Origin: Microbacterium hydrocarbonoxydans
Lineage (GTDB): Bacteria > Actinomycetota > Actinomycetes > Actinomycetales > Microbacteriaceae
Assembly: GCF_904831005.1 (NCBI RefSeq)
Contig: NZ_LR882982.1
Location: 868,001 to 932,000 of the forward strand
Direction: 5' to 3'
Length of the DNA stretch: 64,000 bases
Shown here: positions 1-64,000 of the stretch, piece after piece
Position numbering within the stretch: position 1 is the stretch's first letter
Layout of the letters: the number at the start of each line of letters is the position of its first letter
Notes under the pieces: model-generated
Told to the model about the DNA's origin: nothing
Seen by the model: only the letters and a program-made list of their open reading frames with translations
Database searches by the model: none
Translations under genes and position numbers: made by a program

Positions 1-408
1 CCATCTGTCCTGCTGAGCGGGTGAGCCGAACAGTGCCAGCGTGCGCAGAGCGAGTCCGCCCTGCACGGCCAGCACCGTGCCGAGTGACCCGTCCCCGCGG
101 GAGATCTCCATGTTGACGAGCCCGGCGGCGAGGGGAGAGAGACGGGTCAGCGACGGATGCTCGATGCCGTCGACCACGAGGTCCATCTCGCCCATGCGGC
201 GCGCGGCATCGAGCGGATACTCCGCGCGATCCCAGGCATCCGCCATCTGAGGTGCCACCTCGTCGATGTACGCCCTCGCGCGATCCCACGCCGAGCGGTC
301 GGCGTCGGGGATGTCGGCGAAGACGGCGTAGTAGTCGCTGTCCTGACGTCCGGTGATGTCGTACGACGAGACGCGCTCGCCGGGGAACGGGGAAGCTGCA
401 GCGCTCAT
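1..408 (-). CDS. acyl-CoA dehydrogenase, N-terminal part (runs off the window)
   Basis: An open frame runs from an ATG at 408 to the window edge without a stop and gives 136 residues. They resemble the N-terminal helical domain of acyl-CoA dehydrogenases, with an alternating Asp/Arg start, the segment MEISRGDGSLGTVLAVQGG and then ALFGSPAQQDRW. That pattern is typical of the glutaryl-CoA dehydrogenase-like branch. These FAD enzymes oxidise acyl-CoA thioesters at the alpha-beta position. A GAAGGAG ribosome site lies just upstream of the ATG. A TetR gene lies immediately upstream on the same strand, and a palindrome sits between them. The catalytic Glu and the flavin-binding core are outside the window, so the substrate cannot be judged. 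Confidence 0.85.
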   Translation of the reverse strand, partial: MSAAASPFPGERVSSYDITGRQDSDYYAVFADIPDADRSAWDRARAYIDEVAPQMADAWDRAEYPLDAARRMGEMDLVVDGIEHPSLTRLSPLAAGLVNMEISRGDGSLGTVLAVQGGLALRTLALFGSPAQQDRW

Positions 409-425
409 GGTGACTCCTTCGTGGC

Positions 426-454
426 ACTAGGTATCGTACTACCCGATACTCAGT
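426..454. promoter_or_regulatory. candidate TetR operator (inverted repeat)
   Basis: ACTAGGTATCG (426-436) and CGATACTCAGT (444-454) form an imperfect inverted repeat around a 7-base centre; 9 of 11 arm bases pair and the inner GTATCG/CGATAC is perfect. It lies between the TetR gene and the acyl-CoA dehydrogenase gene, where a repressor of the latter would bind. The assignment is inferred from position and symmetry. Confidence 0.5.
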
Positions 455-487
455 TCCACGAGTCCCGACGAAGACGCCCGTGCGGGG

Positions 488-1150
488 TCAGGTGATCTGC
501 GAGCGCAGCCGTCTGGTGACCTCGGCGATCGGCATCGAGCGCGGGAAGACGGCGACGACTATGTCGTCGGGGGCGTCCGTCGCGGCGTCCGAGGGCACGC
601 CGTAGCGTCGCCGCACCTCGGCGAGTGCGGTCTGGAGCGTGGCGAGCGGCACCTTCTTCGTGCCGCGCAGGAGCTGGCGGAGCACGTGGTTGTGCACTGC
701 GGTGACGGCGGCGGAGAATCCGACCGCGTCGAGCGGATCGATGCCGGGGAGCGAACTGCGCAGATAGTCGTCGAAGAGACGCTCGTAACGGAACACGGTG
801 ATGATCTCGCGCTCGCGGAGCACCGGCACCTGACGCACGATCTGGTAGCGACGACGGGCGAGCTCGGGGTCGTGCGCGAAGTGGCTGAAGACCGATTCGG
901 ATGCCGCGCACACCGCGCCCCACGGGTCGTCGTGTCCCTCGGCCAGGAATGAACGCAGCTGTTCCAGCAGCACCTCGTGGTCGGCGAACACGACGTCTTC
1001 CTTGCCGCCGAACTGACGGAAGAACGTCGAACGCGAGACCCCGGCGGCCTTCGCGATCTGCTCGACGGACGTCTGGTCGAAGCCCTGCGATGCGAAGAGC
1101 TCGAGCGCAGCGGCCACGACGCCGGTGCGCAGTTCTGCGGATTCGTGCAT
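488..1150 (-). CDS. TetR-family transcriptional regulator
   Basis: This 220-residue protein has a TetR helix-turn-helix at about residues 10-56 ([20 protein letters not shown], then [20 protein letters not shown]). The C-terminal ligand domain is not recognisable to a ligand class. It is the next gene upstream of an acyl-CoA dehydrogenase and is transcribed in the same direction, which suggests control of fatty or aromatic acyl-CoA breakdown; this is inference. TAGGCT at 1157-1162 ends exactly six bases before the ATG and there is no Shine-Dalgarno sequence, so the mRNA is probably leaderless. Confidence 0.88.
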
Positions 1151-1287
1151 GGGATGAGCCTAGACCGCGGGAATGCGGAGATGTCGCCGTGCTTCACGCC
1201 CGCACGAGCGGGTCGGCGTGCCCGCGAACCATCCACAGCCGCCGGGAGCGTTCAGTTCGAGGTAGTAGGCTGGGCGACTGGTCGATG

Positions 1288-1301
1288 TCTCGACATCGAG
1301 A
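1288..1301. promoter_or_regulatory. palindromic box in the sucCD leader
   Basis: TCTCGACATCGAGA is a palindrome (TCTCGA-CA-TCGAGA) inside a slightly shifted hairpin at 1282-1299. It lies about 35 bases upstream of the sucC start and downstream of a TAGGCT -10-like element (1266-1271). A close relative lies before the isocitrate dehydrogenase gene (26053-26066), which suggests a shared TCA-cycle regulator. No regulator is identified here. Confidence 0.4.
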
Positions 1302-1336
1302 GAATTACCAGACAGCAGCCCAGTGAAGGAACCACA

Positions 1337-2503
1337 GTGGATCTGTACGAGTACCAGGCACGAGACGTTTTCGAGAAGTACGGAGTGCCGGTCCTCGCCG
1401 GCATCGTCGCCGACACCCCTGAGGAGGTGAAGGCAGCCGCTGAGAAGATCGGCGGCGTCGTCGTCGTCAAGGCCCAGGTGAAGACCGGTGGTCGCGGCAA
1501 GGCGGGTGGCGTCAAGGTCGCGAAGACTCCCGAAGAGGCATACGAGGCCGCGAAGGCGATCCTCGGTCTCGACATCAAGGGTCACATCGTCAAGCGCGTC
1601 ATGGTCGCCCAGGGGGCGCGCATCGCCGAGGAGTTCTACTTCTCCGTGCTGCTCGACCGCGCCAACCGCTCCTACCTGAGCCTCTGCTCGGTCGAGGGCG
1701 GCATGGAGATCGAGGAGCTCGCGGTCGAGCGCCCCGAGGCTCTCGCACGCGTCGAGGTCAACCCGCTCACGGGTATCGACAAGGAGAAGGCCGTCGAGAT
1801 CGCTCGCGCGGCCAACTTCCCCGAAGACCTCATCGAGAAGGTCTCCGACGTCTTCGTCACGCTCTTCGACGTCTACAAGGGCGAAGACGCGACGCTGGTC
1901 GAGGTCAACCCGCTGGTGCGCACCGAAGAGGGTGACATCATCGCGCTCGACGGCAAGGTCACGCTCGATGACAACGCCTCCGAGATCCGTCACCCCGAGC
2001 ACGAGGCGCTCGAAGACAAGGACGCAGCCGACCCGCTCGAGGCCAAGGCCAAGAAGAGCGGTCTGAACTACGTGAAGCTCGACGGCGAGGTCGGCATCAT
2101 CGGCAACGGCGCCGGACTCGTCATGTCGACGCTCGACGTCGTCGCGTACGCCGGTGAGAACCACAACGGCGTCAAGCCCGCCAACTTCCTCGACATCGGC
2201 GGCGGAGCATCGGCAGAGGTCATGGCCGCAGGCCTCGACGTCATCCTCGGAGACCCGCAGGTCAAGAGCGTGTTCGTCAACGTCTTCGGCGGCATCACGG
2301 CGTGCGACGCCGTGGCCAACGGCATCAAGGGCGCCCTCGAGACCCTCGGCAGCGCGGCCTCCAAGCCGCTCGTCGTGCGCCTCGACGGTAACCGTGTCGA
2401 CGAGGGTCGCGCGATCCTCGCCGAGTACGCGCACCCGCTCGTCACGCTCGCACGCACCATGGACGAGGGCGCCGACAAGGCCGCCGAACTCGCCAACGCC
2501 TGA
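1337..2503 (+). CDS. sucC: succinate-CoA ligase (ADP/GDP-forming), beta subunit
   Basis: The 388-residue product is the ATP-grasp subunit of succinyl-CoA synthetase, which makes ATP or GTP from succinyl-CoA in the TCA cycle. The start [19 protein letters not shown], the loop [16 protein letters not shown], the metal-binding VEVNPLV and the phosphate-loop region [15 protein letters not shown] are standard for SucC, and the length equals the E. coli protein. The GTG at 1337 follows GAAGGA and gives the family N-terminus; the frame is open further upstream, but that part is not SucC-like. sucD follows 27 bases later, so the two subunits are co-transcribed. Confidence 0.97.
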
Positions 2504-2530
2504 TCGCAGAGAGACACAAGGACTAGAGAA

Positions 2531-3433
2531 ATGTCGATCTACCTCAACAAGGACTCCAAGGTCATCGTCCAGGGCATCACCGGCGGCGAGGGCACCAAGC
2601 ACACGGCGCTCATGCTGAAGGCCGGCACCCAGGTCGTCGGCGGTGTGAACGCCCGCAAGGCCGGCACCACGGTCTCGCACACCGACAAGGACGGCAACGC
2701 CGTCGAGCTCCCCGTCTTCGGCTCCGTCGCCGAGGCCATGAAGGAGACCGGCGCAGACGTGTCGATCGCCTTCGTGCCCGGTGCGTTCACGAAGGACGCG
2801 ATGATCGAGGCCATCGATGCCGAGATCCCGCTGCTCGTGGTCATCACCGAGGGCGTCCCCGTGGGCGACTCGGCCGAGGCATGGGCCTACGCGCAGAGCA
2901 AGGGCAACACGACCCGGATCATCGGACCGAACTGCCCCGGCATCATCACTCCCGGTGAGGCGCTCGTCGGCATCACGCCCGCGAACATCACCGGCAAGGG
3001 CCCCATCGGCCTCGTGTCGAAGTCGGGAACCCTGACCTACCAGATGATGTTCGAGCTGCGCGACCTGGGCTTCTCGACCGCCATCGGCATCGGCGGCGAC
3101 CCGGTCATCGGCACGACGCACATCGACGCGCTCGCCGCGTTCGAGGCCGACCCCGAGACCAAGGCCATCGTGATGATCGGCGAGATCGGCGGTGACGCCG
3201 AAGAGCGTGCGGCCGACTACATCAAGGCGCACGTCACCAAGCCGGTCGTCGGCTACGTCGCGGGCTTCACGGCTCCCGAGGGCAAGACCATGGGTCACGC
3301 GGGCGCCATCGTCTCGGGCTCGGCCGGCACCGCGCAGGCGAAGAAGGAGGCCCTCGAGGCCGCCGGAGTCAAGGTCGGCAAGACGCCGTCCGAGACCGCT
3401 GCTCTCATGCGTGCGGTGATCGAGGCTCTCTGA
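2531..3433 (+). CDS. sucD: succinate-CoA ligase, alpha subunit
   Basis: This 300-residue subunit binds CoA and carries the phosphohistidine of succinyl-CoA synthetase. It begins with the CoA-binding Rossmann motif ([15 protein letters not shown]) and contains [13 protein letters not shown]. The active-site His lies in [19 protein letters not shown] near the C-terminus. It is the second gene of the sucCD operon and is followed closely by a strong hairpin terminator. Confidence 0.97.
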
Positions 3434-3445
3434 GCGCTAGACTGT

Positions 3446-3483
3446 GAGAGAAGGCCCTGGACTCCACTCCGGGGCCTTCTCTG
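3446..3483 (+). terminator. hairpin terminator after sucCD
   Basis: AGAGAAGGCCC (3447-3457) pairs perfectly with GGGCCTTCTCT (3472-3482) across a 14-base loop, 13 bases after the sucD stop. There is no long U tract, which is common in high-GC actinobacteria. Confidence 0.8.
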
Positions 3484-3539
3484 CGTCTGCCTGCATGGCA
3501 TGATCGGTAGACGATCCGATCGCGGAGCAGGAGGCCGGA

Positions 3540-3920
3540 ATGGCGGTCGCAGGAACCCATTCCCCCGAACCCGGGTGGTATGTGATCTCGGTCACGCCCT
3601 CGATGATCCGATGGTGGAACGGTCACGCGTGGGGTGACGAGGTCGTGGTGAGGGCGCGAGCGGGTGCGGATTCGCATCAGACAGGCACGCGGATCGTCCG
3701 CAGGGGGCGCCTCATCACGAGCGGCTTCTGGGTCGTCTCCGGACTCTGGGTGGCATCGGTGATCGTGATGATGCTGAGCGGCGGTCACGGAGCCGTCTGG
3801 ATCCTGGCGCCGCTGCCCTTCGTCGTCGGCAGCATCGTGCTGGAGCGACAGCTGTCGAGACACCGCCGACTCCTCGCGCCAGACGCGCCACCACCTGTCG
3901 GCCTGACCCCGCTCCGCTGA
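3540..3920 (+). CDS. small DUF2510-like membrane protein
   Basis: The 126-residue protein opens with a DUF2510-like segment (PGWYVISVTPSMIRWWNGHAWG), a Trp-rich module common at the N-terminus of actinobacterial membrane proteins. Two hydrophobic helices follow at about residues 59-78 and 82-98, with a basic tail. The function is unknown. AGGAGG precedes the ATG. It lies alone between two terminators, convergent with the purine permease gene. Confidence 0.75.
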   Translation: MAVAGTHSPEPGWYVISVTPSMIRWWNGHAWGDEVVVRARAGADSHQTGTRIVRRGRLITSGFWVVSGLWVASVIVMMLSGGHGAVWILAPLPFVVGSIVLERQLSRHRRLLAPDAPPPVGLTPLR

Positions 3921-3928
3921 GCGCGAAA

Positions 3929-3969
3929 CGGCAGAGGGGCGGATGCAGCTCGCATCCGCCCCTCTGCCG
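3929..3969. terminator. bidirectional terminator
   Basis: A perfect 18-bp stem (CGGCAGAGGGGCGGATGC at 3929-3946 with its complement at 3952-3969) has a 5-base loop. It lies between two convergent genes and can end transcription from both sides. Confidence 0.9.
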
Positions 3970-3979
3970 TCTGTGTCGC

Positions 3980-5398
3980 TCAGGCGACGCCGAACAGCGC
4001 CTCGATCGGCCCGCGGGCGAAGAAGATGACGAAGCCGACGCCGACCGCCCAGAGCAGCGGGTGGATGGTCTTCGCCCTGCCGGAGAACGCGTTCACGACG
4101 ATCCAGCTGATGAAGCCCGCACCGATGCCGTTGGCGATCGAGTACGTCATGGGCATCACGGTGGCGGTGAGGAACACCGGAAGCAGCACACGGAAGTCGC
4201 TCAGATCGATGTTCTTGATCTGCGCGAGCATGAGCGCTCCGACGAGCACGAGGGCGGCCGCCGCGACCGCACCGGGCACGAGCGAGGTGAGCGGGGTGAA
4301 GAACATCGCGATGAGGAACATCGCGCCCGTGATCACCGTCGCGAACCCGGTGCGCGCGCCCTCGCCGATGCCGGCTCCGGACTCGACGAACACCGTCGCC
4401 GACGACGACGACGTGCCACCGCCGGCGATCGCACCGATGCCCTCGACCACCAGCGCGGACTTGATGCGCGGGAAGTCGCCCTTCTCATCGGCCAGGTCGG
4501 CCTCCTTCGCGAGGCCTGTCATCGTGCCCATCGCGTCGAAGAAGTTCGAGAACAGCAGCGTGAAGACGAACATCACGAGAGCGACGACGCTGACCTTCTG
4601 CAGATCGAAGCCGAAGTCGACCTGACCGATGAGGCTCAGGTCCGGAAGACCGACGATCGCTCCGGTGAAGCCGAAGTCGAGACCGAACGGCCAGATCAGA
4701 TTGGCGATGGCACCGAGCACGGTTCCCCCCACGAGCGCGATCAGGATCGCGCCCTTCACCCGCAGCGCGGTGAGCACTCCGCCGAGCAGCAGCGTGATCA
4801 CGAAGAGCAGGGTCGGGATCGAGGCGACGGAGCCGCCGATGCCGAGATCGACCGGGGGCGACGCGTTGCCGGTGGCGGTCACGAAGCCGGCGTTGACGAA
4901 TCCGATGAACGCGATGAACAGGCCGATGCCGACGGTGATCGCGAGCTTGAGCTGCACGGGCACGGCGTCGAAGATCATCTTCCGAAGCCCCGTGGCTGCG
5001 AGCAGGACGATGATGACACCGTTGATCATCACGAGAGCCATGGCTTCGGGCCAGGTCACTGTGCCGACGACCGAGAACGCGATGAACGCGTTGATGCCGA
5101 GGCCTGCGGCGAAGGCGAAAGGCAGACGGGTGATCAGACCGAACAGGATCGTCATGACGCCGGCGGTCAGCGCGGTGGCCGCGGCGACGGCTGTGCCGGC
5201 CAGAGTGTTGCCGTCGACGTCGGGCGTCGACAGGATGATCGGGTTGAGGATCACGATGTAGGCCATCGTGACGAACGTCACCAGACCACCTCGGATCTCG
5301 GTGCCGATCGTGGATCCGCGCTTGCTGATCTCGAAGAAGCGGTCCAGCGCGTTCGCGGGCTCGGCCTGGGAGCGGGTGGGGGACGGGGCAGTTGACAT
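3980..5398 (-). CDS. NCS2 family purine permease (AzgA/PbuG type)
   Basis: This 472-residue polytopic protein is a nucleobase:cation symporter of the AzgA (adenine/guanine/hypoxanthine) branch. The N-terminus carries RFFEISKRGSTIGTEIRGG followed by VTFVTMAYIVILNP, characteristic of that branch. Further hallmarks are AGLGINAFIAFSVVG and the GGGTSSSSATVFVESGAGIG stretch of the half-helix substrate region. About 12 membrane segments can be drawn. GGAGG precedes the ATG. Proximity to purN and purH fits purine salvage. The exact base is not resolved. Confidence 0.93.
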   Translation of the reverse strand: MSTAPSPTRSQAEPANALDRFFEISKRGSTIGTEIRGGLVTFVTMAYIVILNPIILSTPDVDGNTLAGTAVAAATALTAGVMTILFGLITRLPFAFAAGLGINAFIAFSVVGTVTWPEAMALVMINGVIIVLLAATGLRKMIFDAVPVQLKLAITVGIGLFIAFIGFVNAGFVTATGNASPPVDLGIGGSVASIPTLLFVITLLLGGVLTALRVKGAILIALVGGTVLGAIANLIWPFGLDFGFTGAIVGLPDLSLIGQVDFGFDLQKVSVVALVMFVFTLLFSNFFDAMGTMTGLAKEADLADEKGDFPRIKSALVVEGIGAIAGGGTSSSSATVFVESGAGIGEGARTGFATVITGAMFLIAMFFTPLTSLVPGAVAAAALVLVGALMLAQIKNIDLSDFRVLLPVFLTATVMPMTYSIANGIGAGFISWIVVNAFSGRAKTIHPLLWAVGVGFVIFFARGPIEALFGVA

Positions 5399-5414
5399 CG
5401 GGAAACCTCCGCAG

Positions 5415-5430
5415 GAGACGATATCGTGTC
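5415..5430. promoter_or_regulatory. palindrome between permease and DUF6350 genes
   Basis: GAGACGATATCGTGTC contains the perfect 10-bp palindrome ACGATATCGT and is symmetric at 7 of 8 arm positions. It lies 17 bases upstream of the permease start, in the divergent intergenic region. It could be an operator for a purine-responsive regulator; that is inference. Confidence 0.35.
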
Positions 5431-5491
5431 GCCCGCACCGCGCGCGTCCCCAGGCCTCCCACGGGCTTCACGCCGTAGTCTCGAAGGCGAT

Positions 5492-6904
5492 ATGCAACGC
5501 CTCCTCGTCGCGCTCCTCGCCGCCTTCGACGCCGCCATCGCCGCGGCGGTGGGTCTCGTCGTACTCCTCGCTCCGCTGACCCTGCTGTGGACGCTCGCGT
5601 TCGGGGCGACGGCCGACTGGGGTGCTCTGTGGCCCCTCACCGGCACGCTGTGGCAGTTCGGTCACGGTGCAGCCGTGAACGTCGAGATCTCGACCGAGGT
5701 CCTGCGCACGGCAGGGGTCGCACCAGACGCCGCCGCGTTCACGCTGTCCGTCACGCCGCTGGCGCTGCTGATCTTCACTCTGCTCTTCGCCGCGCGCTCG
5801 GGGGCACGGGCGGCCCGTGCCGGGGCGTGGTTGCTGGGCACGCTCGCGGGAACCGTGGCTTTCGCCGCGATCAGCACTCTCGTCGCCTTCACATCCCACC
5901 TCGGCGCCGCCCAGGTGCCCGTCGCGCAGGCGATCGCCCTCCCGATCGCCGTGTACCTGGTCGGCGCCCTGTGCGGCTCGATCAGAGCCGTCTGGGATGA
6001 CGGAGACGGCGGTCTCATCGATCGACTGCACGACCTGATGGACTCCTGGGGCGACTGGGCACCCGTGCCGGCAGCCGCGGTGCGCGGTGCGGCATTCGCG
6101 GTGCTCGGGGTCACGGCCGTCTCGGCCGTCGCGGTGGCCGTCATGACGATCGCTCGCGGTGGCGAGGTCGTCGCACTGTTCCAGGCGGCGCGCGTGGATG
6201 CGCTCGGGGCGACCGTCATCACTCTGGGACATCTTGCATATCTGCCGACTCTGCTGGTGTGGACCGCGTCGTGGCTGGCCGGGCCGGGCTTCGCAGTCGG
6301 GGTCGGCACGGCGGTCTCGCCCGCCGGCACCCAGTTGGGCGTCGTCCCGGGCATCCCCGTGCTCGGGCTTCTGCCCGAGAACTCGTCGATCTGGATGCTC
6401 ATCGTGGTGATCATCCCGATCGGGGCCGGTGCGTTCGCGGGATGGGCGGTGCGCTCTCGCCTCGTGTGGGAGGGGACGCCGCTCGGCACTGCGCCGCGCG
6501 CGGTGATCGCCCTCGCCATCGGCGCGCTCAGCGCGGGAGTGGCGGCCGTCGCCGCTCTCCTGGCAGGCGGATCGCTCGGACCCGGTCGATTGGCAGAGGC
6601 AGGACCCGCAGTGCTGCCGTTCGCGCTGGCCCTCGGGGGCGAGGTGCTTCTGGGCGCCGCGATCCTGCTGCTGTCGCCGCGCAATCGCGATGAGCTCGCC
6701 GAGGAGCGCACCGATCGCTGGATCGCCGAGATGTCGGCATCCGACCTCGTGGCGGCCCGAGATCGCGAGTTCGCGCCCGCGATGCCCGATGACGGCTCGG
6801 CGTCAGTGTCGTATGCCGACCCGTCGGAGTACGACACCGCCCCCCTCGACGACCTCGCCGCGCCCCCGTCTGCGCATCGTGACCCCGAGGATCCACGCGA
6901 CTGA
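5492..6904 (+). CDS. DUF6350 family multi-pass membrane protein
   Basis: The 470-residue protein has about 10 hydrophobic helices and an acidic, disordered C-terminal tail of roughly 70 residues. It matches DUF6350, an actinobacterial membrane family usually found directly upstream of purN, as here. I chose the ATG at 5492 because GAAGG lies 7-8 bases ahead and TAGTCT (5476-5481) fits a -10 element; the frame is open 66 bases further upstream, but that part is Pro/Arg-rich and crosses the promoter. The biochemical role is unknown. Confidence 0.82.
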   Translation: MQRLLVALLAAFDAAIAAAVGLVVLLAPLTLLWTLAFGATADWGALWPLTGTLWQFGHGAAVNVEISTEVLRTAGVAPDAAAFTLSVTPLALLIFTLLFAARSGARAARAGAWLLGTLAGTVAFAAISTLVAFTSHLGAAQVPVAQAIALPIAVYLVGALCGSIRAVWDDGDGGLIDRLHDLMDSWGDWAPVPAAAVRGAAFAVLGVTAVSAVAVAVMTIARGGEVVALFQAARVDALGATVITLGHLAYLPTLLVWTASWLAGPGFAVGVGTAVSPAGTQLGVVPGIPVLGLLPENSSIWMLIVVIIPIGAGAFAGWAVRSRLVWEGTPLGTAPRAVIALAIGALSAGVAAVAALLAGGSLGPGRLAEAGPAVLPFALALGGEVLLGAAILLLSPRNRDELAEERTDRWIAEMSASDLVAARDREFAPAMPDDGSASVSYADPSEYDTAPLDDLAAPPSAHRDPEDPRD

Positions 6905-6947
6905 CACGCCGTTCGGGTCGGGTCACCGGCCCCGGTAGACTGGGCGC

Positions 6948-7535
6948 GTGCTCACGGTCGCCGTTCTCATCTCGGGCACCGGCTCGAACCTTCGCGCCCT
7001 CCTCGAGGCCGCTCGTCATCCCGATTTCCCCGCGCGGGTGGTGGTCGTCGGCGCCGACCGCGACGCCGACGGACTCGCGCACGCCGAGGAGTTCGGCATC
7101 CCGAGCTTCACCGTTCCATGGCACCAGCACGAGTCCCGTGAGGCGTGGGGCGAGGAGCTCGGTCGGCAGCTGGCTGTCTGGAACGCCGACCTCGTCGTGC
7201 TCAGCGGCCTTATGCGTCTGCTGCCCGCGGGACTCGTCGCCGACCTCTCGCCGCGCCTGATCAACACCCACCCCGCGTTCCTCCCCGAGTTCCCCGGAGC
7301 GCACGGCGTTCGCGATGCGCTGGCCGCCGGCGTGTCTGAGACAGGCGCCAGCGTGATCGTCGTCGACGACGGCGTCGATACCGGCCCGATCCTCGCGCAG
7401 GAGCGGGTGCCGGTTCTCGACGGCGACACCGAGCACACCCTGCACGAGCGCATCAAGCCCGTCGAACGCCGACTGCTCATCGACGTGGTGCGCCGCATCG
7501 CGACGGGCGAGCTCCCGCTGTCCGCAGCATCCTGA
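6948..7535 (+). CDS. purN: phosphoribosylglycinamide formyltransferase
   Basis: PurN (195 residues) transfers a formyl group from 10-formyl-THF to GAR in purine synthesis. The N-terminus has the GAR-binding motif [13 protein letters not shown], the catalytic loop is [16 protein letters not shown] (Asn, His), and [11 protein letters not shown] holds the conserved Asp. The GTG at 6948 is exactly six bases after TAGACT (6936-6941) without a Shine-Dalgarno site, so it is probably translated from a leaderless mRNA. purH follows 40 bases later. Confidence 0.96.
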
Positions 7536-7575
7536 ACCCATCCACGCACGTCACCCTCGTACGAAGGAGCCCATC

Positions 7576-9183
7576 ATGGCCGGCCCCCGCCACGACCACT
7601 CGCTGTACCGCGATCGCGACACCGTCCCGGTGCGCCGCGCGCTCGTCTCGGTCAGCGACAAGACCGATCTGCTCGTGCTCGCGAAGGCGCTCTCCGACGC
7701 CGGCGTGCAGATCGTCTCGACCGGCTCGACCGCGTCGACCATCCGCGAGGCCGGATTCGAGGTGACCGACGTCGCCGCCGTCACCGGTGTCGCCGAGATG
7801 CTCGACGGCCGCGTGAAGACGCTGCACCCGAAGATCCACGGGGGGCTGCTCGCGGACCTGCGTCTCGAGGACCATGAGCGCCAGCTCGCCGACCTCGACA
7901 TCGCTCCGTTCGAGCTCGTCGTGGTGAACCTCTATCCGTTCGTCGAGACGGTCGCCTCGGGCGCCGAGGGTGACGATGTCGTCGAGCAGATCGACATCGG
8001 CGGGCCTGCGATGGTGCGTGCCGCGGCGAAGAACCACGCCAACGTCGCGATCGTCGTCTCGCCGCAGTCGTACCCCGGCATCATCAGCGCGATCGAGAGC
8101 GGCGGCACCACGCTCACCCAGCGTCGTGAGCTCGCAGCGCGCGCGTTCGCGCACACGGCCGCCTACGACACCGCGGTCGCCGCCTGGTTCGCCGAGGGCA
8201 CGCTGGGCGACGGTGACGACCTTCCCACCCACCTGACGATCCAGGCCGAGCGTCTCGCGACGCTGCGCTACGGCGAGAACTCGCACCAGCGCGGTGCGAT
8301 CTACACGCGTGTCGGCGGTCACGGCATCGCTCAGGCGACGCAGCTGCAGGGCAAGGAGATGTCGTACAACAACTACGTCGACGCCGACGCCGCGCTGCGC
8401 GCCGCCTACGACATGGTCAAGCCCGCCGTCGCGATCATCAAGCACGCGAACCCGTGCGGAATCGCGACCACGGCTCCCAACGCGCTCGACCCCATCGCGA
8501 GCGCGCACATCCGCGCCCACGAGTGCGATCCCGTGTCGGCATACGGGGGAGTGATCGCCGCGAACGGCACAGTCACCCTCAAGATGGCCGAGAACCTCAA
8601 GGACATCTTCACCGAGGTCATCGTCGCACCGTCGTTCGAGCCCGCAGCGCTCGAGGTCTTCAAGGCGAAGAAGAACCTGCGCCTGCTGCAGCTGCCGCAG
8701 GACTGGCAGCAGGAGCGCATGGACGTGCGCCTGGTCTCGGGCGGTCTGCTGCTGCAGGACGCAGACCGCTTCCCCGACGACATCGTCTCGGTCGCGAAGA
8801 ACTGGGAGCTCGTCTCGGGCGAGCGTCCGAGCGACGAGGAGATGGAGAACCTCATCTTCGCCTGGAAGGCGTGCCGTGCCGTCAAGTCGAACGCGATCGT
8901 GCTCGCGAAGGACAATGCCACGGTGGGCGTCGGCATGGGCCAGGTCAACCGCGTCGATTCGTGCCGCCTCGCGGTCGAGCGTGCCGGCGACCGTGCCGCG
9001 GGCTCGGTCGCAGCCTCCGACGCGTTCTTCCCCTTCGCCGACGGTGCTCAGGTGCTCATCGACGCCGGCGTGACGGCGATCGTTCAGCCCGGTGGCTCGG
9101 TGCGCGATGAAGAGGTCGTGGACGCCGCGCGCAAGGCCGGCGTCACCATGTTCTTCACCGGAGAGCGTCACTTCTTCCACTGA
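7576..9183 (+). CDS. purH: bifunctional AICAR formyltransferase / IMP cyclohydrolase
   Basis: PurH (535 residues) performs the last two steps to IMP. An N-terminal MGS-like IMP cyclohydrolase domain ([30 protein letters not shown]) is followed by the formyltransferase domain, whose catalytic Lys-His lies in [12 protein letters not shown]. The C-terminus ends in [13 protein letters not shown]...[10 protein letters not shown], as is usual. AAGGAG precedes the ATG. With purN it forms a two-gene purine operon that uses the folate supplied by glyA and folD. Confidence 0.97.
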
Positions 9184-9207
9184 TCGCGCACCGCGCGCGC
9201 CGCACAC

Positions 9208-9248
9208 CATGACTGTGGGCACCGACCGGGTCGGTGCCCACAGTCATG
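9208..9248 (+). terminator. terminator after purH
   Basis: CATGACTGTGGGCACCGACC (9208-9227) is fully complementary to 9229-9248 around a single central base, giving a near-perfect 20-bp inverted repeat with a GC-rich core. It ends the purNH unit ahead of the repair operon. Confidence 0.85.
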
Positions 9249-9295
9249 TCTGATTTCCGCCAGTCGGTGTCGGAGACGCGTGACAGAGTGGAGAC

Positions 9296-10804
9296 ATGAG
9301 CTTCCCCGTGACCGACTTCGACGAGCGGTATCGCGCGATCAATGCGCGAGACACCCGCTTCGACGGGCAGTTCGTGACCGCCGTGCGCTCGACCGGCATC
9401 TACTGTCGTCCGAGCTGCCCTGCCCGCACACCCAAGCCGCAGAACGTCAGCTTCTATCCCACCAGCGCCGCAGCCCATGAGGCCGGCTATCGAGCGTGCA
9501 AGCGCTGCCTGCCGGAGGCCGCTCCAGGCTCGCCCGCGTGGGATCTGCGCAGCGACGTCGCGGCCAGGGCGATGCGTCTGATCGCTGCGGGAGTGGTCGA
9601 GCGCGAAGGAGTGTCGGGCCTCGCAGCGCGACTCGGCTACTCCACACGCCACCTGACGAGACTGCTCGCAGCCGAGCTCGGGGCCGGACCCCTCGCTCTC
9701 GCCAGAGCGCATCGCGCCCACACTGCGCGGATGCTGCTCGTCGGCACCGACATGCCGATCTCCGACGTCGCGTTCTCGGCCGGCTTCGCGAGCATCCGAC
9801 AGTGCAATGACACGATTCGGGAGGTCTTCGAACTGACTCCGGGCGAGATCAGGGCCCGTCGGCGCACCCCGTCGTCGGTCGTCCCCGGGTCGATCGATCT
9901 CGTGCTGCCGTACCGAGCACCTCTCGACGTGTCGGGCGTCTTCCGGTGGATGGCCGCGCGCGCGGTCTCCGGTGTCGAAGAAGCCTCGGCCACCTCTTTC
10001 TCGCGGCACCTGCGCATGCTCGGCGGGCCCGCCTGGTTCGAGGTGAGTCAGGACTCCGCGTCCCGACTACACCTGCGCGCACGGGTCGCGCAGCTCGGCG
10101 ATCTCGCCCCGCTGGTCGCCACGGTCCGGCGGATCTTCGATCTCGACGCCGATCCGCTCGCGATCGACGAGGCCTTGAGCGCTCATCCCGAGATCGCTCC
10201 GCTCGTCTCCCGCACTCCCGGCATCCGCGTGCCGGGGTCGGCCGACCCGCACGAGATGCTGATCCGCGCGATGATCGGACAGCAGATCACCGTCGTCGCA
10301 GCTCGCACAGCACTCAGCGCACTGACCGAGGCACTGGGGGAGCGCACCGAGCACGGACTGCTGTTCCCGACGATGTCGGCCATCGCCGAGCACGGTGCGA
10401 CGGTGCTGCGGGGTCCCGGAGCTCGCATCCGCGCGATCGTCGGTGCAGCCGCGGCTCTCGCCGACGGGTCGCTCCCGCTCACCGTCGGCGACGACGGAGC
10501 GGAGCAGCGTGCGGCTCTGCTCGCGATGCCCGGCATCGGACCCTGGACGGCCGACTATGTGCGGATGCGCGTGCTCGGCGATCCGGACATCCTGCTGCCG
10601 GGCGATGTCGCTCTGCGCGCGGGTGCCGCAGCCACCGGACTCCCCGGGGACGCCGCACCGCTGGTCGCGTGGGCCGAGCGCGCTGCTCCCTGGCGCAGTT
10701 ATCTCAGCGCTCACCTCTGGAACGCCGCACCGGTGCGGCCGACCAGAGCGAAGAAGACAGTGACCATGACCGTGACGACGACGACCCCGGAGAAGAACTC
10801 GTGA
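9296..10804 (+). CDS. Ada-like methylphosphotriester sensor fused to AraC domain and AlkA glycosylase
   Basis: The 502-residue protein combines alkylation sensing and repair. Residues 1-75 are an Ada zinc domain with Cys37, Cys41, Cys68 and Cys71 ([13 protein letters not shown]). Residues 85-190 are an AraC-type DNA-binding domain ([35 protein letters not shown]). Residues 200-490 are a 3-methyladenine glycosylase II with the helix-hairpin-helix [17 protein letters not shown] and the catalytic Asp in LLPGDVAL. It should excise alkylated bases and, when methylated, activate transcription. The next gene overlaps it, so the operon pairs base excision with direct reversal. Confidence 0.93.
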
Positions 10805-11298
10805 CCGCACTCATCCAGACCCTCGCCACACCGGACGGTCCGTTCACGATCCTCACCGACGATCGGCAGCGCGTCCTCGCCTCGGGGTGGACCGCCGACC
10901 ACTCGACGATCGTCGGGCGACTCTCGCCCTCATCGCAGCCGTCGAAGATCGTGGAGAGCGAGACCGAGGCCGCAGCGGCCGTGCGGGCGTTCTACGCCAG
11001 CGACCTGGCGGCCATCGACGCGGTCGAGGTGAGCCAGGCGGGCACGGTGCTGCAACTCGCCGGATGGTCGGCGCTGCGCGAGATCGAGCCGGGGCAGCCG
11101 CTGACCTACACGTCGTTCGCCGCGCGTCTCGGAAATCCGCGAGCGGTGCGCGCCGCGGCGTCGATCTGCGCGCGCAACGCGCCGGCGCTTTTCGTGCCGT
11201 GCCACCGCGTGCTGCGCTCGGACGGAACGCTCGGCGGTTTCGCATGGGGTCTCGACGTCAAGGAGAGGCTGCTGGCGCGCGAAGCGGAGCACGTCTGA
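10801..11298 (+). CDS. ogt: methylated-DNA-[protein]-cysteine S-methyltransferase
   Basis: This 165-residue suicide enzyme removes methyl groups from O6-methylguanine. The active-site PCHRV motif, the DNA-recognition stretch [24 protein letters not shown] and the C-terminal [18 protein letters not shown] are all present. The GTG start overlaps the AlkA stop (GTGA), indicating translational coupling with the Ada/AlkA gene. Confidence 0.94.
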
Positions 11299-11444
11299 CT
11301 CGAGGGACTCGCCCTGACACTCACGAGCATCTCGAGCATCTCGCCGCATCGGGAATCTCTCTTGCGCTCAGCTGGTTCACAGGAATAGGCTGGAGGGCTG
11401 TCGCGCCGACCGGACGACGCCGCCGAGCCCCTGAGGAGGACACC

Positions 11445-11510
11445 ATGATTTCGATCGCCACTGCGCAGATCATCGCTCTCGGCTCGACCCCGGCGCGCCC
11501 GCTCCGTTAG
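11445..11510 (+). CDS. 21-residue upstream ORF, possible leader peptide
   Basis: ATG at 11445 follows an excellent AGGAGG six bases upstream and encodes a 21-residue peptide, [20 protein letters not shown] plus a final Arg, before TAG at 11508. The short length, the strong ribosome site and the position between a good promoter and a hairpin ahead of a heterodimeric ABC exporter suggest a regulatory leader peptide. BmrB in front of bmrCD of Bacillus subtilis is a functional analogy, not a sequence match. The Pro-Ala-Arg-Pro ending could favour ribosome pausing. Translation is not proven. Confidence 0.5.
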
Positions 11511-11529
11511 AGCCCACTCGTCATCGCAC

Positions 11530-11563
11530 CGGATGCCGGACTCCGTGTCCGTTCCCGCATCCG
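11530..11563 (+). promoter_or_regulatory. nested hairpin downstream of the upstream ORF
   Basis: CGGATGC (11530-11536) pairs with GCATCCG (11557-11563), and inside it CGGAC (11537-11541) pairs with GTCCG (11547-11551), leaving a 5-base loop and a 5-base bulge. It starts 20 bases after the upstream ORF stop, so a ribosome stalled near the end of that ORF could affect its folding. It may be an attenuator. Confidence 0.45.
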
Positions 11564-11605
11564 TCACTCGGTAACCGCATTCCATACGAAACTCGTCTGA
11601 GAGAC

Positions 11606-13555
11606 ATGTCTTCCTCGCCTTCATCGCAGAACGCCTCCCCGTCCTCCTCCCTCTCCACACCGGCCGCACTGTGGCGCCTCAAGCCCTTCGTGAAGCCGGT
11701 CATCTGGCGGCTCGCCGGCGGTGCCGCCAGTGCGCTCGTCGCGGCGATCATCGCGCTGATGATCCCGATCGTCCTCGAGCAGATCATCCGCGGTCCCGTG
11801 CAGACCGGCGCGATCGACGCCATCGCCTGGGGAGCGCTCGCCGTCTTCGGCCTCGCCCTCGGCGAGGCGCTCATGGTGTGGCTGCGCCGACAGTTCGTCC
11901 TGAATCCCGCGACGCAGGTCGAGTACAAGATGCGCACGGAGCTCTACTCGCGCCTGCAGACGCTTCCGGTCTCGTTCCACGATCGCTGGCAGTCGGGTCA
12001 GCTGCTCAGCCGCATGATGCAGGACATCGGCCTCATCCGTCGGTGGCTGGCGTTCGGGCTCGTGCTGCTCGTCGTCAACGTCCTCACCATCATCATCGGA
12101 TCGGTGCTGCTGTTCCGCTGGCACTGGCTTCTGGGCGTCATCTTCATCGTCACCGCGATCCCGCTGTGGATCCGGGGGTACATCTTCGAGAAGCGGTACG
12201 GAGCGCTCACTCGTCGGAGCCAGGATCAGGCCGGCGATCTCGCCACCAGCGTCGAGGAGAGCGTGCACGGCATCCGGGTGCTGAAGGCCTTCGGTCGCGG
12301 AAAGCACGCGCTGAGCCGTTTCAGCCGTCAGGCCGAGACTCTGCGCGAGACCGAGATGAGCAAAGCAGGCGCGATCGCGTCGATCTGGTTCTGGCTCGAT
12401 CTCATGCCGCAGATCGCGTTCGGGCTCAGCCTCATGTCGGGCATCTGGTTGATCTCGCAGGGCGAGATCGATCAGGCGGAGCTCTTCGCCTTCTTCGCGA
12501 TGGCCGTCGTGCTGCGCTGGCCGATCGAGTCGATCGGCTTCCTGTTCTCGTTCATGCTCGACGCGCGCACCGCGACCGACCGCGTGTTCGACATCTACTC
12601 GGAGACCAACTCGATCACCGATCCCGAGAACCCCGTGCACATCACGGAGCCGCGCGGCGAGCTCGCCTTCGAGGGCGCGCACTTCCGCTATCAGGACGCC
12701 GGCGCGAACGAGCGCGACCTGCTCGACGGCATCGACCTGGTGCTGCGGCCCGGTGAGACCATGGCGCTGGTCGGGCTGACGGGCAGCGGCAAGACCACCT
12801 TGACCACACTGCCCACGCGTCTGTACGACGTGACGAGCGGACGAGTGACGCTCGACGGCGTCGACGTGCGTGACCTGCCTCTGGCAGAGCTGCGGCAGCA
12901 CATCGCCATGGCCTTCGAGGATGCGACGCTGTTCTCGGCGACGGTGCGCGAGAACGTGCTGCTCGGTCGGGCCGACCTCGACGTGCACAGCGACGAGGCC
13001 GAGCGCGTGCTGCGAGAGGCGCTCGATGTCGCTCAGGCGGCCTTCGTGGACTCGCTCCCCGAGGGCGTCGAGACCGTCATCGGCGAAGAGGGACTGAGCC
13101 TCTCGGGCGGCCAGCGTCAGCGACTGGCGCTGGCTCGGGCCGTCGCGGCCGCTCCCAAGGTGCTCGTGCTCGACGACCCGCTCTCGGCGCTCGACGTCGA
13201 CACGGAGGCGCTCGTCGAAGAGGCGCTGCGTCACGTGCTGGCCGATACCACGGCCATGATCGTCGCGCATCGCCCGTCGACCGTGGCGCTGGCCGATCGC
13301 GTGGCTCTTCTCGAGGCCGGTCGGGTCACGGCGGTCGGAACCCACAGTGAGCTGCTGAGGACGAGTCGTCACTATCGGCACGTCATCTCGAGCCTCGAGG
13401 CGGAGGAGGCGGCCCGTACCGGTGCCATCCCGATCATCCGAGACGAACAGCAAGAGATCGACGCGACAGTGCGCGAAGGACTCCGCGCCGCCGACGACGA
13501 CGCCCCGGCGGGCGCACCCGCACATATCGATGGAGAGAGGGAGGTGCAGCGATGA
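11606..13555 (+). CDS. heterodimeric ABC exporter subunit with degenerate ATP site
   Basis: This 649-residue half-transporter has a six-helix type-1 exporter domain (about residues 20-320) and an ATPase domain with Walker [11 protein letters not shown], signature [14 protein letters not shown] and Walker [12 protein letters not shown]. The residue after the Walker B Asp is Asp instead of the catalytic Glu, while the signature is canonical. That combination marks the degenerate-site partner of heterodimeric exporters such as BmrC, LmrC or TM287. It overlaps the next gene by four bases. The likely role is export of drugs or lipids; the substrate is unknown. Confidence 0.92.
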
Positions 13556-15366
13556 GCTCCGCCATCACCGGAACGCAGGACGAGGATCGCTCGAGCTACA
13601 CCAAGGAGGAGAGCCGGGCCATCCGGCGTCGTTCTCTGCGGCTGCTGGGATCGCTCGTGCGACCGCTCAAGCCGCAGATCACGCTGGCCGCGGTCGTCCT
13701 GGTGATCTCGACCGCGCTGCAGGTCGCCGGTCCCATCCTGATCAGCATCGGCATCGACCGAGCACTGCCCGCAGTGCTCGACCGCGCCGATTGGATGCCG
13801 ACCTTCATGATCGGCGGCGTCTATCTGCTCGCGGGTGCGGTGGCTGCGGCGATGATCGCCTGGTACGTGATCATCGCGGCGAAGCTCACGCAGGCCGTGC
13901 TCCTCGATCTGCGCAAGCGGATCTTCCTGCACACCCAGCGCCTGAGCCTCGAGTTCCACGAGTCCTACACCTCGGGACGCATCATCTCCCGCCAGACCAG
14001 TGATCTCGATTCCATCAAGGAACTCCTCGACGGAGGGCTGAACGAGCTCGTCTCGGGCGTGCTGTTCGGGCTCTTCACGTTCATCGCGCTGTGCGTGTGG
14101 GACTGGCAGTCGGGGCTCATCCTGGCGATCGGCGGCATCCCGCTGTTCTTCCTGATGCGCTGGTTCTATTCGCGCTCGCAGCTCGTGTACCGCGAGTCCC
14201 GCGTGATCAGCGCCAAGGTGATCGTCCAGTTCGTCGAGACGATGACCGGCATCCGCGCGGTGAAGGCGTTCCGCAAGGAGCCTCGCAACGACGCGGCATT
14301 CCAGAAGATCGCAGGCGAGTACCGTGACGTGAACCGTCGTTCGATGCTGCTGTTCGGCACGTTCGAGCCGGGCCTCATGGGCGTCGCGGCGCTCGTGCTC
14401 GGAATCGTCGTGCTGTGGGGCGGCATCCGCGTGTCGGAGGGAGCTCTCACCGTCGGCGTGCTGCTGTCGGCGGTGCTGTACGTGCGCAACTTCTTCGCGC
14501 CGATGCAGGAGATCGCGATGTTCCTCAACTCGTATCAGTCCGCCACGGCAGCGCTGGAGAAGGTGTCCGGCGTCCTCGAAGAGGTGCCGACCGTTCCCGA
14601 CCCCGAGAAGCCGGTCGATCTGTGGCAGTCGCGCGGGCACATCGAGTTCGACGAGGTGACCTTCGGATACAACGGCGACAAGACGATCCTCCCGAACTTC
14701 TCGCTCGACATCCCCGCAGGGCAGACGATCGCCCTCGTGGGCACGACCGGCGCGGGCAAGTCGACCCTGGCGAAGCTGATCTCCCGCTTCTACGACCCGT
14801 CGGCGGGAGCGGTGACTCTCGACGGAGTGGATCTGCGCACCCTGCACCCGAAGGATCTCCGTCGCGCGATCGTCATGGTGACGCAGGAGGCATACCTGTT
14901 CAGCGGGACGGTGGCCGACAACATCGCCCTCGGAAAGCCCGACGCCTCGCTCGACGAGATCAGGGCGGCGGCGCGCGCGGTCGGCGCCGACGACTTCATC
15001 TCCTCGCTGCCCGACGGCTACGGCACCGACGTCAACAAGCGCGGTGGTCGCGTGTCGGCGGGCCAGCGCCAGCTGATCTCGTTCGCCCGCGCCTTCCTCG
15101 CGGATCCGGCGGTGCTGATCCTCGACGAGGCCACGGCGTCGCTCGACATCCCGTCGGAGAGGCTCATCCAGGACGCCCTGCAGACTCTTCTGAAGGATCG
15201 CACCGCGATCATCATCGCGCACCGCCTGTCGACGGTCGCGATCGCCGATCGGGTGCTCGTGATGGAGCACGGCAGGATCATCGAGGACGACACGCCAGAG
15301 ACGCTGATCAGCGGGACGGGCAAGTTCGCGCAGCTGCACGCCGCGTGGCAGGAGACCCTGGTCTGA
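13552..15366 (+). CDS. heterodimeric ABC exporter subunit with consensus Walker B
   Basis: The 604-residue partner has the same exporter fold: a membrane domain at residues 30-330, Walker [14 protein letters not shown], and Walker [13 protein letters not shown] with the catalytic Glu. Its signature is RVSAGQRQ, so the usual SGGQ is altered. Its own Walker motifs with the LSGGQ of the upstream subunit would form the working site, and its SAGQ would complete the degenerate one. The ATGA overlap supports 1:1 synthesis. Confidence 0.93.
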
Positions 15367-15397
15367 GTCACCCCGTCTCAGAGCCGGACGCCTGAGC

Positions 15398-15434
15398 ACC
15401 GAGACCACGATCGATCATCGGTCATGGTCTCGGT
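15398..15434 (+). terminator. terminator after ABC exporter operon
   Basis: ACCGAGACCA (15398-15407) pairs with TGGTCTCGGT (15425-15434) around a 17-base loop, 32 bases after the stop of the second exporter gene. Confidence 0.7.
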
Positions 15435-15487
15435 CGTTGTGCGCCGGAGGCGGAGCGGAGCAGCGTCGGCGTGGGTAGCATCGAAGT

Positions 15488-16291
15488 ATGGATCCGCTCA
15501 TGCTCGCCGTCGAGTTGTGGTGGATCGCGCCCGTCGCCGCCGGCGGGGCCCTCGCCGGCGCGGTCGGACTGCGCCGGCGCAGCACGAGGAGCGGGCGTCG
15601 ACTCGAGTACGACGCGGCACGGCACGACCTCAGGGCGGCCCAGCAGACCGCCGTCGAACGACGCATGGCGGTCAAGCTCGCCAGGGCAGACGTGACCCGC
15701 ATCTCGGCCGAACGCAGCGCGCGTCGTGCCACGCCCGAGCAGGTCGCAGGAGCCAAGAGGATGCTGCGCGCCAAGGAGAGCGACGCCAAGGCGGCGGCAG
15801 CCGACGTGCGCGCCAAGCAGGTGAGACTCAACGCGGCGCGCGCAGCGATCCCCTCGGCCTCGGCCCCGCGCCCGCTCGAACGGCTGCAGGCGCAGCACGA
15901 GGCGATCGTGGTGCGGTGGATGAACTACGAGACCGATCCGGGGCTGCAGATCGCGTACCCCGCGATGACCGATGTCAAGCAACCGGCCACCGCGGAGTAC
16001 CTCCGCGCGGCGGCGCATGCGGTCGAGACCCGCAGAGCCGCGACAGGTCGCGTCAGCGCCCCCGATTTCGCCGTGTACCGAGACGCCGTCGCGGATCTCG
16101 AGCGCGCCTTCGAGGCCGCCGAGTATTCCGCGAGGGTGCAGGCCGGCGAGGCGCCGCAGGCATCCTCGGCGTGGCAGGATGCCGCGCACGACATCATCAC
16201 GCGGTCCACCGAGGCGATCGACCGCGCTGCGGACGCCGCAGCATCCGCATTCGCGGCGTGGAACGACCGTAAGAAGCCCGACCGCCGCTAG
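15488..16291 (+). CDS. hypothetical membrane-anchored coiled-coil protein
   Basis: I do not recognise this 267-residue protein. It has one N-terminal hydrophobic helix (about residues 5-27, ending in RRRS) and then a long Ala/Arg/Glu-rich helical region (35-125) with coiled-coil character. A more mixed C-terminal half follows (QAQHEAIVVRWMNYETDPG, later helical). The topology suggests a membrane anchor with a cytoplasmic rod. TAGCAT (15476-15481) ends six bases before the ATG, so it is probably leaderless. Its stop shares the bases CTAG with the stop of the convergent MerR gene. Confidence 0.65.
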   Translation: MDPLMLAVELWWIAPVAAGGALAGAVGLRRRSTRSGRRLEYDAARHDLRAAQQTAVERRMAVKLARADVTRISAERSARRATPEQVAGAKRMLRAKESDAKAAAADVRAKQVRLNAARAAIPSASAPRPLERLQAQHEAIVVRWMNYETDPGLQIAYPAMTDVKQPATAEYLRAAAHAVETRRAATGRVSAPDFAVYRDAVADLERAFEAAEYSARVQAGEAPQASSAWQDAAHDIITRSTEAIDRAADAAASAFAAWNDRKKPDRR

Positions 16292-17130
16292 TCGCCCTGC
16301 ACCGGCGAGAGAGGCTCGTGCACGAGAGTCACGAGTTCGTCTTCGCTCACCTCGTCCGGCGTGGTCAGGTAGACATTGAACGCCTTGCGGTCGATCGAGC
16401 CTGCGCCGCTCACCCGCAGGCCCTCCGAGGCAATGCGCTCGTTGATGAGGTCGTGCGCCGCGCTGATCTGATCGTACGGGCCGTGCACTTCGGCGACCAG
16501 GCAGTCGCGCTCCGGCAGGTGGAGGATCTCCAACGGCGCGACGACGGTCGTGTCTGCGGCGACCGGGACGAAGATCGAGAGATCGACGTCGGTCTCGGTG
16601 TACTGGTCATCGTGTTCGATCACGCCACAGGGGCCGAGGGGATCGATGGACGCCGAGGCGAGCAGCGGCATCATCCTCTCCCACAGCAGCGCTTCGTGCG
16701 AGTAGGTCGGGACGGTGCCGCGCAGTGTCACGACGGTCATCGCGGGGATGGTGGTGCGGTTCAGGGTCATCGACATGATGCTCTCTCCTTGATCGAGTAG
16801 TCGGGTGATGAGTGATACCCGTCCCTGGGCTGCGTGCTGCTCCTCGACGAGGCTCGCATGCTGCAATCGCAGCGCGTGAGTCCACGCCGCGGTGCCGCGG
16901 GCAGCGAGGAGGATTCCGATGGCGGAGACGCCGAAGCCGACATCACGCAGATTGCGGATGTCGGCCGCGTCGTTCAGCTGGTACGCGGCGTAGCGTCGGT
17001 ACCCGCTTGCCGGGTCGATGTCAGCGGGCACGAGGACTCCATGGGAGTCGTAGTGGCGCAGCATGCGCATCGACAGCCGGCTCAGCGAGCTGAACCGGCC
17101 GATCGTCATGAGATTCGTGGTCTCGGCCAT
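16288..17130 (-). CDS. MerR-family regulator with GyrI-like effector domain
   Basis: The 280-residue protein has a MerR winged helix (about residues 9-75: IGRFSSLSRLSMRMLRHYDS, GYRRYAAYQL), a dimerisation helix (85-120) and a GyrI/BmrR-like effector-binding domain (125-275). Such regulators sense cationic drugs or small hydrophobic molecules. No obvious target is adjacent; the neighbours are a coiled-coil protein and a beta-glucosidase. The promoter has the long spacer expected for MerR control, so it is probably autoregulated. Confidence 0.88.
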   Translation of the reverse strand: MAETTNLMTIGRFSSLSRLSMRMLRHYDSHGVLVPADIDPASGYRRYAAYQLNDAADIRNLRDVGFGVSAIGILLAARGTAAWTHALRLQHASLVEEQHAAQGRVSLITRLLDQGESIMSMTLNRTTIPAMTVVTLRGTVPTYSHEALLWERMMPLLASASIDPLGPCGVIEHDDQYTETDVDLSIFVPVAADTTVVAPLEILHLPERDCLVAEVHGPYDQISAAHDLINERIASEGLRVSGAGSIDRKAFNVYLTTPDEVSEDELVTLVHEPLSPVQGD

Positions 17131-17136
17131 GACTAC

Positions 17137-17174
17137 ATCGTGCTGTCTGACACGGTGTCAGAGTCAACACCGTG
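17137..17174 (-). promoter_or_regulatory. MerR-type promoter with operator in a 19-bp spacer
   Basis: On the minus strand TTGACT (17162-17167), a 19-base spacer and CACGAT (17137-17142) lead to ATG six bases later. The spacer is almost filled by the perfect inverted repeat CTGACAC-G-GTGTCAG (17147-17161). A second pairing, CACGGTGT (17151-17158) with ACACCGTG (17167-17174), overlaps it and puts the -35 in a hairpin loop. That second hairpin may serve as the terminator of the upstream sugar operon. Confidence 0.6.
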
Positions 17175-17200
17175 CCAGAAGTCGCCCGCATCCGTCCGGA

Positions 17201-18637
17201 TCAGGCTCCGATCGTCCGCGTGCGCACGAGATCGCGGTACCAGTGTCCGGAGTCCTTCACCGTGCGCTCGAGAGTGTCGAAGTCGACCCGCACGATGCCG
17301 AATCGCTTGGCATAGCCGTATCCCCACTCGAAGTTGTCGAGCAGCGACCACACGAAGTAGCCGCGCAGATCGACACCGCGCTGCAGAGCGCGGTGCGCGG
17401 CGGTGAAATGACGGCGCAGATAGTCGGTGCGCTCCGGGTCGGGGATCGACCCGTCTTCACCGACCTCGTCATCGAACGCCGCGCCGTTCTCGGTCACCAT
17501 CAACGGCTGCTCGGGGAACTGCTCCGCGAGCGAGACGAGCAGCTCCTCCAGGCCCTCGGGCGCGATGTTCCAGCCCATCGCCGTGTACGGCCCCGGCTGT
17601 TCGACGAACTCGACGAGCTGATCGCTGCCCGGCCATGCCGTGCCGCCTGCGGCGCCCTTGTGCCCGTCGTTCTGCTGCTTCGGGGACGCTCCGTCCCACA
17701 GCCGCACGGTCGCGGTGGAGTAGTAGTTCACGCCGAGCACGTCGATCGGCTGGTTCACGGTGGCGAGGTCTCCCTCCCGGACGAACGACCAATCCGTCAC
17801 GGATGCCGTGTCATCGAGCAGATCGGCCGGATACTCGCCGCGGAGCATCGGGTGGGTGAAGGCCCGATTCGCGAGAGCATCGATCCGCCGGGTGGCCTCT
17901 GCGGCGCCTTCGCCCTGTCCGCGCAGCACGTGGAAGTTGAGCGTGACCGAGTAGTCGGGGGCGCCGGTCGAGGTCGCGCGCAGCGCCTGGACCGCGCGTC
18001 CGTGGGCGAGATTCAGGTGATGCACCGCCGCGAGGGCGGATGCCGGCTCGTGGCGCCCGGGAGCATGGCCGCCCTGGCCGTAGCCCAGATATGCAGAGCA
18101 CCACGGTTCGTTGAGCGTGGTCCAGGTGTGCACGCGGTCGCCGAGGGCAGCGCCCATGACCTCGGCGTACCTCTCGAAGGCGTCGGTGGTCGCACGGGCG
18201 GTCCACCCGCCCTCGTCCTCCAGATACTGCGGCAGATCCCAGTGATACAGGGTCGCGACCGGACGGATGCCGCGCTCGAGCAGTCCGTCGACCATCCGCG
18301 AGTAGAAGTCGACCCCGGCCCGGTTCACTGAACCTTCCGCGGTCGGCACGATGCGCGGCCAGGCGATCGAGAAGCGATACGCCTGAAGGCCGAGTTCGCT
18401 CATGAGATTGAGGTCCTGCTCGACGCGGTGATAGTGATCGCATGCGACGTCGCCCGTGTCGCCGTTCCACACCTTGCCGGGCGTCTTGCTGAAGGTGTCC
18501 CAGATCGACGGCGTGCGTCCGTCCTCGTCCGCGGCTCCTTCGATCTGGTACGACGCGGTCGCCGAACCGAACGTGAAACCCTCGGGAAACACGAGTCCGG
18601 AGCCGCGATAGTCGCCCGCGGGGGAGAGTGCGCTCAT
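17201..18637 (-). CDS. beta-glucosidase, GH1
   Basis: This 478-residue family 1 glycosidase has the N-terminal signature [15 protein letters not shown], the acid/base Glu in TLNEPW and the nucleophile Glu in MVTENGAAF. It lacks a signal peptide and so is cytoplasmic, hydrolysing beta-glucosides (or beta-galactosides/fucosides) imported by the ABC system encoded upstream. The ATG at 18637 overlaps the stop of the GH31 gene (ATGA); the longer open frame upstream reads through that gene out of frame. It is the last gene of the five-gene sugar operon. Confidence 0.95.
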
Positions 18638-20883
18638 CCGGTCACCTCCGACAGATCGACGGTGTAGACGCGTCGATCGCCATCGGGCGCGGTCACGTCG
18701 ACCGTGGTGGTGCCGGAGCCGCCGGGGAACACGCGCAGCTGCAGACCCTCGTGATAGTCGTAGTCGGGGCGATCGCTCCGCGCGCCCCACGGCAGCACCG
18801 TTCCCGACCGCACATACAGCGGCAGGGAGTCGTACCCGTGCGTCTCTCGACGCCATGCGCCGCCCGTCACCGTCTCGCCGGTGAGCAACGAGGTCCACAC
18901 GCCGTCGGGCAGATAGAACTCGACCGATCCGTCGGCGGAGAAGACGGGGGCGACCAGCAGACCGGACCCGAGCATGTACTGGCGGTCCAGGTACCCGACC
19001 GCAGGATCGTGGGGGAACTCCACCTGCATCGGGCGCATCAGCGGCAGGCCCGTGTGCACGGCATCCAGACCCTGCTGATACAGATACGGCATCAGACGCA
19101 TCTTCAGCTGCGTGAACCGACGCGTGACGTCGACGGCCTCCTCGTCGAACATCCACGGCACCCGGTAGGAGCTGGAGCCGTGGAATCGCGAGTGCGAGCC
19201 GAGCAGACCGAACGCGGTCCATCGCTTGAAGACCCCGGCGTCCGGGGTGCCTTCGAAGCCGCCGATGTCGTGGCTCCAGAAGGCGAACCCGCTGAGTGCC
19301 AGCGAGAGCCCGCCGCGCAGGGTCTCCGCCATCGACGTGTAGGTCGACGTGGAGTCGCCGCCCCAGTGCACCGGCATGCTCTGCCCACCGGCTGTCGCCG
19401 AGCGGGCGAAGAGCACAGCGTCGTCGGCGCCACGCGCCTCGGTCAGCACATCGTGCACCGCCCGGTTGTAGAGGTCGGTGTACAGGTTGTGCATCCGCTC
19501 GGGATCCGAGCCGTCCGACCACACCACCTCTGTGGGGATGCGCTCGCCGAAGTCGGTCTTGAAGCAGTCGACGCCCTGGGCGATCAAGCGGCGCAGGTGG
19601 CCCTGGTACCACGCGGTGGCGTCGGGATTCGTGAAGTCGACGAGGCCCATGCCCGCCTGCCACAGGTCCCACTGCCACACCGACCCGTCGGGTCGGGTGA
19701 CGAGGAACCCGTGGTCGGCCGCTTCACGGAAGAGCGGGGAGCGCTGGGCGATGTAGGGGTTGATCCACACGCAGACCCTCAGGTCCTTCTCGTGCAGTCG
19801 CGAGAGCATGCCCTCGGGGTCCGGGAACACCCGGGGGTCCCATTCGAAGTCGCACCAGTTGAACTCGCGCATCCAGAAGCAGTCGAAGTGGAACACCGAC
19901 ACCGGCAGCTCCCGCGCCGCCATCTCGTCGATGAACGAGCTGACGGTCTGCTCGTCGTAGTCGGTGGTGAAGCTCGTCGACAGCCAGAGGCCGTACGACC
20001 ATGCGGGCACGACGGGCGGCCGCCCGGTGAGCGCCGTGTAGCGTCCGAGCACGTCCTTGGGCGTGGGCCCGGCGATCACGAAGTACTCGAGGACCTCGCC
20101 GGAGACGGAGAACTGCACCCGCTCCACGGACTCGGAGCCGATCTCGTACGACACGTGCCCCGGGTCGTTGACCAGCACTCCGTAGCCGCGGTTCGACAGA
20201 TGGAAGGGGATGCTCTTGTACGCCTGTTCGCTGGAGGTGCCGCCGTCTGCGTTCCAGATGTCGACCGACTGGCCGTTCTTGACCAGTGGACCGAAGCGCT
20301 CGCCCAGGCCGTAGATCAGCTCGCCGACACCGAGGTCGAGCTGCTCGTGCACGAATGCCGATGCGGTGGGGGCCGTGCCGTTCGACCCTGACCCGCCCTG
20401 GCGGGCGTTGTCGACGATGCCCGAGTCGACCTGCGCTCCGGGGGCGAGTCGCACGTATCCCTGCGCCTTGTGGCCGCTCCCGGTCACCCGGTGCCCGTCG
20501 ACCTCGAACGAGAGGTTCCACGGCGAGCCGGGGGTGATCCTGGCCACCAGAGCGCCCGCGTCGAGAGCACCCCCCGCTGCCGAGACGGTCGCCGACGCTG
20601 CGCCTCCGCCCGCGCCCGGGAGCCCGAAGCCGCCGTGCCATCTCGCGCCCTCGTGGTGGGCGATGCGCACGCGGATCACGCCTTCTGCGGGAGACGAGAG
20701 GGTGGTGGTCAGCACCGGCCGGTTGAGTGTGTCGCCGCGCTTGGTGATCGTCATGGTCGGCGCCGTGATGACGAGGCCGGGTCCGTCTGGGGTGTCGGTG
20801 GTCTCGGTGATGTCGTAGGCCTCCTGCGCATAGAGCGCGGTGACGCCCGGACGCAGCTGCCAGAATCCATCGGTGAACTTCAT
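18634..20883 (-). CDS. GH31 alpha-glycosidase, YicI-like alpha-xylosidase
   Basis: The 749-residue protein is close in pattern to alpha-xylosidase YicI. It starts [18 protein letters not shown], carries the nucleophile Asp in [14 protein letters not shown], the general acid Asp in [12 protein letters not shown], and [14 protein letters not shown] after it. YicI-type enzymes release xylose from isoprimeverose-like ends. With GH1 downstream and an importer upstream, the likely substrate is a xyloglucan-derived oligosaccharide; this is inference, and other alpha-glycosides remain possible. The ATG overlaps the TAA of the preceding permease by one base (TAATG) and has GGAG upstream. Confidence 0.9.
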
Positions 20884-21770
20884 TACTTGACTGCTCCTGC
20901 CGTGATGCCGCGCGTGAGTGTGCGCTGGAAGATGAGGAAGAAGATGAGCGTGGGGATGATGCCCAGCAGTGCGGACGCGCTCGTGGTGGTGACGTCCATC
21001 AGTCGATCGCCCTGCAGAACACTGATCGCGACGGGCACTGTCTGGTTGGCGTTCGATGCGAGGAACGTCAGCGGGATGAGGAATTCGTTCCACGTCCAGA
21101 TGAAGAAGAAGATGAGCAGCACCGACAGGGTCGGGCGGCTGATCGGGAAGACCACGCGCCACAGGATCTGCCACCGGGTCGCGCCGTCGAGGGATGCCGC
21201 TTCGAGGATCTCCTTCGGGAAGGTGCCGTAGACCGACGACAGCAGGTACGTTCCGAAGGCCGCCTGGATCACCGTGAACACGATGATGACCGACCACACG
21301 TTGTCGTACAGGCCGACCGATTTGAACATGTAGTACAGCGGGTACAGCAGGGCCTCCTGCGGCAGGAGGTTCGCGAGCAGGAAGAGCAGCACGATCCAGC
21401 TGCGGCCACGGACACGACCGATCCCGATCGCGAAGGCGTTGAGCATCGAGATGACGACGGCGAGCACCGAGACGATGCCGGCGATGAAGATCGAGTTCCA
21501 GACCTTCTCGGGAAAGTTGACCCGCTCCCAGAACTTGATGATCCCGCCGAAGTCGAGGGTCTCGGGAAACGCGAGCGGGCCCGAGGTCGCGTAGTCGACC
21601 GGTGACTTGAACGAGTTGACCAGCACCAGGTAGAACGGTGCGATCACGAGCAGCGCTCCGATCACGACGAGCGCGAGGAGCAGCCAGTCGACCGGACGTT
21701 TCTTGGTCATACCGCCGCGCGGACGCGCCTTGGACGGCTTGCCGGTGACGATGGCAGTGGTGGCGTGCAT
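20883..21770 (-). CDS. carbohydrate ABC transporter permease (MalG type)
   Basis: The 295-residue inner-membrane subunit has six helices and the EAA loop EAASLDGATRWQILWRVVFP that docks the ATPase. It is the second permease of a CUT1-type sugar importer. Its ATG shares bases with the TGA of the first permease (TGATG). No ATPase gene lies in the operon, so a shared MsiK-like ATPase encoded elsewhere is expected, as is usual in actinobacteria. Confidence 0.93.
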   Translation of the reverse strand: MHATTAIVTGKPSKARPRGGMTKKRPVDWLLLALVVIGALLVIAPFYLVLVNSFKSPVDYATSGPLAFPETLDFGGIIKFWERVNFPEKVWNSIFIAGIVSVLAVVISMLNAFAIGIGRVRGRSWIVLLFLLANLLPQEALLYPLYYMFKSVGLYDNVWSVIIVFTVIQAAFGTYLLSSVYGTFPKEILEAASLDGATRWQILWRVVFPISRPTLSVLLIFFFIWTWNEFLIPLTFLASNANQTVPVAISVLQGDRLMDVTTTSASALLGIIPTLIFFLIFQRTLTRGITAGAVK

Positions 21771-22735
21771 CACAGACCCGCCCTTTCCTTGCGCTCGAGG
21801 GAGTTCTGGACGCGGATGAAGATGATCGACACGATCACCACGACGATCGTGAGCACTGTGGCGATCGTCGCGCCGTAGCCCACGTTCCGCTTGGTGAAGA
21901 ACTCCTGATACGCGTAGTAGGCCGGCACGAGGGTCGAACCTGCGGGGCCGCCGCGCGTGATGATGTAGACCGGACCGAACACCTTCAGAGCGGCGATCGT
22001 GCAGGTCAGGGTGACGACGAAGATCTCGGGGCGGATGATGCTCATCGTGATCGCCGAGAAACGCTGGAACCAGTTGGCCCCGTCGAGCTCGGCGGCTTCG
22101 TAGAGCTCGGGATCGACGCGCTGCAGCGCTGCCATGAAGACCACGACGGGATAGCCGAGCTGCACCCACACCATGACCACCATGAGCACGATCAGCGCCG
22201 AGGGCATCTGACCGAGCCAGTCGTAGGCCGGGATGCCGAACCAGCTGAGGATCTGGTTCAGTGCTCCGTCGCCACCGGGGCGCACGATCCACCCGATCAC
22301 GATGCCGGCCACGGCGATGGGGAGGATCTGCGGAAGGTAGTAGGTCGCCCGCAGGAAGCTTCCGACCTTGCCGCCGAACTTGCGACCGACGACGTCGAAC
22401 AGGAGCGCGGCGACCATGAGGCCGACGATCGTGGGAACGACCACCATGGCGATGATCATCCAGACGGAGTTGGTGAACGAGGTCCAGAAGTCGCTGTCGG
22501 TGAGGATCTTCTGCCAGTTCTCGAGCCCGATGAACTCCGGAGTGCGCACTCCCTTCCACTTCGTGAAGGTGAGGTACACGTTCCAGACGAGCGGGACGAT
22601 GACGACGACGAGCAGGAGCACGAAGCCGGGGAGCAGGTACATCCAGTACGCGCCGGTCCCTCCGCGGCGCTGCGGGATCGACGGCTCTTCGGGCGGCAGC
22701 TTCGTGCGGCCCTCACGGCGGGTGGCGAGTGACAT
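21770..22735 (-). CDS. carbohydrate ABC transporter permease (MalF type)
   Basis: This 321-residue permease has a cytoplasmic N-terminus, six helices and the EAA loop EAAELDGANWFQRFSAITMS. It pairs with the MalG-type subunit downstream. I chose the second ATG (22735): GGAG lies six bases ahead of it but directly abuts the first ATG (22741), leaving no spacing. Confidence 0.91.
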   Translation of the reverse strand: MSLATRREGRTKLPPEEPSIPQRRGGTGAYWMYLLPGFVLLLVVVIVPLVWNVYLTFTKWKGVRTPEFIGLENWQKILTDSDFWTSFTNSVWMIIAMVVVPTIVGLMVAALLFDVVGRKFGGKVGSFLRATYYLPQILPIAVAGIVIGWIVRPGGDGALNQILSWFGIPAYDWLGQMPSALIVLMVVMVWVQLGYPVVVFMAALQRVDPELYEAAELDGANWFQRFSAITMSIIRPEIFVVTLTCTIAALKVFGPVYIITRGGPAGSTLVPAYYAYQEFFTKRNVGYGATIATVLTIVVVIVSIIFIRVQNSLERKERAGL

Positions 22736-22753
22736 TTTCATCTCCAGGAGGAT

Positions 22754-22786
22754 GCGAGGGCGGCACGGTTCGGGTGCCGCCCCCGC
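22754..22786 (-). repeat. intercistronic hairpin after the binding-protein gene
   Basis: GGGCGGCAC (22758-22766) pairs perfectly with GTGCCGCCC (22774-22782), and GCG/CGC extends the stem after one mismatch. It lies in the 58-base gap between the binding-protein gene and the first permease. Such hairpins often protect the upstream mRNA or attenuate downstream genes, allowing excess binding protein. Confidence 0.7.
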
Positions 22787-22793
22787 GAATGGA

Positions 22794-24101
22794 TCAACGG
22801 AATTCCGCGGTGCCCTCGTCGTACTGCTCGCCGAGGTTCTCGTTGGTGGTCTCGGCGTTCTGCGTGCCGGTGATGAGTCCCTGGAGCTCCTGGACGATCA
22901 CGTCGTAGAAGCCGGGTGCGGGCCAATCCGGGTAGAACGAGAGTCCGTCGGCGTCGAGCACGCCGTTGAACGTCTCGATCAGTGCCGCGCTCTTCTCATC
23001 GGTGATGTCGGCGGTGTCGGCCGCGACGGGAAGACCGCCGTTGTTGCCGATGATCGCCTGGATCTCGGGCCGCATCGTGATGTCGATGAACTCGTATGCC
23101 AGTTCCTTGTTCGCCGCGTTCTCGGGCACGACCCAGAGGTTGCCCGAAGAGCCGAGCGACAGGTCGGCGCCGGGGAAGGCGGTCAGCGTCCAGTCGAAAT
23201 CGGTCGCCTCGGCGACGAAGCGACCGAACCACCACGAGCCGGAGACGAAGATCGGGGCGGTGCCGTTGATGAACGACACTCCGGCGTCCTCGGCCTTGAC
23301 CGACGACACATCCGAGGCGATGTACCCCTTGTCGACGTACTCCTTGAGAGTCTCGGTCGCCGAGGTGACCTCGGGGCCCTGCCAGTCGACCGGCTCCTTG
23401 TAGAGCTGGTAGTCGTCGACGAAGCCGCGGTCGGCTTCGTTCAGGGCGAGCTGGTACCAGAGCTGCCCCAGCGGATACTCCGCGCCGGCCTCGGCCAGCG
23501 GAGTGACGCCCTGCGCGACGAACGCGTCGAGCACGTCGACGAACTCCTCGTACGTCGTCGGGATCTCGAGCCCTGCCGCGGCGAACGCGTCCTGGTTGTA
23601 GTAGACGCCCACGAACTCGCCGTAGTTCGGAACGCCGAACCACATGTCGCCGCCCATCACACCGTCTTCGGAGTACTTGGCGGTGGTCTGCAGCGACGGG
23701 GCGAGCTTCTCATCCCAGCCGTACTCCTCGACGGCATCCGAGATGTCGGAGATCAGTCCGGTCGAGGCGAGGAATCCCGCGGTGGCGTTGCCCTTGTTGA
23801 ACTCCATCAGATCGGGGGCGGCGTCGGTGTCGAGCACCTGGCTCGCGGTCTTCTGGATCTGCTCGAAGGACTTCTCCTCGAACTCGACGGTCGCTCCGGT
23901 CTCCTCCTCGAAGATCGCGATCGCCTCGGCCCAGGCCTTGCCCATCGCGCTGTCTGCTCCTTCGTAGTGCCAGAGCTTGAGGGTCTGCCCGTCTCCTCCC
24001 TCGTCGGAGGATCCGGCGGTGCAGCCACTGAGCGCGATCCCCGTCGCCGTCAGTGCGGCCAGTGCGGCCAGAGTCTTCGTCCTGCGGATGTTGCGTGCCA
24101 T
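22794..24101 (-). CDS. sugar ABC transporter substrate-binding lipoprotein
   Basis: This 435-residue family 1 extracellular binding protein has a lipoprotein signal peptide (basic MARNIRRTK, hydrophobic stretch, lipobox ALSGC with Cys at about 27). The mature part begins KLWHYEGADSAMGKAWAEAI and contains the family's FVSGSWWFGRF region. It delivers an oligosaccharide to the two permeases. The ATG at 24101 has AAGGAG 7-8 bases ahead and gives a proper signal peptide; a longer frame adds 13 residues without that signal. It is the first gene of the operon. Confidence 0.93.
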   Translation of the reverse strand: MARNIRRTKTLAALAALTATGIALSGCTAGSSDEGGDGQTLKLWHYEGADSAMGKAWAEAIAIFEEETGATVEFEEKSFEQIQKTASQVLDTDAAPDLMEFNKGNATAGFLASTGLISDISDAVEEYGWDEKLAPSLQTTAKYSEDGVMGGDMWFGVPNYGEFVGVYYNQDAFAAAGLEIPTTYEEFVDVLDAFVAQGVTPLAEAGAEYPLGQLWYQLALNEADRGFVDDYQLYKEPVDWQGPEVTSATETLKEYVDKGYIASDVSSVKAEDAGVSFINGTAPIFVSGSWWFGRFVAEATDFDWTLTAFPGADLSLGSSGNLWVVPENAANKELAYEFIDITMRPEIQAIIGNNGGLPVAADTADITDEKSAALIETFNGVLDADGLSFYPDWPAPGFYDVIVQELQGLITGTQNAETTNENLGEQYDEGTAEFR

Positions 24102-24187
24102 CGTCGGCACTCCTTTCTGATGGGCCATGCGGCCGGACACATCGGTGGGTCGTTCTCGTTCTTGTCTTCAGTTGTCACGCGCCATCA

Positions 24188-24201
24188 TCGAAGCGTTTCG
24201 A
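24188..24201. promoter_or_regulatory. LacI-type operator before the sugar ABC operon
   Basis: TCGAAGCGTTTCGA is a near-palindrome of the LacI/GalR class with one mismatched pair. It lies about 90 bases upstream of the binding-protein start and shares the CGAAGCG core with the site upstream of the adjacent lacI-type gene (25284-25295). Confidence 0.7.
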
Positions 24202-24235
24202 CGATGGAGATGCGCGTATGCGTCTCCGCCGTCGA

Positions 24236-25249
24236 TCACTCCCGGGCGGGGGCGATCGATCCGGTGGAGTGGTACTCGGGAGGGATGAGGTGGATGCGGG
24301 GCGCGGTGCCCGGCTGGTCGAGATGCGTGTCGGCCAGTTCGACCGCCAGCTCGCACGATCGCGCGGGGATCAGGGGAATCGTGTCGATGGGCGTCGCGAG
24401 AGCGGAGGTGTCGAACGACGCTGCCGCAGAGATGACCGACACGTCTTCGCCGACCCGCAGACCTCGCTCGTCGAGGGCGCGCAGAAGGACGTCGTGGACG
24501 TCGCCGACCGCGTGCACGATGAATGCCCGGACGCCACGGTCCAGAGCGACCTCGGTGGCGGCCCGGACAGCCGACGGATCGGTCGCGGACGAGCCCGTCG
24601 TCACCCACTCGAGAGCGACCCCGCGGTCAGCCGCGCGCTCCTGGGCGCCGCGGAGAAGGCGCCGAGGGAAGTTCGACTTCCGGTACGAGACCTCTGTCTG
24701 TCCGAGCAGGGTCACGCGCGAGTGGCCGGCGTCCGCCATGCGATCGACCGCCAGACCTCCGGCGGACTCGAAGTCGAGGTCGACGCAGGTGAGGCCTTCT
24801 GGGTCGTCGGGGATGCCGATGAACACGGTGGGGGTGCGCACACTGCGTGCGATGGCCGCCCGCTCATCGTCGGGGGCGACGTCGAGTACCAGGATGGCGT
24901 CGACCAGTCTGCTCGCGGCGACTCGATTCATGCCGTCGGAGGCCTGCTCATCGGTGAGGAGCAGGATGTCGTAGCCGCGGCGCCGCGCGGCCACGGCGGT
25001 GGCGAGCACGAACGCCATGTGCGTCGGGGCGTGGGTGTCGGCCCGCAGGGGTTCGGTGAGGGCGAAGATGTGCGTGCGTCGGCCAGCGAGCATGCGTGCG
25101 CCCGCATCGGGTTCGTAGCCGAGCTCCTGGACCGCGCCCTCGATGCGCAGGCGGGTCTTCTCCGAGACCGGGCGCTTGCCGCTCAGCGCGTAGGAGACGG
25201 TGCTGATCGACACTCCGGCAGCCTTCGCCACCTCGTGGATCGTCGCCAT
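24236..25249 (-). CDS. LacI-family repressor of the sugar operon
   Basis: The 337-residue protein has a LacI helix-turn-helix (residues 2-22, TIHEVAKAAGVSISTVSYAL), the hinge RMLAGRRTH near residue 55 and a periplasmic-binding-like effector domain. It lies directly upstream of the ABC/GH31/GH1 operon. Palindromes with the same core are found before it and before the operon. It probably represses both until a sugar inducer binds. Confidence 0.92.
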   Translation of the reverse strand: MATIHEVAKAAGVSISTVSYALSGKRPVSEKTRLRIEGAVQELGYEPDAGARMLAGRRTHIFALTEPLRADTHAPTHMAFVLATAVAARRRGYDILLLTDEQASDGMNRVAASRLVDAILVLDVAPDDERAAIARSVRTPTVFIGIPDDPEGLTCVDLDFESAGGLAVDRMADAGHSRVTLLGQTEVSYRKSNFPRRLLRGAQERAADRGVALEWVTTGSSATDPSAVRAATEVALDRGVRAFIVHAVGDVHDVLLRALDERGLRVGEDVSVISAAASFDTSALATPIDTIPLIPARSCELAVELADTHLDQPGTAPRIHLIPPEYHSTGSIAPARE

Positions 25250-25283
25250 GCTGACTCCATCGTCGCTCGTACCGGGAATTCAT

Positions 25284-25342
25284 CGAAGCGCTTCGCTTGC
25301 GCGTCTGAAGCGATGATAGGCACGGATGTGTGCGGGACGCAA
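25284..25342 (-). promoter_or_regulatory. promoter and operator of the lacI-type gene
   Basis: The perfect palindrome CGAAGCGCTTCG (25284-25295) lies downstream of a minus-strand promoter, TTGCGT (25337-25342), 18 bases, TATCAT (25313-25318). The predicted transcription start is near 25306, so repressor bound at the palindrome would block elongation and give autoregulation. Confidence 0.65.
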
Positions 25343-25372
25343 GCCTTTTGTGGTGGATCGCAACAAAAAGGC
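25343..25372 (-). terminator. possible terminator of the GNAT gene
   Basis: GCCTTTTGT (25343-25351) and ACAAAAAGGC (25363-25372) form an inverted repeat with one extra base in the right arm. It lies downstream of the minus-strand acetyltransferase gene. The arms are A/T-rich, unlike the surroundings, and partly abut the promoter of the lacI-type gene. Confidence 0.4.
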
Positions 25373-25459
25373 GGAGTTGCATGAGAGCGTTCCCGCGAAT
25401 CGGCCGGCGAAGGCGACGAGGCCTCGATGGGGGAGGGGATTCGAGACCCCGCCGCCGGT

Positions 25460-25918
25460 CTAGGAGGTGACGCGGATCTCTGCGATGACCTCGGAGTACT
25501 CGGTCTCCCCGACAGGGGTGAAGCCGACGCGCAGGAAGAAGGCCTCGGGGCCGTCTTCTCCTGCTTCGTAGATCACGTTGACGTGGTCGACGCCTCGTGC
25601 GCGCGCCTCTTCGAGAAGCTGCTCGACCGCGAAGCGGCCGAGTCCCTTGCCCTGGTCATCGGCGTCGACGTTGATGCGCCACAGCACGGAGCGGAAGTGC
25701 TCCTCGGGCGCCTCGGGATCGAAGTTCGCACTCACGAACCCGACGACCTGATCGCCGTCGAGCACGACCCGCTGCCAGGAGGTCAGGGGGTTGATGACCG
25801 TCGCTGCGATGCCGTAGGACACCGGAGCGAGGAACTGCTCCTGTCCGGGCTTCAGCGACAGGTTGTTCACGGCGACGATCGTCGCGGCGGAGAGTTCGAC
25901 CATGCGCAGTTCGGACAT
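25460..25918 (-). CDS. GNAT family N-acetyltransferase
   Basis: The 152-residue protein carries the acetyl-CoA-binding motif A of GNAT enzymes ([20 protein letters not shown], then [10 protein letters not shown]) and a following beta strand with a C-terminal FFLRVGFTP. The acceptor is unknown; the layout resembles small spermidine/aminoglycoside-type acetyltransferases. The ATG at 25918 lies exactly six bases after TAGCCT (25925-25930, read on the minus strand), so I prefer it to the in-frame GTG two codons upstream. Confidence 0.85.
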
Positions 25919-26052
25919 AGTCACAGGCTAGCCCCTCCGTCGGGTGCCTGGTGGAAACCTCGACTTTCGTCAGGGGTCCACGTCTCCGGAATGCCGGAAG
26001 TCGATGTGCGGGCCCCACCTCCCGCGGACACGCGCCGGGGGAGCCTCAGGTA

Positions 26053-26066
26053 TCTTGGTATCGAGA
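26053..26066. promoter_or_regulatory. palindrome-like box before isocitrate dehydrogenase
   Basis: TCTTGGTATCGAGA matches the sucC leader box TCTCGACATCGAGA at 11 of 14 positions, and the three differences are transitions. It overlaps a TATCTT -10-like element (26051-26056). Confidence 0.4.
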
Positions 26067-26098
26067 CAAATATGCCCTCGCGAACGGAGAACCTCCTG

Positions 26099-28318
<2,220 letters not shown>

Positions 28319-28329
28319 GTGACAGACGA

Positions 28330-28363
28330 GAAGGGGCCGGATGCGAAAGCATCCGGCCCCTTC
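28330..28363. terminator. bidirectional terminator with GAAA loop
   Basis: A perfect 15-bp stem, GAAGGGGCCGGATGC (28330-28344) with its complement at 28349-28363, is closed by a GAAA tetraloop. It separates the convergent icd and L,D-transpeptidase genes. Confidence 0.92.
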
Positions 28364-28409
28364 TTCGTGTCACGGGCCCGCAGCGCTGTGCGCGCCCGAC
28401 CCGCGCGGA

Positions 28410-29936
28410 TCAGTTGTGCACCGAGACTTCCATCCCGATCGGCGACCAGTCGTAGACGAACTTCGCGACATCGATCGGCATGTTGATGCAGCCGTGGCTG
28501 CGCGGATTGCCGAAGTCGTTGTGCCAGTAGGTGCCGTGGAAACCCTCGTCGCCGTTGAAGTACGTGACCCAGGGCACGTTGGGCGTCTCGGTGATCGACC
28601 CGTCGGGCTCACGACTCTTCATGTTCTGCGACCGCAGGTGGGCGTACACCGTGAAGTTGCCGACATCGGTGGGCGTGGCCGCCTTGCCGGAGGAGATCGA
28701 CCACGAGCGCACGACGTTGCCGTTCTCGATGAGGGTCGCTGTCTGCGAACCGAGGTCGACGTCGATGCGACGCTCCAGGTTCACCGACTCGAACGGGGTC
28801 TCCGCGACCTGGATCGGGAAGACGCCGTTGCCGCTCTCGAGGTTCGCGGCGGCTTCGGCGGCCAGGTTGGAAGTGTCTCCCACCGCCCGCCCGGTGACGC
28901 CCTCGGTCTCGACGCGCAGGATCTCGCCCGAGGAGTTCACGATGTTCGTCGCGTTCACCGGCGCGCGGTCGACGACTCCTGCGAGACCGTCGACCGTCGC
29001 CTGGATCGCCGCAGGATCGGCGGCGATGCGCAGCTCGCCGTCGTCGTCGACGACGCTGACCCACGTCGACACCGTCGCCGGGTCGACGGGCACCGTGCGC
29101 TCCTCGCCGATGTAGAAACCGACGGAGCCGAGCATCTCATTCATCGACGCCGCGAGTGCGGTCGCATCCTCGTCGCTCACCGCGGGTGCGGCCTCTGCGG
29201 GCCCCGCGGGGAACTCCAGGCTCTTCCCGCCCTCGGCGACCGCGTCGGCGATCGCTGCGGTGAGAGCATCCACGTCGACGGCTGTGCCGGCCGCGGAGGG
29301 GGTGATCGTGAAGGCGCCTGCGGCGCCGTCGTAGACGACTCCGGCGTCGACCGGCTCCTCGAAGCTCGACGGCACGGCGTCGCGAAGAGTCGCGTCCGCA
29401 GTGGCGGCGTCGAGGGTGATGTCGCCGGGTACGGGATCTCCCGACCATGCTCCGATGTTCCAGAGCGGGCGCTCTGCGAACGCCTCGTCGGCCAGAGCGG
29501 TGGCGTCGATGCTCGCTCCGAGCTCGGCCCCGCTGAGCACGACGTCGCCGTCGGCGCCGGTCAGTGTGATCTCGGTGGTTTCGACGTGCTCGTTGATGGC
29601 ATCGGCGGCAGCGCCCGGGGTCATCCAGCCCACGGGAATGCCCGCGACCGTCGTACCGGGGGCGATCAGGATCATCGATGCGGCGCCCGCGCCGAGCGCG
29701 ACGACGCCGACCCCGAGGCCGATCCACAGTCCGAGACGCTTCTTCTTCGGTGCGGGTTCGATCGGCGCCCAGGCGACCGGGGCGTCCCCGTCGCCGGGGG
29801 GAAGCGAGTCGGTCGGCGCGTCCGCGCCGCCGCTCGGTGGCGTGGCGGAATCAGGACCTGCGCCGGAGGTCGGTACCTCATTCAGCTTCGCGGTCTTCGC
29901 ATCGTCAGCTGAGATCAGATCGGTCACGAACTTCAC
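28410..29936 (-). CDS. L,D-transpeptidase (YkuD) with peptidoglycan-binding domains
   Basis: The 508-residue protein is a type II membrane protein. It has a Pro/Ser-rich cytoplasmic N-terminus, a helix at about residues 69-92, two repeats resembling the PG_binding_4 (YoaR-type) domain (about 95-370), and a C-terminal YkuD catalytic domain with FHGTYWHNDFGNPRSHGCIN, including the catalytic Cys in SHGC. It forms 3-3 cross-links in peptidoglycan outside the membrane. The start is a GTG at 29936 with a poor ribosome site; TATACA (29957-29962, minus strand) is a possible -10. Confidence 0.93.
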   Translation of the reverse strand: MKFVTDLISADDAKTAKLNEVPTSGAGPDSATPPSGGADAPTDSLPPGDGDAPVAWAPIEPAPKKKRLGLWIGLGVGVVALGAGAASMILIAPGTTVAGIPVGWMTPGAAADAINEHVETTEITLTGADGDVVLSGAELGASIDATALADEAFAERPLWNIGAWSGDPVPGDITLDAATADATLRDAVPSSFEEPVDAGVVYDGAAGAFTITPSAAGTAVDVDALTAAIADAVAEGGKSLEFPAGPAEAAPAVSDEDATALAASMNEMLGSVGFYIGEERTVPVDPATVSTWVSVVDDDGELRIAADPAAIQATVDGLAGVVDRAPVNATNIVNSSGEILRVETEGVTGRAVGDTSNLAAEAAANLESGNGVFPIQVAETPFESVNLERRIDVDLGSQTATLIENGNVVRSWSISSGKAATPTDVGNFTVYAHLRSQNMKSREPDGSITETPNVPWVTYFNGDEGFHGTYWHNDFGNPRSHGCINMPIDVAKFVYDWSPIGMEVSVHN

Positions 29937-30035
29937 CCCCCGGTTCTCACGTGGCCTGTATATCGCTCAATCGTACGGGATCGGATGTAACGGAGAGGCA
30001 ACGGTCGTGATATAGAGCGTTCGAGACCGTCGCGA

Positions 30036-30443
30036 TCAGTCCGAGATGACTGCGAGTCCGTCGATCTCGACGAGCATCTCTTCGCGGGGGAGTCCCGTGA
30101 AGACCGTCGTGCGCGAGGGGAGGACGTCGCTCGTGGTGTGCGCGGTCACGAACTCGCCGTACGCCTCGTTCATGATCGGGAAGTCCTCGCGCTTGGTGAG
30201 GTAGACCCGCAGCATCACGACGTCGTCGAAGGTGGCACCGGATGCTTCGACGATCGCCTTGACGTTCTCGAGGGTGCGAGTCGTCTGTGCGGCGACGTCG
30301 CCCGGGAAAAGGTATTCGTTGGTCTGGGGGTCGACGGGGCCCTGGCCGGAGACCTGGACGATCGGTCCCTTGCGCACTCCCTGCGAGAACGTGTGTGCGG
30401 GTGCGGGGGCGGCGGTGGTCGAAACGCGGGTCTTCGCAGTCAT
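30036..30443 (-). CDS. RidA family imine deaminase
   Basis: This 135-residue YjgF/YER057c/UK114 protein has the family core (GPIVQVSGQGPVDPQTNEYL, ENVKAIVEASGATFDDVVML) and the catalytic Arg in LPSRTTVFTGLP. RidA proteins hydrolyse reactive enamine/imine intermediates released by PLP-dependent dehydratases. It is divergent from a D-serine-dehydratase-like PLP enzyme only 25 bases away, which would produce such intermediates. TAGGCT (30450-30455, minus strand) lies exactly six bases from the ATG, so it is probably leaderless. Confidence 0.92.
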   Translation of the reverse strand: MTAKTRVSTTAAPAPAHTFSQGVRKGPIVQVSGQGPVDPQTNEYLFPGDVAAQTTRTLENVKAIVEASGATFDDVVMLRVYLTKREDFPIMNEAYGEFVTAHTTSDVLPSRTTVFTGLPREEMLVEIDGLAVISD

Positions 30444-30468
30444 ACCGACAGCCTAGTAGCCTTGTTAG
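30444..30468. promoter_or_regulatory. two divergent leaderless promoters in 25 bp
   Basis: The whole gap between the RidA ATG and the deaminase ATG is 25 bp. The minus-strand -10 TAGGCT occupies 30450-30455 and the plus-strand -10 TAGCCT occupies 30457-30462, one base apart, each six bases from its start codon. The -35 regions lie inside the opposite genes (TTCGCA at 30433-30438 for plus, TTGTAG at 30475-30480 for minus). TTGTTAG (30462-30468) resembles an arm of the ROK operator at 34988-35012. Confidence 0.7.
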
Positions 30469-31689
30469 ATGCCTCTACAAATTCCGGATCCCACGCTCGG
30501 CCCCTGGGCGAAGGGCTTCTCGGCGAGAGCCGCCGGCCTGCGGCTCTCCGAGGTCGAGGGCGCGGGGCTGCATCTGTCGGACATGTCGACGCCGGTGCTC
30601 ACCGTGCACGAGGCCGCTCTCGCGCACAACGAGAAGACGGTCTTCTCATGGGCCGCCGAGTGCGGCGTGCTGCTCGCCCCGCACGGCAAGACGACCATGG
30701 CACCCGCGCTGTGGCAGCGGCTGCTCGACGCGGGAGCGTGGGGAATCTCGGTAGCCACGCCCTGGCAGGCAGAGGTGGCGGTCGACGCCGGGGTCGACAC
30801 CGTCCTGATCGCGAACGGACTCACCGACACGCGCGCAGCTCGCGGGCTCGGCACACTGCTCGCCGCCGACGAGGATCTTCGGATCCTGTGCTGGGCCGAC
30901 TCGGTCGTCGCAGTGCATCTGCTGGCAGACGCGGGCATCGACGCCGGCCGCCCCCTCGACGTGCTCGTCGAACTGGGCGGCGTGGGCGGACGGACCGGCG
31001 CGCGCACGGTCGAGGAAGGGGAGCGGATCGCGCAGGCCATCCGCGCGACGCCCGGCCTCCGCCTCGCGGGCGTCACAGGATATGAGGGCCCGTTCGGTCC
31101 CGATCGTACCGCGGCCTCGGTCACCGCCGTCGACGAGTACCTGGCGACACTCGTCGACCTGCACTCGCGCCTCGACTTCCCCGACGGCATCCGCCCGGTG
31201 GTGAGCGCGGGCGGGAGCTCCTTTCCCGATCGCGCCGCGGCCGTGCTGGCGCCCTTGGGTGCGGGGGACGTCGACGTGGTGCTGCGTTCGGGAGCATTCC
31301 AGATCCACGACGACGGATTCTATTCACGCATGTCGCCGTTCGGAGACATCACGGGCACCGAGCCCCTCCGTTCGGCGATGCATGCCTGGGCGCGCGTGGT
31401 CTCGCAGCCGGAGCCGGGTCTGGCGCTGCTCGATGCGGGCCGCCGCGACGTGCCCTTCGACCTCGATCTGCCGGTGCCGCAGTCGGTGGCGGGCGAGATC
31501 ACGGCGCTCAACGACCAGCACGCGTTCCTGCAGCTCGCGGACGGCGCGGAGGTGCATCCCGGAGACGTGGTCCGGCTGGGACTGTCGCACCCGTGCACGG
31601 CTTTCGACAAGTGGCGGGTGGTCGCTGTCATCGATGATCCGGATGCGGCGGATCCCCGGGTGATCGGAGCCGTGGCCACATGCTTCTGA
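30469..31689 (+). CDS. PLP-dependent amino acid deaminase / D-serine dehydratase-like (alanine racemase fold)
   Basis: The 406-residue protein belongs to the fold-type III PLP enzymes related to D-threonine aldolase and eukaryotic-type D-serine dehydratase. The PLP Lys lies in LAPHGKTTMAP, the phosphate-binding SAGGSSFPD follows at about 245, and the C-terminal HPCTAFDKW supplies the His and Cys that bind zinc in this family. It probably deaminates or dehydrates a D-hydroxy amino acid. RidA is divergent, and a D-aminoacylase fusion overlaps its end by ten bases, supporting D-amino acid catabolism. The substrate is not determined. Confidence 0.85.
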   Translation: MPLQIPDPTLGPWAKGFSARAAGLRLSEVEGAGLHLSDMSTPVLTVHEAALAHNEKTVFSWAAECGVLLAPHGKTTMAPALWQRLLDAGAWGISVATPWQAEVAVDAGVDTVLIANGLTDTRAARGLGTLLAADEDLRILCWADSVVAVHLLADAGIDAGRPLDVLVELGGVGGRTGARTVEEGERIAQAIRATPGLRLAGVTGYEGPFGPDRTAASVTAVDEYLATLVDLHSRLDFPDGIRPVVSAGGSSFPDRAAAVLAPLGAGDVDVVLRSGAFQIHDDGFYSRMSPFGDITGTEPLRSAMHAWARVVSQPEPGLALLDAGRRDVPFDLDLPVPQSVAGEITALNDQHAFLQLADGAEVHPGDVVRLGLSHPCTAFDKWRVVAVIDDPDAADPRVIGAVATCF

Positions 31690-34600
31690 GCACAGAGAAG
31701 TCGGTGCGGGTGTATCGCCGGGCGACGGTCATCGACGGCACGGGGGCCGAGCGTTTCGAGGCTGACGTGGCGGTCGAGGGCGAGCGTATCGTCGCCATGA
31801 TCACCGGGGGCGATGCGACCGAGTTGGCCCTTCCTGCGACGGCGGTCGAGGTCGACGCGGCCGGCATGGTGCTCGCCCCGGGATTCATCGACATGCATGC
31901 CCACAGCGACCTCGCGGTGCTGCGGGGAGCTGCGCACGACGCGAAGATCCGACAGGGGGTCACGACCGAGGTGCTCGGCCAGGACGGTCTCGGGTACGCA
32001 CCGCTCGACGACGCCGCAGCCTCTGTGATCCCGTCGCAGATCGCCGGATGGAACGGGACGCCGGAGGAGGTCCCGTGGCGCACGATGGATGACCTGCTGA
32101 CAGCGGTCGACGCCGCGACCGTCGCGAACGCGGCGATGCTGGTGCCGCAGGGGAACCTGCGCATGATGGTCGTCGGCCACGAGAATCGCGTGGCGACCGA
32201 CACCGAGCTCGCTGCGATGTCGGCGCTCCTCGGCGAGGCGATGGACGCGGGCGCCTTCGGCATGTCGAGCGGACTCACCTACACGCCGGGGATGTACGCG
32301 GACACGGCCGAGCTCGAGGCTCTGTGTCGAGTCGTGGCCGAGCGCGGGGGCTACTGGGCGCCCCATACGCGCAGCTATGGTGGCGCGGCCCTCGACGCGT
32401 ATCGTGAGGCGCTCGACATCGGGCGGCGCACGGGATGCCCGGTTCACCTCACCCATGCCACCATGAACTTCGCTCCGAACCGCGGGCGCGCGGCGGAGTT
32501 CCTCGCGCTGGTGGACCAGGCGCTCGCCGCCGGTGTCGACGTGACTCTCGACACGTACCCGTATCTGCCCGGAGCGACCACGCTGTCGGCGCTCCTGCCG
32601 AGCCGGCTCTCGCAGAGCGGCGATCTGCTCGGCACCATCGCCGAACTCGATGCGGCTCAGCGCGAGGCGGTGCGCGTCGAACTCGAAGAGGTCGGATGCG
32701 ACGGCTTCCACGGTGAGCCGGCCGACTGGACGACCATCCAGATCGCCGGGACCGGCGACCCTGCACTCGGCGATCTCGTTGGTCGGACGGTGGCAGAGAT
32801 CGCCGACTCGACAGGACGTCGTGCCGTCGACGTCGTGCTCGACACGATCGTCGCCGACTCGGGAGCCACGAGCATCCTGATGCACATCGGCGACGAGCAG
32901 AACGTGCGCACCATCATGCGCCATCCGCGGCACAGCGGTGGGAGCGACGGAATACTGATCGGCGGTCGTCCGCACCCTCGCGGGCGGGGCACCTTCCCGA
33001 GATATCTCGGCACCTACGCGCGAGACCTCGGCGTCCTCACCCTCGAGGAGGCGGTGCGGCACCTCTCGGGCACTCCGGCCGCCCGGCTCGGGCTCGATCG
33101 CGCAGACGCGCCCCGCGGAGTCATCCGGGTCGGGGCGACCGCCGATCTCGTGCTCTTCGACCCGGCCATCGTCGCGGCAGGTGCCACGTTCGACGATCCC
33201 CACGGAGCACCGACCGGGATCGCCGAAGTCCTCGTCGGAGGTGTTCCCGTCGTGATCGATGGAGAGGTCACGGGCGCCACCCCGGGGCGTGCGCTGAGGA
33301 TGCCGCCTGTGCCGCATCGGGCGACGGTGCCCCTCATCGAGTCGACGATCGATCCGTCTGCCGAACCGTTCATATGGCTCGACGACACACCGGTCATCTC
33401 GCCGGTGGCGCTCTCCGCGTCTGCAGCGCGCCTTCGGGGCCGGATGCCGGAGTCCGACGGGGCTTCTCCGATCAGACTCTCGGTCGACCCGTCGATCGGT
33501 CGCGAGGCGTTCGCCAGAGACCGCGTCGCCGATGAGGCGTTCCGTGTCACGGTGACGCACGAGGGCATCGATCTCGTGGGGGCGACGCCTCAGGGTGTGT
33601 TCCGCGCGGCATCGGTGCTGCGCCAGTTCCGCACCCCCGGCGGCACGCGTCATCTCATCCCTGCCGGCGTGTGGCAGGGCGCCCCCGCGTTCGGCTGGCG
33701 AGGGGTGATGCTCGATGTGGCGAGGCACTTCCGCCCTGCAGATGACGTGCGTCGCCTCATCGACCTGATGGCCGACCACCACCTCAGCGTGCTGCACCTG
33801 CATCTGACCGACGATCAGGGCTGGCGCTTCGGCGTGCCCGGGTATCCGCGGTTGACGCAGATCGGTGCCCGCCGCGAGGCGACCCAGCGCGGGCATGGTC
33901 CTCTCGCGACCGTCGAGCCGGGAGTGCATGAGGGGCATTACACGGATGCTGAGATCCGTGATCTCGTCGGCTACGCCGCCGAACGATTCGTGACACTCGT
34001 GCCCGAGGTCGAGCTGCCCGGTCACATCCAGGCGGCGCTGGCGGCGTATCCCCAGCTGGGGAACGTCGACGCGGGAGCGCCGATCACGGCTCCGTGGGAG
34101 CGGTTCGGGGTGAACCCTCGCACGCTGGCCCCCACGGACGCCGCTCTGGAGTTCGGGAAGGCGGCGATCGACGCGCTCTGCGACCTCTTCGACTCGCCGT
34201 GGATCGGCATCGGCGGCGACGAGGTGCCCGTCACCGAGTGGCAGCACAGCGCGGCTGCACGGGCGCGGATGCGCGAACTCGGTCTTCAGACGCCGCACGA
34301 CGTGCAACCGTGGTTCACCGCGCGCTTCGTCGAGCATGTGCGCTCCCGGGGGCGCACGGCACTCGCGTGGGACGAGGTGCTGGAAGGCGAAGTCCCCGCG
34401 GGGGTGAGCATCCTCGCCTGGCGCGGTCCTGTCGCGATGCGCGAGGCGCTGAGCCGCGGCATCCCGGTCATCGCGTGTCCCGACCTGCAGGTCTATCTCG
34501 ACTACCCGCAGTCCGATTCTGTGGAGGAGCCGATCAGGGTCGGTCCTCCGCTGTCGCTGGAGACGACGTACGGACTGCAGGTCGATCATCGAGCGCTGGG

Positions 34601-34934
34601 CGCGCAGGCGAATGTCTGGACGGAGCACCTGCCCACTCGGGACCGTGTGGACTTCGCTCTGTTCCCGCGGCTGTCGGCGATCGCCGAGCGGCTGTGGGAC
34701 GGGGGAGCACCTCGCGATTTCGGTGGGTTCGCGCGCCGGATCCCGGTGCATCTGAGGCGACTCGCCGAGGCGGGGGTGCGGTATCGTCCCCTGAGCGGGC
34801 CATTGCCCGAGCAGCGTCGTCCCGGCGTGCCGGGGAAGCCCCTCACGCGGGCCGCTCGGGAAGAGATCGTCGAGGGTCTCGTGGCGGGACTTCGGAAGAG
34901 GTCCGCGTCGAGGCCGACGCCGTCTTCGCAGTGA
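31680..34934 (+). CDS. fusion: N-acyl-D-amino-acid deacylase + GH20 beta-N-acetylhexosaminidase
   Basis: One uninterrupted 1084-codon frame joins two enzymes. Residues 1-540 are a D-aminoacylase-type amidohydrolase: the metal site His73/His75 in GFIDMHAHSD, HLTHATMNF, ILMHIGDEQNVRTIMRHP, and the catalytic Asp423 in GGSDG. Residues 541-1084 are a GH20 with GWRGVMLDVARHF, LHLHLTDDQGWR and the catalytic pair Asp847-Glu848 in GIGGDEVP. Neither half lacks catalytic residues. There is no signal peptide, so it is cytoplasmic. The junction (GRALR|MPPVP) looks like the end of one gene joined to the start codon of another. It could release GlcNAc and D-amino acids from the same material. A sequencing frameshift must be excluded. 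Confidence 0.88.
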   Translation: MLLSTEKSVRVYRRATVIDGTGAERFEADVAVEGERIVAMITGGDATELALPATAVEVDAAGMVLAPGFIDMHAHSDLAVLRGAAHDAKIRQGVTTEVLGQDGLGYAPLDDAAASVIPSQIAGWNGTPEEVPWRTMDDLLTAVDAATVANAAMLVPQGNLRMMVVGHENRVATDTELAAMSALLGEAMDAGAFGMSSGLTYTPGMYADTAELEALCRVVAERGGYWAPHTRSYGGAALDAYREALDIGRRTGCPVHLTHATMNFAPNRGRAAEFLALVDQALAAGVDVTLDTYPYLPGATTLSALLPSRLSQSGDLLGTIAELDAAQREAVRVELEEVGCDGFHGEPADWTTIQIAGTGDPALGDLVGRTVAEIADSTGRRAVDVVLDTIVADSGATSILMHIGDEQNVRTIMRHPRHSGGSDGILIGGRPHPRGRGTFPRYLGTYARDLGVLTLEEAVRHLSGTPAARLGLDRADAPRGVIRVGATADLVLFDPAIVAAGATFDDPHGAPTGIAEVLVGGVPVVIDGEVTGATPGRALRMPPVPHRATVPLIESTIDPSAEPFIWLDDTPVISPVALSASAARLRGRMPESDGASPIRLSVDPSIGREAFARDRVADEAFRVTVTHEGIDLVGATPQGVFRAASVLRQFRTPGGTRHLIPAGVWQGAPAFGWRGVMLDVARHFRPADDVRRLIDLMADHHLSVLHLHLTDDQGWRFGVPGYPRLTQIGARREATQRGHGPLATVEPGVHEGHYTDAEIRDLVGYAAERFVTLVPEVELPGHIQAALAAYPQLGNVDAGAPITAPWERFGVNPRTLAPTDAALEFGKAAIDALCDLFDSPWIGIGGDEVPVTEWQHSAAARARMRELGLQTPHDVQPWFTARFVEHVRSRGRTALAWDEVLEGEVPAGVSILAWRGPVAMREALSRGIPVIACPDLQVYLDYPQSDSVEEPIRVGPPLSLETTYGLQVDHRALGAQANVWTEHLPTRDRVDFALFPRLSAIAERLWDGGAPRDFGGFARRIPVHLRRLAEAGVRYRPLSGPLPEQRRPGVPGKPLTRAAREEIVEGLVAGLRKRSASRPTPSSQ

Positions 34935-34977
34935 TGTAACGTTTCGGTAACCCTCCCGGCGCGATGCCGGGCTGGAC

Positions 34978-35012
34978 TTGCACAATTTTTGTTCGTAAGG
35001 TCTACTAACAAA
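34978..35012 (+). promoter_or_regulatory. leaderless promoter and operator of the ROK repressor gene
   Basis: TTGCAC (34978-34983), 17 bases and TCTACT (35001-35006) form a promoter whose start falls at the ATG (35014). The inverted repeat TTTGTTCGTA (34988-34997) / TACTAACAAA (35003-35012), with one mismatch and a 5-base centre, covers the spacer and -10. A repressor bound there must block transcription, which suggests autoregulation by the ROK protein. Confidence 0.7.
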
Positions 35013-35013
35013 C

Positions 35014-36201
35014 ATGTCCGTATCGGATGAACAGCGCCCAACGACGCCGCCGGAGTATGCCGGTGCGAGTGCTCACGCATTCGGCCCCGGTCGCCACCTG
35101 CGCTCGCGCTCCAAGGTGCTTCCGGAGCACGCGCGAGGACACAACAGGGCCCTCGTCCTGCAGACCCTGTACCACTCGGGCGCGATGAGTCGAGCGGACC
35201 TCTCGCGGGAGACCGGGTTGACCCGAGTGACGATCTCGGACCTCGTCGCGGAGTTCATCGCAGACGGCATCGTCGTCGAGATCGGCATCCGCGAGACCGT
35301 CGGGCCCGGCAAGCCGCCCATTCTCATAGACATCGACCGCGTCGGCCACCAGATCATCGGCATCGACCTGTCGGGCCCCCATGCCTTCGTCGGCGCCGTG
35401 CTCAGTCTCGACGGCGACGTGCTCGAGCGGCGCGAGGTGCCGCGACCCGAGAGCGCCGACGGCGAAGCGGCCTTCGCGGCGACTCTGTCGCTGGCGCGCA
35501 CCCTCGTCGCCACAGCGACACAGCCCATCCTCGGCGTCGGCATCGGCACCCCCGGCGTCGTGCGTCCCGATGGGGTCGTGCTGAGCTCACCGAACCTCGG
35601 CTGGGTCAACCTCCCGCTCGAGGCGAAGCTGGGCGTCGATCTCGACCTTCCGGTCCTGGTGCGCAACGACGCGAACGCAGCAGTGCTCGCCGAGTACACC
35701 TTCGGCGAGGCGAAGGCCGATTTCATGCTCATCCGCATCGGTCGCGGCGTGGGCGCAGGGCTCATCACGGGAAGCCAGCCGTTGCTCGGCAGCCGCTTCG
35801 CCGCGGGCGAGATCGGACACGTCGTCGTCGGCACCGATGGAGGACCTCGGTGCGCCTGCGGCAAGGACGGCTGCCTCGAGGCCTGGCTCAGCGAGACGCG
35901 TCTGCGCCCCGCGATCGAGGCGACGCCCGAGTCCCGCGAGGAGATCCTTCGCGATGCCGGCACTCGCATGGCTGTCGCCATCGCCCCGATCGTGGCCGCG
36001 CTCGACCTGTCCGAGGTCGTGCTGTCAGGACCCGCGGATCTGCTCGACGGCGTGCTGATCGATGCGGCGGTCGACACTCTGCACGCACGCACGCTGGAGG
36101 GCGTCTTCGAGGACGCGCTCATCCGTCGCACCTCGCAGGCCGACATCGTGCTGCGAGGCACCGCGGTGATGGTGCTCTCGGGTCAGCTGGGCGTCTCGTG
36201 A
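35014..36201 (+). CDS. ROK-family transcriptional repressor (NagC-like)
   Basis: The 395-residue protein has an N-terminal winged helix (about residues 42-95, NRALVLQTLYHSGAMSRADL, ETGLTRVTISDLV) and a ROK sugar-kinase-like domain with GVGIGTPGVV and the zinc motif GHVVVGTDGGPRCACGKDGCLE. NagC and Mlc are the model members. Placed between a GH20-containing enzyme and a ROK kinase plus nagB, it is the likely GlcNAc-responsive regulator of this cluster. The operator overlaps its own promoter. Confidence 0.92.
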   Translation: MSVSDEQRPTTPPEYAGASAHAFGPGRHLRSRSKVLPEHARGHNRALVLQTLYHSGAMSRADLSRETGLTRVTISDLVAEFIADGIVVEIGIRETVGPGKPPILIDIDRVGHQIIGIDLSGPHAFVGAVLSLDGDVLERREVPRPESADGEAAFAATLSLARTLVATATQPILGVGIGTPGVVRPDGVVLSSPNLGWVNLPLEAKLGVDLDLPVLVRNDANAAVLAEYTFGEAKADFMLIRIGRGVGAGLITGSQPLLGSRFAAGEIGHVVVGTDGGPRCACGKDGCLEAWLSETRLRPAIEATPESREEILRDAGTRMAVAIAPIVAALDLSEVVLSGPADLLDGVLIDAAVDTLHARTLEGVFEDALIRRTSQADIVLRGTAVMVLSGQLGVS

Positions 36202-36241
36202 CCCGGATGCCCGCTCAGAGGATTCTGCGGAGCGCCGTCCG

Positions 36242-37207
36242 ATGACGCGCGCCTCCGTCGCCGACCTCGATGGTCGGCTCGTTTCCGTGGGCCTCGATGT
36301 CGGGGGCACAAAGATCGATGCCGTCGCGGTCGCGCCCGACGGCGAGATCATCGCCCGGCTGCGCCGCCCCACCGGATGGGGCGATGACGCCGTCGTGTCG
36401 AGCATCGTCGACGTCGTGGGGGCGCTCGCAGCCGAAGGCGGATTCGCCCCGTCGAGCGTCGGCACGGTCGGAGTGGGGATTCCCGGGGTCGTCGACTCCG
36501 ATACAGGGCGTGTGCTGCATGCAGTGAATCTCGGTGTCGAGTCGCTCGATCTCGCCGAGCGCGTCTCGGCGCGGCTCTCGGTGCCCGTGCGCATCGAGAA
36601 CGACGTGAAGGCGGCAGCGCTCGGTGCAGCCGTGCTGCGGGGCATCAGCGGGTCCATGGCGTATCTGAACCTCGGGACCGGAGTGGCCGCGGGAATCGTG
36701 ATCGACGGCGAGATCTGGCGCGGATCCCGCGGAACCGCAGGCGAGGTCGGGCATCTCTCGGTCGACCCCAACGGGCGCCTCTGCGGGTGCGGTCAGCGTG
36801 GCTGCATCGAGACGTTCTGCGGTGGTGGTGCGCTGACTCGCGCGTGGAACCGTCCGGGCGCGCTGCCCGTGCGCGACATCCTCGATGCCGCGGAATCCGG
36901 GGATGAGCGCGCTGTCGCACTGCGCGCCGATCTCTTCCACGGCGCAGCAGCGGCCGTGCGGGCGCTGGTGCTGTCGGCCGACGTCGAGCGCGTCATCATC
37001 GGCGGCGGATTGACCGCTCTGGGCGATCGGCTCCACGACGGAATCCGCGACTCTCTTCGTGAGGGTGCTGCGGCTTCGGCCTTCATGCGCTCACTGCACC
37101 TCGATGAACGCATCGAGCTGCTTCCCGCAGGTTCCCCCGCTGCCGCGCTCGGCGCCGCCGTCGTGGGCACCACCACCCCTTCTAAGGAGACCGTGTCCCA
37201 TGGCTGA
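36242..37207 (+). CDS. ROK-family sugar kinase, probable N-acetylglucosamine kinase
   Basis: The 321-residue protein has the ATP-binding GLDVGGTKIDAVAV, the catalytic Asp in RIENDVKAAALGAA, LNLGTGVAAGIVIDG, and the ROK zinc signature GEVGHLSVDPNGRLCGCGQRGCIE. It should phosphorylate a hexose or amino sugar. The eight-base overlap with nagB and the upstream GH20 and NagC-like genes favour GlcNAc or glucosamine over glucose; this is inference. Confidence 0.9.
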   Translation: MTRASVADLDGRLVSVGLDVGGTKIDAVAVAPDGEIIARLRRPTGWGDDAVVSSIVDVVGALAAEGGFAPSSVGTVGVGIPGVVDSDTGRVLHAVNLGVESLDLAERVSARLSVPVRIENDVKAAALGAAVLRGISGSMAYLNLGTGVAAGIVIDGEIWRGSRGTAGEVGHLSVDPNGRLCGCGQRGCIETFCGGGALTRAWNRPGALPVRDILDAAESGDERAVALRADLFHGAAAAVRALVLSADVERVIIGGGLTALGDRLHDGIRDSLREGAAASAFMRSLHLDERIELLPAGSPAAALGAAVVGTTTPSKETVSHG

Positions 37208-37979
37208 AGTCGTCATCGTCGAGAACGCTCAGAAAGCAGGCGATCTGGTCGCCGCCGAGATCGTCGCGCTCATCGACCGCCGCGCCGACGCCGTGCTGGG
37301 CCTCGCGACGGGATCGACGCCGCTCCCGGTATACCAGTCACTGCGCGCGCGTCTCGCCGGTCGCGACGTCTCTCAGGTGCGCGGGTTCGCACTCGACGAG
37401 TATGTCGGCCTCGACCCGGCGCATCCCGAAAGCTATCGCTCGGTCATCACCCGTGAGGTCGTCGAGCCTCTCGGGTTCGACCCGCGGCGCATCCATGTGC
37501 CCAACGGCAGGGTCGAGACGATCCAGCGTGCCGGAGATGACTACGAGTCCGCGATCGAGGCGGCAGGTGGAGTCGACCTTCAGATCCTCGGCATCGGCAC
37601 CGACGGTCACATCGGGTTCAACGAGCCCGGCTCGTCGTTCGCCTCCCGCACTCGCGTGAAGACGCTGACGGTGCAGACGCGTGAGGACAACGCGCGCTTC
37701 TTCGACTCGATCGACGACGTGCCCCGGCACTGCATCACGCAGGGACTCGGAACGATCCTGCGGGCTCGTCACCTGGTGCTGCTGGCGTTCGGAGAGGGGA
37801 AGGCCCGCGCCGTCGCAGAGGCTGTGGAGGGTCCTTTGTCGGCGATCCTCCCGGGCTCCGCGATCCAGCTGCACCCGCACGCGACCGTCGTGCTCGATGA
37901 GGCCGCCGCGTCGCAGCTGAAGCTCTCCGACTACTACCGCTACACCTTCGCGAACAAGCCGGCCTGGCAGGGGCTCTGA
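37200..37979 (+). CDS. nagB: glucosamine-6-phosphate deaminase
   Basis: NagB (259 residues) converts glucosamine-6-phosphate to fructose-6-phosphate and ammonia. Seen are GLATGSTPLPVYQSL, ALDEYVGL with the proton-shuttling Asp, GIGTDGHIGFNEPGSSF and HCITQGLGTIL. The ATG at 37200 lies inside the end of the kinase gene, with AAGGAG 11-12 bases ahead, so synthesis is coupled. It completes the kinase/deaminase steps; nagA lies 5 kb away. Confidence 0.96.
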   Translation: MAEVVIVENAQKAGDLVAAEIVALIDRRADAVLGLATGSTPLPVYQSLRARLAGRDVSQVRGFALDEYVGLDPAHPESYRSVITREVVEPLGFDPRRIHVPNGRVETIQRAGDDYESAIEAAGGVDLQILGIGTDGHIGFNEPGSSFASRTRVKTLTVQTREDNARFFDSIDDVPRHCITQGLGTILRARHLVLLAFGEGKARAVAEAVEGPLSAILPGSAIQLHPHATVVLDEAAASQLKLSDYYRYTFANKPAWQGL

Positions 37980-37995
37980 GCGACAGACCGCTCAG
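37976..37995. terminator. short hairpin across convergent stops
   Basis: CTGAGCG (37976-37982) pairs with CGCTCAG (37989-37995) over a 6-base loop. It overlaps the stops of nagB and the NUDIX gene, so it may act as a weak bidirectional terminator. Confidence 0.4.
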
Positions 37996-38399
37996 ACAGT
38001 TCTGGCGGGCCAGGCCAGCGGCAGAAGGTGCTCGACGCTGAGCGGCGCGAGCGGCAGCGTCTCGGCCTCGGCGGGGGTGATCCACCGGAGCTCGGCGAGC
38101 TCGGCCTGCGCGACGGGTTCCGCCGCGCCGATCGTCACGACGAAGGCGTCGGCGACCACCCGATGTCCGGGTTCATTCGCGGCGTCGGACACGAAGGTGC
38201 CGAGAGGTTCGAGGTCGGCAGGGCCGAGTTCGAGGCCCAGCTCCTCGCGCAGCTCTCGGGTGAGGGTCTCGGCCGGTGTCTCGCCGGGCTCCGGCTTGCC
38301 GCCGGGTTGCATGAATCGGGTCGTGCCCTCTTTGCGCACCACGAGCACCCGCCGATCCGCATCGAGGATGATCGCCGCACTGACTCGGATGTCAGGCAT
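37992..38399 (-). CDS. NUDIX hydrolase
   Basis: This 135-residue protein has a complete Nudix box (GKPEPGETPAETLTRELREE then LGL) at about residues 34-56, preceded by FMQPGG. It hydrolyses a nucleoside diphosphate-linked substrate such as an oxidised nucleotide; the specificity is not evident. Its start overlaps the stop of the FAD-linked oxidase by eight bases, making it the last gene of a three-gene unit. Confidence 0.92.
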   Translation of the reverse strand: MPDIRVSAAIILDADRRVLVVRKEGTTRFMQPGGKPEPGETPAETLTRELREELGLELGPADLEPLGTFVSDAANEPGHRVVADAFVVTIGAAEPVAQAELAELRWITPAEAETLPLAPLSVEHLLPLAWPARTV

Positions 38400-39756
38400 C
38401 GGGAGCGAAGACTTTTCCGGGGTTCAGGATGCCGAGCGGATCGAACACCCGTGTGATCTGTCGCTGCAGCTCCCACTGATCAGTGCCGATCTCGTCGGCC
38501 AACCAGCGGCTCTTGAGCGTGCCGATCCCGTGCTCGCCGGTGAGTGTGCCACCGAGAGCGATCGCGGCCCGGAAGAGCTCGTCGGCCGCCGCCCAGATGA
38601 CCGCCGGAGGCTCCTCGCCCTCGAAGATGAAGTTCGGATGCAGATTCCCGTCGCCGGCATGCGCGACGGTCGGGATCGTGATCGAGAACTCCTTCTCGAT
38701 CCGTGCGATCTCGTCGAACATCGCCGGCATGGCGCTGCGGGGCACGGACACGTCTTCGATCAGAGTCGTTCCCAGTTTCTGCATCGCCGGGTGCATGGAG
38801 CGGCGGATCGCGAGCATGCGCTCGCCCTCGGCGCGATCATGGGACACCTGGGTGACGCCGTGGTGCGCCGTCAGGATCGCTGCGATCTGCGCGGCCTCGG
38901 CGATCGCGGCGGGCCCGTCGGTCTGGATCGTCAGCTGTGCGCTGCTCGACGCAGGAGCGGGCAGTTCGAGAAGCGTCGCCACGGCCGCCAGGCTTGCGGC
39001 ATCCATGAGCTCCATGATCGCCGGCTGGGTGCCCGACGCGGTGACGGCCGATGAGGCGGCCGCAGCGGAGCGCACGTCGGGGAAGGTCGCCGTCACCGTG
39101 CAGGTGGTTCCTTCGACGAGTCGACGAAGTTTGAGCGTCGCCGAAACGACGACGCCCAGCGTACCCTCCGAGCCGATCACCAGGGAGGTCAGGTCGAGCC
39201 CTGTGACGCCCTTGACGCTGCGGTGCCCGACGTGCAGAAGCCGCCCGTCCGCGAGCACGAGGTCGAGCCCGAGCACAGCGTCGCGAACAACGCCGTACTT
39301 CGCGCAGAGGAGTCCTCCGGCGCCGGTGGCGATGTTGCCGCCGACCGTCGAGATGTCGCGGCTCGCGGGATCAGGGGCCCACCACAGGCCGTGCTCGGCC
39401 AGCACGGTGTTGAGGTCGGCGTTGATGATCCCCGGTTCGACGACGGCCAGCAGGTCGTCGGCCCGGATCTCATGGATAGCCGTCATCCGGAGCATCGAGA
39501 GCACGATCTCGCCTGCCCCGCCGTTCGCTGCGCCGGCGAGACCGGTGCCGGCGCCTCGGACCACCACCGGGGTCGTCGTCTGCGTCGCGATGCGCATCAC
39601 GGCCTGTACGTCTTCGACGGACTCCGCATGCACGATCGCGAGAGGGCGACCGGGGGCGGCGTGCCCGGATCGGTCGGCCCGGGCGATCTCGAGAGCCTCG
39701 GGGTCGGTCTCGACGCGATCTCCGATGGCGGAGCGGAGCAGATCGAGCGCGCTCAT
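38392..39756 (-). CDS. FAD-linked oxidase, GlcD/D-lactate dehydrogenase type
   Basis: The 454-residue flavoprotein has a PCMH FAD-binding domain (about residues 35-215: PVVVRGAGTGLAGAANGG, STVGGNIATGAGG) and a C-terminal FAD-oxidase domain with HAGDGNLHPNF and GGTLTGEHGIGTLK. Such enzymes oxidise D-2-hydroxy acids such as glycolate or D-lactate. The ATG at 39756 overlaps the stop of the upstream membrane-protein gene (ATGA). If MurNAc-type sugars were consumed nearby, D-lactate oxidation would fit, but this is speculative. Confidence 0.92.
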   Translation of the reverse strand: MSALDLLRSAIGDRVETDPEALEIARADRSGHAAPGRPLAIVHAESVEDVQAVMRIATQTTTPVVVRGAGTGLAGAANGGAGEIVLSMLRMTAIHEIRADDLLAVVEPGIINADLNTVLAEHGLWWAPDPASRDISTVGGNIATGAGGLLCAKYGVVRDAVLGLDLVLADGRLLHVGHRSVKGVTGLDLTSLVIGSEGTLGVVVSATLKLRRLVEGTTCTVTATFPDVRSAAAASSAVTASGTQPAIMELMDAASLAAVATLLELPAPASSSAQLTIQTDGPAAIAEAAQIAAILTAHHGVTQVSHDRAEGERMLAIRRSMHPAMQKLGTTLIEDVSVPRSAMPAMFDEIARIEKEFSITIPTVAHAGDGNLHPNFIFEGEEPPAVIWAAADELFRAAIALGGTLTGEHGIGTLKSRWLADEIGTDQWELQRQITRVFDPLGILNPGKVFAPDA

Positions 39757-40124
39757 GCGATGCGGCTGCGTCCGCTGACGACGCCGGCGCCGACGGCCAC
39801 CACGGCGAACGCGATGCCGATGAGCGGCTGGTCCATGAGCCACCAGGCGATCGTCACGCCCACGTAGATGAGGAGTTCGACGACGGCTCGCAGGAACGGG
39901 TGCAGGCGCAGCACCGGGCGGGGCGAGAGGAAGAGCGCCCACACGAGGATCGTGACGACGGGAGCGCCGATTCCGAGGATCACGTTCCACGGCAGCGGCC
40001 AGGTGGCGAACCCCCACAGTGCGAGTGTGCCGACGGCGATCACCAGGACGATCGAGCGGACGATGTCGAGGGCAGTGAAAGAGGGCCGGTCGACACCGGG
40101 AACGGAAGCAGGATCCTGGCTCAT
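39753..40124 (-). CDS. YrdB/DUF2568 family membrane protein
   Basis: The 123-residue protein has four predicted helices and the DUF2568 pattern (WNVILGIGAPVVTILVWALF). The function is unknown. TAGACT (40131-40136, minus strand) lies exactly six bases before the ATG, so the three-gene unit (YrdB, FAD-oxidase, NUDIX) probably starts leaderless here. Confidence 0.85.
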   Translation of the reverse strand: MSQDPASVPGVDRPSFTALDIVRSIVLVIAVGTLALWGFATWPLPWNVILGIGAPVVTILVWALFLSPRPVLRLHPFLRAVVELLIYVGVTIAWWLMDQPLIGIAFAVVAVGAGVVSGRSRIA

Positions 40125-40154
40125 GGAACCAGTCTATTCGCCGCGGGCGGCGGG

Positions 40155-42386
40155 TCAGAGCGAGGCGTCGGCGGGCTCGAGGACGTCGATCGTCGCGCCG
40201 TCGTCTTCGACCGGAGGCACCGCGTCATCGGTGAGAGGTGCGACCTCTTCCACCGGGGGTGCGGGCTGCTCTGCCGGGGGTGCGGGCTGCTCTGCCGGAG
40301 GTGCGGGCGGTTCGCACGCGACGAAGGTCGTCTCGAGGTCACTCAGCCACAGCTGGGGACCGAGTTCGCCGACGAGCGGTGCGCCGGTCTCGTCGACACC
40401 GGTGTACTGGAACCGCACCGAGGCATCGAAGAGCAACTGCTGCCAATCCGGGCGCAGGTCTACCACGCCCGTCCCATCGTCGGAGAGCGTGGTGCCGGTG
40501 GTGCCCGCGGTCACACCCCCGAGCAGCGCCTGGACATTCCATCCTGGAGCGCCTGCGACGGTCACCCGGTAATGCGTGATGGGCAAGATGCTCTCGTCGT
40601 CCCACGTGCAGGTGACGATGCTGGAGACGACCTGAGGTGCGCCTTCAGGCAGGACGACAGGGTCGACCGGGTCGACGGGGTCGACGGGGTCCACAGGCTC
40701 CACAGGGTCGACGGGGTCGACGGGGTCCACAGGGTCGACGGGGTCCACAGGATCGACCGGGTCGACGGGGTCCACAGGATCGACCGGGTCCACGGGCGGT
40801 TCGACAGGGTCGACCGGATCCACGGGCGGGTCGACGGGCTCGACCGGATCCACGGGCGGTTCGACAGGCGGGTCGACGGGCTCGACGGGATCCACGGGCG
40901 GGTCCACCGGCTCGACCGGCGGGTCCACGGGCGGTTCGACAGGGTCGACAGGCGGGTCGACGGGTTCGACGGGATCCACGGGCGGATCCACCGGCGGGTC
41001 CACGGGATCGACCGGCGGCTCGACCTCAGGCGCCGGGTCTGCGGGCGCATCCGGCTCATCCGGCGTGGCCGGAACGGTCGGGCGGGGGAGCGCGGGGGCG
41101 GTGTCTTCGGCCGGCTCGCTGACCTGCGGCTCTTCTGCAGGAGGCGTGACGGGCAACTCGGGCTCGGGCTCAGAGTCTGAGTCGTCGTCGATGAGATCGG
41201 GCTTCTTCTCGTCGGCCTTCATGGCCTCGTCAGGACCGACGTCCGCGCTGATCGACGACGAATCGCTGTCGCCTGCGCTCGGCAGGGAGGCGGCGGGCGA
41301 TACACCCGCGAGGCCGGGGATGATGGTGGCCGCTGCGACGACTCCTGCGACGACCAGCGCTGCCGACCCGGCTCCGACGAGCGCGCCGACTCCGCTGAAG
41401 ATGCCCCCGGTTGCTGCGCCTGCAGAGCCGCCGGCACCTGCGCCGCCGATGCCTGCTGAGCCTCCGGCTCCCGATCCCGTGGATCCGGCGCCGACGCCGC
41501 CTGTCACGACTCCACCACCGGCCACGACCGCACCCTCGGTGATGCCGGAGGGCATGGCGGCGAGCGCGACGATCGGGGTGCCGCCGCCCTGCAGCGTGGC
41601 GAGGTATCCGGCCGACCCGGTCACACCGAGTACGAGTGGCAGCAGCACGAGAGCGAGACGCTTGGAGATGTCCTTCGCCTCGGCGGCCACGATCATGCAC
41701 CGCGCGCACACCTCGAGGTGCTGCTCGAGGCGCTTGTGGTCACGGGTTCCGAGGTTGCCTCGCGAATAGGCGCCGAGGTGCTCGATGGTCCACTGGCAGT
41801 CCGAACCCGGCGCGGCGCTGCGCAGATGCGCCTGGATCCAGGCTTCGCGGAGTCCTTCACGCGCGCGGAACGCGAGCTGCGAGACCGCGCCGGACTTCAT
41901 CCCGAGCAGGGGTGCCGCTTCGTGCGGCTTCATCTGCTCGATCTCGGTGTACCAGAGCACTTCCTGCCACCGTGAAGGAAGGCTGCGGAACGCCTGGGCG
42001 GTCAGACTGCGGTCGAGGGCATCGTTCGCCGCCTGCTCGGTGCTGTCGGGATCGACCACACTGTCGAGCTCGTCGATCGCCGATTCACGGCGCGAGCGTC
42101 CCCAGGCGGCCGCTGTGTTGCGGATGCTGGTGAAGAGGTATGCGCGAAAGGACCCGTTCGGGCCGCCGCCCTTGATGATGGCCTGGTAGATGCGCGTGTA
42201 GGACTCCTGCACCAGGTCGTCCGGATCGATCGATGAGGTGATCGATCGCGCGACCGACATCCCCGAAGGGTAGTGACGACGCCACAGCTCAGCGAACGCC
42301 GCTGCATCGCCCGAGCGGGTGCGCAGCACCAGCTCGGTATCAGCGGTCGGTTCTTCGTGAGGTGTGTTGTCGTGATCCACAGTCAT
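40155..42386 (-). CDS. ECF-like sigma factor fused to zinc finger, membrane anchor and Pro-Val-Asp repeat
   Basis: The 743-residue protein begins as an extracytoplasmic-function sigma factor: region 2 at about 20-90 ([17 protein letters not shown]) and region 4 at about 128-185 ([20 protein letters not shown]). An anti-sigma-like zinc finger follows ([14 protein letters not shown]), then a hydrophobic helix at about 241-262, a Gly/Ala-rich linker, a second hydrophobic stretch near 325-355, an acidic region, about 120 residues of PVDP/PVEP repeats, and a globular segment with two Cys. It may be a self-inhibited, membrane-tethered sigma factor. I chose the ATG at 42386 because the longer frame runs across a perfect palindrome. 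Confidence 0.85.
40657..41023 (-). repeat. in-frame DNA repeat encoding PVDP/PVEP tracts
   Basis: Units of 9-12 bases such as GGGTCGACG / GGGTCCACA repeat for about 365 bases. Read on the minus strand they encode Pro-Val-Asp and Pro-Val-Glu tracts in the sigma-factor fusion. All variants keep frame. Such arrays are prone to length change by slippage. Confidence 0.9.
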
Positions 42387-42422
42387 CCGTCTTTCGTGGG
42401 GCGGAAGTGCCTCCACAGTAAG

Positions 42423-42454
42423 AGACGCGTGATTCGTACTTTCATCACGCGTCT
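42423..42454. promoter_or_regulatory. perfect 11-bp inverted repeat upstream of the sigma-factor gene
   Basis: AGACGCGTGAT (42423-42433) and ATCACGCGTCT (42444-42454) pair perfectly around a 10-base centre. It lies 37 bases upstream of the chosen ATG, and could be an operator or a 5'-UTR hairpin. Confidence 0.6.
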
Positions 42455-42764
42455 TCTCCATTCTCTCTCTGATCTTGCGGGCACGCTACCCCGAGGTGCT
42501 CGCCGCGCAGAAAATTCCTCACGCGCGAGAACCCCAGGTCGCGAGGTAAAAATCTGGATCGGTCGAATTATTTCCAAGATTTTCTGGGAAGTCGCGTAAT
42601 GAATCGGGCACGTCGTCGTCTCATCAGATAGAGACAGCCGACGAGCTCCACCGGGGGGCGGAGCTCAGGCGCTCGTGCAGGGGGTAAGAGCGCAGGCATG
42701 GTGGGTCGGGAGCCTCGGGGGAGGAGTTCTCGGCTCACCACTCTGAGTGGGGGGGATTTGTGAA

Positions 42765-42794
42765 GGGGCCGTCGATCTGGGGACCGGCGGCCCC
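42765..42794 (-). terminator. probable terminator of the nagA transcript
   Basis: GGGGCCG (42765-42771) pairs with CGGCCCC (42788-42794), with further partial pairing inward. It lies 61 bases downstream of the nagA stop. Confidence 0.6.
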
Positions 42795-42854
42795 TCACCC
42801 ACGAAGAAGACGACGGAGAGCGCAGAGCTGCGCGTCGATGCGCGCAGCGTGCGG

Positions 42855-44021
42855 CTAGGCCCGACCGCCCACCCATGTGCGCACGACGCGCAGGTCTGCA
42901 TCCCACAGCACGGCATCGCCCAGGTGCCCGACGGTGAGGCGGCCCAGTCGTCCGCCGAAGCCGATCGCACGCGCAGGCGTCTCCGTCGCCGCGCGCAGTG
43001 CAGCGGCCAGGGGGACTCCGGCCGCGACAGTGCGTCGCACCGCCTCGTCCTGCGTGAGCGTCGAGCCCGCGATCGAGCCGGTATCGTTCGTGCGCGCCAC
43101 GCCGCCGCGCACCGTCACCCGCACGGCGCCCAGGTCGTAGTCGCCGTCGGCGCTTCCTGCGGCAGCCATCGCGTCGGTGATCAGGGCGACCCGTGCGGGG
43201 GCGGCATCGAAGAGCAGCCTGACCACATGCGGGTCGAGATGCACGTCGTCGGCGATCGCCTCGAGTACGACCCGGTGATCTGCCGCGGCGGCGAGTACCG
43301 GGCCGGGGGCGCGGTGATGGATGCCAGGCATCGCGTTGAACGCGTGCGTGAGGATCGATGCGCCGGCGTCGAAGGCGGCGAGAGCGATCGAGGCGTCCGC
43401 GTCGGTGTGACCGACAGCGGCCGCTGCCCCGGATGCGACGATCAGCCTGATCGCATCGAGCCCGCCCGGCAGCTCGGGGGCTATCGTCACCTGCCGGACC
43501 GTGCCGCGGCCGGCCTCGAGCAGTCGCGACACATCGTCGGCTGCCGGATGGCGCAGCAGGTGAGGTGCATGCGCTCCGTGGTGCCCCGGGTCGAGGAAGG
43601 GACCCTCGAGGTGCGAGCCGAGGATGTCGGCGTCGGTCGCCGTGAGGTCGGCGATCTGTGCGACCCGGTGCTCGAGCTCATCGAGCGTGGCCGTCACGAG
43701 AGACACGACCGCGCGTGTGGTCCCGTGCGCGCGATGCAGTGCTCTGGCGGCCCGGATGGCATCCGGTCCGTCGTCGAAGGACGCTCCGGCACCGCCATGT
43801 CCGTGGATGTCGATGAGGCCGGGGGAGAGGACGGCGCCTTCGCCCGCAGTCGCCACGGCATCGACCACCTCGTCGGCGTCGGGCCATGTGTCGCCGATGC
43901 CCCGATCCACGACCATGCCGTTCGCTATCCGCACCCAGGCGTCGGTCTGGATCTCGCCGCCGTCGATGAGTGTGGCCGAGTGGACGACGATCGACGTGCG
44001 CGGGGTCGAGGAGGCGCTCAT
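42855..44021 (-). CDS. nagA: N-acetylglucosamine-6-phosphate deacetylase
   Basis: NagA (388 residues) removes acetate from GlcNAc-6-P before NagB. The metal and catalytic motifs are LIDIHGHGGAGASFDDG, GSHLEGPFLDPGHHGAHAP (Glu and His), VGHTDADAS, THAFNAMPGIHHR and LITDAMAAAG (catalytic Asp). The ATG at 44021 overlaps the GH20 stop (ATGA); an in-frame ATG at 44033 would add four residues. It forms a two-gene operon with the GH20 and is separate from nagB. Confidence 0.95.
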   Translation of the reverse strand: MSASSTPRTSIVVHSATLIDGGEIQTDAWVRIANGMVVDRGIGDTWPDADEVVDAVATAGEGAVLSPGLIDIHGHGGAGASFDDGPDAIRAARALHRAHGTTRAVVSLVTATLDELEHRVAQIADLTATDADILGSHLEGPFLDPGHHGAHAPHLLRHPAADDVSRLLEAGRGTVRQVTIAPELPGGLDAIRLIVASGAAAAVGHTDADASIALAAFDAGASILTHAFNAMPGIHHRAPGPVLAAAADHRVVLEAIADDVHLDPHVVRLLFDAAPARVALITDAMAAAGSADGDYDLGAVRVTVRGGVARTNDTGSIAGSTLTQDEAVRRTVAAGVPLAAALRAATETPARAIGFGGRLGRLTVGHLGDAVLWDADLRVVRTWVGGRA

Positions 44022-45532
44022 CGATCGGTCCATGGGATCTCCTCGGAGCGGTGGAAGTCGATGTCGGCAGTCTCCCAGAGCGGGGCGAGCGTCGCGAGTC
44101 GTGTGCGGAATGACTCCCAGGTGCGCTCCGGAGATGTCCGAGGAGACCAGGCGATCTCGGCCTGGGCGGCCGCGCGCGGGAAGACGAGCTGCTCGACGTC
44201 GCCGATCGTGCGGGTCGTCTCGCTCCACAGAGGAGCCTCGATCCCGAGGATCGCCGAGTCGGGCACGTCGAGCACCTCGGTCGGCTCCCACTCGTACGCG
44301 GTTCGTATATCGACGACGCCGGCCCAGGTGAGTCCGATCGGGAAGTCGGTCGAGTACTTCATGTCGAGATAGGCGACGTCTGCCGCAGACATGATCAGCG
44401 CACCGCCGCGTTCGACGAAGTGCGCCGCCTCTTCGGCGTGCGTGCCTTCAGGCGTGGTCTTCCCCCAGTACTGACCGATCGTGCCCTCGGCAATCTCCGC
44501 CGCTGCGCCGACCTCGTGCCACGCCACGGGGATCTTCCCCGCCTCGACGACGATCGCCGTCGCGCGCTCGACGAAGACGTCGAAATCGGCCTGCGGGGTG
44601 CCGAGCGACTCGTCGCCCCCGATGTGGATATAGGGCCCCGGCGTCAGCTCGGCGAGCTCGCGCACCACGTCGCGCACGAACTCGTAGGTGCGCTCTTCGT
44701 GGATGCGGACGCTCGAGTGACCGACACCCCAGCCGACGTATGGCTCGCCCTTGACGGGCAGCGGCTGCTCCAACCGGGCGGACTCGGCGACCAGCCCGTC
44801 GTTGAGAACGGGGCTCTCGACGAGTTCGGGGTAGGCGACCCCGATCGCGTGGGTGTGGCCCGGCAGGTCGATCTCGGGGATCACGATCATATGGCGGGCC
44901 GCCGCATACTCGACGATCGCGCGGTACTGCTGCTTCGAGTAGAACCCGCCGCGGTCTCCTCCCGCGGCCGTCAGCGACGCCAGCTCGGTGAGCTTCGGCC
45001 AGGAGTCGATCTGGATGCGCCATCCCTGGTCGTCGCTGAGATGAAGGTGGAGGTGGTTGAACTTGAGGGCGCTGGTGGCGTCGATGAACTTCTCGACCTC
45101 GGCGACGCTGAAGAAGTGACGCGTGACGTCGAGCATGACGCCACGGCGGGCGAAGCGAGGGGCGTCGGAGATCTGCGCATGAGTGATACCCCATCCGTCG
45201 TCACCTTCTCGCAGAAGCTGGAGCAGAGTCTGGATGCCGTAGAAGAGCCCCGCCTCGTCTGCGCCGACGATCTCGACCGAGGAGCCGACGGCGAGCGTGT
45301 ATCCCTCGCTCTCGGCGGCGTCGGGGTCGACGCGGAGCGAGATCGTGCCGTCTGAAGGCTCCGTCGAACGAGAGAGCCGGACGCCGGTGCGCCGGGAGAT
45401 CCCCTCGACCAGCTGCTCCACGGCAGGCGAGTCTCCGATGACTCGGACGGTTTCGGTGAGCGGCATCCGGCTGCCGCCGACAGTGGCGGAGAGCGGAAGG
45501 GGGACGAGGGGCATGGAATGGGGAAGGACCAT
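44018..45532 (-). CDS. beta-N-acetylhexosaminidase, GH20
   Basis: The 504-residue enzyme has an N-terminal GH20b-like domain (about residues 15-120) and a GH20 barrel with RGVMLDVTRHFFSV, LHLHLSDDQGWRIQ and the catalytic Asp-Glu in HIGGDESLG. No signal peptide is seen, so it is cytoplasmic, cutting imported GlcNAc oligosaccharides and feeding NagA. TAGGTT (45539-45544, minus strand) lies six bases before the ATG at 45532, which favours this start over a TTG two codons upstream. TTTTGTTC (45533-45540) resembles a ROK operator half-site. Confidence 0.93.
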   Translation of the reverse strand: MVLPHSMPLVPLPLSATVGGSRMPLTETVRVIGDSPAVEQLVEGISRRTGVRLSRSTEPSDGTISLRVDPDAAESEGYTLAVGSSVEIVGADEAGLFYGIQTLLQLLREGDDGWGITHAQISDAPRFARRGVMLDVTRHFFSVAEVEKFIDATSALKFNHLHLHLSDDQGWRIQIDSWPKLTELASLTAAGGDRGGFYSKQQYRAIVEYAAARHMIVIPEIDLPGHTHAIGVAYPELVESPVLNDGLVAESARLEQPLPVKGEPYVGWGVGHSSVRIHEERTYEFVRDVVRELAELTPGPYIHIGGDESLGTPQADFDVFVERATAIVVEAGKIPVAWHEVGAAAEIAEGTIGQYWGKTTPEGTHAEEAAHFVERGGALIMSAADVAYLDMKYSTDFPIGLTWAGVVDIRTAYEWEPTEVLDVPDSAILGIEAPLWSETTRTIGDVEQLVFPRAAAQAEIAWSPRTSPERTWESFRTRLATLAPLWETADIDFHRSEEIPWTDR

Positions 45533-45592
45533 GAACAAAACCTATCGTGCCGAGACGGGAGAGCACAGGGGCAGATCCGCTATGCTCATAAG

Positions 45593-45670
45593 CGTCGCGA
45601 CTGGCGTCTGGGTGGACTACCACCGGGGAGCGACTGACCACGGAATTCGACCGCGCGCCTGGGCCGATAG
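45593..45670 (+). promoter_or_regulatory. ZTP riboswitch (pfl motif) upstream of glyA-folD
   Basis: The sequence has the conserved parts of the pfl/ZTP aptamer in order: GTCGC (45594-45598) closing with GCGAC (45630-45634); GACTGGCG in the internal loop; the hairpin GGTGG-ACTA-CCACC (45611-45624) followed by GGGGAGCGAC; then, after a linker, GACCGCGCGCCTGGGC (45649-45664). TATGCT (45581-45586) is a plausible -10. ZTP riboswitches sense the alarmone of 10-formyl-THF shortage and switch on folate one-carbon genes, commonly glyA and folD. Confidence 0.9.
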
Positions 45671-45706
45671 GTACACCCTTCGAATCCGTTGTCAGAGGAG
45701 CATGTC

Positions 45707-46981
45707 ATGACAGACCGTTACTTCAACGCCCCACTCTCCGAGGTCGACCCCGAGATCGCACAGGTCCTCGACCGAGAGCTCGCACGGCAGCAGACGTTCC
45801 TCGAGATGATCGCATCCGAGAACTTCGTGCCCGTGTCGGTGCTCCAGTCGCAGGGCTCGGTACTGACCAACAAGTACGCCGAGGGATACCCCGGCCGTCG
45901 TTACTACGGCGGCTGCGAAGAGGTCGACGTCGCCGAGGAGCTCGCGATCCAGCGCGCCAAGGACCTGTTCGGCGCGGAGTTCGCCAACGTCCAGCCGCAC
46001 TCGGGCGCATCCGCGAACGCCGCCGTGCTGCACGCGATCGCGCGCCCCGGCGACACGCTGCTCGGCCTCGCGCTCGACCAGGGCGGCCACCTGACCCACG
46101 GCATGAAGATCAACTTCTCCGGCCGTCTCTACGACATCGTCGCCTACGGCGTCGACCCCGAGACCTCGACCATCGACATGGACGAGGTGCGTCGCCTCGC
46201 CCTCGAGCACAAGCCGAAGGTCATCATCGCCGGCTGGTCGGCATACCCGCGCACGCTCGACTTCGCCGCCTTCCGTGCGATCGCCGACGAGGTCGGCGCG
46301 CTGCTCTGGGTCGACATGGCGCACTTCGCCGGCCTCGTCGCCGCCGGCCTCCACCCGAACCCGGTGCCGCACGCGCACGTCGTCTCGTCGACCGTGCACA
46401 AGACCATCGGCGGTCCCCGTTCGGGCTTCATCCTGACGAACGACGCCGACCTCGCGAAGAAGCTCAACACGGCTGTGTTCCCGGGGCAGCAGGGCGGACC
46501 GCTCATGCACGTGATCGCCGCGAAGGCGACGGCGTTCAAGCTCGCGGGCACCCCGGAGTTCAAGGAGCGCCAGGAGCGCACGCTGCGCGGAGCATCCATC
46601 CTCGCCGAGCGTCTCTCGCAGCAGGATGTGAAGGATGCCGGCATCGGGGTGCGCTCCGGCGGCACCGACGTGCACCTGGTGCTCGTCGACCTGCGTGACG
46701 CCGCGATCGACGGCAAGCAGGCCGAGGACCTGCTGCACGACATCCACATCACCGTCAACCGCAATGCGGTGCCGAACGACCCGCGCCCGCCGATGGTCAC
46801 CTCGGGTCTGCGCATCGGGACGCCGGCGCTCGCCACCCGCGGCTTCGGCGACGCCGAGTTCACCGAGGTCGCCGACGTGATCGCACTCGCGCTGCTCCCC
46901 GGTGCCGACGTCGAGGCGCTCCGTGCGCGTGTCGATGCGCTCGCCGCAGGCTTCCCGCTCTACCCGGACCTGCAGCAGTGA
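45707..46981 (+). CDS. glyA: serine hydroxymethyltransferase
   Basis: GlyA (424 residues) converts serine and THF to glycine and 5,10-methylene-THF. The N-terminus ([20 protein letters not shown]), [35 protein letters not shown] and the PLP Lys in [15 protein letters not shown] are canonical. The ATG at 45707 has GAGGAG seven bases ahead. It is controlled by the ZTP riboswitch and is translationally coupled to folD. Confidence 0.97.
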
Positions 46982-47856
46982 CCGCGAAGATCCTCGACGG
47001 CAAGGCGGCGTCGGCCGCGATCAAGGCCGAGCTCACCGAACGGGTCGCCGCGCTGAAGGCGAAGGGCGTGGTGCCCGGCATCGCGACCGTTCTCGTCGGA
47101 GCCGACCCGGCATCTCAGCTGTACGTGGGCATGAAGCACCGTCAGTCCGAGGCGATCGGGATGAACTCGATCCAGCGCGAGCTGCCGGCCGATGCCACCC
47201 AGGCTGACGTCGAGGCGCTGATCGACGAGCTCAACGCCGATCCGGACTGCCACGGATACATCGTGCAGCTGCCGCTGCCGAAGCACATCGACACGGACGC
47301 GATCCTCGAGCGGATCGACCCGGCGAAGGATGCGGACGGACTGCACCCGACCAACCTCGGTCGACTCGTGCTCAACGTCAACAACCCGATCCACACCCCG
47401 CTGCCGTGCACGCCGCGCGGTGTCATCGAGCTGCTGCTGCGCAACGGCTACGACTTCGCCGGCACGCACGTCGTGGTCGTCGGACGAGGCGTGACGATCG
47501 GTCGCTCGATCGGCCTGCTGCTGACGCGCCGCGACCTGAACGCGACGGTCACGCTCACGCACACCGGCACGGTCGACATGCCGCGGTACCTGCGCGAGGC
47601 CGACGTCATCGTGGCGGCAGCGGGCGTGAAGCACCTCATCCGCGCCGAGGACGTCAAGCCGGGCGCCGCCGTGCTCGACGTCGGCGTGACCCGCGAGACC
47701 GACCCCGAGACGGGCAGGAACCTCGTCTTCGGAGACGTGCACCCGGATGTCGCCGAGGTCGCGGGCTGGGTGTCGCCGAACCCCGGCGGAGTCGGTCCGA
47801 TGACCGTCGCCCTGCTCATGACCAACGTCGTCGAGGCGGCGGAACGACTGGTCTGA
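46978..47856 (+). CDS. folD: bifunctional methylene-THF dehydrogenase / methenyl-THF cyclohydrolase
   Basis: FolD (292 residues) oxidises methylene-THF to 10-formyl-THF, the donor for PurN and PurH. It shows [16 protein letters not shown] with the catalytic Lys, [32 protein letters not shown] and the NADP-binding [17 protein letters not shown], the form common in actinobacteria. Its GTG overlaps the glyA stop (GTGA), so the ZTP riboswitch governs both. Confidence 0.97.
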
Positions 47857-47882
47857 CCGTCGCCGGTCTCGATCTGCATCGT

Positions 47883-47951
47883 CGGTCCCGATCCGTGGAC
47901 TTCCCCTTTCGATCCGCCTGCGGATCGGGGTGAGGCCCGGGATCGGGACCG
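47883..47951. terminator. compound hairpin between convergent genes
   Basis: CGGTCCCGATCC (47883-47894) pairs perfectly with GGATCGGGACCG (47940-47951). Nested inside is a second hairpin, CGATCCGC (47910-47917) with GCGGATCG (47920-47927). It lies between folD and a convergent gene and probably terminates both. Confidence 0.8.
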
Positions 47952-47958
47952 TCTGCGT

Positions 47959-48516
47959 TCAGCCCAGCTCGTCGAGCATCCGCCGCTGCTCCGGGGTCAG
48001 ACCGTCGTGGAGCTCCTCCCGCGCCTCCGCGGCGGCGGTCGTCTCCGGGGCGGGCGTGGAGGCTGCGGGCGGCGTGGTCTTGCGTCGCGTCACCCTGCCC
48101 TGCACGGCGTCGTACAGCTCGCCGGCCTTCGCCCGCAGCCTGTCGTCGACCTGGTCGTAGATCATCCAGCCGAACAGCAGGAAGAGCGGCGGGAGCGCGT
48201 AGCTCCAGAAGCCGGATGCGCGGACGCCGCTCAACCACACGACCGCCACCCAGATGAGCAGCTCGACCAGATAGACGAGCACGTACTGAACGATCTTCTC
48301 GCCGGTTCTCGTGCGATCGGCCGCGGACTTCGCCGCCGCGTTGCGGAACGCCGCGGTGAGCAGCGGCTTGACGAAGAGCGCTGCGAGCGTCAGGATGACG
48401 GCCGCCCACAGTGCGGTGAACCCGACAGAGACGCCCGACGACAGCAGGCCGATGAGCAGCAGCACCGCGACGTTGAACACGTAGAGCGCGGCGAACCGGA
48501 CGATTCCGTTCTTCAT
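47959..48516 (-). CDS. hypothetical multi-pass membrane protein
   Basis: I do not recognise this 185-residue protein. It has about four hydrophobic helices (near residues 5-25, 28-48, 75-95, 98-118), a basic loop between the second and third (RNAAAKSAADRTRTGEK), and a soluble C-terminal tail rich in Ala, Pro and Thr that ends EQRRMLDELG. I chose the ATG at 48516 because it starts just before the first helix; the frame is open for 31 more codons upstream without membrane character. Confidence 0.7.
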   Translation of the reverse strand: MKNGIVRFAALYVFNVAVLLLIGLLSSGVSVGFTALWAAVILTLAALFVKPLLTAAFRNAAAKSAADRTRTGEKIVQYVLVYLVELLIWVAVVWLSGVRASGFWSYALPPLFLLFGWMIYDQVDDRLRAKAGELYDAVQGRVTRRKTTPPAASTPAPETTAAAEAREELHDGLTPEQRRMLDELG

Positions 48517-48577
48517 CTGACCAGAATTCCACACACTCTCGGATGCCGCGGCATCTCCGTGCGGAACCTGGTGGGTA

Positions 48578-49138
48578 TCAGCGTGCGGGAAACGCGCGTT
48601 CGACCGCATCGACCACGGTGCCGTAGACGGAGTCCCACGGCACGAGCGGGGGAGTGACCCCGGCGAGTTCGAGGCTCACGGCTCCATGCACCTGCGCCCA
48701 GACGGTGAGAGCGGCGGCCATGACCTGCGGTTCGTCGACCCGGGCCGCGAGCGCGCGCACGAGCGGCGCCATCGCCGTGCTCATGGTCGCGTCGTCGGGG
48801 CGGCACTCCTCCGTGGCGACCCCGCCGCCGAACATGAGGCGGTACAGCGCCGGATTCGCCATCGCCCACGCCCGATACGCGAATCCGAGTGCGCGGAGCC
48901 CTTCCGGTTCGGCCGTGGCCTGCGCCTCGCCGAACGACGCGAAGCCGTATTCGATGACCGCGACGAGCAGTTCGGTCTTCCCGCCGAACAGGGCATAGAC
49001 CGCTGAGGTCGACGTGCCGGCGTTCTGCGCGATGTCGCGGAGACTGATCCGCTCGGGTCCCTTATCGTCGACCATCTCGGCCGTCGCGTCGAGCAGGCGC
49101 TCGCGCAGGGCGTCGTCGTACAGAGGGGGTCTTGCCAT
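48578..49138 (-). CDS. TetR-family regulator
   Basis: The 186-residue protein has a TetR helix-turn-helix (about residues 12-57: LDATAEMVDDKGPERISLRD, AQNAGTSTSAVYALFGGKTE) and a C-terminal domain of the WHG type (AYRAWAMANPALYRLMFGGG, WAQVHGAVSLELAG). It is divergent from the DUF4188 gene with a long inverted repeat between them, so it probably represses that gene and itself. TACGAT (49146-49151, minus strand) lies seven bases from the ATG. Confidence 0.9.
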   Translation of the reverse strand: MARPPLYDDALRERLLDATAEMVDDKGPERISLRDIAQNAGTSTSAVYALFGGKTELLVAVIEYGFASFGEAQATAEPEGLRALGFAYRAWAMANPALYRLMFGGGVATEECRPDDATMSTAMAPLVRALAARVDEPQVMAAALTVWAQVHGAVSLELAGVTPPLVPWDSVYGTVVDAVERAFPAR

Positions 49139-49155
49139 GGGATCGATCGTACCGT

Positions 49156-49190
49156 AACGTCGTTGCGTAACAAGGTTATGTAACAACGTT
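49156..49190. promoter_or_regulatory. 35-bp TetR operator
   Basis: AACGTCGTTGCGTAAC (49156-49171) and GTTATGTAACAACGTT (49175-49190) form an inverted repeat with 13 of 16 pairs and a 3-base centre. It contains repeated GTAAC/GTTAC elements and occupies most of the 66-bp gap between the divergent TetR and DUF4188 genes. Confidence 0.75.
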
Positions 49191-49204
49191 CCAAGGAGTG
49201 GCTC

Positions 49205-49681
49205 ATGGCCCAGCAGGTCTTCCCCGGTCGATTCACCGCGACGCCAGAGCGACAGGACGTCACGGTCTTCCTCATCGGGATGCGCGCCAATCGGTGGTGG
49301 CAGCTCGGCAGGGTGTGGCGGACAGCCAGCAAGATGCCGCCCATGCTGCAGCACCTCGCAACCCATGCCGACGCAGGGATGCTCGGAGCACACAGCTGGT
49401 TCGGTCGTACGACGATCCTGCTCTCGTATTGGGAGAGTCCGGAGCATCTGCAGCGGTTCGCCGCCGACCGCGACGCACCCCATCTGCAGCCCTGGCGCGA
49501 CTTCATGCGGACGCTGCAGGGAACCGGCAGTGTGGGCGTATGGCACGAGACGTATCAGGTGCCTGTCGCCGACCTCGAAGCGGTGTACGTCGACATGCCG
49601 GCGTTCGGGCTCGCGGCGGCGACCGGACACGTTCCCGTCGGACCCGGGATGAAGACGGCGCGCCAGCGGATGGGCCGCTGA
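49205..49681 (+). CDS. DUF4188 domain-containing protein
   Basis: The 158-residue protein matches DUF4188 in size and in the pattern FIGMRANRWWQLGRVW, LGAHSWFGRTTILLSYWES and GVWHETYQV. The family has a ferredoxin-like dimeric alpha-beta fold related to heme-binding monooxygenases; a biochemical role is not established from sequence. AAGGAG lies upstream of the ATG. It is probably induced when the divergent TetR releases the operator, which would fit a detoxification function. Confidence 0.8.
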   Translation: MAQQVFPGRFTATPERQDVTVFLIGMRANRWWQLGRVWRTASKMPPMLQHLATHADAGMLGAHSWFGRTTILLSYWESPEHLQRFAADRDAPHLQPWRDFMRTLQGTGSVGVWHETYQVPVADLEAVYVDMPAFGLAAATGHVPVGPGMKTARQRMGR

Positions 49682-49703
49682 CGCGCTGCTACGGCAGGAG
49701 CGG

Positions 49704-50426
49704 TCAGGCCTGCGGGTGCAGGCTGCTCTCGATGTTCGTGATGCGCGCCTGCTCGTCGAAGTGGAACGTCGCGGTGCCCGTGTCGTCGGTGATGGTGGCA
49801 CCCGAGAAGGACTCGTCGGTCCACGTGAGGTTCCAGCCGGCGAGCCGGGCCGCATCCCACACCGACGTGCGAGCATCGACGAGCGCGAGTCCCGCGAGGA
49901 GGCGGGGGAGGACGATCGCCGCGGATGCGACGGTGAGCGGGGGGAGCGGGGCGTCGAGCACGAAGACGGCAGCGGTGCCTCCGCCGACGGGCGCGATGTA
50001 ATAGGGGGCGCGCCCGGTGAGCTCGACGGCGACCGCGCCGACTGTGTGAGCGGCGGCCGTGATCCAGTCGGCGTCGCCGGTGGCGTCGGCGGGGAACGGG
50101 AGCTCCTGTTCGCTCAGCTCGACGACGCCGTGCTCGGTGCCGTAATCGCGCAATCGGGCCGCAATGCCGTCAGGATCGCCCTGCGGGTGCGCCCACGCCC
50201 AGAGCAGTGAGCGGGGACCCGGGGCGATCGTCGCCACCAGATGCGCCCGCGTCGCGAGCTGACGCGAAGCGTCGTCATTCGATGTGAAGGTGAGGGTGCC
50301 GGCGGCCATGTCGGCATCCCAGCGATTGTCGCCGAGAGCCTCGAGCGCAGTGGCCAGCGAGTCCTGGCGAAGCGCGGTGAACAGTGCGGCACGGTCTGCG
50401 AGCGGCTGGAGCGCGGCGAAGGTCAT
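49704..50426 (-). CDS. DUF6882-like protein
   Basis: This 240-residue soluble protein resembles the DUF6882 family (GTLTFTSNDDASRQLATRAH, SLLWAWAHPQGDPDGIAARL), of unknown function, seen mainly in actinobacteria. The ATG at 50426 lies six bases after GAGACT (50433-50438, minus strand) without a Shine-Dalgarno site, consistent with a leaderless message. The frame is open further upstream but that overlaps the oxidoreductase gene. Confidence 0.65.
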   Translation of the reverse strand: MTFAALQPLADRAALFTALRQDSLATALEALGDNRWDADMAAGTLTFTSNDDASRQLATRAHLVATIAPGPRSLLWAWAHPQGDPDGIAARLRDYGTEHGVVELSEQELPFPADATGDADWITAAAHTVGAVAVELTGRAPYYIAPVGGGTAAVFVLDAPLPPLTVASAAIVLPRLLAGLALVDARTSVWDAARLAGWNLTWTDESFSGATITDDTGTATFHFDEQARITNIESSLHPQA

Positions 50427-50494
50427 GTTCCCAGTCTCACCCGGATTGCTATGAATCCGCCAACTCCACGGGGTGCGACTGCCCGCCGTGCAGC

Positions 50495-51859
50495 TCAGAC
50501 GGCCGGTGCGGGTGCCGCCCGCGGCGAGAAGAGCGCCTGTGCACCCCCGAGTTCCAGATCGGAGATCCTGACCGCGGCGTCCGAGGCGAGCGAGAGGTTG
50601 CCGGCGAGACCGACCGCCACGCTGCGGATGCCGTCGGTCCAGTCGGCCGTTCGACCCAGCGGGTCGGCGAGCCCGCCGCGAAACACATCGTGCAGCAGCA
50701 TGTCGTCGCCACCGCCGTGACCGCCGGCGCTCCCGTCGATCTCGACCACGCGTGCACGTCCGAAGTGCGGCTGAACCACCAGGCGCTCGCCCACTGGGCG
50801 TGAGGGGTCGTCTGAGATCAGGTCTGGCCGGGCGCTGGGATCGACGATGGTCCTGCCGACCTCGTCGACGGTCACCGACCCGCGCTCGACGACGTGCAGC
50901 TCGGCACGACCGCGGGTCCCGTTGACCGACACCGTGTAGCCCTCCCACGGGGAGTGCGCGTTGAGCGAGTACGACATGGTGCTGCCGCGGGCGTAGTCGA
51001 CGACGAGTGCCAGATTGTCCTCGATCGTGATGCCTTCGTCGAAGACGTCGCGATCTCGGAGGTATCCGTCGAACTGCTCCTGATCGAGGTACAGGCCTCG
51101 CCACACGGGATCGGTGCGCAGGTCCAGGCTGAAGGGATCGTGCAGGGGCGAGTCGGTGGTCCCCCGCTCCGGTCTCGGTCCGACATCGCGGCGGCGGGCG
51201 TTCTCCGCGCCGTAGAAGCGCAGGCCCCCTGCGGCGAACACGCGCATCGGAGAGTCTGCCAGCCACCAGTTGACCAGGTCGAAGTGATGGCTCGCCTTGT
51301 GGATCAGCAGCCCGCCGGATCGCGACTTGTCGCGGTGCCAGCGACGGAAGTAGTCGGCACCGTGCGCGGTGTCCAGGACCCATTCGAAGTGAACGCTCGT
51401 GACGTCCCCGATCTCGCCGGACGCGAGGACCTTCTTCAGGGCGGTGTTGCGAGGCGAGTACCGGTAGTTGAAGGTGAGGATGACCTCTCGGCCGGTGCGC
51501 TCGACTGCCTCGGCGATTCGGCGGACGCCCTCTTCGTCGATCGTCAACGGCTTCTCGGTGATCGCATCCGCACCCGCCTCGAGAGTGCGCACGATGTGGT
51601 CCGCGTGCGTGTGATCGGGGGAGGTGATGATGACGCGGTCGACGCGGTGACGTGCGATCGCGTCGCCCAGATCCTCAGGGGCGAACCGTGCGGGTGCGCC
51701 GAGCGCCGGATGGCGGGCGAGCGACCACTCCCGGCGTCCGATATTGGTGTCGGCAGCCGCCACCAGTTCGGCATGTTCGGCGTGGGCGCCGGCGATCGCC
51801 TCGAGATACATCTGCGCGCGTGAGCCGGTTCCCACGATGGCGTAGCGGGTTCGTGTCAT
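50495..51859 (-). CDS. Gfo/Idh/MocA family oxidoreductase
   Basis: The 454-residue protein has the Rossmann NAD(P) motif YAIVGTGSRAQMYLEAI and the conserved EKP (ITEKPLTIDEEGVRRIA). The catalytic-region GGLLIHKASHHFDLVNWW supplies the usual His/Asp. It oxidises or reduces a sugar or polyol. It is the distal gene after two permease genes, so it probably modifies the imported sugar. The ATG at 51859 follows GGAAGGA. Confidence 0.92.
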   Translation of the reverse strand: MTRTRYAIVGTGSRAQMYLEAIAGAHAEHAELVAAADTNIGRREWSLARHPALGAPARFAPEDLGDAIARHRVDRVIITSPDHTHADHIVRTLEAGADAITEKPLTIDEEGVRRIAEAVERTGREVILTFNYRYSPRNTALKKVLASGEIGDVTSVHFEWVLDTAHGADYFRRWHRDKSRSGGLLIHKASHHFDLVNWWLADSPMRVFAAGGLRFYGAENARRRDVGPRPERGTTDSPLHDPFSLDLRTDPVWRGLYLDQEQFDGYLRDRDVFDEGITIEDNLALVVDYARGSTMSYSLNAHSPWEGYTVSVNGTRGRAELHVVERGSVTVDEVGRTIVDPSARPDLISDDPSRPVGERLVVQPHFGRARVVEIDGSAGGHGGGDDMLLHDVFRGGLADPLGRTADWTDGIRSVAVGLAGNLSLASDAAVRISDLELGGAQALFSPRAAPAPAV

Positions 51860-51875
51860 GGTGTCGTCCTTCCGA

Positions 51876-52787
51876 CTACTTGATGCCGCTGGTCGCAGCG
51901 CCCTTGATGAGGAACCGCTGACCGAACAGGAACACGAGGAACAGCGGAAGGAGCGAGACGACGCTCATCGCGAACATCGAGCCGTAGTCCGAGCTGGATT
52001 GCGCATCGAGGAAGCCCTTCAGAGCCAAAGAGGCGGGGAACAGCTCCGGCAGCCGCACGTAGATCAGCGGCCCGAAGAAGTCGCCCCACGTCCAGATGAA
52101 GGTGAAGATCGCCGTGGTCGCCAGCGAGGGAACGATCATCGGCAGAGTGATCTGGAAGTAGCTGCGGAAATGCCCCGCACCGTCCATCCTGGCCGCTTCG
52201 AACAGCTCCTTGGGCAGGCCGCGGATGAACTGGACCATCAGGAAGATGAAGAACGCCTCCGTTGCGAGGAATTTCGGCGCGATCAGCGGGAGGAACGTGT
52301 TCAGCCACCCCAGTTCCTTGTAGATCAGGAACTGTGGGACCAGCAGGACCTGGAAGGGCAGCATGATCGAGCCCAGCATCAGGACGAACGCGAGCGTGCG
52401 GCCGCGGAACTTCAGCCGGGCGAAGGCGTAGGCGGCCATCGAACACGACAGCAGGTTGCCGACGATCGCTCCCAGGGCGATGACGGAGGAGTTGAACAGG
52501 AACACGCCGAACGGTGCCTGGAGGTCGTTCCACCCGTTGATGTAGTTGTCGAGCGTGAGATCGGTCGTGAACACGCTGAGATCGCGGAAGATCTGGTCGT
52601 TCGGCTTGAGGCTCGACACGACGAGCCAGATCAGGGGATAGATCATCAACAGGGACGTCGCCGCCAGCGCGATGTGCTTGCCGATCGACCGCGCACGATG
52701 CCAGGCAGGCGTGCGGGCGCCCGCGCTGCGCCGCCTTCTCAGGTCGGTGCGCCCCGGGCGGAGCAGGGTCTCGGTCTCAGTCGTCAT
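51876..52787 (-). CDS. carbohydrate ABC transporter permease (MalG type)
   Basis: The 303-residue inner-membrane subunit has an Arg-rich cytoplasmic start, six helices and the EAA loop EAARMDGAGHFRSYFQITLP. It pairs with the upstream permease, whose coding end it overlaps by 11 bases. No ATPase gene is linked. Confidence 0.93.
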   Translation of the reverse strand: MTTETETLLRPGRTDLRRRRSAGARTPAWHRARSIGKHIALAATSLLMIYPLIWLVVSSLKPNDQIFRDLSVFTTDLTLDNYINGWNDLQAPFGVFLFNSSVIALGAIVGNLLSCSMAAYAFARLKFRGRTLAFVLMLGSIMLPFQVLLVPQFLIYKELGWLNTFLPLIAPKFLATEAFFIFLMVQFIRGLPKELFEAARMDGAGHFRSYFQITLPMIVPSLATTAIFTFIWTWGDFFGPLIYVRLPELFPASLALKGFLDAQSSSDYGSMFAMSVVSLLPLFLVFLFGQRFLIKGAATSGIK

Positions 52788-53718
52788 AGAACACCCAATA
52801 CTTCGAAAGCCAGAAGTTGAACGCGGTGAAGGCGGCGATCACCATCAGCAGGAACCAGGACATCGCCGAGGCATACCCCATGTCGAGCTCGGTGAACGCC
52901 TCCTTGTAGAGCAGGAGCGTGAAGAACATCGTCGAATCGCTCGGCCCGCCGGTCCCTCCGGAGACCACGTAGGCCTGGGTGAAGGACTGGAACGCGAAGA
53001 TGATCTGCAGCACCAGATTGAAGAAGATGACCGGTGTGAGCAGCGGGAACGTGATCGAGAAGAACTGGCGGATACGACCGGCGCCGTCCATCGACGCCGC
53101 CTCGTAGTACATCTCCGGAATCTGTCGCAGACCGGCCAGGAAGATCACCATGGGCGAGCCGAAGGTCCAGATGTGCAGGACGATCAGGGTGCCCAACGCG
53201 AAGTCGGGGTGGCCGATCCATCCTGGTCCGTCGATCCCGAACCAGGCGAGGAAGCCGTTGACGATGCCGTCCTTGCCGAAAACCTGACGCCACAGGATCG
53301 CGACGGCGACCGAGCCGCCGAGAAGGGAGGGGAGGTAGAAGATCGATCGGTAGAACGACAGCCCGCGCATCCCCTTGTCCAGGAGGATCGCAAGCCCCAG
53401 TGCGAGCGCGAGCTGCAGCGGTACTCCGACGAACACGTAGACGAGCGTCACGCGGAACGAGTTCCAGAAACGCGCATCCGAGAACATCTCGACGAAGTTG
53501 TCGAAGCCCGACCAGACCGGCGGTCGCAGCAGGTTGTAATCCGTGAAGGAGAGATACAACGATGCGATGATCGGGCCGATGGTGAGCCCGAGCAGCCCGA
53601 TCAGCCAGGGCAGGAGAAACACCAGCGCCGCCTTGTTGTCGGGGAATCTCTCCTTGGCACGCGTCGCCGGACCGCGCCGGGAGCGGGCTATGGTGCGTAG
53701 TTCGCCGAGACTGCTCAC
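52777..53718 (-). CDS. carbohydrate ABC transporter permease (MalF type)
   Basis: This 313-residue permease has six helices and the EAA loop EAASMDGAGRIRQFFSITFP. It starts at GTG 53718 with AAGGAGG five bases ahead. It is the first gene of the minus-strand operon and is divergent from the binding-protein gene; both promoters carry the same LacI-type operator. Confidence 0.93.
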   Translation of the reverse strand: MSSLGELRTIARSRRGPATRAKERFPDNKAALVFLLPWLIGLLGLTIGPIIASLYLSFTDYNLLRPPVWSGFDNFVEMFSDARFWNSFRVTLVYVFVGVPLQLALALGLAILLDKGMRGLSFYRSIFYLPSLLGGSVAVAILWRQVFGKDGIVNGFLAWFGIDGPGWIGHPDFALGTLIVLHIWTFGSPMVIFLAGLRQIPEMYYEAASMDGAGRIRQFFSITFPLLTPVIFFNLVLQIIFAFQSFTQAYVVSGGTGGPSDSTMFFTLLLYKEAFTELDMGYASAMSWFLLMVIAAFTAFNFWLSKYWVFYDD

Positions 53719-53750
53719 GTGACCTCCTTGTCATGTCGCTGGTCCGATGA

Positions 53751-53804
53751 GAAATCGGTTTCACGAGCTCTCCGATTATTGACAGACCTCAGGTGGTCCG
53801 TCAA
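53751..53804 (-). promoter_or_regulatory. promoter and LacI operator of the permease operon
   Basis: On the minus strand TTGACG (53799-53804), 18 bases and AATAAT (53775-53780) form a promoter with a start near 53768. Just downstream, GAAATCGGTTTC (53751-53762, within GAGAAATCGGTTTCAC) is a LacI-type operator that would block elongation. Confidence 0.75.
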
Positions 53805-53864
53805 GTCGAATTTGGCCGGGAAATCGGGGAGAACTTGAATTCGTTGCCTGTGACGCGAAATTCA

Positions 53865-53914
53865 TTGACACGGAAACCCGTCGATGTTAGCTTCTTTCGA
53901 GAAATCGGTTTCTC
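53865..53914 (+). promoter_or_regulatory. promoter and LacI operator of the binding-protein operon
   Basis: TTGACA (53865-53870), 17 bases and TAGCTT (53888-53893) form a near-consensus promoter with a start near 53900. GAGAAATCGGTTTCTC (53899-53914), the most symmetric copy of the operator, sits on the start point. Confidence 0.8.
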
Positions 53915-53988
53915 CGGACTCGTCGTCCGGGGCGAACTGAATGCCCTGACATCCCGGCCGCCCGGCGGCCCCAACTGAAAGAGGCGCA

Positions 53989-55302
53989 ATGACGCGTATC
54001 ATCCGTGCTCATGCGGCCATCGGCTCTGCCGTCGCCGCGACCCTTCTGCTCGCGAGTTGCTCAGGCGGCACAGCAGACGAGGGATCCGTCGATGACTCCG
54101 GCGAGAAGATCGAACTCGAGATGTCCTGGTGGGGGGATGACAGCCGTGCCGCGCTGTTCGGGGAGGTCATCGACCTGTTCGAGGCCGAGCATCCGAACAT
54201 CACGGTCGTGGAGACGCCTGTCGGCGCGCCGGACGACCTGTTCAACCGCCTGGCGACCGACTTCGCCGGCGGCGGCGACACCGCTCCTGATGTGTTCGCC
54301 CTCGGTGGGGCCAAGCCGCAGGAGTATGGAGAGCTCGGCGCTCTCCTGGATCTGTCCACCGTCACGGAGCAGCTCGACTACAGCCAATACCCGGACTTCT
54401 CCCTCACCAACGCGACCGTCGACGATGCGCTGTACGGGCTGCCGACGGGCGGCAATGCGACTGCCGCCTTCGTGAATCTCGACGTGTTCGCGCAGGCCGG
54501 TGTGGAGCCGCCGAGCGAGGGCTGGACCTGGGACGATCTGATCGACGCCGCTGGCGAGATCGGCAGCGCCGGCCTGACCAACGCGGCGGGGCAGCCCATC
54601 TACGGCGTCGACCTGCGCATCGGGGACGTCATCGGAACGTACTCCGGTCAGGTCAGTGAGCTGGGGATGTATGACTGGGACGGCCAGTTGGGCGTCACGG
54701 CCGAGGACATCGCGGGCTGGTACGAGATCGAGCAGGAACTCGCGGACGGCGGCGGCCTGCCTGACCCCTCGGTCGTCACCGCGAACTGGCAGCTGCCGCC
54801 GGACCAGCAGCCGTTCACGCTCGGGCAGGCCGCGGTCACCTTCGGTTACAGCAACCTCATGAGTGTGTACGCGACGGCAGGTGAGAATGTGCAGATGATG
54901 TTGCCGCCGTCGTCGACGAAGACATCGGGCGTCGCGCTGCTCCCCTCGGCCTTCTGGGCGATCAACGCGGCCACAGAGCACCCGGAGGCGGCAGCGCTGC
55001 TGGTGGATTGGTTCTTGAACGAGCCGGCTGCTGCAGAGCTCATCCTCGACTCCCGAGGTGTGCCGTTCAACCCCTCGACCCTCGAGGTCGTGTCCCCTCT
55101 GCTGAGCGCGCCCGGCCAGGTCGCCGCTGACTACGTCGACGTCGTGCTCGACGAGGGTGTCGTCGCCCCGCCGCAGCCCGCCGGCGGATCGATCATGAAC
55201 GAGCTGTCTCAGCGCATGGAGTCCGATGTGCTGTTCGGGAGATCGACGCCGGAAGAAGCCGGGAAGAAGTGGATCGACGAGCTGGGCGCAGCCCTGAATT
55301 GA
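53989..55302 (+). CDS. sugar ABC transporter substrate-binding lipoprotein
   Basis: The 437-residue protein has a lipoprotein signal (MTRIIRAHAAIGSAVAATLL, lipobox LASC with Cys at about 24) and a family 1 binding-protein body (ELEMSWWGDDSRAALFGEVI, AGGGDTAPDVFALGG). It captures the substrate for the divergent permeases. The ATG follows GAAAGAGG. A hairpin separates it from the downstream glycosidase gene. Confidence 0.93.
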   Translation: MTRIIRAHAAIGSAVAATLLLASCSGGTADEGSVDDSGEKIELEMSWWGDDSRAALFGEVIDLFEAEHPNITVVETPVGAPDDLFNRLATDFAGGGDTAPDVFALGGAKPQEYGELGALLDLSTVTEQLDYSQYPDFSLTNATVDDALYGLPTGGNATAAFVNLDVFAQAGVEPPSEGWTWDDLIDAAGEIGSAGLTNAAGQPIYGVDLRIGDVIGTYSGQVSELGMYDWDGQLGVTAEDIAGWYEIEQELADGGGLPDPSVVTANWQLPPDQQPFTLGQAAVTFGYSNLMSVYATAGENVQMMLPPSSTKTSGVALLPSAFWAINAATEHPEAAALLVDWFLNEPAAAELILDSRGVPFNPSTLEVVSPLLSAPGQVAADYVDVVLDEGVVAPPQPAGGSIMNELSQRMESDVLFGRSTPEEAGKKWIDELGAALN

Positions 55303-55308
55303 AGAGTC

Positions 55309-55337
55309 GGCGGTGGGGCGCTGAGCGGCTCACCGCC
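55309..55337 (+). repeat. intercistronic hairpin after the binding-protein gene
   Basis: GGCGGTG (55309-55315) pairs with CACCGCC (55331-55337). It lies in the 55-base gap between the binding-protein and glycosidase genes, the same position as the hairpin at 22754-22786 in the other ABC operon. Confidence 0.55.
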
Positions 55338-55357
55338 CCTCTCCGGAGGAGAGCATC

Positions 55358-57007
55358 ATGAGCGACGCACACCGCGCCGACGTCAGACGCAGACTGCGCA
55401 TCGCGCATCCTGCGCGTGACGCCGGCATCGACGGGACACCATTGGGTGCCGCTCTCGATGAGTCGGGAGCTCGGTTCGTCGCCTCGTCAGGACCGCTCGA
55501 GCGACGCTGGCTCGAAGCGCTCGACCAGCTTTCGCGCTGCATCCGTCCGCTCCTCGACGGTGTGCCGGTGCTGAACGAAGGCGGTGTGTATCGCGGATGC
55601 TGGATCGAGAGCACAGGAACGATCAACACCGAAGTGCTCGGTCGGTTCGCCCCCGACATCGCCCGCGACACGCTGCGGCAGTTCGCCGTGCATCAGCGGG
55701 CGGACGGGATGATCCCGTACAAGGTGACCGACGCGGGACCCGGATTCAGTCAGATCCAGATCGTCACCCCGCTCGCGCGCGTGGTGTGGCGCCACTGGCA
55801 GTCGACCGGAGACCGAGAGCTCCTGCGGACGATGTACGCGGCGATGGTGCGGTACGACGCGTGGCTCGCCCATTATCGCAACACCCGTGGGACCGGCGGA
55901 GTGGAGGCGTTCTGCGCGTTCGACACGGGACACGACCTGTCGCCGCGGTTCTGGTTCGCCCCGGACCGCGCTCTGCATGGCGATGCCCGCGAGTGCGATC
56001 CGCTGATGCCAGGTGTGCCCTTCATCGCGCCGGACCTCACCGCGAACGTCGCGTGCCAGCGCTCGTACCTCGCACTCATCGCCGCCGAGCTGGGGGACGA
56101 CCTCGAGGCCGAGCGGTGGGGCGTCGCCGCCGAGACGTCGCTCCGGGCGCTGCGCGAGCACTGCTTCGACGAAGATGACGGGTTCTACTACGACAACGAT
56201 CGCGCCGGACGGCACGTGCGCATCGAGAGCGACGTTCTGGCGCGCGTGCTCGCGTGCGAGGTGGGCGACGCGGAGTTCTTCACCCGCAGCCTGCGCCGCT
56301 ACCTCATGAACACGCGTAAGTTCCTCGCGCACTACGGCTTCACGTCTCTCGCGATGGACGACCCGCGCTTCGACCACGACGCGGGACGCAACAGCTGGGG
56401 CGGGCCGGTCAACTTCCTCGCCCTGCTCCGGGCGCCAGAGGCCTTCGAGCGCCACGGACACGTCGCGGAGCTCGCTCTCACAGCATCCGCGGTGTTGTCC
56501 GCGGTCGCTGTCGCACATCGCTTTCCGCAGTGCCTCGATCCGTGGTCGGGCACAGCCGGGTATACCGAGGAATACGCCCCGTCGATCCTCTGGCTCCTCG
56601 ATGCGATCGAACGCTACAGCGGGATACTCGTGCGGCCGGACAAGGGGATCTGGTTCTCCGGACTCGCACCGACCCGGCTCGAGCACGGTGCGGCTGCGGA
56701 TGCCGTCGGATACCGTCGCACGGTAGACGGGCAGGCGTGGGAGCTGGTCGCCGACGATGAGATCGTCGAGGTGCACCGGATGGGCGAGTTCGCGTTCTCG
56801 TTCCCCCGGGGATGGCGGGTCGAGACGGATCGAGCGGGCGTGCCCAGCTCTGTCGTGGGGCTCGCCGCCGGCGCCGTCGAGGGCGACCTCACGCTTCCTG
56901 CAGGAGGGATCCGACTGACGGTGACGCCGAACGAGCGCATCGCTCTGCGCGACCTCGCTGTCGCCGAACGCACGACGGTCGAGTTCGTGGGTCCGGTCTT
57001 CGACTGA
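55358..57007 (+). CDS. (alpha/alpha)6-barrel glycoside hydrolase, GH63/trehalase-like
   Basis: The 549-residue soluble protein has the repeating helical pattern of six-hairpin glycosidases: YRGCWIESTGTINTEVLG, FCAFDTGHDLSPRFWF, DLTANVACQRSYLALIAAEL, GRNSWGGPVNFLALL and AGYTEEYAPSILWLLDAIE, with a beta-rich C-terminal part. GH63/MGH-like and related families share these features; I cannot fix the family or substrate. No signal peptide is seen, so it acts on imported sugar. GGAGGAG lies close upstream of the ATG. It shares the operator-controlled operon of the binding protein. Confidence 0.75.
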   Translation: MSDAHRADVRRRLRIAHPARDAGIDGTPLGAALDESGARFVASSGPLERRWLEALDQLSRCIRPLLDGVPVLNEGGVYRGCWIESTGTINTEVLGRFAPDIARDTLRQFAVHQRADGMIPYKVTDAGPGFSQIQIVTPLARVVWRHWQSTGDRELLRTMYAAMVRYDAWLAHYRNTRGTGGVEAFCAFDTGHDLSPRFWFAPDRALHGDARECDPLMPGVPFIAPDLTANVACQRSYLALIAAELGDDLEAERWGVAAETSLRALREHCFDEDDGFYYDNDRAGRHVRIESDVLARVLACEVGDAEFFTRSLRRYLMNTRKFLAHYGFTSLAMDDPRFDHDAGRNSWGGPVNFLALLRAPEAFERHGHVAELALTASAVLSAVAVAHRFPQCLDPWSGTAGYTEEYAPSILWLLDAIERYSGILVRPDKGIWFSGLAPTRLEHGAAADAVGYRRTVDGQAWELVADDEIVEVHRMGEFAFSFPRGWRVETDRAGVPSSVVGLAAGAVEGDLTLPAGGIRLTVTPNERIALRDLAVAERTTVEFVGPVFD

Positions 57008-57077
57008 ATCGCGCTCTGGCGGAGCGTGCCGGGCTTCGGCCGACGCCTCCGGCGGCCAGGCATCGCACACTCGCGCG

Positions 57078-57947
57078 TCATGCGCGCAGATGCAAGCCCT
57101 CGTCGGTCTCCTCAAGAGCGAAGAATGCCGCACGTTCCTCCGGAGTGCGGTTCGGGGTGTGCAGCGCGAGGAGCAGGTCGCCCTCGGCATCCGCGAAGAT
57201 CATGCCGTGCCCGCCGTCGGCCGGCCAGATCGCGTGTTCGCTCTGGGACCAGGGGCCGATGATCGAGTGCGATGCGGAAGTCGCCACGCCCATCGCATAG
57301 CCGGAGTCCCCGAAGCTCGACCACAGCATCAGCAGCCGCCCGTCACGGGTGCGGTGCAGTGAGGGACCGTCGGTGACGAACACCTGCGGGAACTCGGGGC
57401 GGGGGATCGAACGCGCCCACGGCGCCTCTGATGCTCGGAACAGCAACCGCGGCGCATCCGCCGCTGTGCGCAGGTCGTCGGTGAGGCGCATGGCGTGCAC
57501 CTCACCATCGCCGACGTCCTTCCACTCGTGGCAGAAGACGAGGTACGGGACGCCGTCCTCGATGTGCAGGGTGCCGTCCAGGCACTCCCACCCGCGCGGG
57601 GTCAGCGGTCCGTCGGACCACGGTTCGTATGGTCCCTCGGGGCGATCGGCTCGCAGCACCTGAGTGCCCCGACGGTACCCCTCTGCCGTGAAGGTCGCGA
57701 ACATGTAGAAAGCCGAGTCATACCGGTGCACTTCCGGCGCCCAGTACTGCGTGTGAGACCAGAAGTCACTCGGCGGGCGGAATGCAGGGAGCGGACCGTG
57801 CCACTCCTCGAGGTCGTCGCTCCAGTAGGTGTCGAAACCGGTGGCGGGGCCGCTCCAGATGTTCACGTCGGTGCTGCCGAACAGCCAGTAGCGCCCCGCG
57901 TCGACCAGGACGAAGGGGTCGCGGATCTGGATCTCGTCGAGTCTCAC
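57078..57947 (-). CDS. glycoside hydrolase, GH43-like five-bladed propeller
   Basis: The 289-residue protein shows a GH43-type triad: Asp in QIRDPFVLV, Asp in WECLDGTLH and Glu in FCHEWKDVG, spread over a five-bladed propeller with no accessory domain. Cytoplasmic GH43 enzymes act on arabino- or xylo-oligosaccharides, among others. The GTG at 57947 overlaps the stop of the lacI-type gene (GTGA), so regulator and enzyme are co-expressed. It converges with the (alpha/alpha)6 glycosidase gene. Confidence 0.85.
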   Translation of the reverse strand: MRLDEIQIRDPFVLVDAGRYWLFGSTDVNIWSGPATGFDTYWSDDLEEWHGPLPAFRPPSDFWSHTQYWAPEVHRYDSAFYMFATFTAEGYRRGTQVLRADRPEGPYEPWSDGPLTPRGWECLDGTLHIEDGVPYLVFCHEWKDVGDGEVHAMRLTDDLRTAADAPRLLFRASEAPWARSIPRPEFPQVFVTDGPSLHRTRDGRLLMLWSSFGDSGYAMGVATSASHSIIGPWSQSEHAIWPADGGHGMIFADAEGDLLLALHTPNRTPEERAAFFALEETDEGLHLRA

Positions 57948-58963
57948 GATTCCGCACCGTCCTCCCGCCGCGGCGCTGCGGTCGACCCTCGGATCTCCAG
58001 CCTCGGCTGGAACACGACGTCGTGATCGGGGACGCTGTGGTCGATGAGCGCCCGCATGCGGTTCCACGCCAGGGTGCCCAAGGACTCGTGCGGGACGGAT
58101 GCCGTCGTCAGCGGTGGTGTCATGAAGCGCGCGAAAGGTATGTCGTCGAAGCCGGTCACCGAGATGTCGTCCGGCACGCGGAGGCCCTGCTCCTGGAGTC
58201 CGTGGATCAGGCCGATGGCCACCAGGTCGTTGAAGGCGAGAACCGCTGTCGCGCCGCTACGGGCCACGGCGGGCGCCGCCGCCACGCCGTGCTCGCTTTT
58301 CGCGCCGCCACGCACTCGCGTGAGGGACAGGTGCTTCGTCGAACCGGTCGCGTCTCCGATCCCACGGAGCCGGTTCTCGTTGGCAGGTCCATCCGGGCCT
58401 TCGACATAGGCCAGGTGCCGGTGGCCGAGCGAGTGCACATGTCGGGCGAGCGCCTCGAACCCGGCTCGGGAGTCGACCGTCAGGGTGGGCACGGACGTGG
58501 AATGACTGGAGCGGTTCAGGAGGACCACGGGACCCAGCGCGCCGGTCGTCTCTCCGAGTGCCGTGTCCGGCATCCGCGGCGCGCACAGCACGAGAGCATC
58601 GCAGCGGCGGCGCACCTCAGCCGCCAGCAGCGGTTCGTCCTCGGGCGATTCGGCCGAATCAGCGACGAGCACGCGGTATCCGTCGGCTGCGGCGGCCGTG
58701 CTGAGACTCGCCAGCACCGCCTGGAAGCTGGGGTTGGTGAGGTCGGGCACGAGGAACGCGATCGCCTTCGTCTGTCCGAGGGAGAAGCTGCGGGCGAGGT
58801 GATTGGGGGAGTAGTGCAGCTCACGGGCTGCCGTCCGGACACGCTCGGCCGTCTCGGGGTCGCCGAAGAACCGATCATTCATGACGCGCGACACGGTCGC
58901 GGGCGAGACGCCCGCGGCCTGCGCCACCGCGCTGATCGTGGTCGCTCCGGAGCGTGGGGTCAT
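57944..58963 (-). CDS. LacI-family repressor of the second sugar system
   Basis: The 339-residue protein has a LacI helix-turn-helix (about residues 9-30, ISAVAQAAGVSPATVSRVMN), the hinge SPNHLARSFSLGQ and an effector domain. The ATG at 58963 has GGGAGGA six bases ahead; an upstream GTG (59011) would add 16 residues without homology. Its own promoter and the two promoters at 53.7-53.9 kb carry GAAATCGGTTTC, so it probably controls the transporter, both glycosidases, the oxidoreductase and itself. Confidence 0.92.
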   Translation of the reverse strand: MTPRSGATTISAVAQAAGVSPATVSRVMNDRFFGDPETAERVRTAARELHYSPNHLARSFSLGQTKAIAFLVPDLTNPSFQAVLASLSTAAAADGYRVLVADSAESPEDEPLLAAEVRRRCDALVLCAPRMPDTALGETTGALGPVVLLNRSSHSTSVPTLTVDSRAGFEALARHVHSLGHRHLAYVEGPDGPANENRLRGIGDATGSTKHLSLTRVRGGAKSEHGVAAAPAVARSGATAVLAFNDLVAIGLIHGLQEQGLRVPDDISVTGFDDIPFARFMTPPLTTASVPHESLGTLAWNRMRALIDHSVPDHDVVFQPRLEIRGSTAAPRREDGAES

Positions 58964-59016
58964 CGGATCCTCCCGAGCGGTGAGCGGTGCGGCCGCTGGC
59001 CCGCGGCTCACGTCAG

Positions 59017-59039
59017 TGTATAGGTGAAACCGATTTCTC
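59017..59039 (-). promoter_or_regulatory. promoter and operator of the second lacI-type gene
   Basis: On the minus strand GAGAAATCGGTTTCAC (59024-59039) fills the region just upstream of TATACA (59017-59022), placing the repressor in the -35/-10 spacer. It is the third copy of the GAAATCGGTTTC operator. Confidence 0.7.
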
Positions 59040-59077
59040 GCAGGGGCTCGCGGTCGATTCCTTCGTCCGACGATCGC

Positions 59078-59884
59078 TCAGTAGCTGGCGCGGGTCGAGT
59101 CGGCCTCGGATGTCGGGATGAAGCGCGCAGCCAGGGCTTCGGACGCCCGGGCCAGCATGGCGACGTCGGCGCCGACGGCCACGAAATCAGCACCCGCAGC
59201 GATGTAGGCAGCCGCGGCCGACGGATCGAACGCGTTCACGCCCACGGGCTTTCCCGCAGCCTTCACTGCGGAGAAGACCTGCTCGACGGCGGCGACGACA
59301 TCAGGATGCGTCTGCAGGCCGAGCAGTCCCATCGATGCGGAGAGGTCGGCCGGCCCCACGAACACGGCATCCACACCCTCGACGGCGGCGATCTCGGCAG
59401 CGGCCTCGACCCCTGCCGCCGTCTCGATCTGCACCGTGAGAGAGGTGTGCCGTGCCGAGTCCTGCAGATACCGATCGACCCGGTTCCACCGGGCGCTGCG
59501 CGCGAGCGCGCTGCCCACCCCTCGCACGCCTTCGGGCGGGTAGCGGGTCGCCGACACGGCGGCATGCGCCTCATCGACCGACGACACCATGGGCACGATG
59601 AGGTTCTGGGCGCCGAGGTCGAGCACCTGCTTGATCGCGACGGTGTCGTTCGACGGGACCCGCACGACCGGGGTGATCGGGTAGGCGGCGACGACCTGCA
59701 GCTGCAGCAGCGTGGACTCGAGGGTGTTGGCCGAGTGCTCCATGTCGATCAGCAGCCAGTCGAGACCCGACCCCGCGGCGACCTCGGTGACGAGTGCACT
59801 GCCGGAGCACGCCCACATCCCGATGAGTGCGCGATCGGAGGCGGCGAGCTGCTCGCGCCAGGAGGGGCTCAGATGAAGCGGCAT
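59078..59884 (-). CDS. hpaI: HpcH/HpaI-type 2-oxo acid class II aldolase
   Basis: This 268-residue metal-dependent aldolase has the catalytic His in LLIDMEHSAN, the Arg in PVVRVPSND and the metal-binding Glu and Asp in VQIETAAGVEAAAEI and VFVGPADLSASMG. In the homoprotocatechuate pathway it splits 2,4-dihydroxyhept-2-enedioate to pyruvate and succinate semialdehyde. It overlaps the hpaH end by 16 bases and is the last gene of the operon in this window. Confidence 0.92.
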   Translation of the reverse strand: MPLHLSPSWREQLAASDRALIGMWACSGSALVTEVAAGSGLDWLLIDMEHSANTLESTLLQLQVVAAYPITPVVRVPSNDTVAIKQVLDLGAQNLIVPMVSSVDEAHAAVSATRYPPEGVRGVGSALARSARWNRVDRYLQDSARHTSLTVQIETAAGVEAAAEIAAVEGVDAVFVGPADLSASMGLLGLQTHPDVVAAVEQVFSAVKAAGKPVGVNAFDPSAAAAYIAAGADFVAVGADVAMLARASEALAARFIPTSEADSTRASY

Positions 59885-60654
59885 TCGATCGTTCCCATCG
59901 GTCCGTAATCGCACAGCACCTGGTCGCCACGCGACACCCACATCGGGCGTGTGAATGATCCTGCCAGGATGATCTCCCCGGCCTCGAGACGCGCGCCGTG
60001 CTGGTGGAACTTGTTGGCGAGCCAGGCGACACCCGTGGCCGGATGGCCCAGCACGCCGGCGGCGACGCCGGTCTCTTCGATCTCTCCATTGCGAGAGAGC
60101 ACGCCGGGTACCCACCGCAGGTCGATCTCGTCGGGGCGCTTGTGCACGCTGCCGAGCACCATCGCCCCGTAGGCGGCGTTGTCGCTGATCGTGTCGACGA
60201 TGGTCCGCCCCTCGAGCTCGATGTGCGAGTTGAGCACCTCGAGCGCGGGCACGGCGTAGTCGATCGCTGCGAGAGCGTCGTCGAGCGTGCAGTCGGGACC
60301 CTCGAGCGGATGCCTGAGCACGAAGGCGAGCTCGACCTCGATGCGCACGTTCGAGAAGTGGCCGACCGGGATCTCGGCGCCCGACTCGTAGACCGTGTCG
60401 TCGAACATGACGCCGTAGTCGGGCTCGGTGATGCCCGTGGCCTGCTGCATCGCCTTCGACGTCAATCCGATCTTGCGTCCGACCAGGCGTCGCCCGGCGG
60501 CGATCTGCGAATCGCGCCAGACTCCCTGGATCGCGTACGAATCCTCGACCGTCGCCTCCGGGTACCGGGCGGTGATCCGCGGGATCACCGAGTGCGTCCG
60601 GTCGGCCTCGGCGAGCTCTCCGGCGATCTGCGTGACGATGTCTGCGGGCAGCAT
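59869..60654 (-). CDS. hpaH: 2-oxo-hept-4-ene-1,7-dioate hydratase
   Basis: The 261-residue protein is a 2-oxopent-4-enoate hydratase-type enzyme: [34 protein letters not shown] and the metal-binding acidic residues in [10 protein letters not shown], followed by a conserved ALEVLNSHI. It adds water before the HpaI cleavage. The ATG at 60654 has GAAAGGAAG upstream; a longer open frame adds unrelated residues. Confidence 0.92.
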
Positions 60655-60740
60655 CCGGGTGTGCTTCCTTTCTGTGCGTTTCGTCTCGGTGCTTCGCTCC
60701 TCGCTCAACCACCGGCAGCCGAACGCGCGTGGGGGGTGAT

Positions 60741-61901
60741 TCAGAGCTGGTGGCCGAGCTTGTATTCGCCCTGCTTGTACTCGGGCATGCCCTCGTCGTC
60801 GGGCCGGGTGTACGAGAAGCCGTCTGCGCCGATCGTGACGGCCATCTCGGAGCTGTCGGTGCGCGCGACGACGGGCTGCGGGTTGCCGTCGAGGTCGAGC
60901 ACGAGCGAGGCCTCGGTGTACCAGGACGGTACGACCGGATTTCCCCACCAGTCTCGACGCTGGTTGTCGTGCACGTCCCACGTGATGACGGGGTTGTCGG
61001 GGTCACCCGTGTAGTAGTCCTGCGTGTACACCTCGACGCGGTGGCCGTCGGGGTCGCGGAGATAGAGGTAGAACGCGTTCGAGACGCCGTGGCGCCCGGG
61101 CCCGCGCTCGATCGCGTCGGAGCGGCGGAGGGCTCCCAGCTTGTCGCAGATCGCGAGGATGTTGTGCTTCTCGTGCGTCGCGAAGCACACGTGGTGCATG
61201 CGCGGGCCGTCGCCCCCGGTCATCGCGGTGTCGTGCACGGTGGGCTTGCGACGCATCCACGCCGCGTAGACGGTGCCCTCGTCGTCCTGGATGTCCTCGG
61301 TGACGCGGAAACCCAGATCCTGCATGAACTTGACGGCGCGGGGCACGTCGGGGGTGACCTGGTTGAAATGGTCGAGTCGCACGAGCTCACCCGGAACGTG
61401 CAGGTCGTAGCGCCACGACATCCGCTCGACGTGGTCCGACTGGTGGAAGAACTCGATAGGGAAGCCGAGCGGGTCGACCACGCGCACCGAGTCGCCGACG
61501 CCCGTGACGAAGCCCTCCGGGTTGCGGCGCACGTCGCAGCCGAGCTCCGTGTAGAAGGCGACGGCGAGATCGAGGTCCTCGGCCGAGCGCACGCGGTAGG
61601 AGAATGCGGCGACCGCGGCGACCGGTCCCTTGCGCAGCACGAGGTTGTGGTGGATGAACTCCTCGGTCGAGCGCAGGTAGATCGCCTCGTCGTCCTCTTC
61701 GGTGACGTACAGCCCGAGGACGTCGACGTAGAAGACCCGCGACGCGGCCAGGTCGGTCACGACCAGCTCCATGTAGGCGCAGCGCAGCACGTCCGGGGGA
61801 GTGCTCGCGGGCGTCGCGATGGGGTTGGCGGTCTGGATCGGAGCCTCCTGGCTCACGTAGTAGCCCGAGGAGGTCAGCGTCTTCGCAGTCTTGTCGGTCA
61901 T
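60741..61901 (-). CDS. hpaD: 3,4-dihydroxyphenylacetate 2,3-dioxygenase
   Basis: The 386-residue extradiol dioxygenase is of the type I vicinal-oxygen-chelate class, like the Brevibacterium Fe and Arthrobacter Mn enzymes. The metal ligands are His in VRLDHFNQV, His in RMHHVCFATHE and Glu in HRVEVYTQDYY. It opens the ring of homoprotocatechuate next to the hydroxyls. The ATG at 61901 has AAGGAC ahead and gives the usual length. The metal cannot be told from sequence. Confidence 0.94.
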   Translation of the reverse strand: MTDKTAKTLTSSGYYVSQEAPIQTANPIATPASTPPDVLRCAYMELVVTDLAASRVFYVDVLGLYVTEEDDEAIYLRSTEEFIHHNLVLRKGPVAAVAAFSYRVRSAEDLDLAVAFYTELGCDVRRNPEGFVTGVGDSVRVVDPLGFPIEFFHQSDHVERMSWRYDLHVPGELVRLDHFNQVTPDVPRAVKFMQDLGFRVTEDIQDDEGTVYAAWMRRKPTVHDTAMTGGDGPRMHHVCFATHEKHNILAICDKLGALRRSDAIERGPGRHGVSNAFYLYLRDPDGHRVEVYTQDYYTGDPDNPVITWDVHDNQRRDWWGNPVVPSWYTEASLVLDLDGNPQPVVARTDSSEMAVTIGADGFSYTRPDDEGMPEYKQGEYKLGHQL

Positions 61902-61914
61902 GTCGGGTCCTTGC

Positions 61915-63411
61915 TCAGTTCTTGCCGAAGGTCGGGTTGTGTGCCCCACCGAGTGTGATGTGCACGCTCTGCTGGTCGGTGTAGAAGTCGATCGAGCGGT
62001 AGCCGCCTTCGTGGCCGAGACCCGACGCCTTGACGCCGCCGAACGGGGTGCGCAGGTCGCGCACGTTGTTGCTGTTCAGCCACACCATGCCCGCCTCGAC
62101 CGACTGGGAGAAGTTGTGTGCGCGCTTCAGGTCGTTGGTCCAGATGTAGGCGGCGAGCCCGTACTTCGTGTCGTTCGCGAGAGCGAGCGCCTCGTCGTCG
62201 GAGTCGAAGGGGGTGATCGCGACGACCGGTCCGAAGATCTCCTCCTGGAAGATGCGTGCATCGGGTGAGACGTCGGCGAACACGGTCGGCGCGACGAAGT
62301 TGCCCTCGTCGAAGCCTTCCGGGCGTCCGCCGCCCGCCACGAGACGACCCTCGGTCTTGCCGATCTCGACGTAGCTCATGACCTTGTCGTAGTGCTCGGG
62401 GTGCACGAGAGCGCCGACCTCGGTGGCCGGGTCGTGCGGGTAGCCGACCTTCACGCGCTTCGTCTGCGCGGCGTAACGCTCGACGAATTCCTCGTAGATC
62501 GAGCGCTCGACGAGGATGCGGGAGCCCGCCGTGCAGCGCTCGCCGTTGAGCGAGAAGACCCCGAAGATCGTGGCGTCGACCGCGGCCTCGAGGTCGGCAT
62601 CGGCGAACACGACGGCGGGAGACTTGCCGCCGAGCTCCATCGAGAGCCCCTTGAGGAACGGCGCGGCGTTGCCGAAGATCAGCTGTCCGGTCGAGCTCTC
62701 GCCCGTGAACGAGATGAGCGGCACATCGGGGTGCTTCACGAGCGCGTCGCCGGCGTCTTCGCCGAGACCGTTCACCAGGTTGAAGACGCCCGCCGGAAGC
62801 CCTGCCTCCTCGAAGATCCCGGCCCAGAGCGACGCCGAGAGCGGCGTGAACTCGGCGGGCTTGAGCACGACCGTGTTGCCCGTCGCGAGTGCGGGGCCCA
62901 GCTTCCACGACTCGAGCATGAACGGAGTGTTCCACGGCGTGATGAGGCCCGCGACACCGATCGGCTTGCGGTTGACGTAGTTCATCTGCCTGCCCGGGAC
63001 CTTGAACGCGTCATCGGACTGCGCGACGATCAGATCGGCGAAGAAACGGAAATTCTCGGCTGCGCGGCGGGCCTGTCCCAGCGCCTGGGTGATCGGCAGC
63101 CCGGAGTCGTACGATTCGAGCTCCGCCAGGCGGGCATCGCGAGACTCGACGATGTCGGCGATCTTGTGCAGCACTCGCGAGCGTTCCCGCGGCAGCATGC
63201 GCGGCCACGGTCCCTGGTCGAATGCGCGCTTGGCAGCCGCGACCGCCAGCTCGATGTCGGCCTTCTTGCCGGCGGCGGCAGTGGTGTAGGTCTTGTTCGT
63301 CACGGGGTCGAGCACGTCGAACGTGTCGCCGTCGACCGAATCGACGAACGCACCGTCGACGTAGTGCTGGATGTGATCGGGCAGGTCTGCGGGAATGCGG
63401 GCATCGGTCAT
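61915..63411 (-). CDS. hpaE: 5-carboxymethyl-2-hydroxymuconate semialdehyde dehydrogenase
   Basis: The 498-residue aldehyde dehydrogenase has the NAD fold (GLITPWNTPFMLESWK, SFTGESSTGQLIF), the general base Glu in SMELGGKSPAVVF and the catalytic Cys in LNGERCTAGSR. Between hpaD and the GntR gene it is the HpaE-type enzyme that oxidises the ring-opened semialdehyde. Its ATG overlaps the GntR stop (ATGA). Confidence 0.94.
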   Translation of the reverse strand: MTDARIPADLPDHIQHYVDGAFVDSVDGDTFDVLDPVTNKTYTTAAAGKKADIELAVAAAKRAFDQGPWPRMLPRERSRVLHKIADIVESRDARLAELESYDSGLPITQALGQARRAAENFRFFADLIVAQSDDAFKVPGRQMNYVNRKPIGVAGLITPWNTPFMLESWKLGPALATGNTVVLKPAEFTPLSASLWAGIFEEAGLPAGVFNLVNGLGEDAGDALVKHPDVPLISFTGESSTGQLIFGNAAPFLKGLSMELGGKSPAVVFADADLEAAVDATIFGVFSLNGERCTAGSRILVERSIYEEFVERYAAQTKRVKVGYPHDPATEVGALVHPEHYDKVMSYVEIGKTEGRLVAGGGRPEGFDEGNFVAPTVFADVSPDARIFQEEIFGPVVAITPFDSDDEALALANDTKYGLAAYIWTNDLKRAHNFSQSVEAGMVWLNSNNVRDLRTPFGGVKASGLGHEGGYRSIDFYTDQQSVHITLGGAHNPTFGKN

Positions 63412-64000
63412 GACAGGTCTCCTGACGCGGTCTGGGAACGGGTGTGCAGCGCGTCGAGGAAGGCATCCCTCGTGCGCAGGCGGTGGTTGCGGGCGGCGAG
63501 CTCGATCTCGAGCGGGTCGGCGCCCTCTCTGATCAGCTGCAGGATCTGCGAGTGCTCGTCGACCGAGTGCCGGGCGCGACCGGGCACGTACGCGAACGTG
63601 GAATCCCGGATGCCTGAGAGCCTCGACCACCCGCGGTGCACGAGGTCGAGCAGGTGCGGGTTCGGGCACGGTTCGAAGAGCAGCGAATGGAACTGCCGGT
63701 TGAGCTCGGTGAAGGCATGCGCGTCGAGGTGGTCGAGCATCCGGATCATCCGCTCGTTGACCGCTTCGGCGGCGTCGAGTGCGCTCGCGTCGAGCAGAGG
63801 TGCCGACAGGGCGGTGGCTGCTCCCTCGACGAATCCGAGCGTCTGCATGGTGTGGGCGTACTCGCTCTCGTCGACGAGCGTGACGCGTGCGCCCACATTG
63901 CGCTCGAACGTCACGAGACCCTCTGCCTCGAGTCGGCGGATGGCCTCGCGGACGGGCACGACGCTCATGCCCAGTTCTTCGGCCAGCGACCCGAGCACGA
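63408..64000 (-). CDS. GntR/FCD family regulator, 5' end outside the window
   Basis: At least 196 residues are present. The frame opens inside the winged helix (LGSLAEELGMSVVPVREAIR, then LEAEGLVTFE), so the N-terminal 20-30 residues lie beyond 64000. The rest is an all-helical FCD effector domain with metal-binding His residues (LNRQFHSLLFEPCPNP; HSQILQLIREG). It is translationally coupled to hpaE and probably controls the hpa operon in response to an aromatic acid. Confidence 0.9.
   Translation of the reverse strand, partial: VLGSLAEELGMSVVPVREAIRRLEAEGLVTFERNVGARVTLVDESEYAHTMQTLGFVEGAATALSAPLLDASALDAAEAVNERMIRMLDHLDAHAFTELNRQFHSLLFEPCPNPHLLDLVHRGWSRLSGIRDSTFAYVPGRARHSVDEHSQILQLIREGADPLEIELAARNHRLRTRDAFLDALHTRSQTASGDLS

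Follow-up and report, generated by a model that had tools for sequence, protein, structure and literature searches.

A single gene of Microbacterium hydrocarbonoxydans encodes an amidohydrolase resembling the N-acyl-D-amino-acid deacylases (DAA) followed by a GH20 beta-N-acetylhexosaminidase, and we propose, with a probability of roughly 0.65, that its product acts in the cytosol as a bifunctional enzyme on oxidised chitobiose, GlcNAc-beta-1,4-GlcNAc1A. N-acetyl-D-glucosaminate (GlcNAc1A), an oxidised sugar, has the chemical make-up of an N-acetyl-D-amino acid. The substrate, the order of the steps, the import of the intact disaccharide and the cytosolic location are inferred. The gene lies in a 64,000-nucleotide stretch of the genome (the window), in which the following features are considered.

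30036..30443, minus strand: RidA-family imine/enamine deaminase (OngD-like), divergent
30469..31689, plus strand: fold-type III PLP enzyme, D-serine deaminase-like (DSD; OngC-like), overlapping the fusion by 10 bases
31680..34934, plus strand: fusion gene, 1084 aa, DAA-like amidohydrolase then GH20
31680..33302, plus strand: amidohydrolase half, residues 1-541, GQDG subfamily, Asp102 replacing the subtype V Cys
33303..34931, plus strand: GH20 half, with domain 2 at about 561-657, catalytic domain at 671-1007 and a C-terminal tail to 1084
35014..36201, plus strand: ROK-family repressor, NagC/Mlc-like
36242..37207, plus strand: ROK-family sugar kinase, probably an amino-sugar kinase
37200..37979, plus strand: NagB glucosamine-6-phosphate deaminase (probable start)
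42864..43946, minus strand: NagA GlcNAc-6-P deacetylase (range of the match), slightly above the TIGR00221 cut-off
44018..45538, minus strand: second GH20, unfused, of a different subfamily, adjoining nagA

The fused gene and its spread in the genus

The fused frame opens with ATG and closes with TGA after 1084 uninterrupted codons. Pfam matches Amidohydro_3 over residues 57-525 (2.5e-25) and the GH20 catalytic domain over residues 671-1007 (1.8e-87); the latter scores 294 bits against a cut-off of 22.3 and holds the Asp-Glu pair, which establishes GH20 membership, and GH20 domain 2 (residues 561-657) lies slightly below its own cut-off (25.8 against 26.1 bits). Frame and Pfam matches agree with the initial annotation, which had described one open reading frame containing a complete DAA and a complete GH20 with no stop between them. 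In a structure model of the fusion (pTM 0.84, mean pLDDT 79), several active-site loops have a pLDDT below 50, and we therefore draw no argument from model geometry. The junction at Arg540-Met541 looks as first described, like the end of one gene meeting the start codon of the next, and at least 53 of the 59 distinct loci have ATG at the Met541 position. Because none of these 59 loci carries a five-letter Shine-Dalgarno-like motif in the 20 nt before that codon, an internal start at Met541 is not supported.

The fusion goes well beyond chance: at E<=1e-30 it matches 334 proteins, in a search whose scoring was confined to the 7995 candidates that shared most words; among the matches listed (120 of 334), the lengths are 1058-1121 aa, both Pfam domains are present and the organism names shown are Microbacterium. 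The same two-domain architecture was found, as a near-full-length match, in 66 of 295 same-genus genomes and is free of stops in 64 of them, including G554, where the match begins at residue 157 and the locus has frame breaks. This excludes a sequencing error, which the initial annotation had offered as one origin of the joint frame. The other origin that it considered, a recent fusion, is contradicted by the genus-wide spread and by the DAA tree, in which the sampled fused DAAs fall into a single clade. The joining of two families that are usually seen apart is thus real. The 78 loci classed as full correspond to 59 distinct DNA sequences (58 without L206); they include L206, on a contig of G423, which carries the label FUS in the DAA tree, and L169, which ends at a contig edge. 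The same genome is represented twice in L002/L139, L204/L212, L117/L172, L065/L173 and L066/L202, and L127 (G485) and L211 (G554), with frame breaks throughout the locus, count here as poor assemblies.

In six genomes of at least two lineages the DAA half has decayed, and the DSD is absent from the locus in all six, which speaks for the proposed reading; against it, the DSD is also absent beside 11 of the 58 distinct intact fusions. At L206 the GH20 has been lost and the DAA retained, which indicates that neither half depends on the other. In the earliest fused branch (L165, L204) the cluster contains an SBP/ABC importer. In the window's own genome (G000) no close importer came to light, only a 32% relative of the L165 binding protein.

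The active sites of the two halves

Residue conservation was read from 77 aligned fusion proteins out of 121. The positions discussed are these.

31896..31904, plus strand: His73-Ala-His75, HxH motif, invariant (77/77)
31983..31985, plus strand: Asp102, aligned with Zn-ligand Cys96 of the Alcaligenes D-aminoacylase
32364..32366, plus strand: His229, aligned with Zn-ligand His220, invariant (77/77)
32454..32456, plus strand: His259, aligned with Zn-ligand His250, invariant (77/77)
32946..32948, plus strand: Asp423, aligned with catalytic Asp366, invariant (77/77)
34218..34223, plus strand: Asp847-Glu848, GH20 catalytic pair, invariant (77/77)

The HxH motif, the two metal histidines and the catalytic Asp of subtype V amidohydrolases are all in place, and the residues singled out at the outset (His73/His75, Asp423 and Asp847-Glu848) proved to be without exception. 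The Cys that ligates the beta metal in subtype V is missing: Asp102 occupies its position in 77/77 aligned fusions and in 47/47 rows of the GQDG clade, fused and unfused, and may itself serve as the metal ligand. The carboxylate-binding set is partly kept, with Tyr293 and Arg434 retained, Lys replaced by Thr261 and Ser by Ala299. The position of the OngB specificity residue Ser292 holds Thr300 (the Gln298 position being masked in the Alcaligenes faecalis enzyme, AfDam).

The best sequence matches, which share the fold, are AfDam (1m7j) and the N-acyl-D-glutamate deacylase 3gip; the DAA half differs from them in lacking the subtype V Cys and Lys and in having Thr200 and Asn263 in place of AfDam Phe191 and Met254, two changes in favour of the proposed reading; against it, a third pocket position, AfDam Met346, is Ile403 and still hydrophobic. 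By sequence, 1m7j (7.8e-74) scores better than PpOngB (1.2e-54), the GlcNAc1A deacetylase of Pseudoalteromonas prydzensis (9kb1/9kb3, PMC12017989). The DAA half shares with PpOngB the fold (Foldseek 1.2e-31, TM-score 0.87 by target length), the HxH motif, the two histidines, the catalytic Asp, and Arg and Tyr for the carboxylate, but only 30% identity in the Foldseek row. With correspondences assigned via AfDam numbering, Asp102, Thr261, Tyr233, Ala299 and Thr300 stand at the positions of PpOngB Cys97, Lys254, Glu226, Ser291 and Ser292, most of which, when changed, cut or abolished its activity (PMC12017989). Because Asp102, Thr261 and Thr300 replace the Zn-ligand Cys, the Lys and the Ser, the DAA half falls, on its residues, outside the OngB family as that is defined. 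The GH20 half resembles the Arthrobacter aurescens enzyme 3rcn over the whole GH20 fold (37% identity), although the latter is not fused.

Neighbouring genes and unfused relatives

The best match of the upstream PLP enzyme is the D-serine deaminase 3gwq. On the far side of RidA stands a YkuD L,D-transpeptidase gene (28410-29936), kept in 3/3 relatives read at that end (L061-L063), and its position probably reflects mere synteny. KDG kinase (KdgK) and KDPG aldolase (Eda) are absent from the window's cluster; elsewhere in G000 a mannonate dehydratase (above cut-off), a KDPG aldolase and a KDG kinase lie side by side (L123). In one set of ten fusion genomes a strong nagA match was present in all, above cut-off in eight. 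The PF01081 aldolase was found in 10/10 fusion genomes against 17/25 other same-genus genomes, a weak association (p=0.046).

Unfused sister DAAs have neighbours that bear on the chemistry. Same-genus loci L115-L118 hold RidA, IclR, KdgK, DSD, DAA, Eda and a convergent GH20, L119 has this set without the GH20, and the family loci L068, L069 and L070 hold RidA, IclR, KdgK, DSD, Eda and DAA, the L070 aldolase exceeding the TIGR01182 cut-off (179 against 156 bits). Of the kinases, four were scanned, and each scored best against KDG/KDGal-kinase models, though below the cut-offs. In Arthrobacter sp. H5 (L184), one frame of 873 aa joins a GQDG DAA to a KDG/KDGal-kinase domain (NF040938 2e-53, below cut-off); its locus also has RidA, IclR, an Eda match and, instead of DSD, a DgaE-family PLP lyase (TIGR01437 8e-55, below cut-off). 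The module is incomplete elsewhere: at L064, L065 and L120 RidA and DSD are present but both KdgK and Eda are absent from the stretch, L066 has DSD alone and L121 KdgK alone, and over the unfused loci of the named scan KdgK occurs at 16/35 and Eda at 7/35. Pairings of GH20 with a DAA/DSD/RidA set occupy separate places on the trees, as the fusion, the convergent pairs, the GNCG-type pairs (L071-L073) and L075, which favours the proposed reading. Neither KDG kinase nor KDPG aldolase was among the candidate ORFs scanned at the GNCG-type loci, which were NAD-binding/epimerase, HAD, ROK, FAD-oxidase, MFS and DUF4349 genes. Because DSD-like, RidA, KdgK-like PfkB and Eda genes accompany many unfused DAAs, and because of the L184 fusion with its DgaE-family neighbour, deacylation followed by deamination most likely gives 2-keto-3-deoxygluconate (KDG), and the probable substrate is therefore GlcNAc1A.

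The proposed route and its alternatives

GlcNAc-GlcNAc1A is the C1-oxidised disaccharide that chitin-active LPMOs leave. PMC9537276 describes the ong pathway of P. prydzensis ACAM 620, with OngA (GH20), OngB (GlcNAc1A deacetylase), OngC (GlcN1A deaminase), OngD (RidA) and KdgK; the oxidised-chitin chemistry invoked here is that of this report and PMC12017989. The fusion is best explained as working like OngA plus OngB. Intact GlcNAc-GlcNAc1A would be imported, the GH20 half would take off the non-reducing GlcNAc, and the amidohydrolase half would deacetylate the remaining GlcNAc1A. The upstream DSD would then dehydrate and deaminate D-glucosaminate to KDG, with RidA clearing the enamine/imine, and KDG kinase and KDPG aldolase would yield pyruvate and glyceraldehyde-3-P; GlcNAc would pass through kinase, NagA and NagB to fructose-6-P.

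The likeness to ong consists in the co-occurrence of GH20, D-aminoacylase-like, D-amino-acid-deaminase-like and RidA genes and in the KDG kinase of relatives' clusters, missing from the window's own, which suggests the same chemistry. By the criterion of that report, an ong cluster has four or more homologues of P. prydzensis genes found together at >30% identity; the four families co-occur here, with 30% identity to PpOngB in a structural alignment. OngA is periplasmic and separate, whereas here GH20 and deacetylase form one protein with no visible signal peptide. The regulator is ROK here and IclR in relatives rather than MurR/RpiR, some relatives have an ABC importer rather than an SSS one, and the window's genome lacks an AA10 LPMO. 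DgaE, of the glucosaminate-6-P lyase family, offers a further parallel through the gene adjoining the Arthrobacter DAA, although here the acid would probably lose its amino group without prior phosphorylation, through an enzyme of another PLP fold.

The initial annotation had envisaged a substrate combining an N-acetylhexosamine with an N-acyl-D-amino acid, such as a cell-wall fragment. A beta-linked N-acetylhexosamine joined to an N-acyl-D-amino acid is indeed most likely; a cell-wall fragment is not supported, though not refuted, as KDG kinase, KDPG aldolase and the DgaE-family lyase point to N-acetyl-glucosaminate. Peptidoglycan recycling, with GH20 trimming muropeptide GlcNAc and the amidohydrolase cutting an N-acyl-D-amino acid bond, could draw on the conserved YkuD neighbour and the amino-sugar genes of the cluster, but the KDG module does not fit it and no MurNAc etherase, amidase or peptidase was found among the subset of genes scanned around the fusion and its relatives; we regard it as very unlikely. 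An ordinary N-acyl-D-amino-acid deacylase supplying D-Ser, D-Thr or a similar amino acid to DSD, fused to a neighbouring GH20 with which it has tied expression and no common substrate, is improbable to a lesser degree. The matches to 1m7j and 3gwq, the loci with DSD and RidA away from KDG enzymes (L064, L065, L120) and the loss of either half alone in some genomes would suit it; the missing Cys and carboxylate-binding Lys, the repeated, separate pairing with GH20, and a KDG kinase, KDPG aldolase, DgaE-family lyase and DAA-KDG-kinase fusion that would serve no purpose for D-Ser or D-Thr count against it.

Direct deacetylation of GlcNAc or its oligosaccharides by the amidohydrolase half, bypassing NagA, we consider highly improbable: NagA belongs to the same superfamily and GH20, ROK kinase and NagB are nearby, but nagA itself stands above cut-off 8 kb downstream, which speaks against its replacement, all ten fusion genomes of the set have a strong match to it, and DSD, RidA, KdgK and Eda would be left unexplained. 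There is also a slim chance that the logic of the pathway is right and the substrate another N-acyl-2-amino-2-deoxy-aldonate (an epimer of galacto or manno form, or one with a different acyl group) or its lactone. The kinase models cover KDG and KDGal alike, several pocket residues are unlike those of PpOngB and AA10 LPMOs are rare in the genus; against this, the DgaE-family neighbour favours the gluco form, and chitin is an abundant source of GlcNAc1A-type ends (PMC9537276).

If GlcNAc-GlcNAc1A is the substrate, the Microbacterium fusion would convert it to GlcNAc, acetate and glucosaminate, joining the first two pathway steps in a single enzyme. In the papers cited here, bacterial use of LPMO-oxidised ends is described for one pathway, ong, whose complete form is reported from Gammaproteobacteria and one betaproteobacterium (PMC9537276), and a limited search of the open-access literature turned up no account of the fusion or of GlcNAc1A use by Actinobacteria. 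We see an even chance that Actinobacteria have their own oxidised-chitin pathway with a new, Asp-liganded amidohydrolase subtype, apart from the proteobacterial OngB, of which the Microbacterium GH20 and Arthrobacter KDG-kinase fusions would be forms; the oxidised-end pathway would then extend to Actinobacteria with a different deacetylase active site. The two fusions make the substrate testable with one compound.

An AA10 LPMO was sought as a genome partner of the fusion and was not found in G000 or any other of 35 same-genus genomes in one set. Two of five further same-genus genomes do carry one, the fusion bearer G291 and G325, in which the DAA half is decayed; the resulting 2/40 counts against the proposed reading. 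Given this scarcity in Microbacterium, carriers would for the most part depend on oxidised ends that other organisms produce, and, if the reading holds, much of the genus may feed on oxidised chitin fragments that it is unable to produce. Among 299 family genomes, GQDG DAAs (23 genomes chosen by hand, identity at least 47%) are not enriched with AA10 (1/23 against 9/276, p=0.56). A post hoc comparison found a DAA relative at E<=1e-40 in 8/10 LPMO genomes against 60/289 others (p=1.5e-4), to which we give little weight because it mixes several DAA clades and counts them among the matches listed. AA10 accompanies GH20-DAA pairs in 2/9 genomes against 8/290 others (p=0.03, also post hoc).

The fusion protein and its gene cluster

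The initial annotation had described a D-aminoacylase-like half and a GH20 half in one frame, and this architecture is confirmed by an intact frame carrying both kinds of Pfam domain.

Features of the fusion and its surroundings
31680-34934, + strand: fusion gene, one open reading frame, 1084 aa
Fusion residues 57-525: Amidohydro_3 domain (Pfam)
Fusion residues 561-657: GH20 domain 2 (Pfam, slightly below cut-off)
Fusion residues 671-1007: GH20 catalytic domain (Pfam)
30036-30443, - strand: RidA, divergent
30469-31689, + strand: D-serine-deaminase-like fold III PLP enzyme (DSD), directly before the fusion
42864-45538, - strand: NagA and a second, different GH20, on the opposite strand to the fusion

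In sequence matches to solved structures, the amidohydrolase half matched D-aminoacylase (1m7j, 7.8e-74), N-acyl-D-glutamate deacylase (3gip, 2.9e-66) and PpOngB, the N-acetyl-D-glucosaminate (GlcNAc1A) deacetylase of Pseudoalteromonas prydzensis (9kb1, 1.2e-54), and the GH20 half matched an Arthrobacter GH20 (3rcn, 3.7e-113). An AlphaFold2 model, for which 77 fusion sequences were used, reached a pTM of 0.84 and a mean pLDDT of 79, with low values in several active-site loops; it retrieved both amidohydrolase and GH20 structures from the PDB. Because no signal peptide was visible by eye at the N-terminus, we take the enzyme to be probably cytosolic.

The cluster runs RidA (divergent), DSD, fusion, ROK repressor, ROK kinase and NagB, and the best solved match of its DSD is D-serine deaminase (3gwq, 3.6e-59). 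Genes for 2-keto-3-deoxygluconate (KDG) kinase (KdgK) and KDPG aldolase (Eda) are absent from the window's own cluster; elsewhere in the genome, locus L123 has adjacent genes for a mannonate dehydratase (above cut-off), a PF01081 aldolase and a PfkB resembling KDG/KDGal kinases. An importer could not be assigned for this genome. The genes at 37992-39900, for an FAD-linked oxidase and a NUDIX hydrolase, also adjoin the cluster in the fusion loci read, and a relative (67%) of this oxidase adjoins the amidohydrolase in Labedella (L066, L202). Another probable sugar locus lies at 50495-57007, where a GFO/IDH/MocA oxidoreductase is found with a solute-binding protein (SBP), two ABC permeases and a gene whose match to glucosylglycerate hydrolase is weak.

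Spread and age of the fusion

In a set of 58 relatives, the fusion was found in 10 of 35 Microbacterium genomes, its own included, the match in one (G023) ending at residue 1003. Among 295 Microbacterium genomes, 88 matched at E<=1e-100, and approximately the whole fusion was covered in 66, including G554, in which the match begins at residue 157 and the frame breaks in the locus. The match was stop-free in 64 of these 66. A further fusion, in G291, is divided over two contigs (C91 and C41), which part almost exactly at the fusion junction. Both domains were present in all of the at least 120 matching proteins listed, and among the best 80 of 97 loci in a named-genome scan every full-length fusion came from Microbacterium or a record labelled 'Microbacteriaceae bacterium'.

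In the amidohydrolase tree, the 19 rows labelled fused, including L206, which has since lost its GH20, form one clade (support 100/100) nested among unfused amidohydrolases. The fused GH20s likewise form one clade (100/99), which also contains the unfused GH20 of G459, from an operon (L129) of GH20, ROK, SBP, permease, kinase and NagB; this operon may show the GH20 side as it was before fusion, or what was left once the other half had been lost. Its gene order, extending through NUDIX and FAD oxidase, is that of the fusion locus, with RidA, DSD and amidohydrolase missing. The earliest fused branch comprises M. nymphoidis W2R (L204) and a MAG (L165), in which an SBP/ABC importer is kept inside the cluster. 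The fusion is thus real, old and intact, and the earlier suggestion of a recent fusion or a sequencing error is contradicted by the stop-free matches and the single amidohydrolase clade.

Relatives, active site and the proposed substrate

In the P. prydzensis ong cluster, as described in PMC9537276 and PMC12017989, the GH20 OngA cleaves GlcNAc-GlcNAc1A, the D-aminoacylase-like OngB deacetylates GlcNAc1A, the D-amino-acid-deaminase-like OngC (for which D-Ser and D-Thr are also substrates) forms KDG, with KdgK acting next, and the RidA protein OngD is required.

The amidohydrolase half falls in a subfamily marked by the motif GQDG, whose unfused members are approximately 47-61% identical. In Microbacterium, the amidohydrolase of L115-L118 is accompanied in each case by RidA, an IclR regulator, KdgK, DSD and a KDPG-aldolase-like Eda, plus a GH20 in convergent orientation; L119 lacks only the GH20 of this set, L120 has only RidA and DSD beside the amidohydrolase, and L121 only KdgK. 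Elsewhere in the Microbacteriaceae, the amidohydrolase is accompanied by RidA, IclR, KdgK, DSD and Eda (L068-L070), by RidA, KdgK and DSD (L067, in a genome with an AA10 LPMO), by RidA and DSD (L064, L065) or by DSD alone (L066). The L070 aldolase scored above the TIGR01182 cut-off; the best models were KDG/KDGal-kinase for the four kinases scanned (L067-L070) and KdgR and BhcR for two IclR proteins, all with scores below cut-off. The named scan gave 35 unfused loci, many from Nocardiopsis and some on short stretches; their fetched stretches held RidA in 28, KdgK in 16, DSD in 11 and Eda in 7. In Arthrobacter sp. H5, a GQDG-subfamily amidohydrolase is fused in frame to a KDG/KDGal-kinase domain (L184:5989-8610, 873 aa) and adjoins a DgaE-family lyase; DgaE-like genes also adjoin the amidohydrolase in L180, L186 and L189. 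A non-actinobacterial Dehalococcoidia MAG (L209) has tandem amidohydrolase matches (41% and 38%), together with RidA and DSD-like hits.

Because deacylase, D-amino-acid dehydratase or DgaE-type lyase, KdgK and KDPG aldolase share one locus, the substrate class that fits would be the N-acyl-2-amino-2-deoxy-aldonates, foremost GlcNAc1A, and the chemistry inferred for such loci is that of the ong cluster. With a GH20 joined to a GlcNAc1A-type deacetylase, the obvious substrate would thus be GlcNAc-GlcNAc1A. We put at roughly two in three the probability that the fusion is a bifunctional enzyme acting on oxidised chitobiose, a pathway variant in a lineage for which the consulted passages of PMC9537276 and PMC12017989 do not report it. 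The initial annotation's joint substrate stands in part, the KDG-type genes beside unfused relatives pointing to GlcNAc1A in place of a cell-wall fragment. Some observations do not fit this reading, among them the absence of KdgK and Eda from the window's cluster and of an assignable importer. In addition, a first search of 35 Microbacterium genomes, the window's own among them, detected no AA10 LPMO, and the window's genome would have to obtain oxidised chitobiose from other organisms. Two of five further Microbacterium genomes have one (G291, with the fusion, and G325, with a decayed half), and the GQDG deacylase showed no enrichment among the family's LPMO genomes.

Each of the 47 aligned GQDG-clade rows, whether from a fusion or from an unfused protein, has Asp at the Zn-ligand Cys position of D-aminoacylase and PpOngB, the latter lying outside the alignment and placed via counterparts in Alcaligenes faecalis D-aminoacylase (AfDam, 1m7j). 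HxH, both metal His and Tyr are kept in all 47, as are the catalytic Asp and Arg except in L207, where the contig stops short of both. The Lys position holds Thr or His, the Glu226 position Tyr, and the Ser291 position mostly differs (Ala or Ser). Position 292 carries the Thr of D-aminoacylases in every row but L013, which has Ser, the OngB residue. Of the AfDam hydrophobic pocket, Phe191, Met254 and Met346 correspond to Thr200, Asn263 and Ile403 of the fusion; Leu298 could not be placed. Because the metal ligand is changed, the aligned residues place the amidohydrolase half outside subtype V and the OngB family as defined; it presumably works like these enzymes, with a different first shell.

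Loss and repeated pairing of the two halves

Six Microbacterium genomes (G325, G384, G435, G438, G556 and G583) retain a shortened amidohydrolase remnant before an intact GH20 (loci L080 and L110-L114), representing at least two lineages. G438 lost approximately residues 272-454 and the other five lost more; the three open frames that were aligned (L080, L111, L114) keep the GH20 pair and no longer have HxH or the remaining metal positions. DSD is missing from the fetched locus in all six and RidA in five; of the 58 distinct loci with an intact fusion, 47 have DSD as an immediate neighbour and all 58 have RidA. G325 has another DSD elsewhere, adjoining a 39% amidohydrolase relative, and G014, G021 and G022, with an intact fusion and no local DSD, have a DSD paralogue elsewhere, each about 2 kb or less from KdgK and Eda. 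Conversely, G423 (L210, the same as L206) lost the GH20 half and retains a fused-clade amidohydrolase directly followed by the ROK repressor, with no DSD in its fetched stretch. As each half has been lost alone, the two can exist apart, an argument against obligatory channelling from one to the other.

GH20 is paired with the deacylase, DSD and RidA set in combinations separate on the trees: the fusion, L115-L118 (whose convergent GH20s belong to another clade than the fused GH20s), L071-L073 (with a distant, Cys-bearing deacylase of GNCG type) and L075. This repeated pairing argues for a shared substrate. L074 has the GH20 and deacylase of L071-L073, but its stretch lacks both DSD and RidA. 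In L071-L074, from other Microbacteriaceae, ABC permeases, GH20, Cys-type deacylase, ROK repressor and kinase are clustered, with NagB adjoining GH20 in L073 and L074, forming a separate, second group of ong-like loci.
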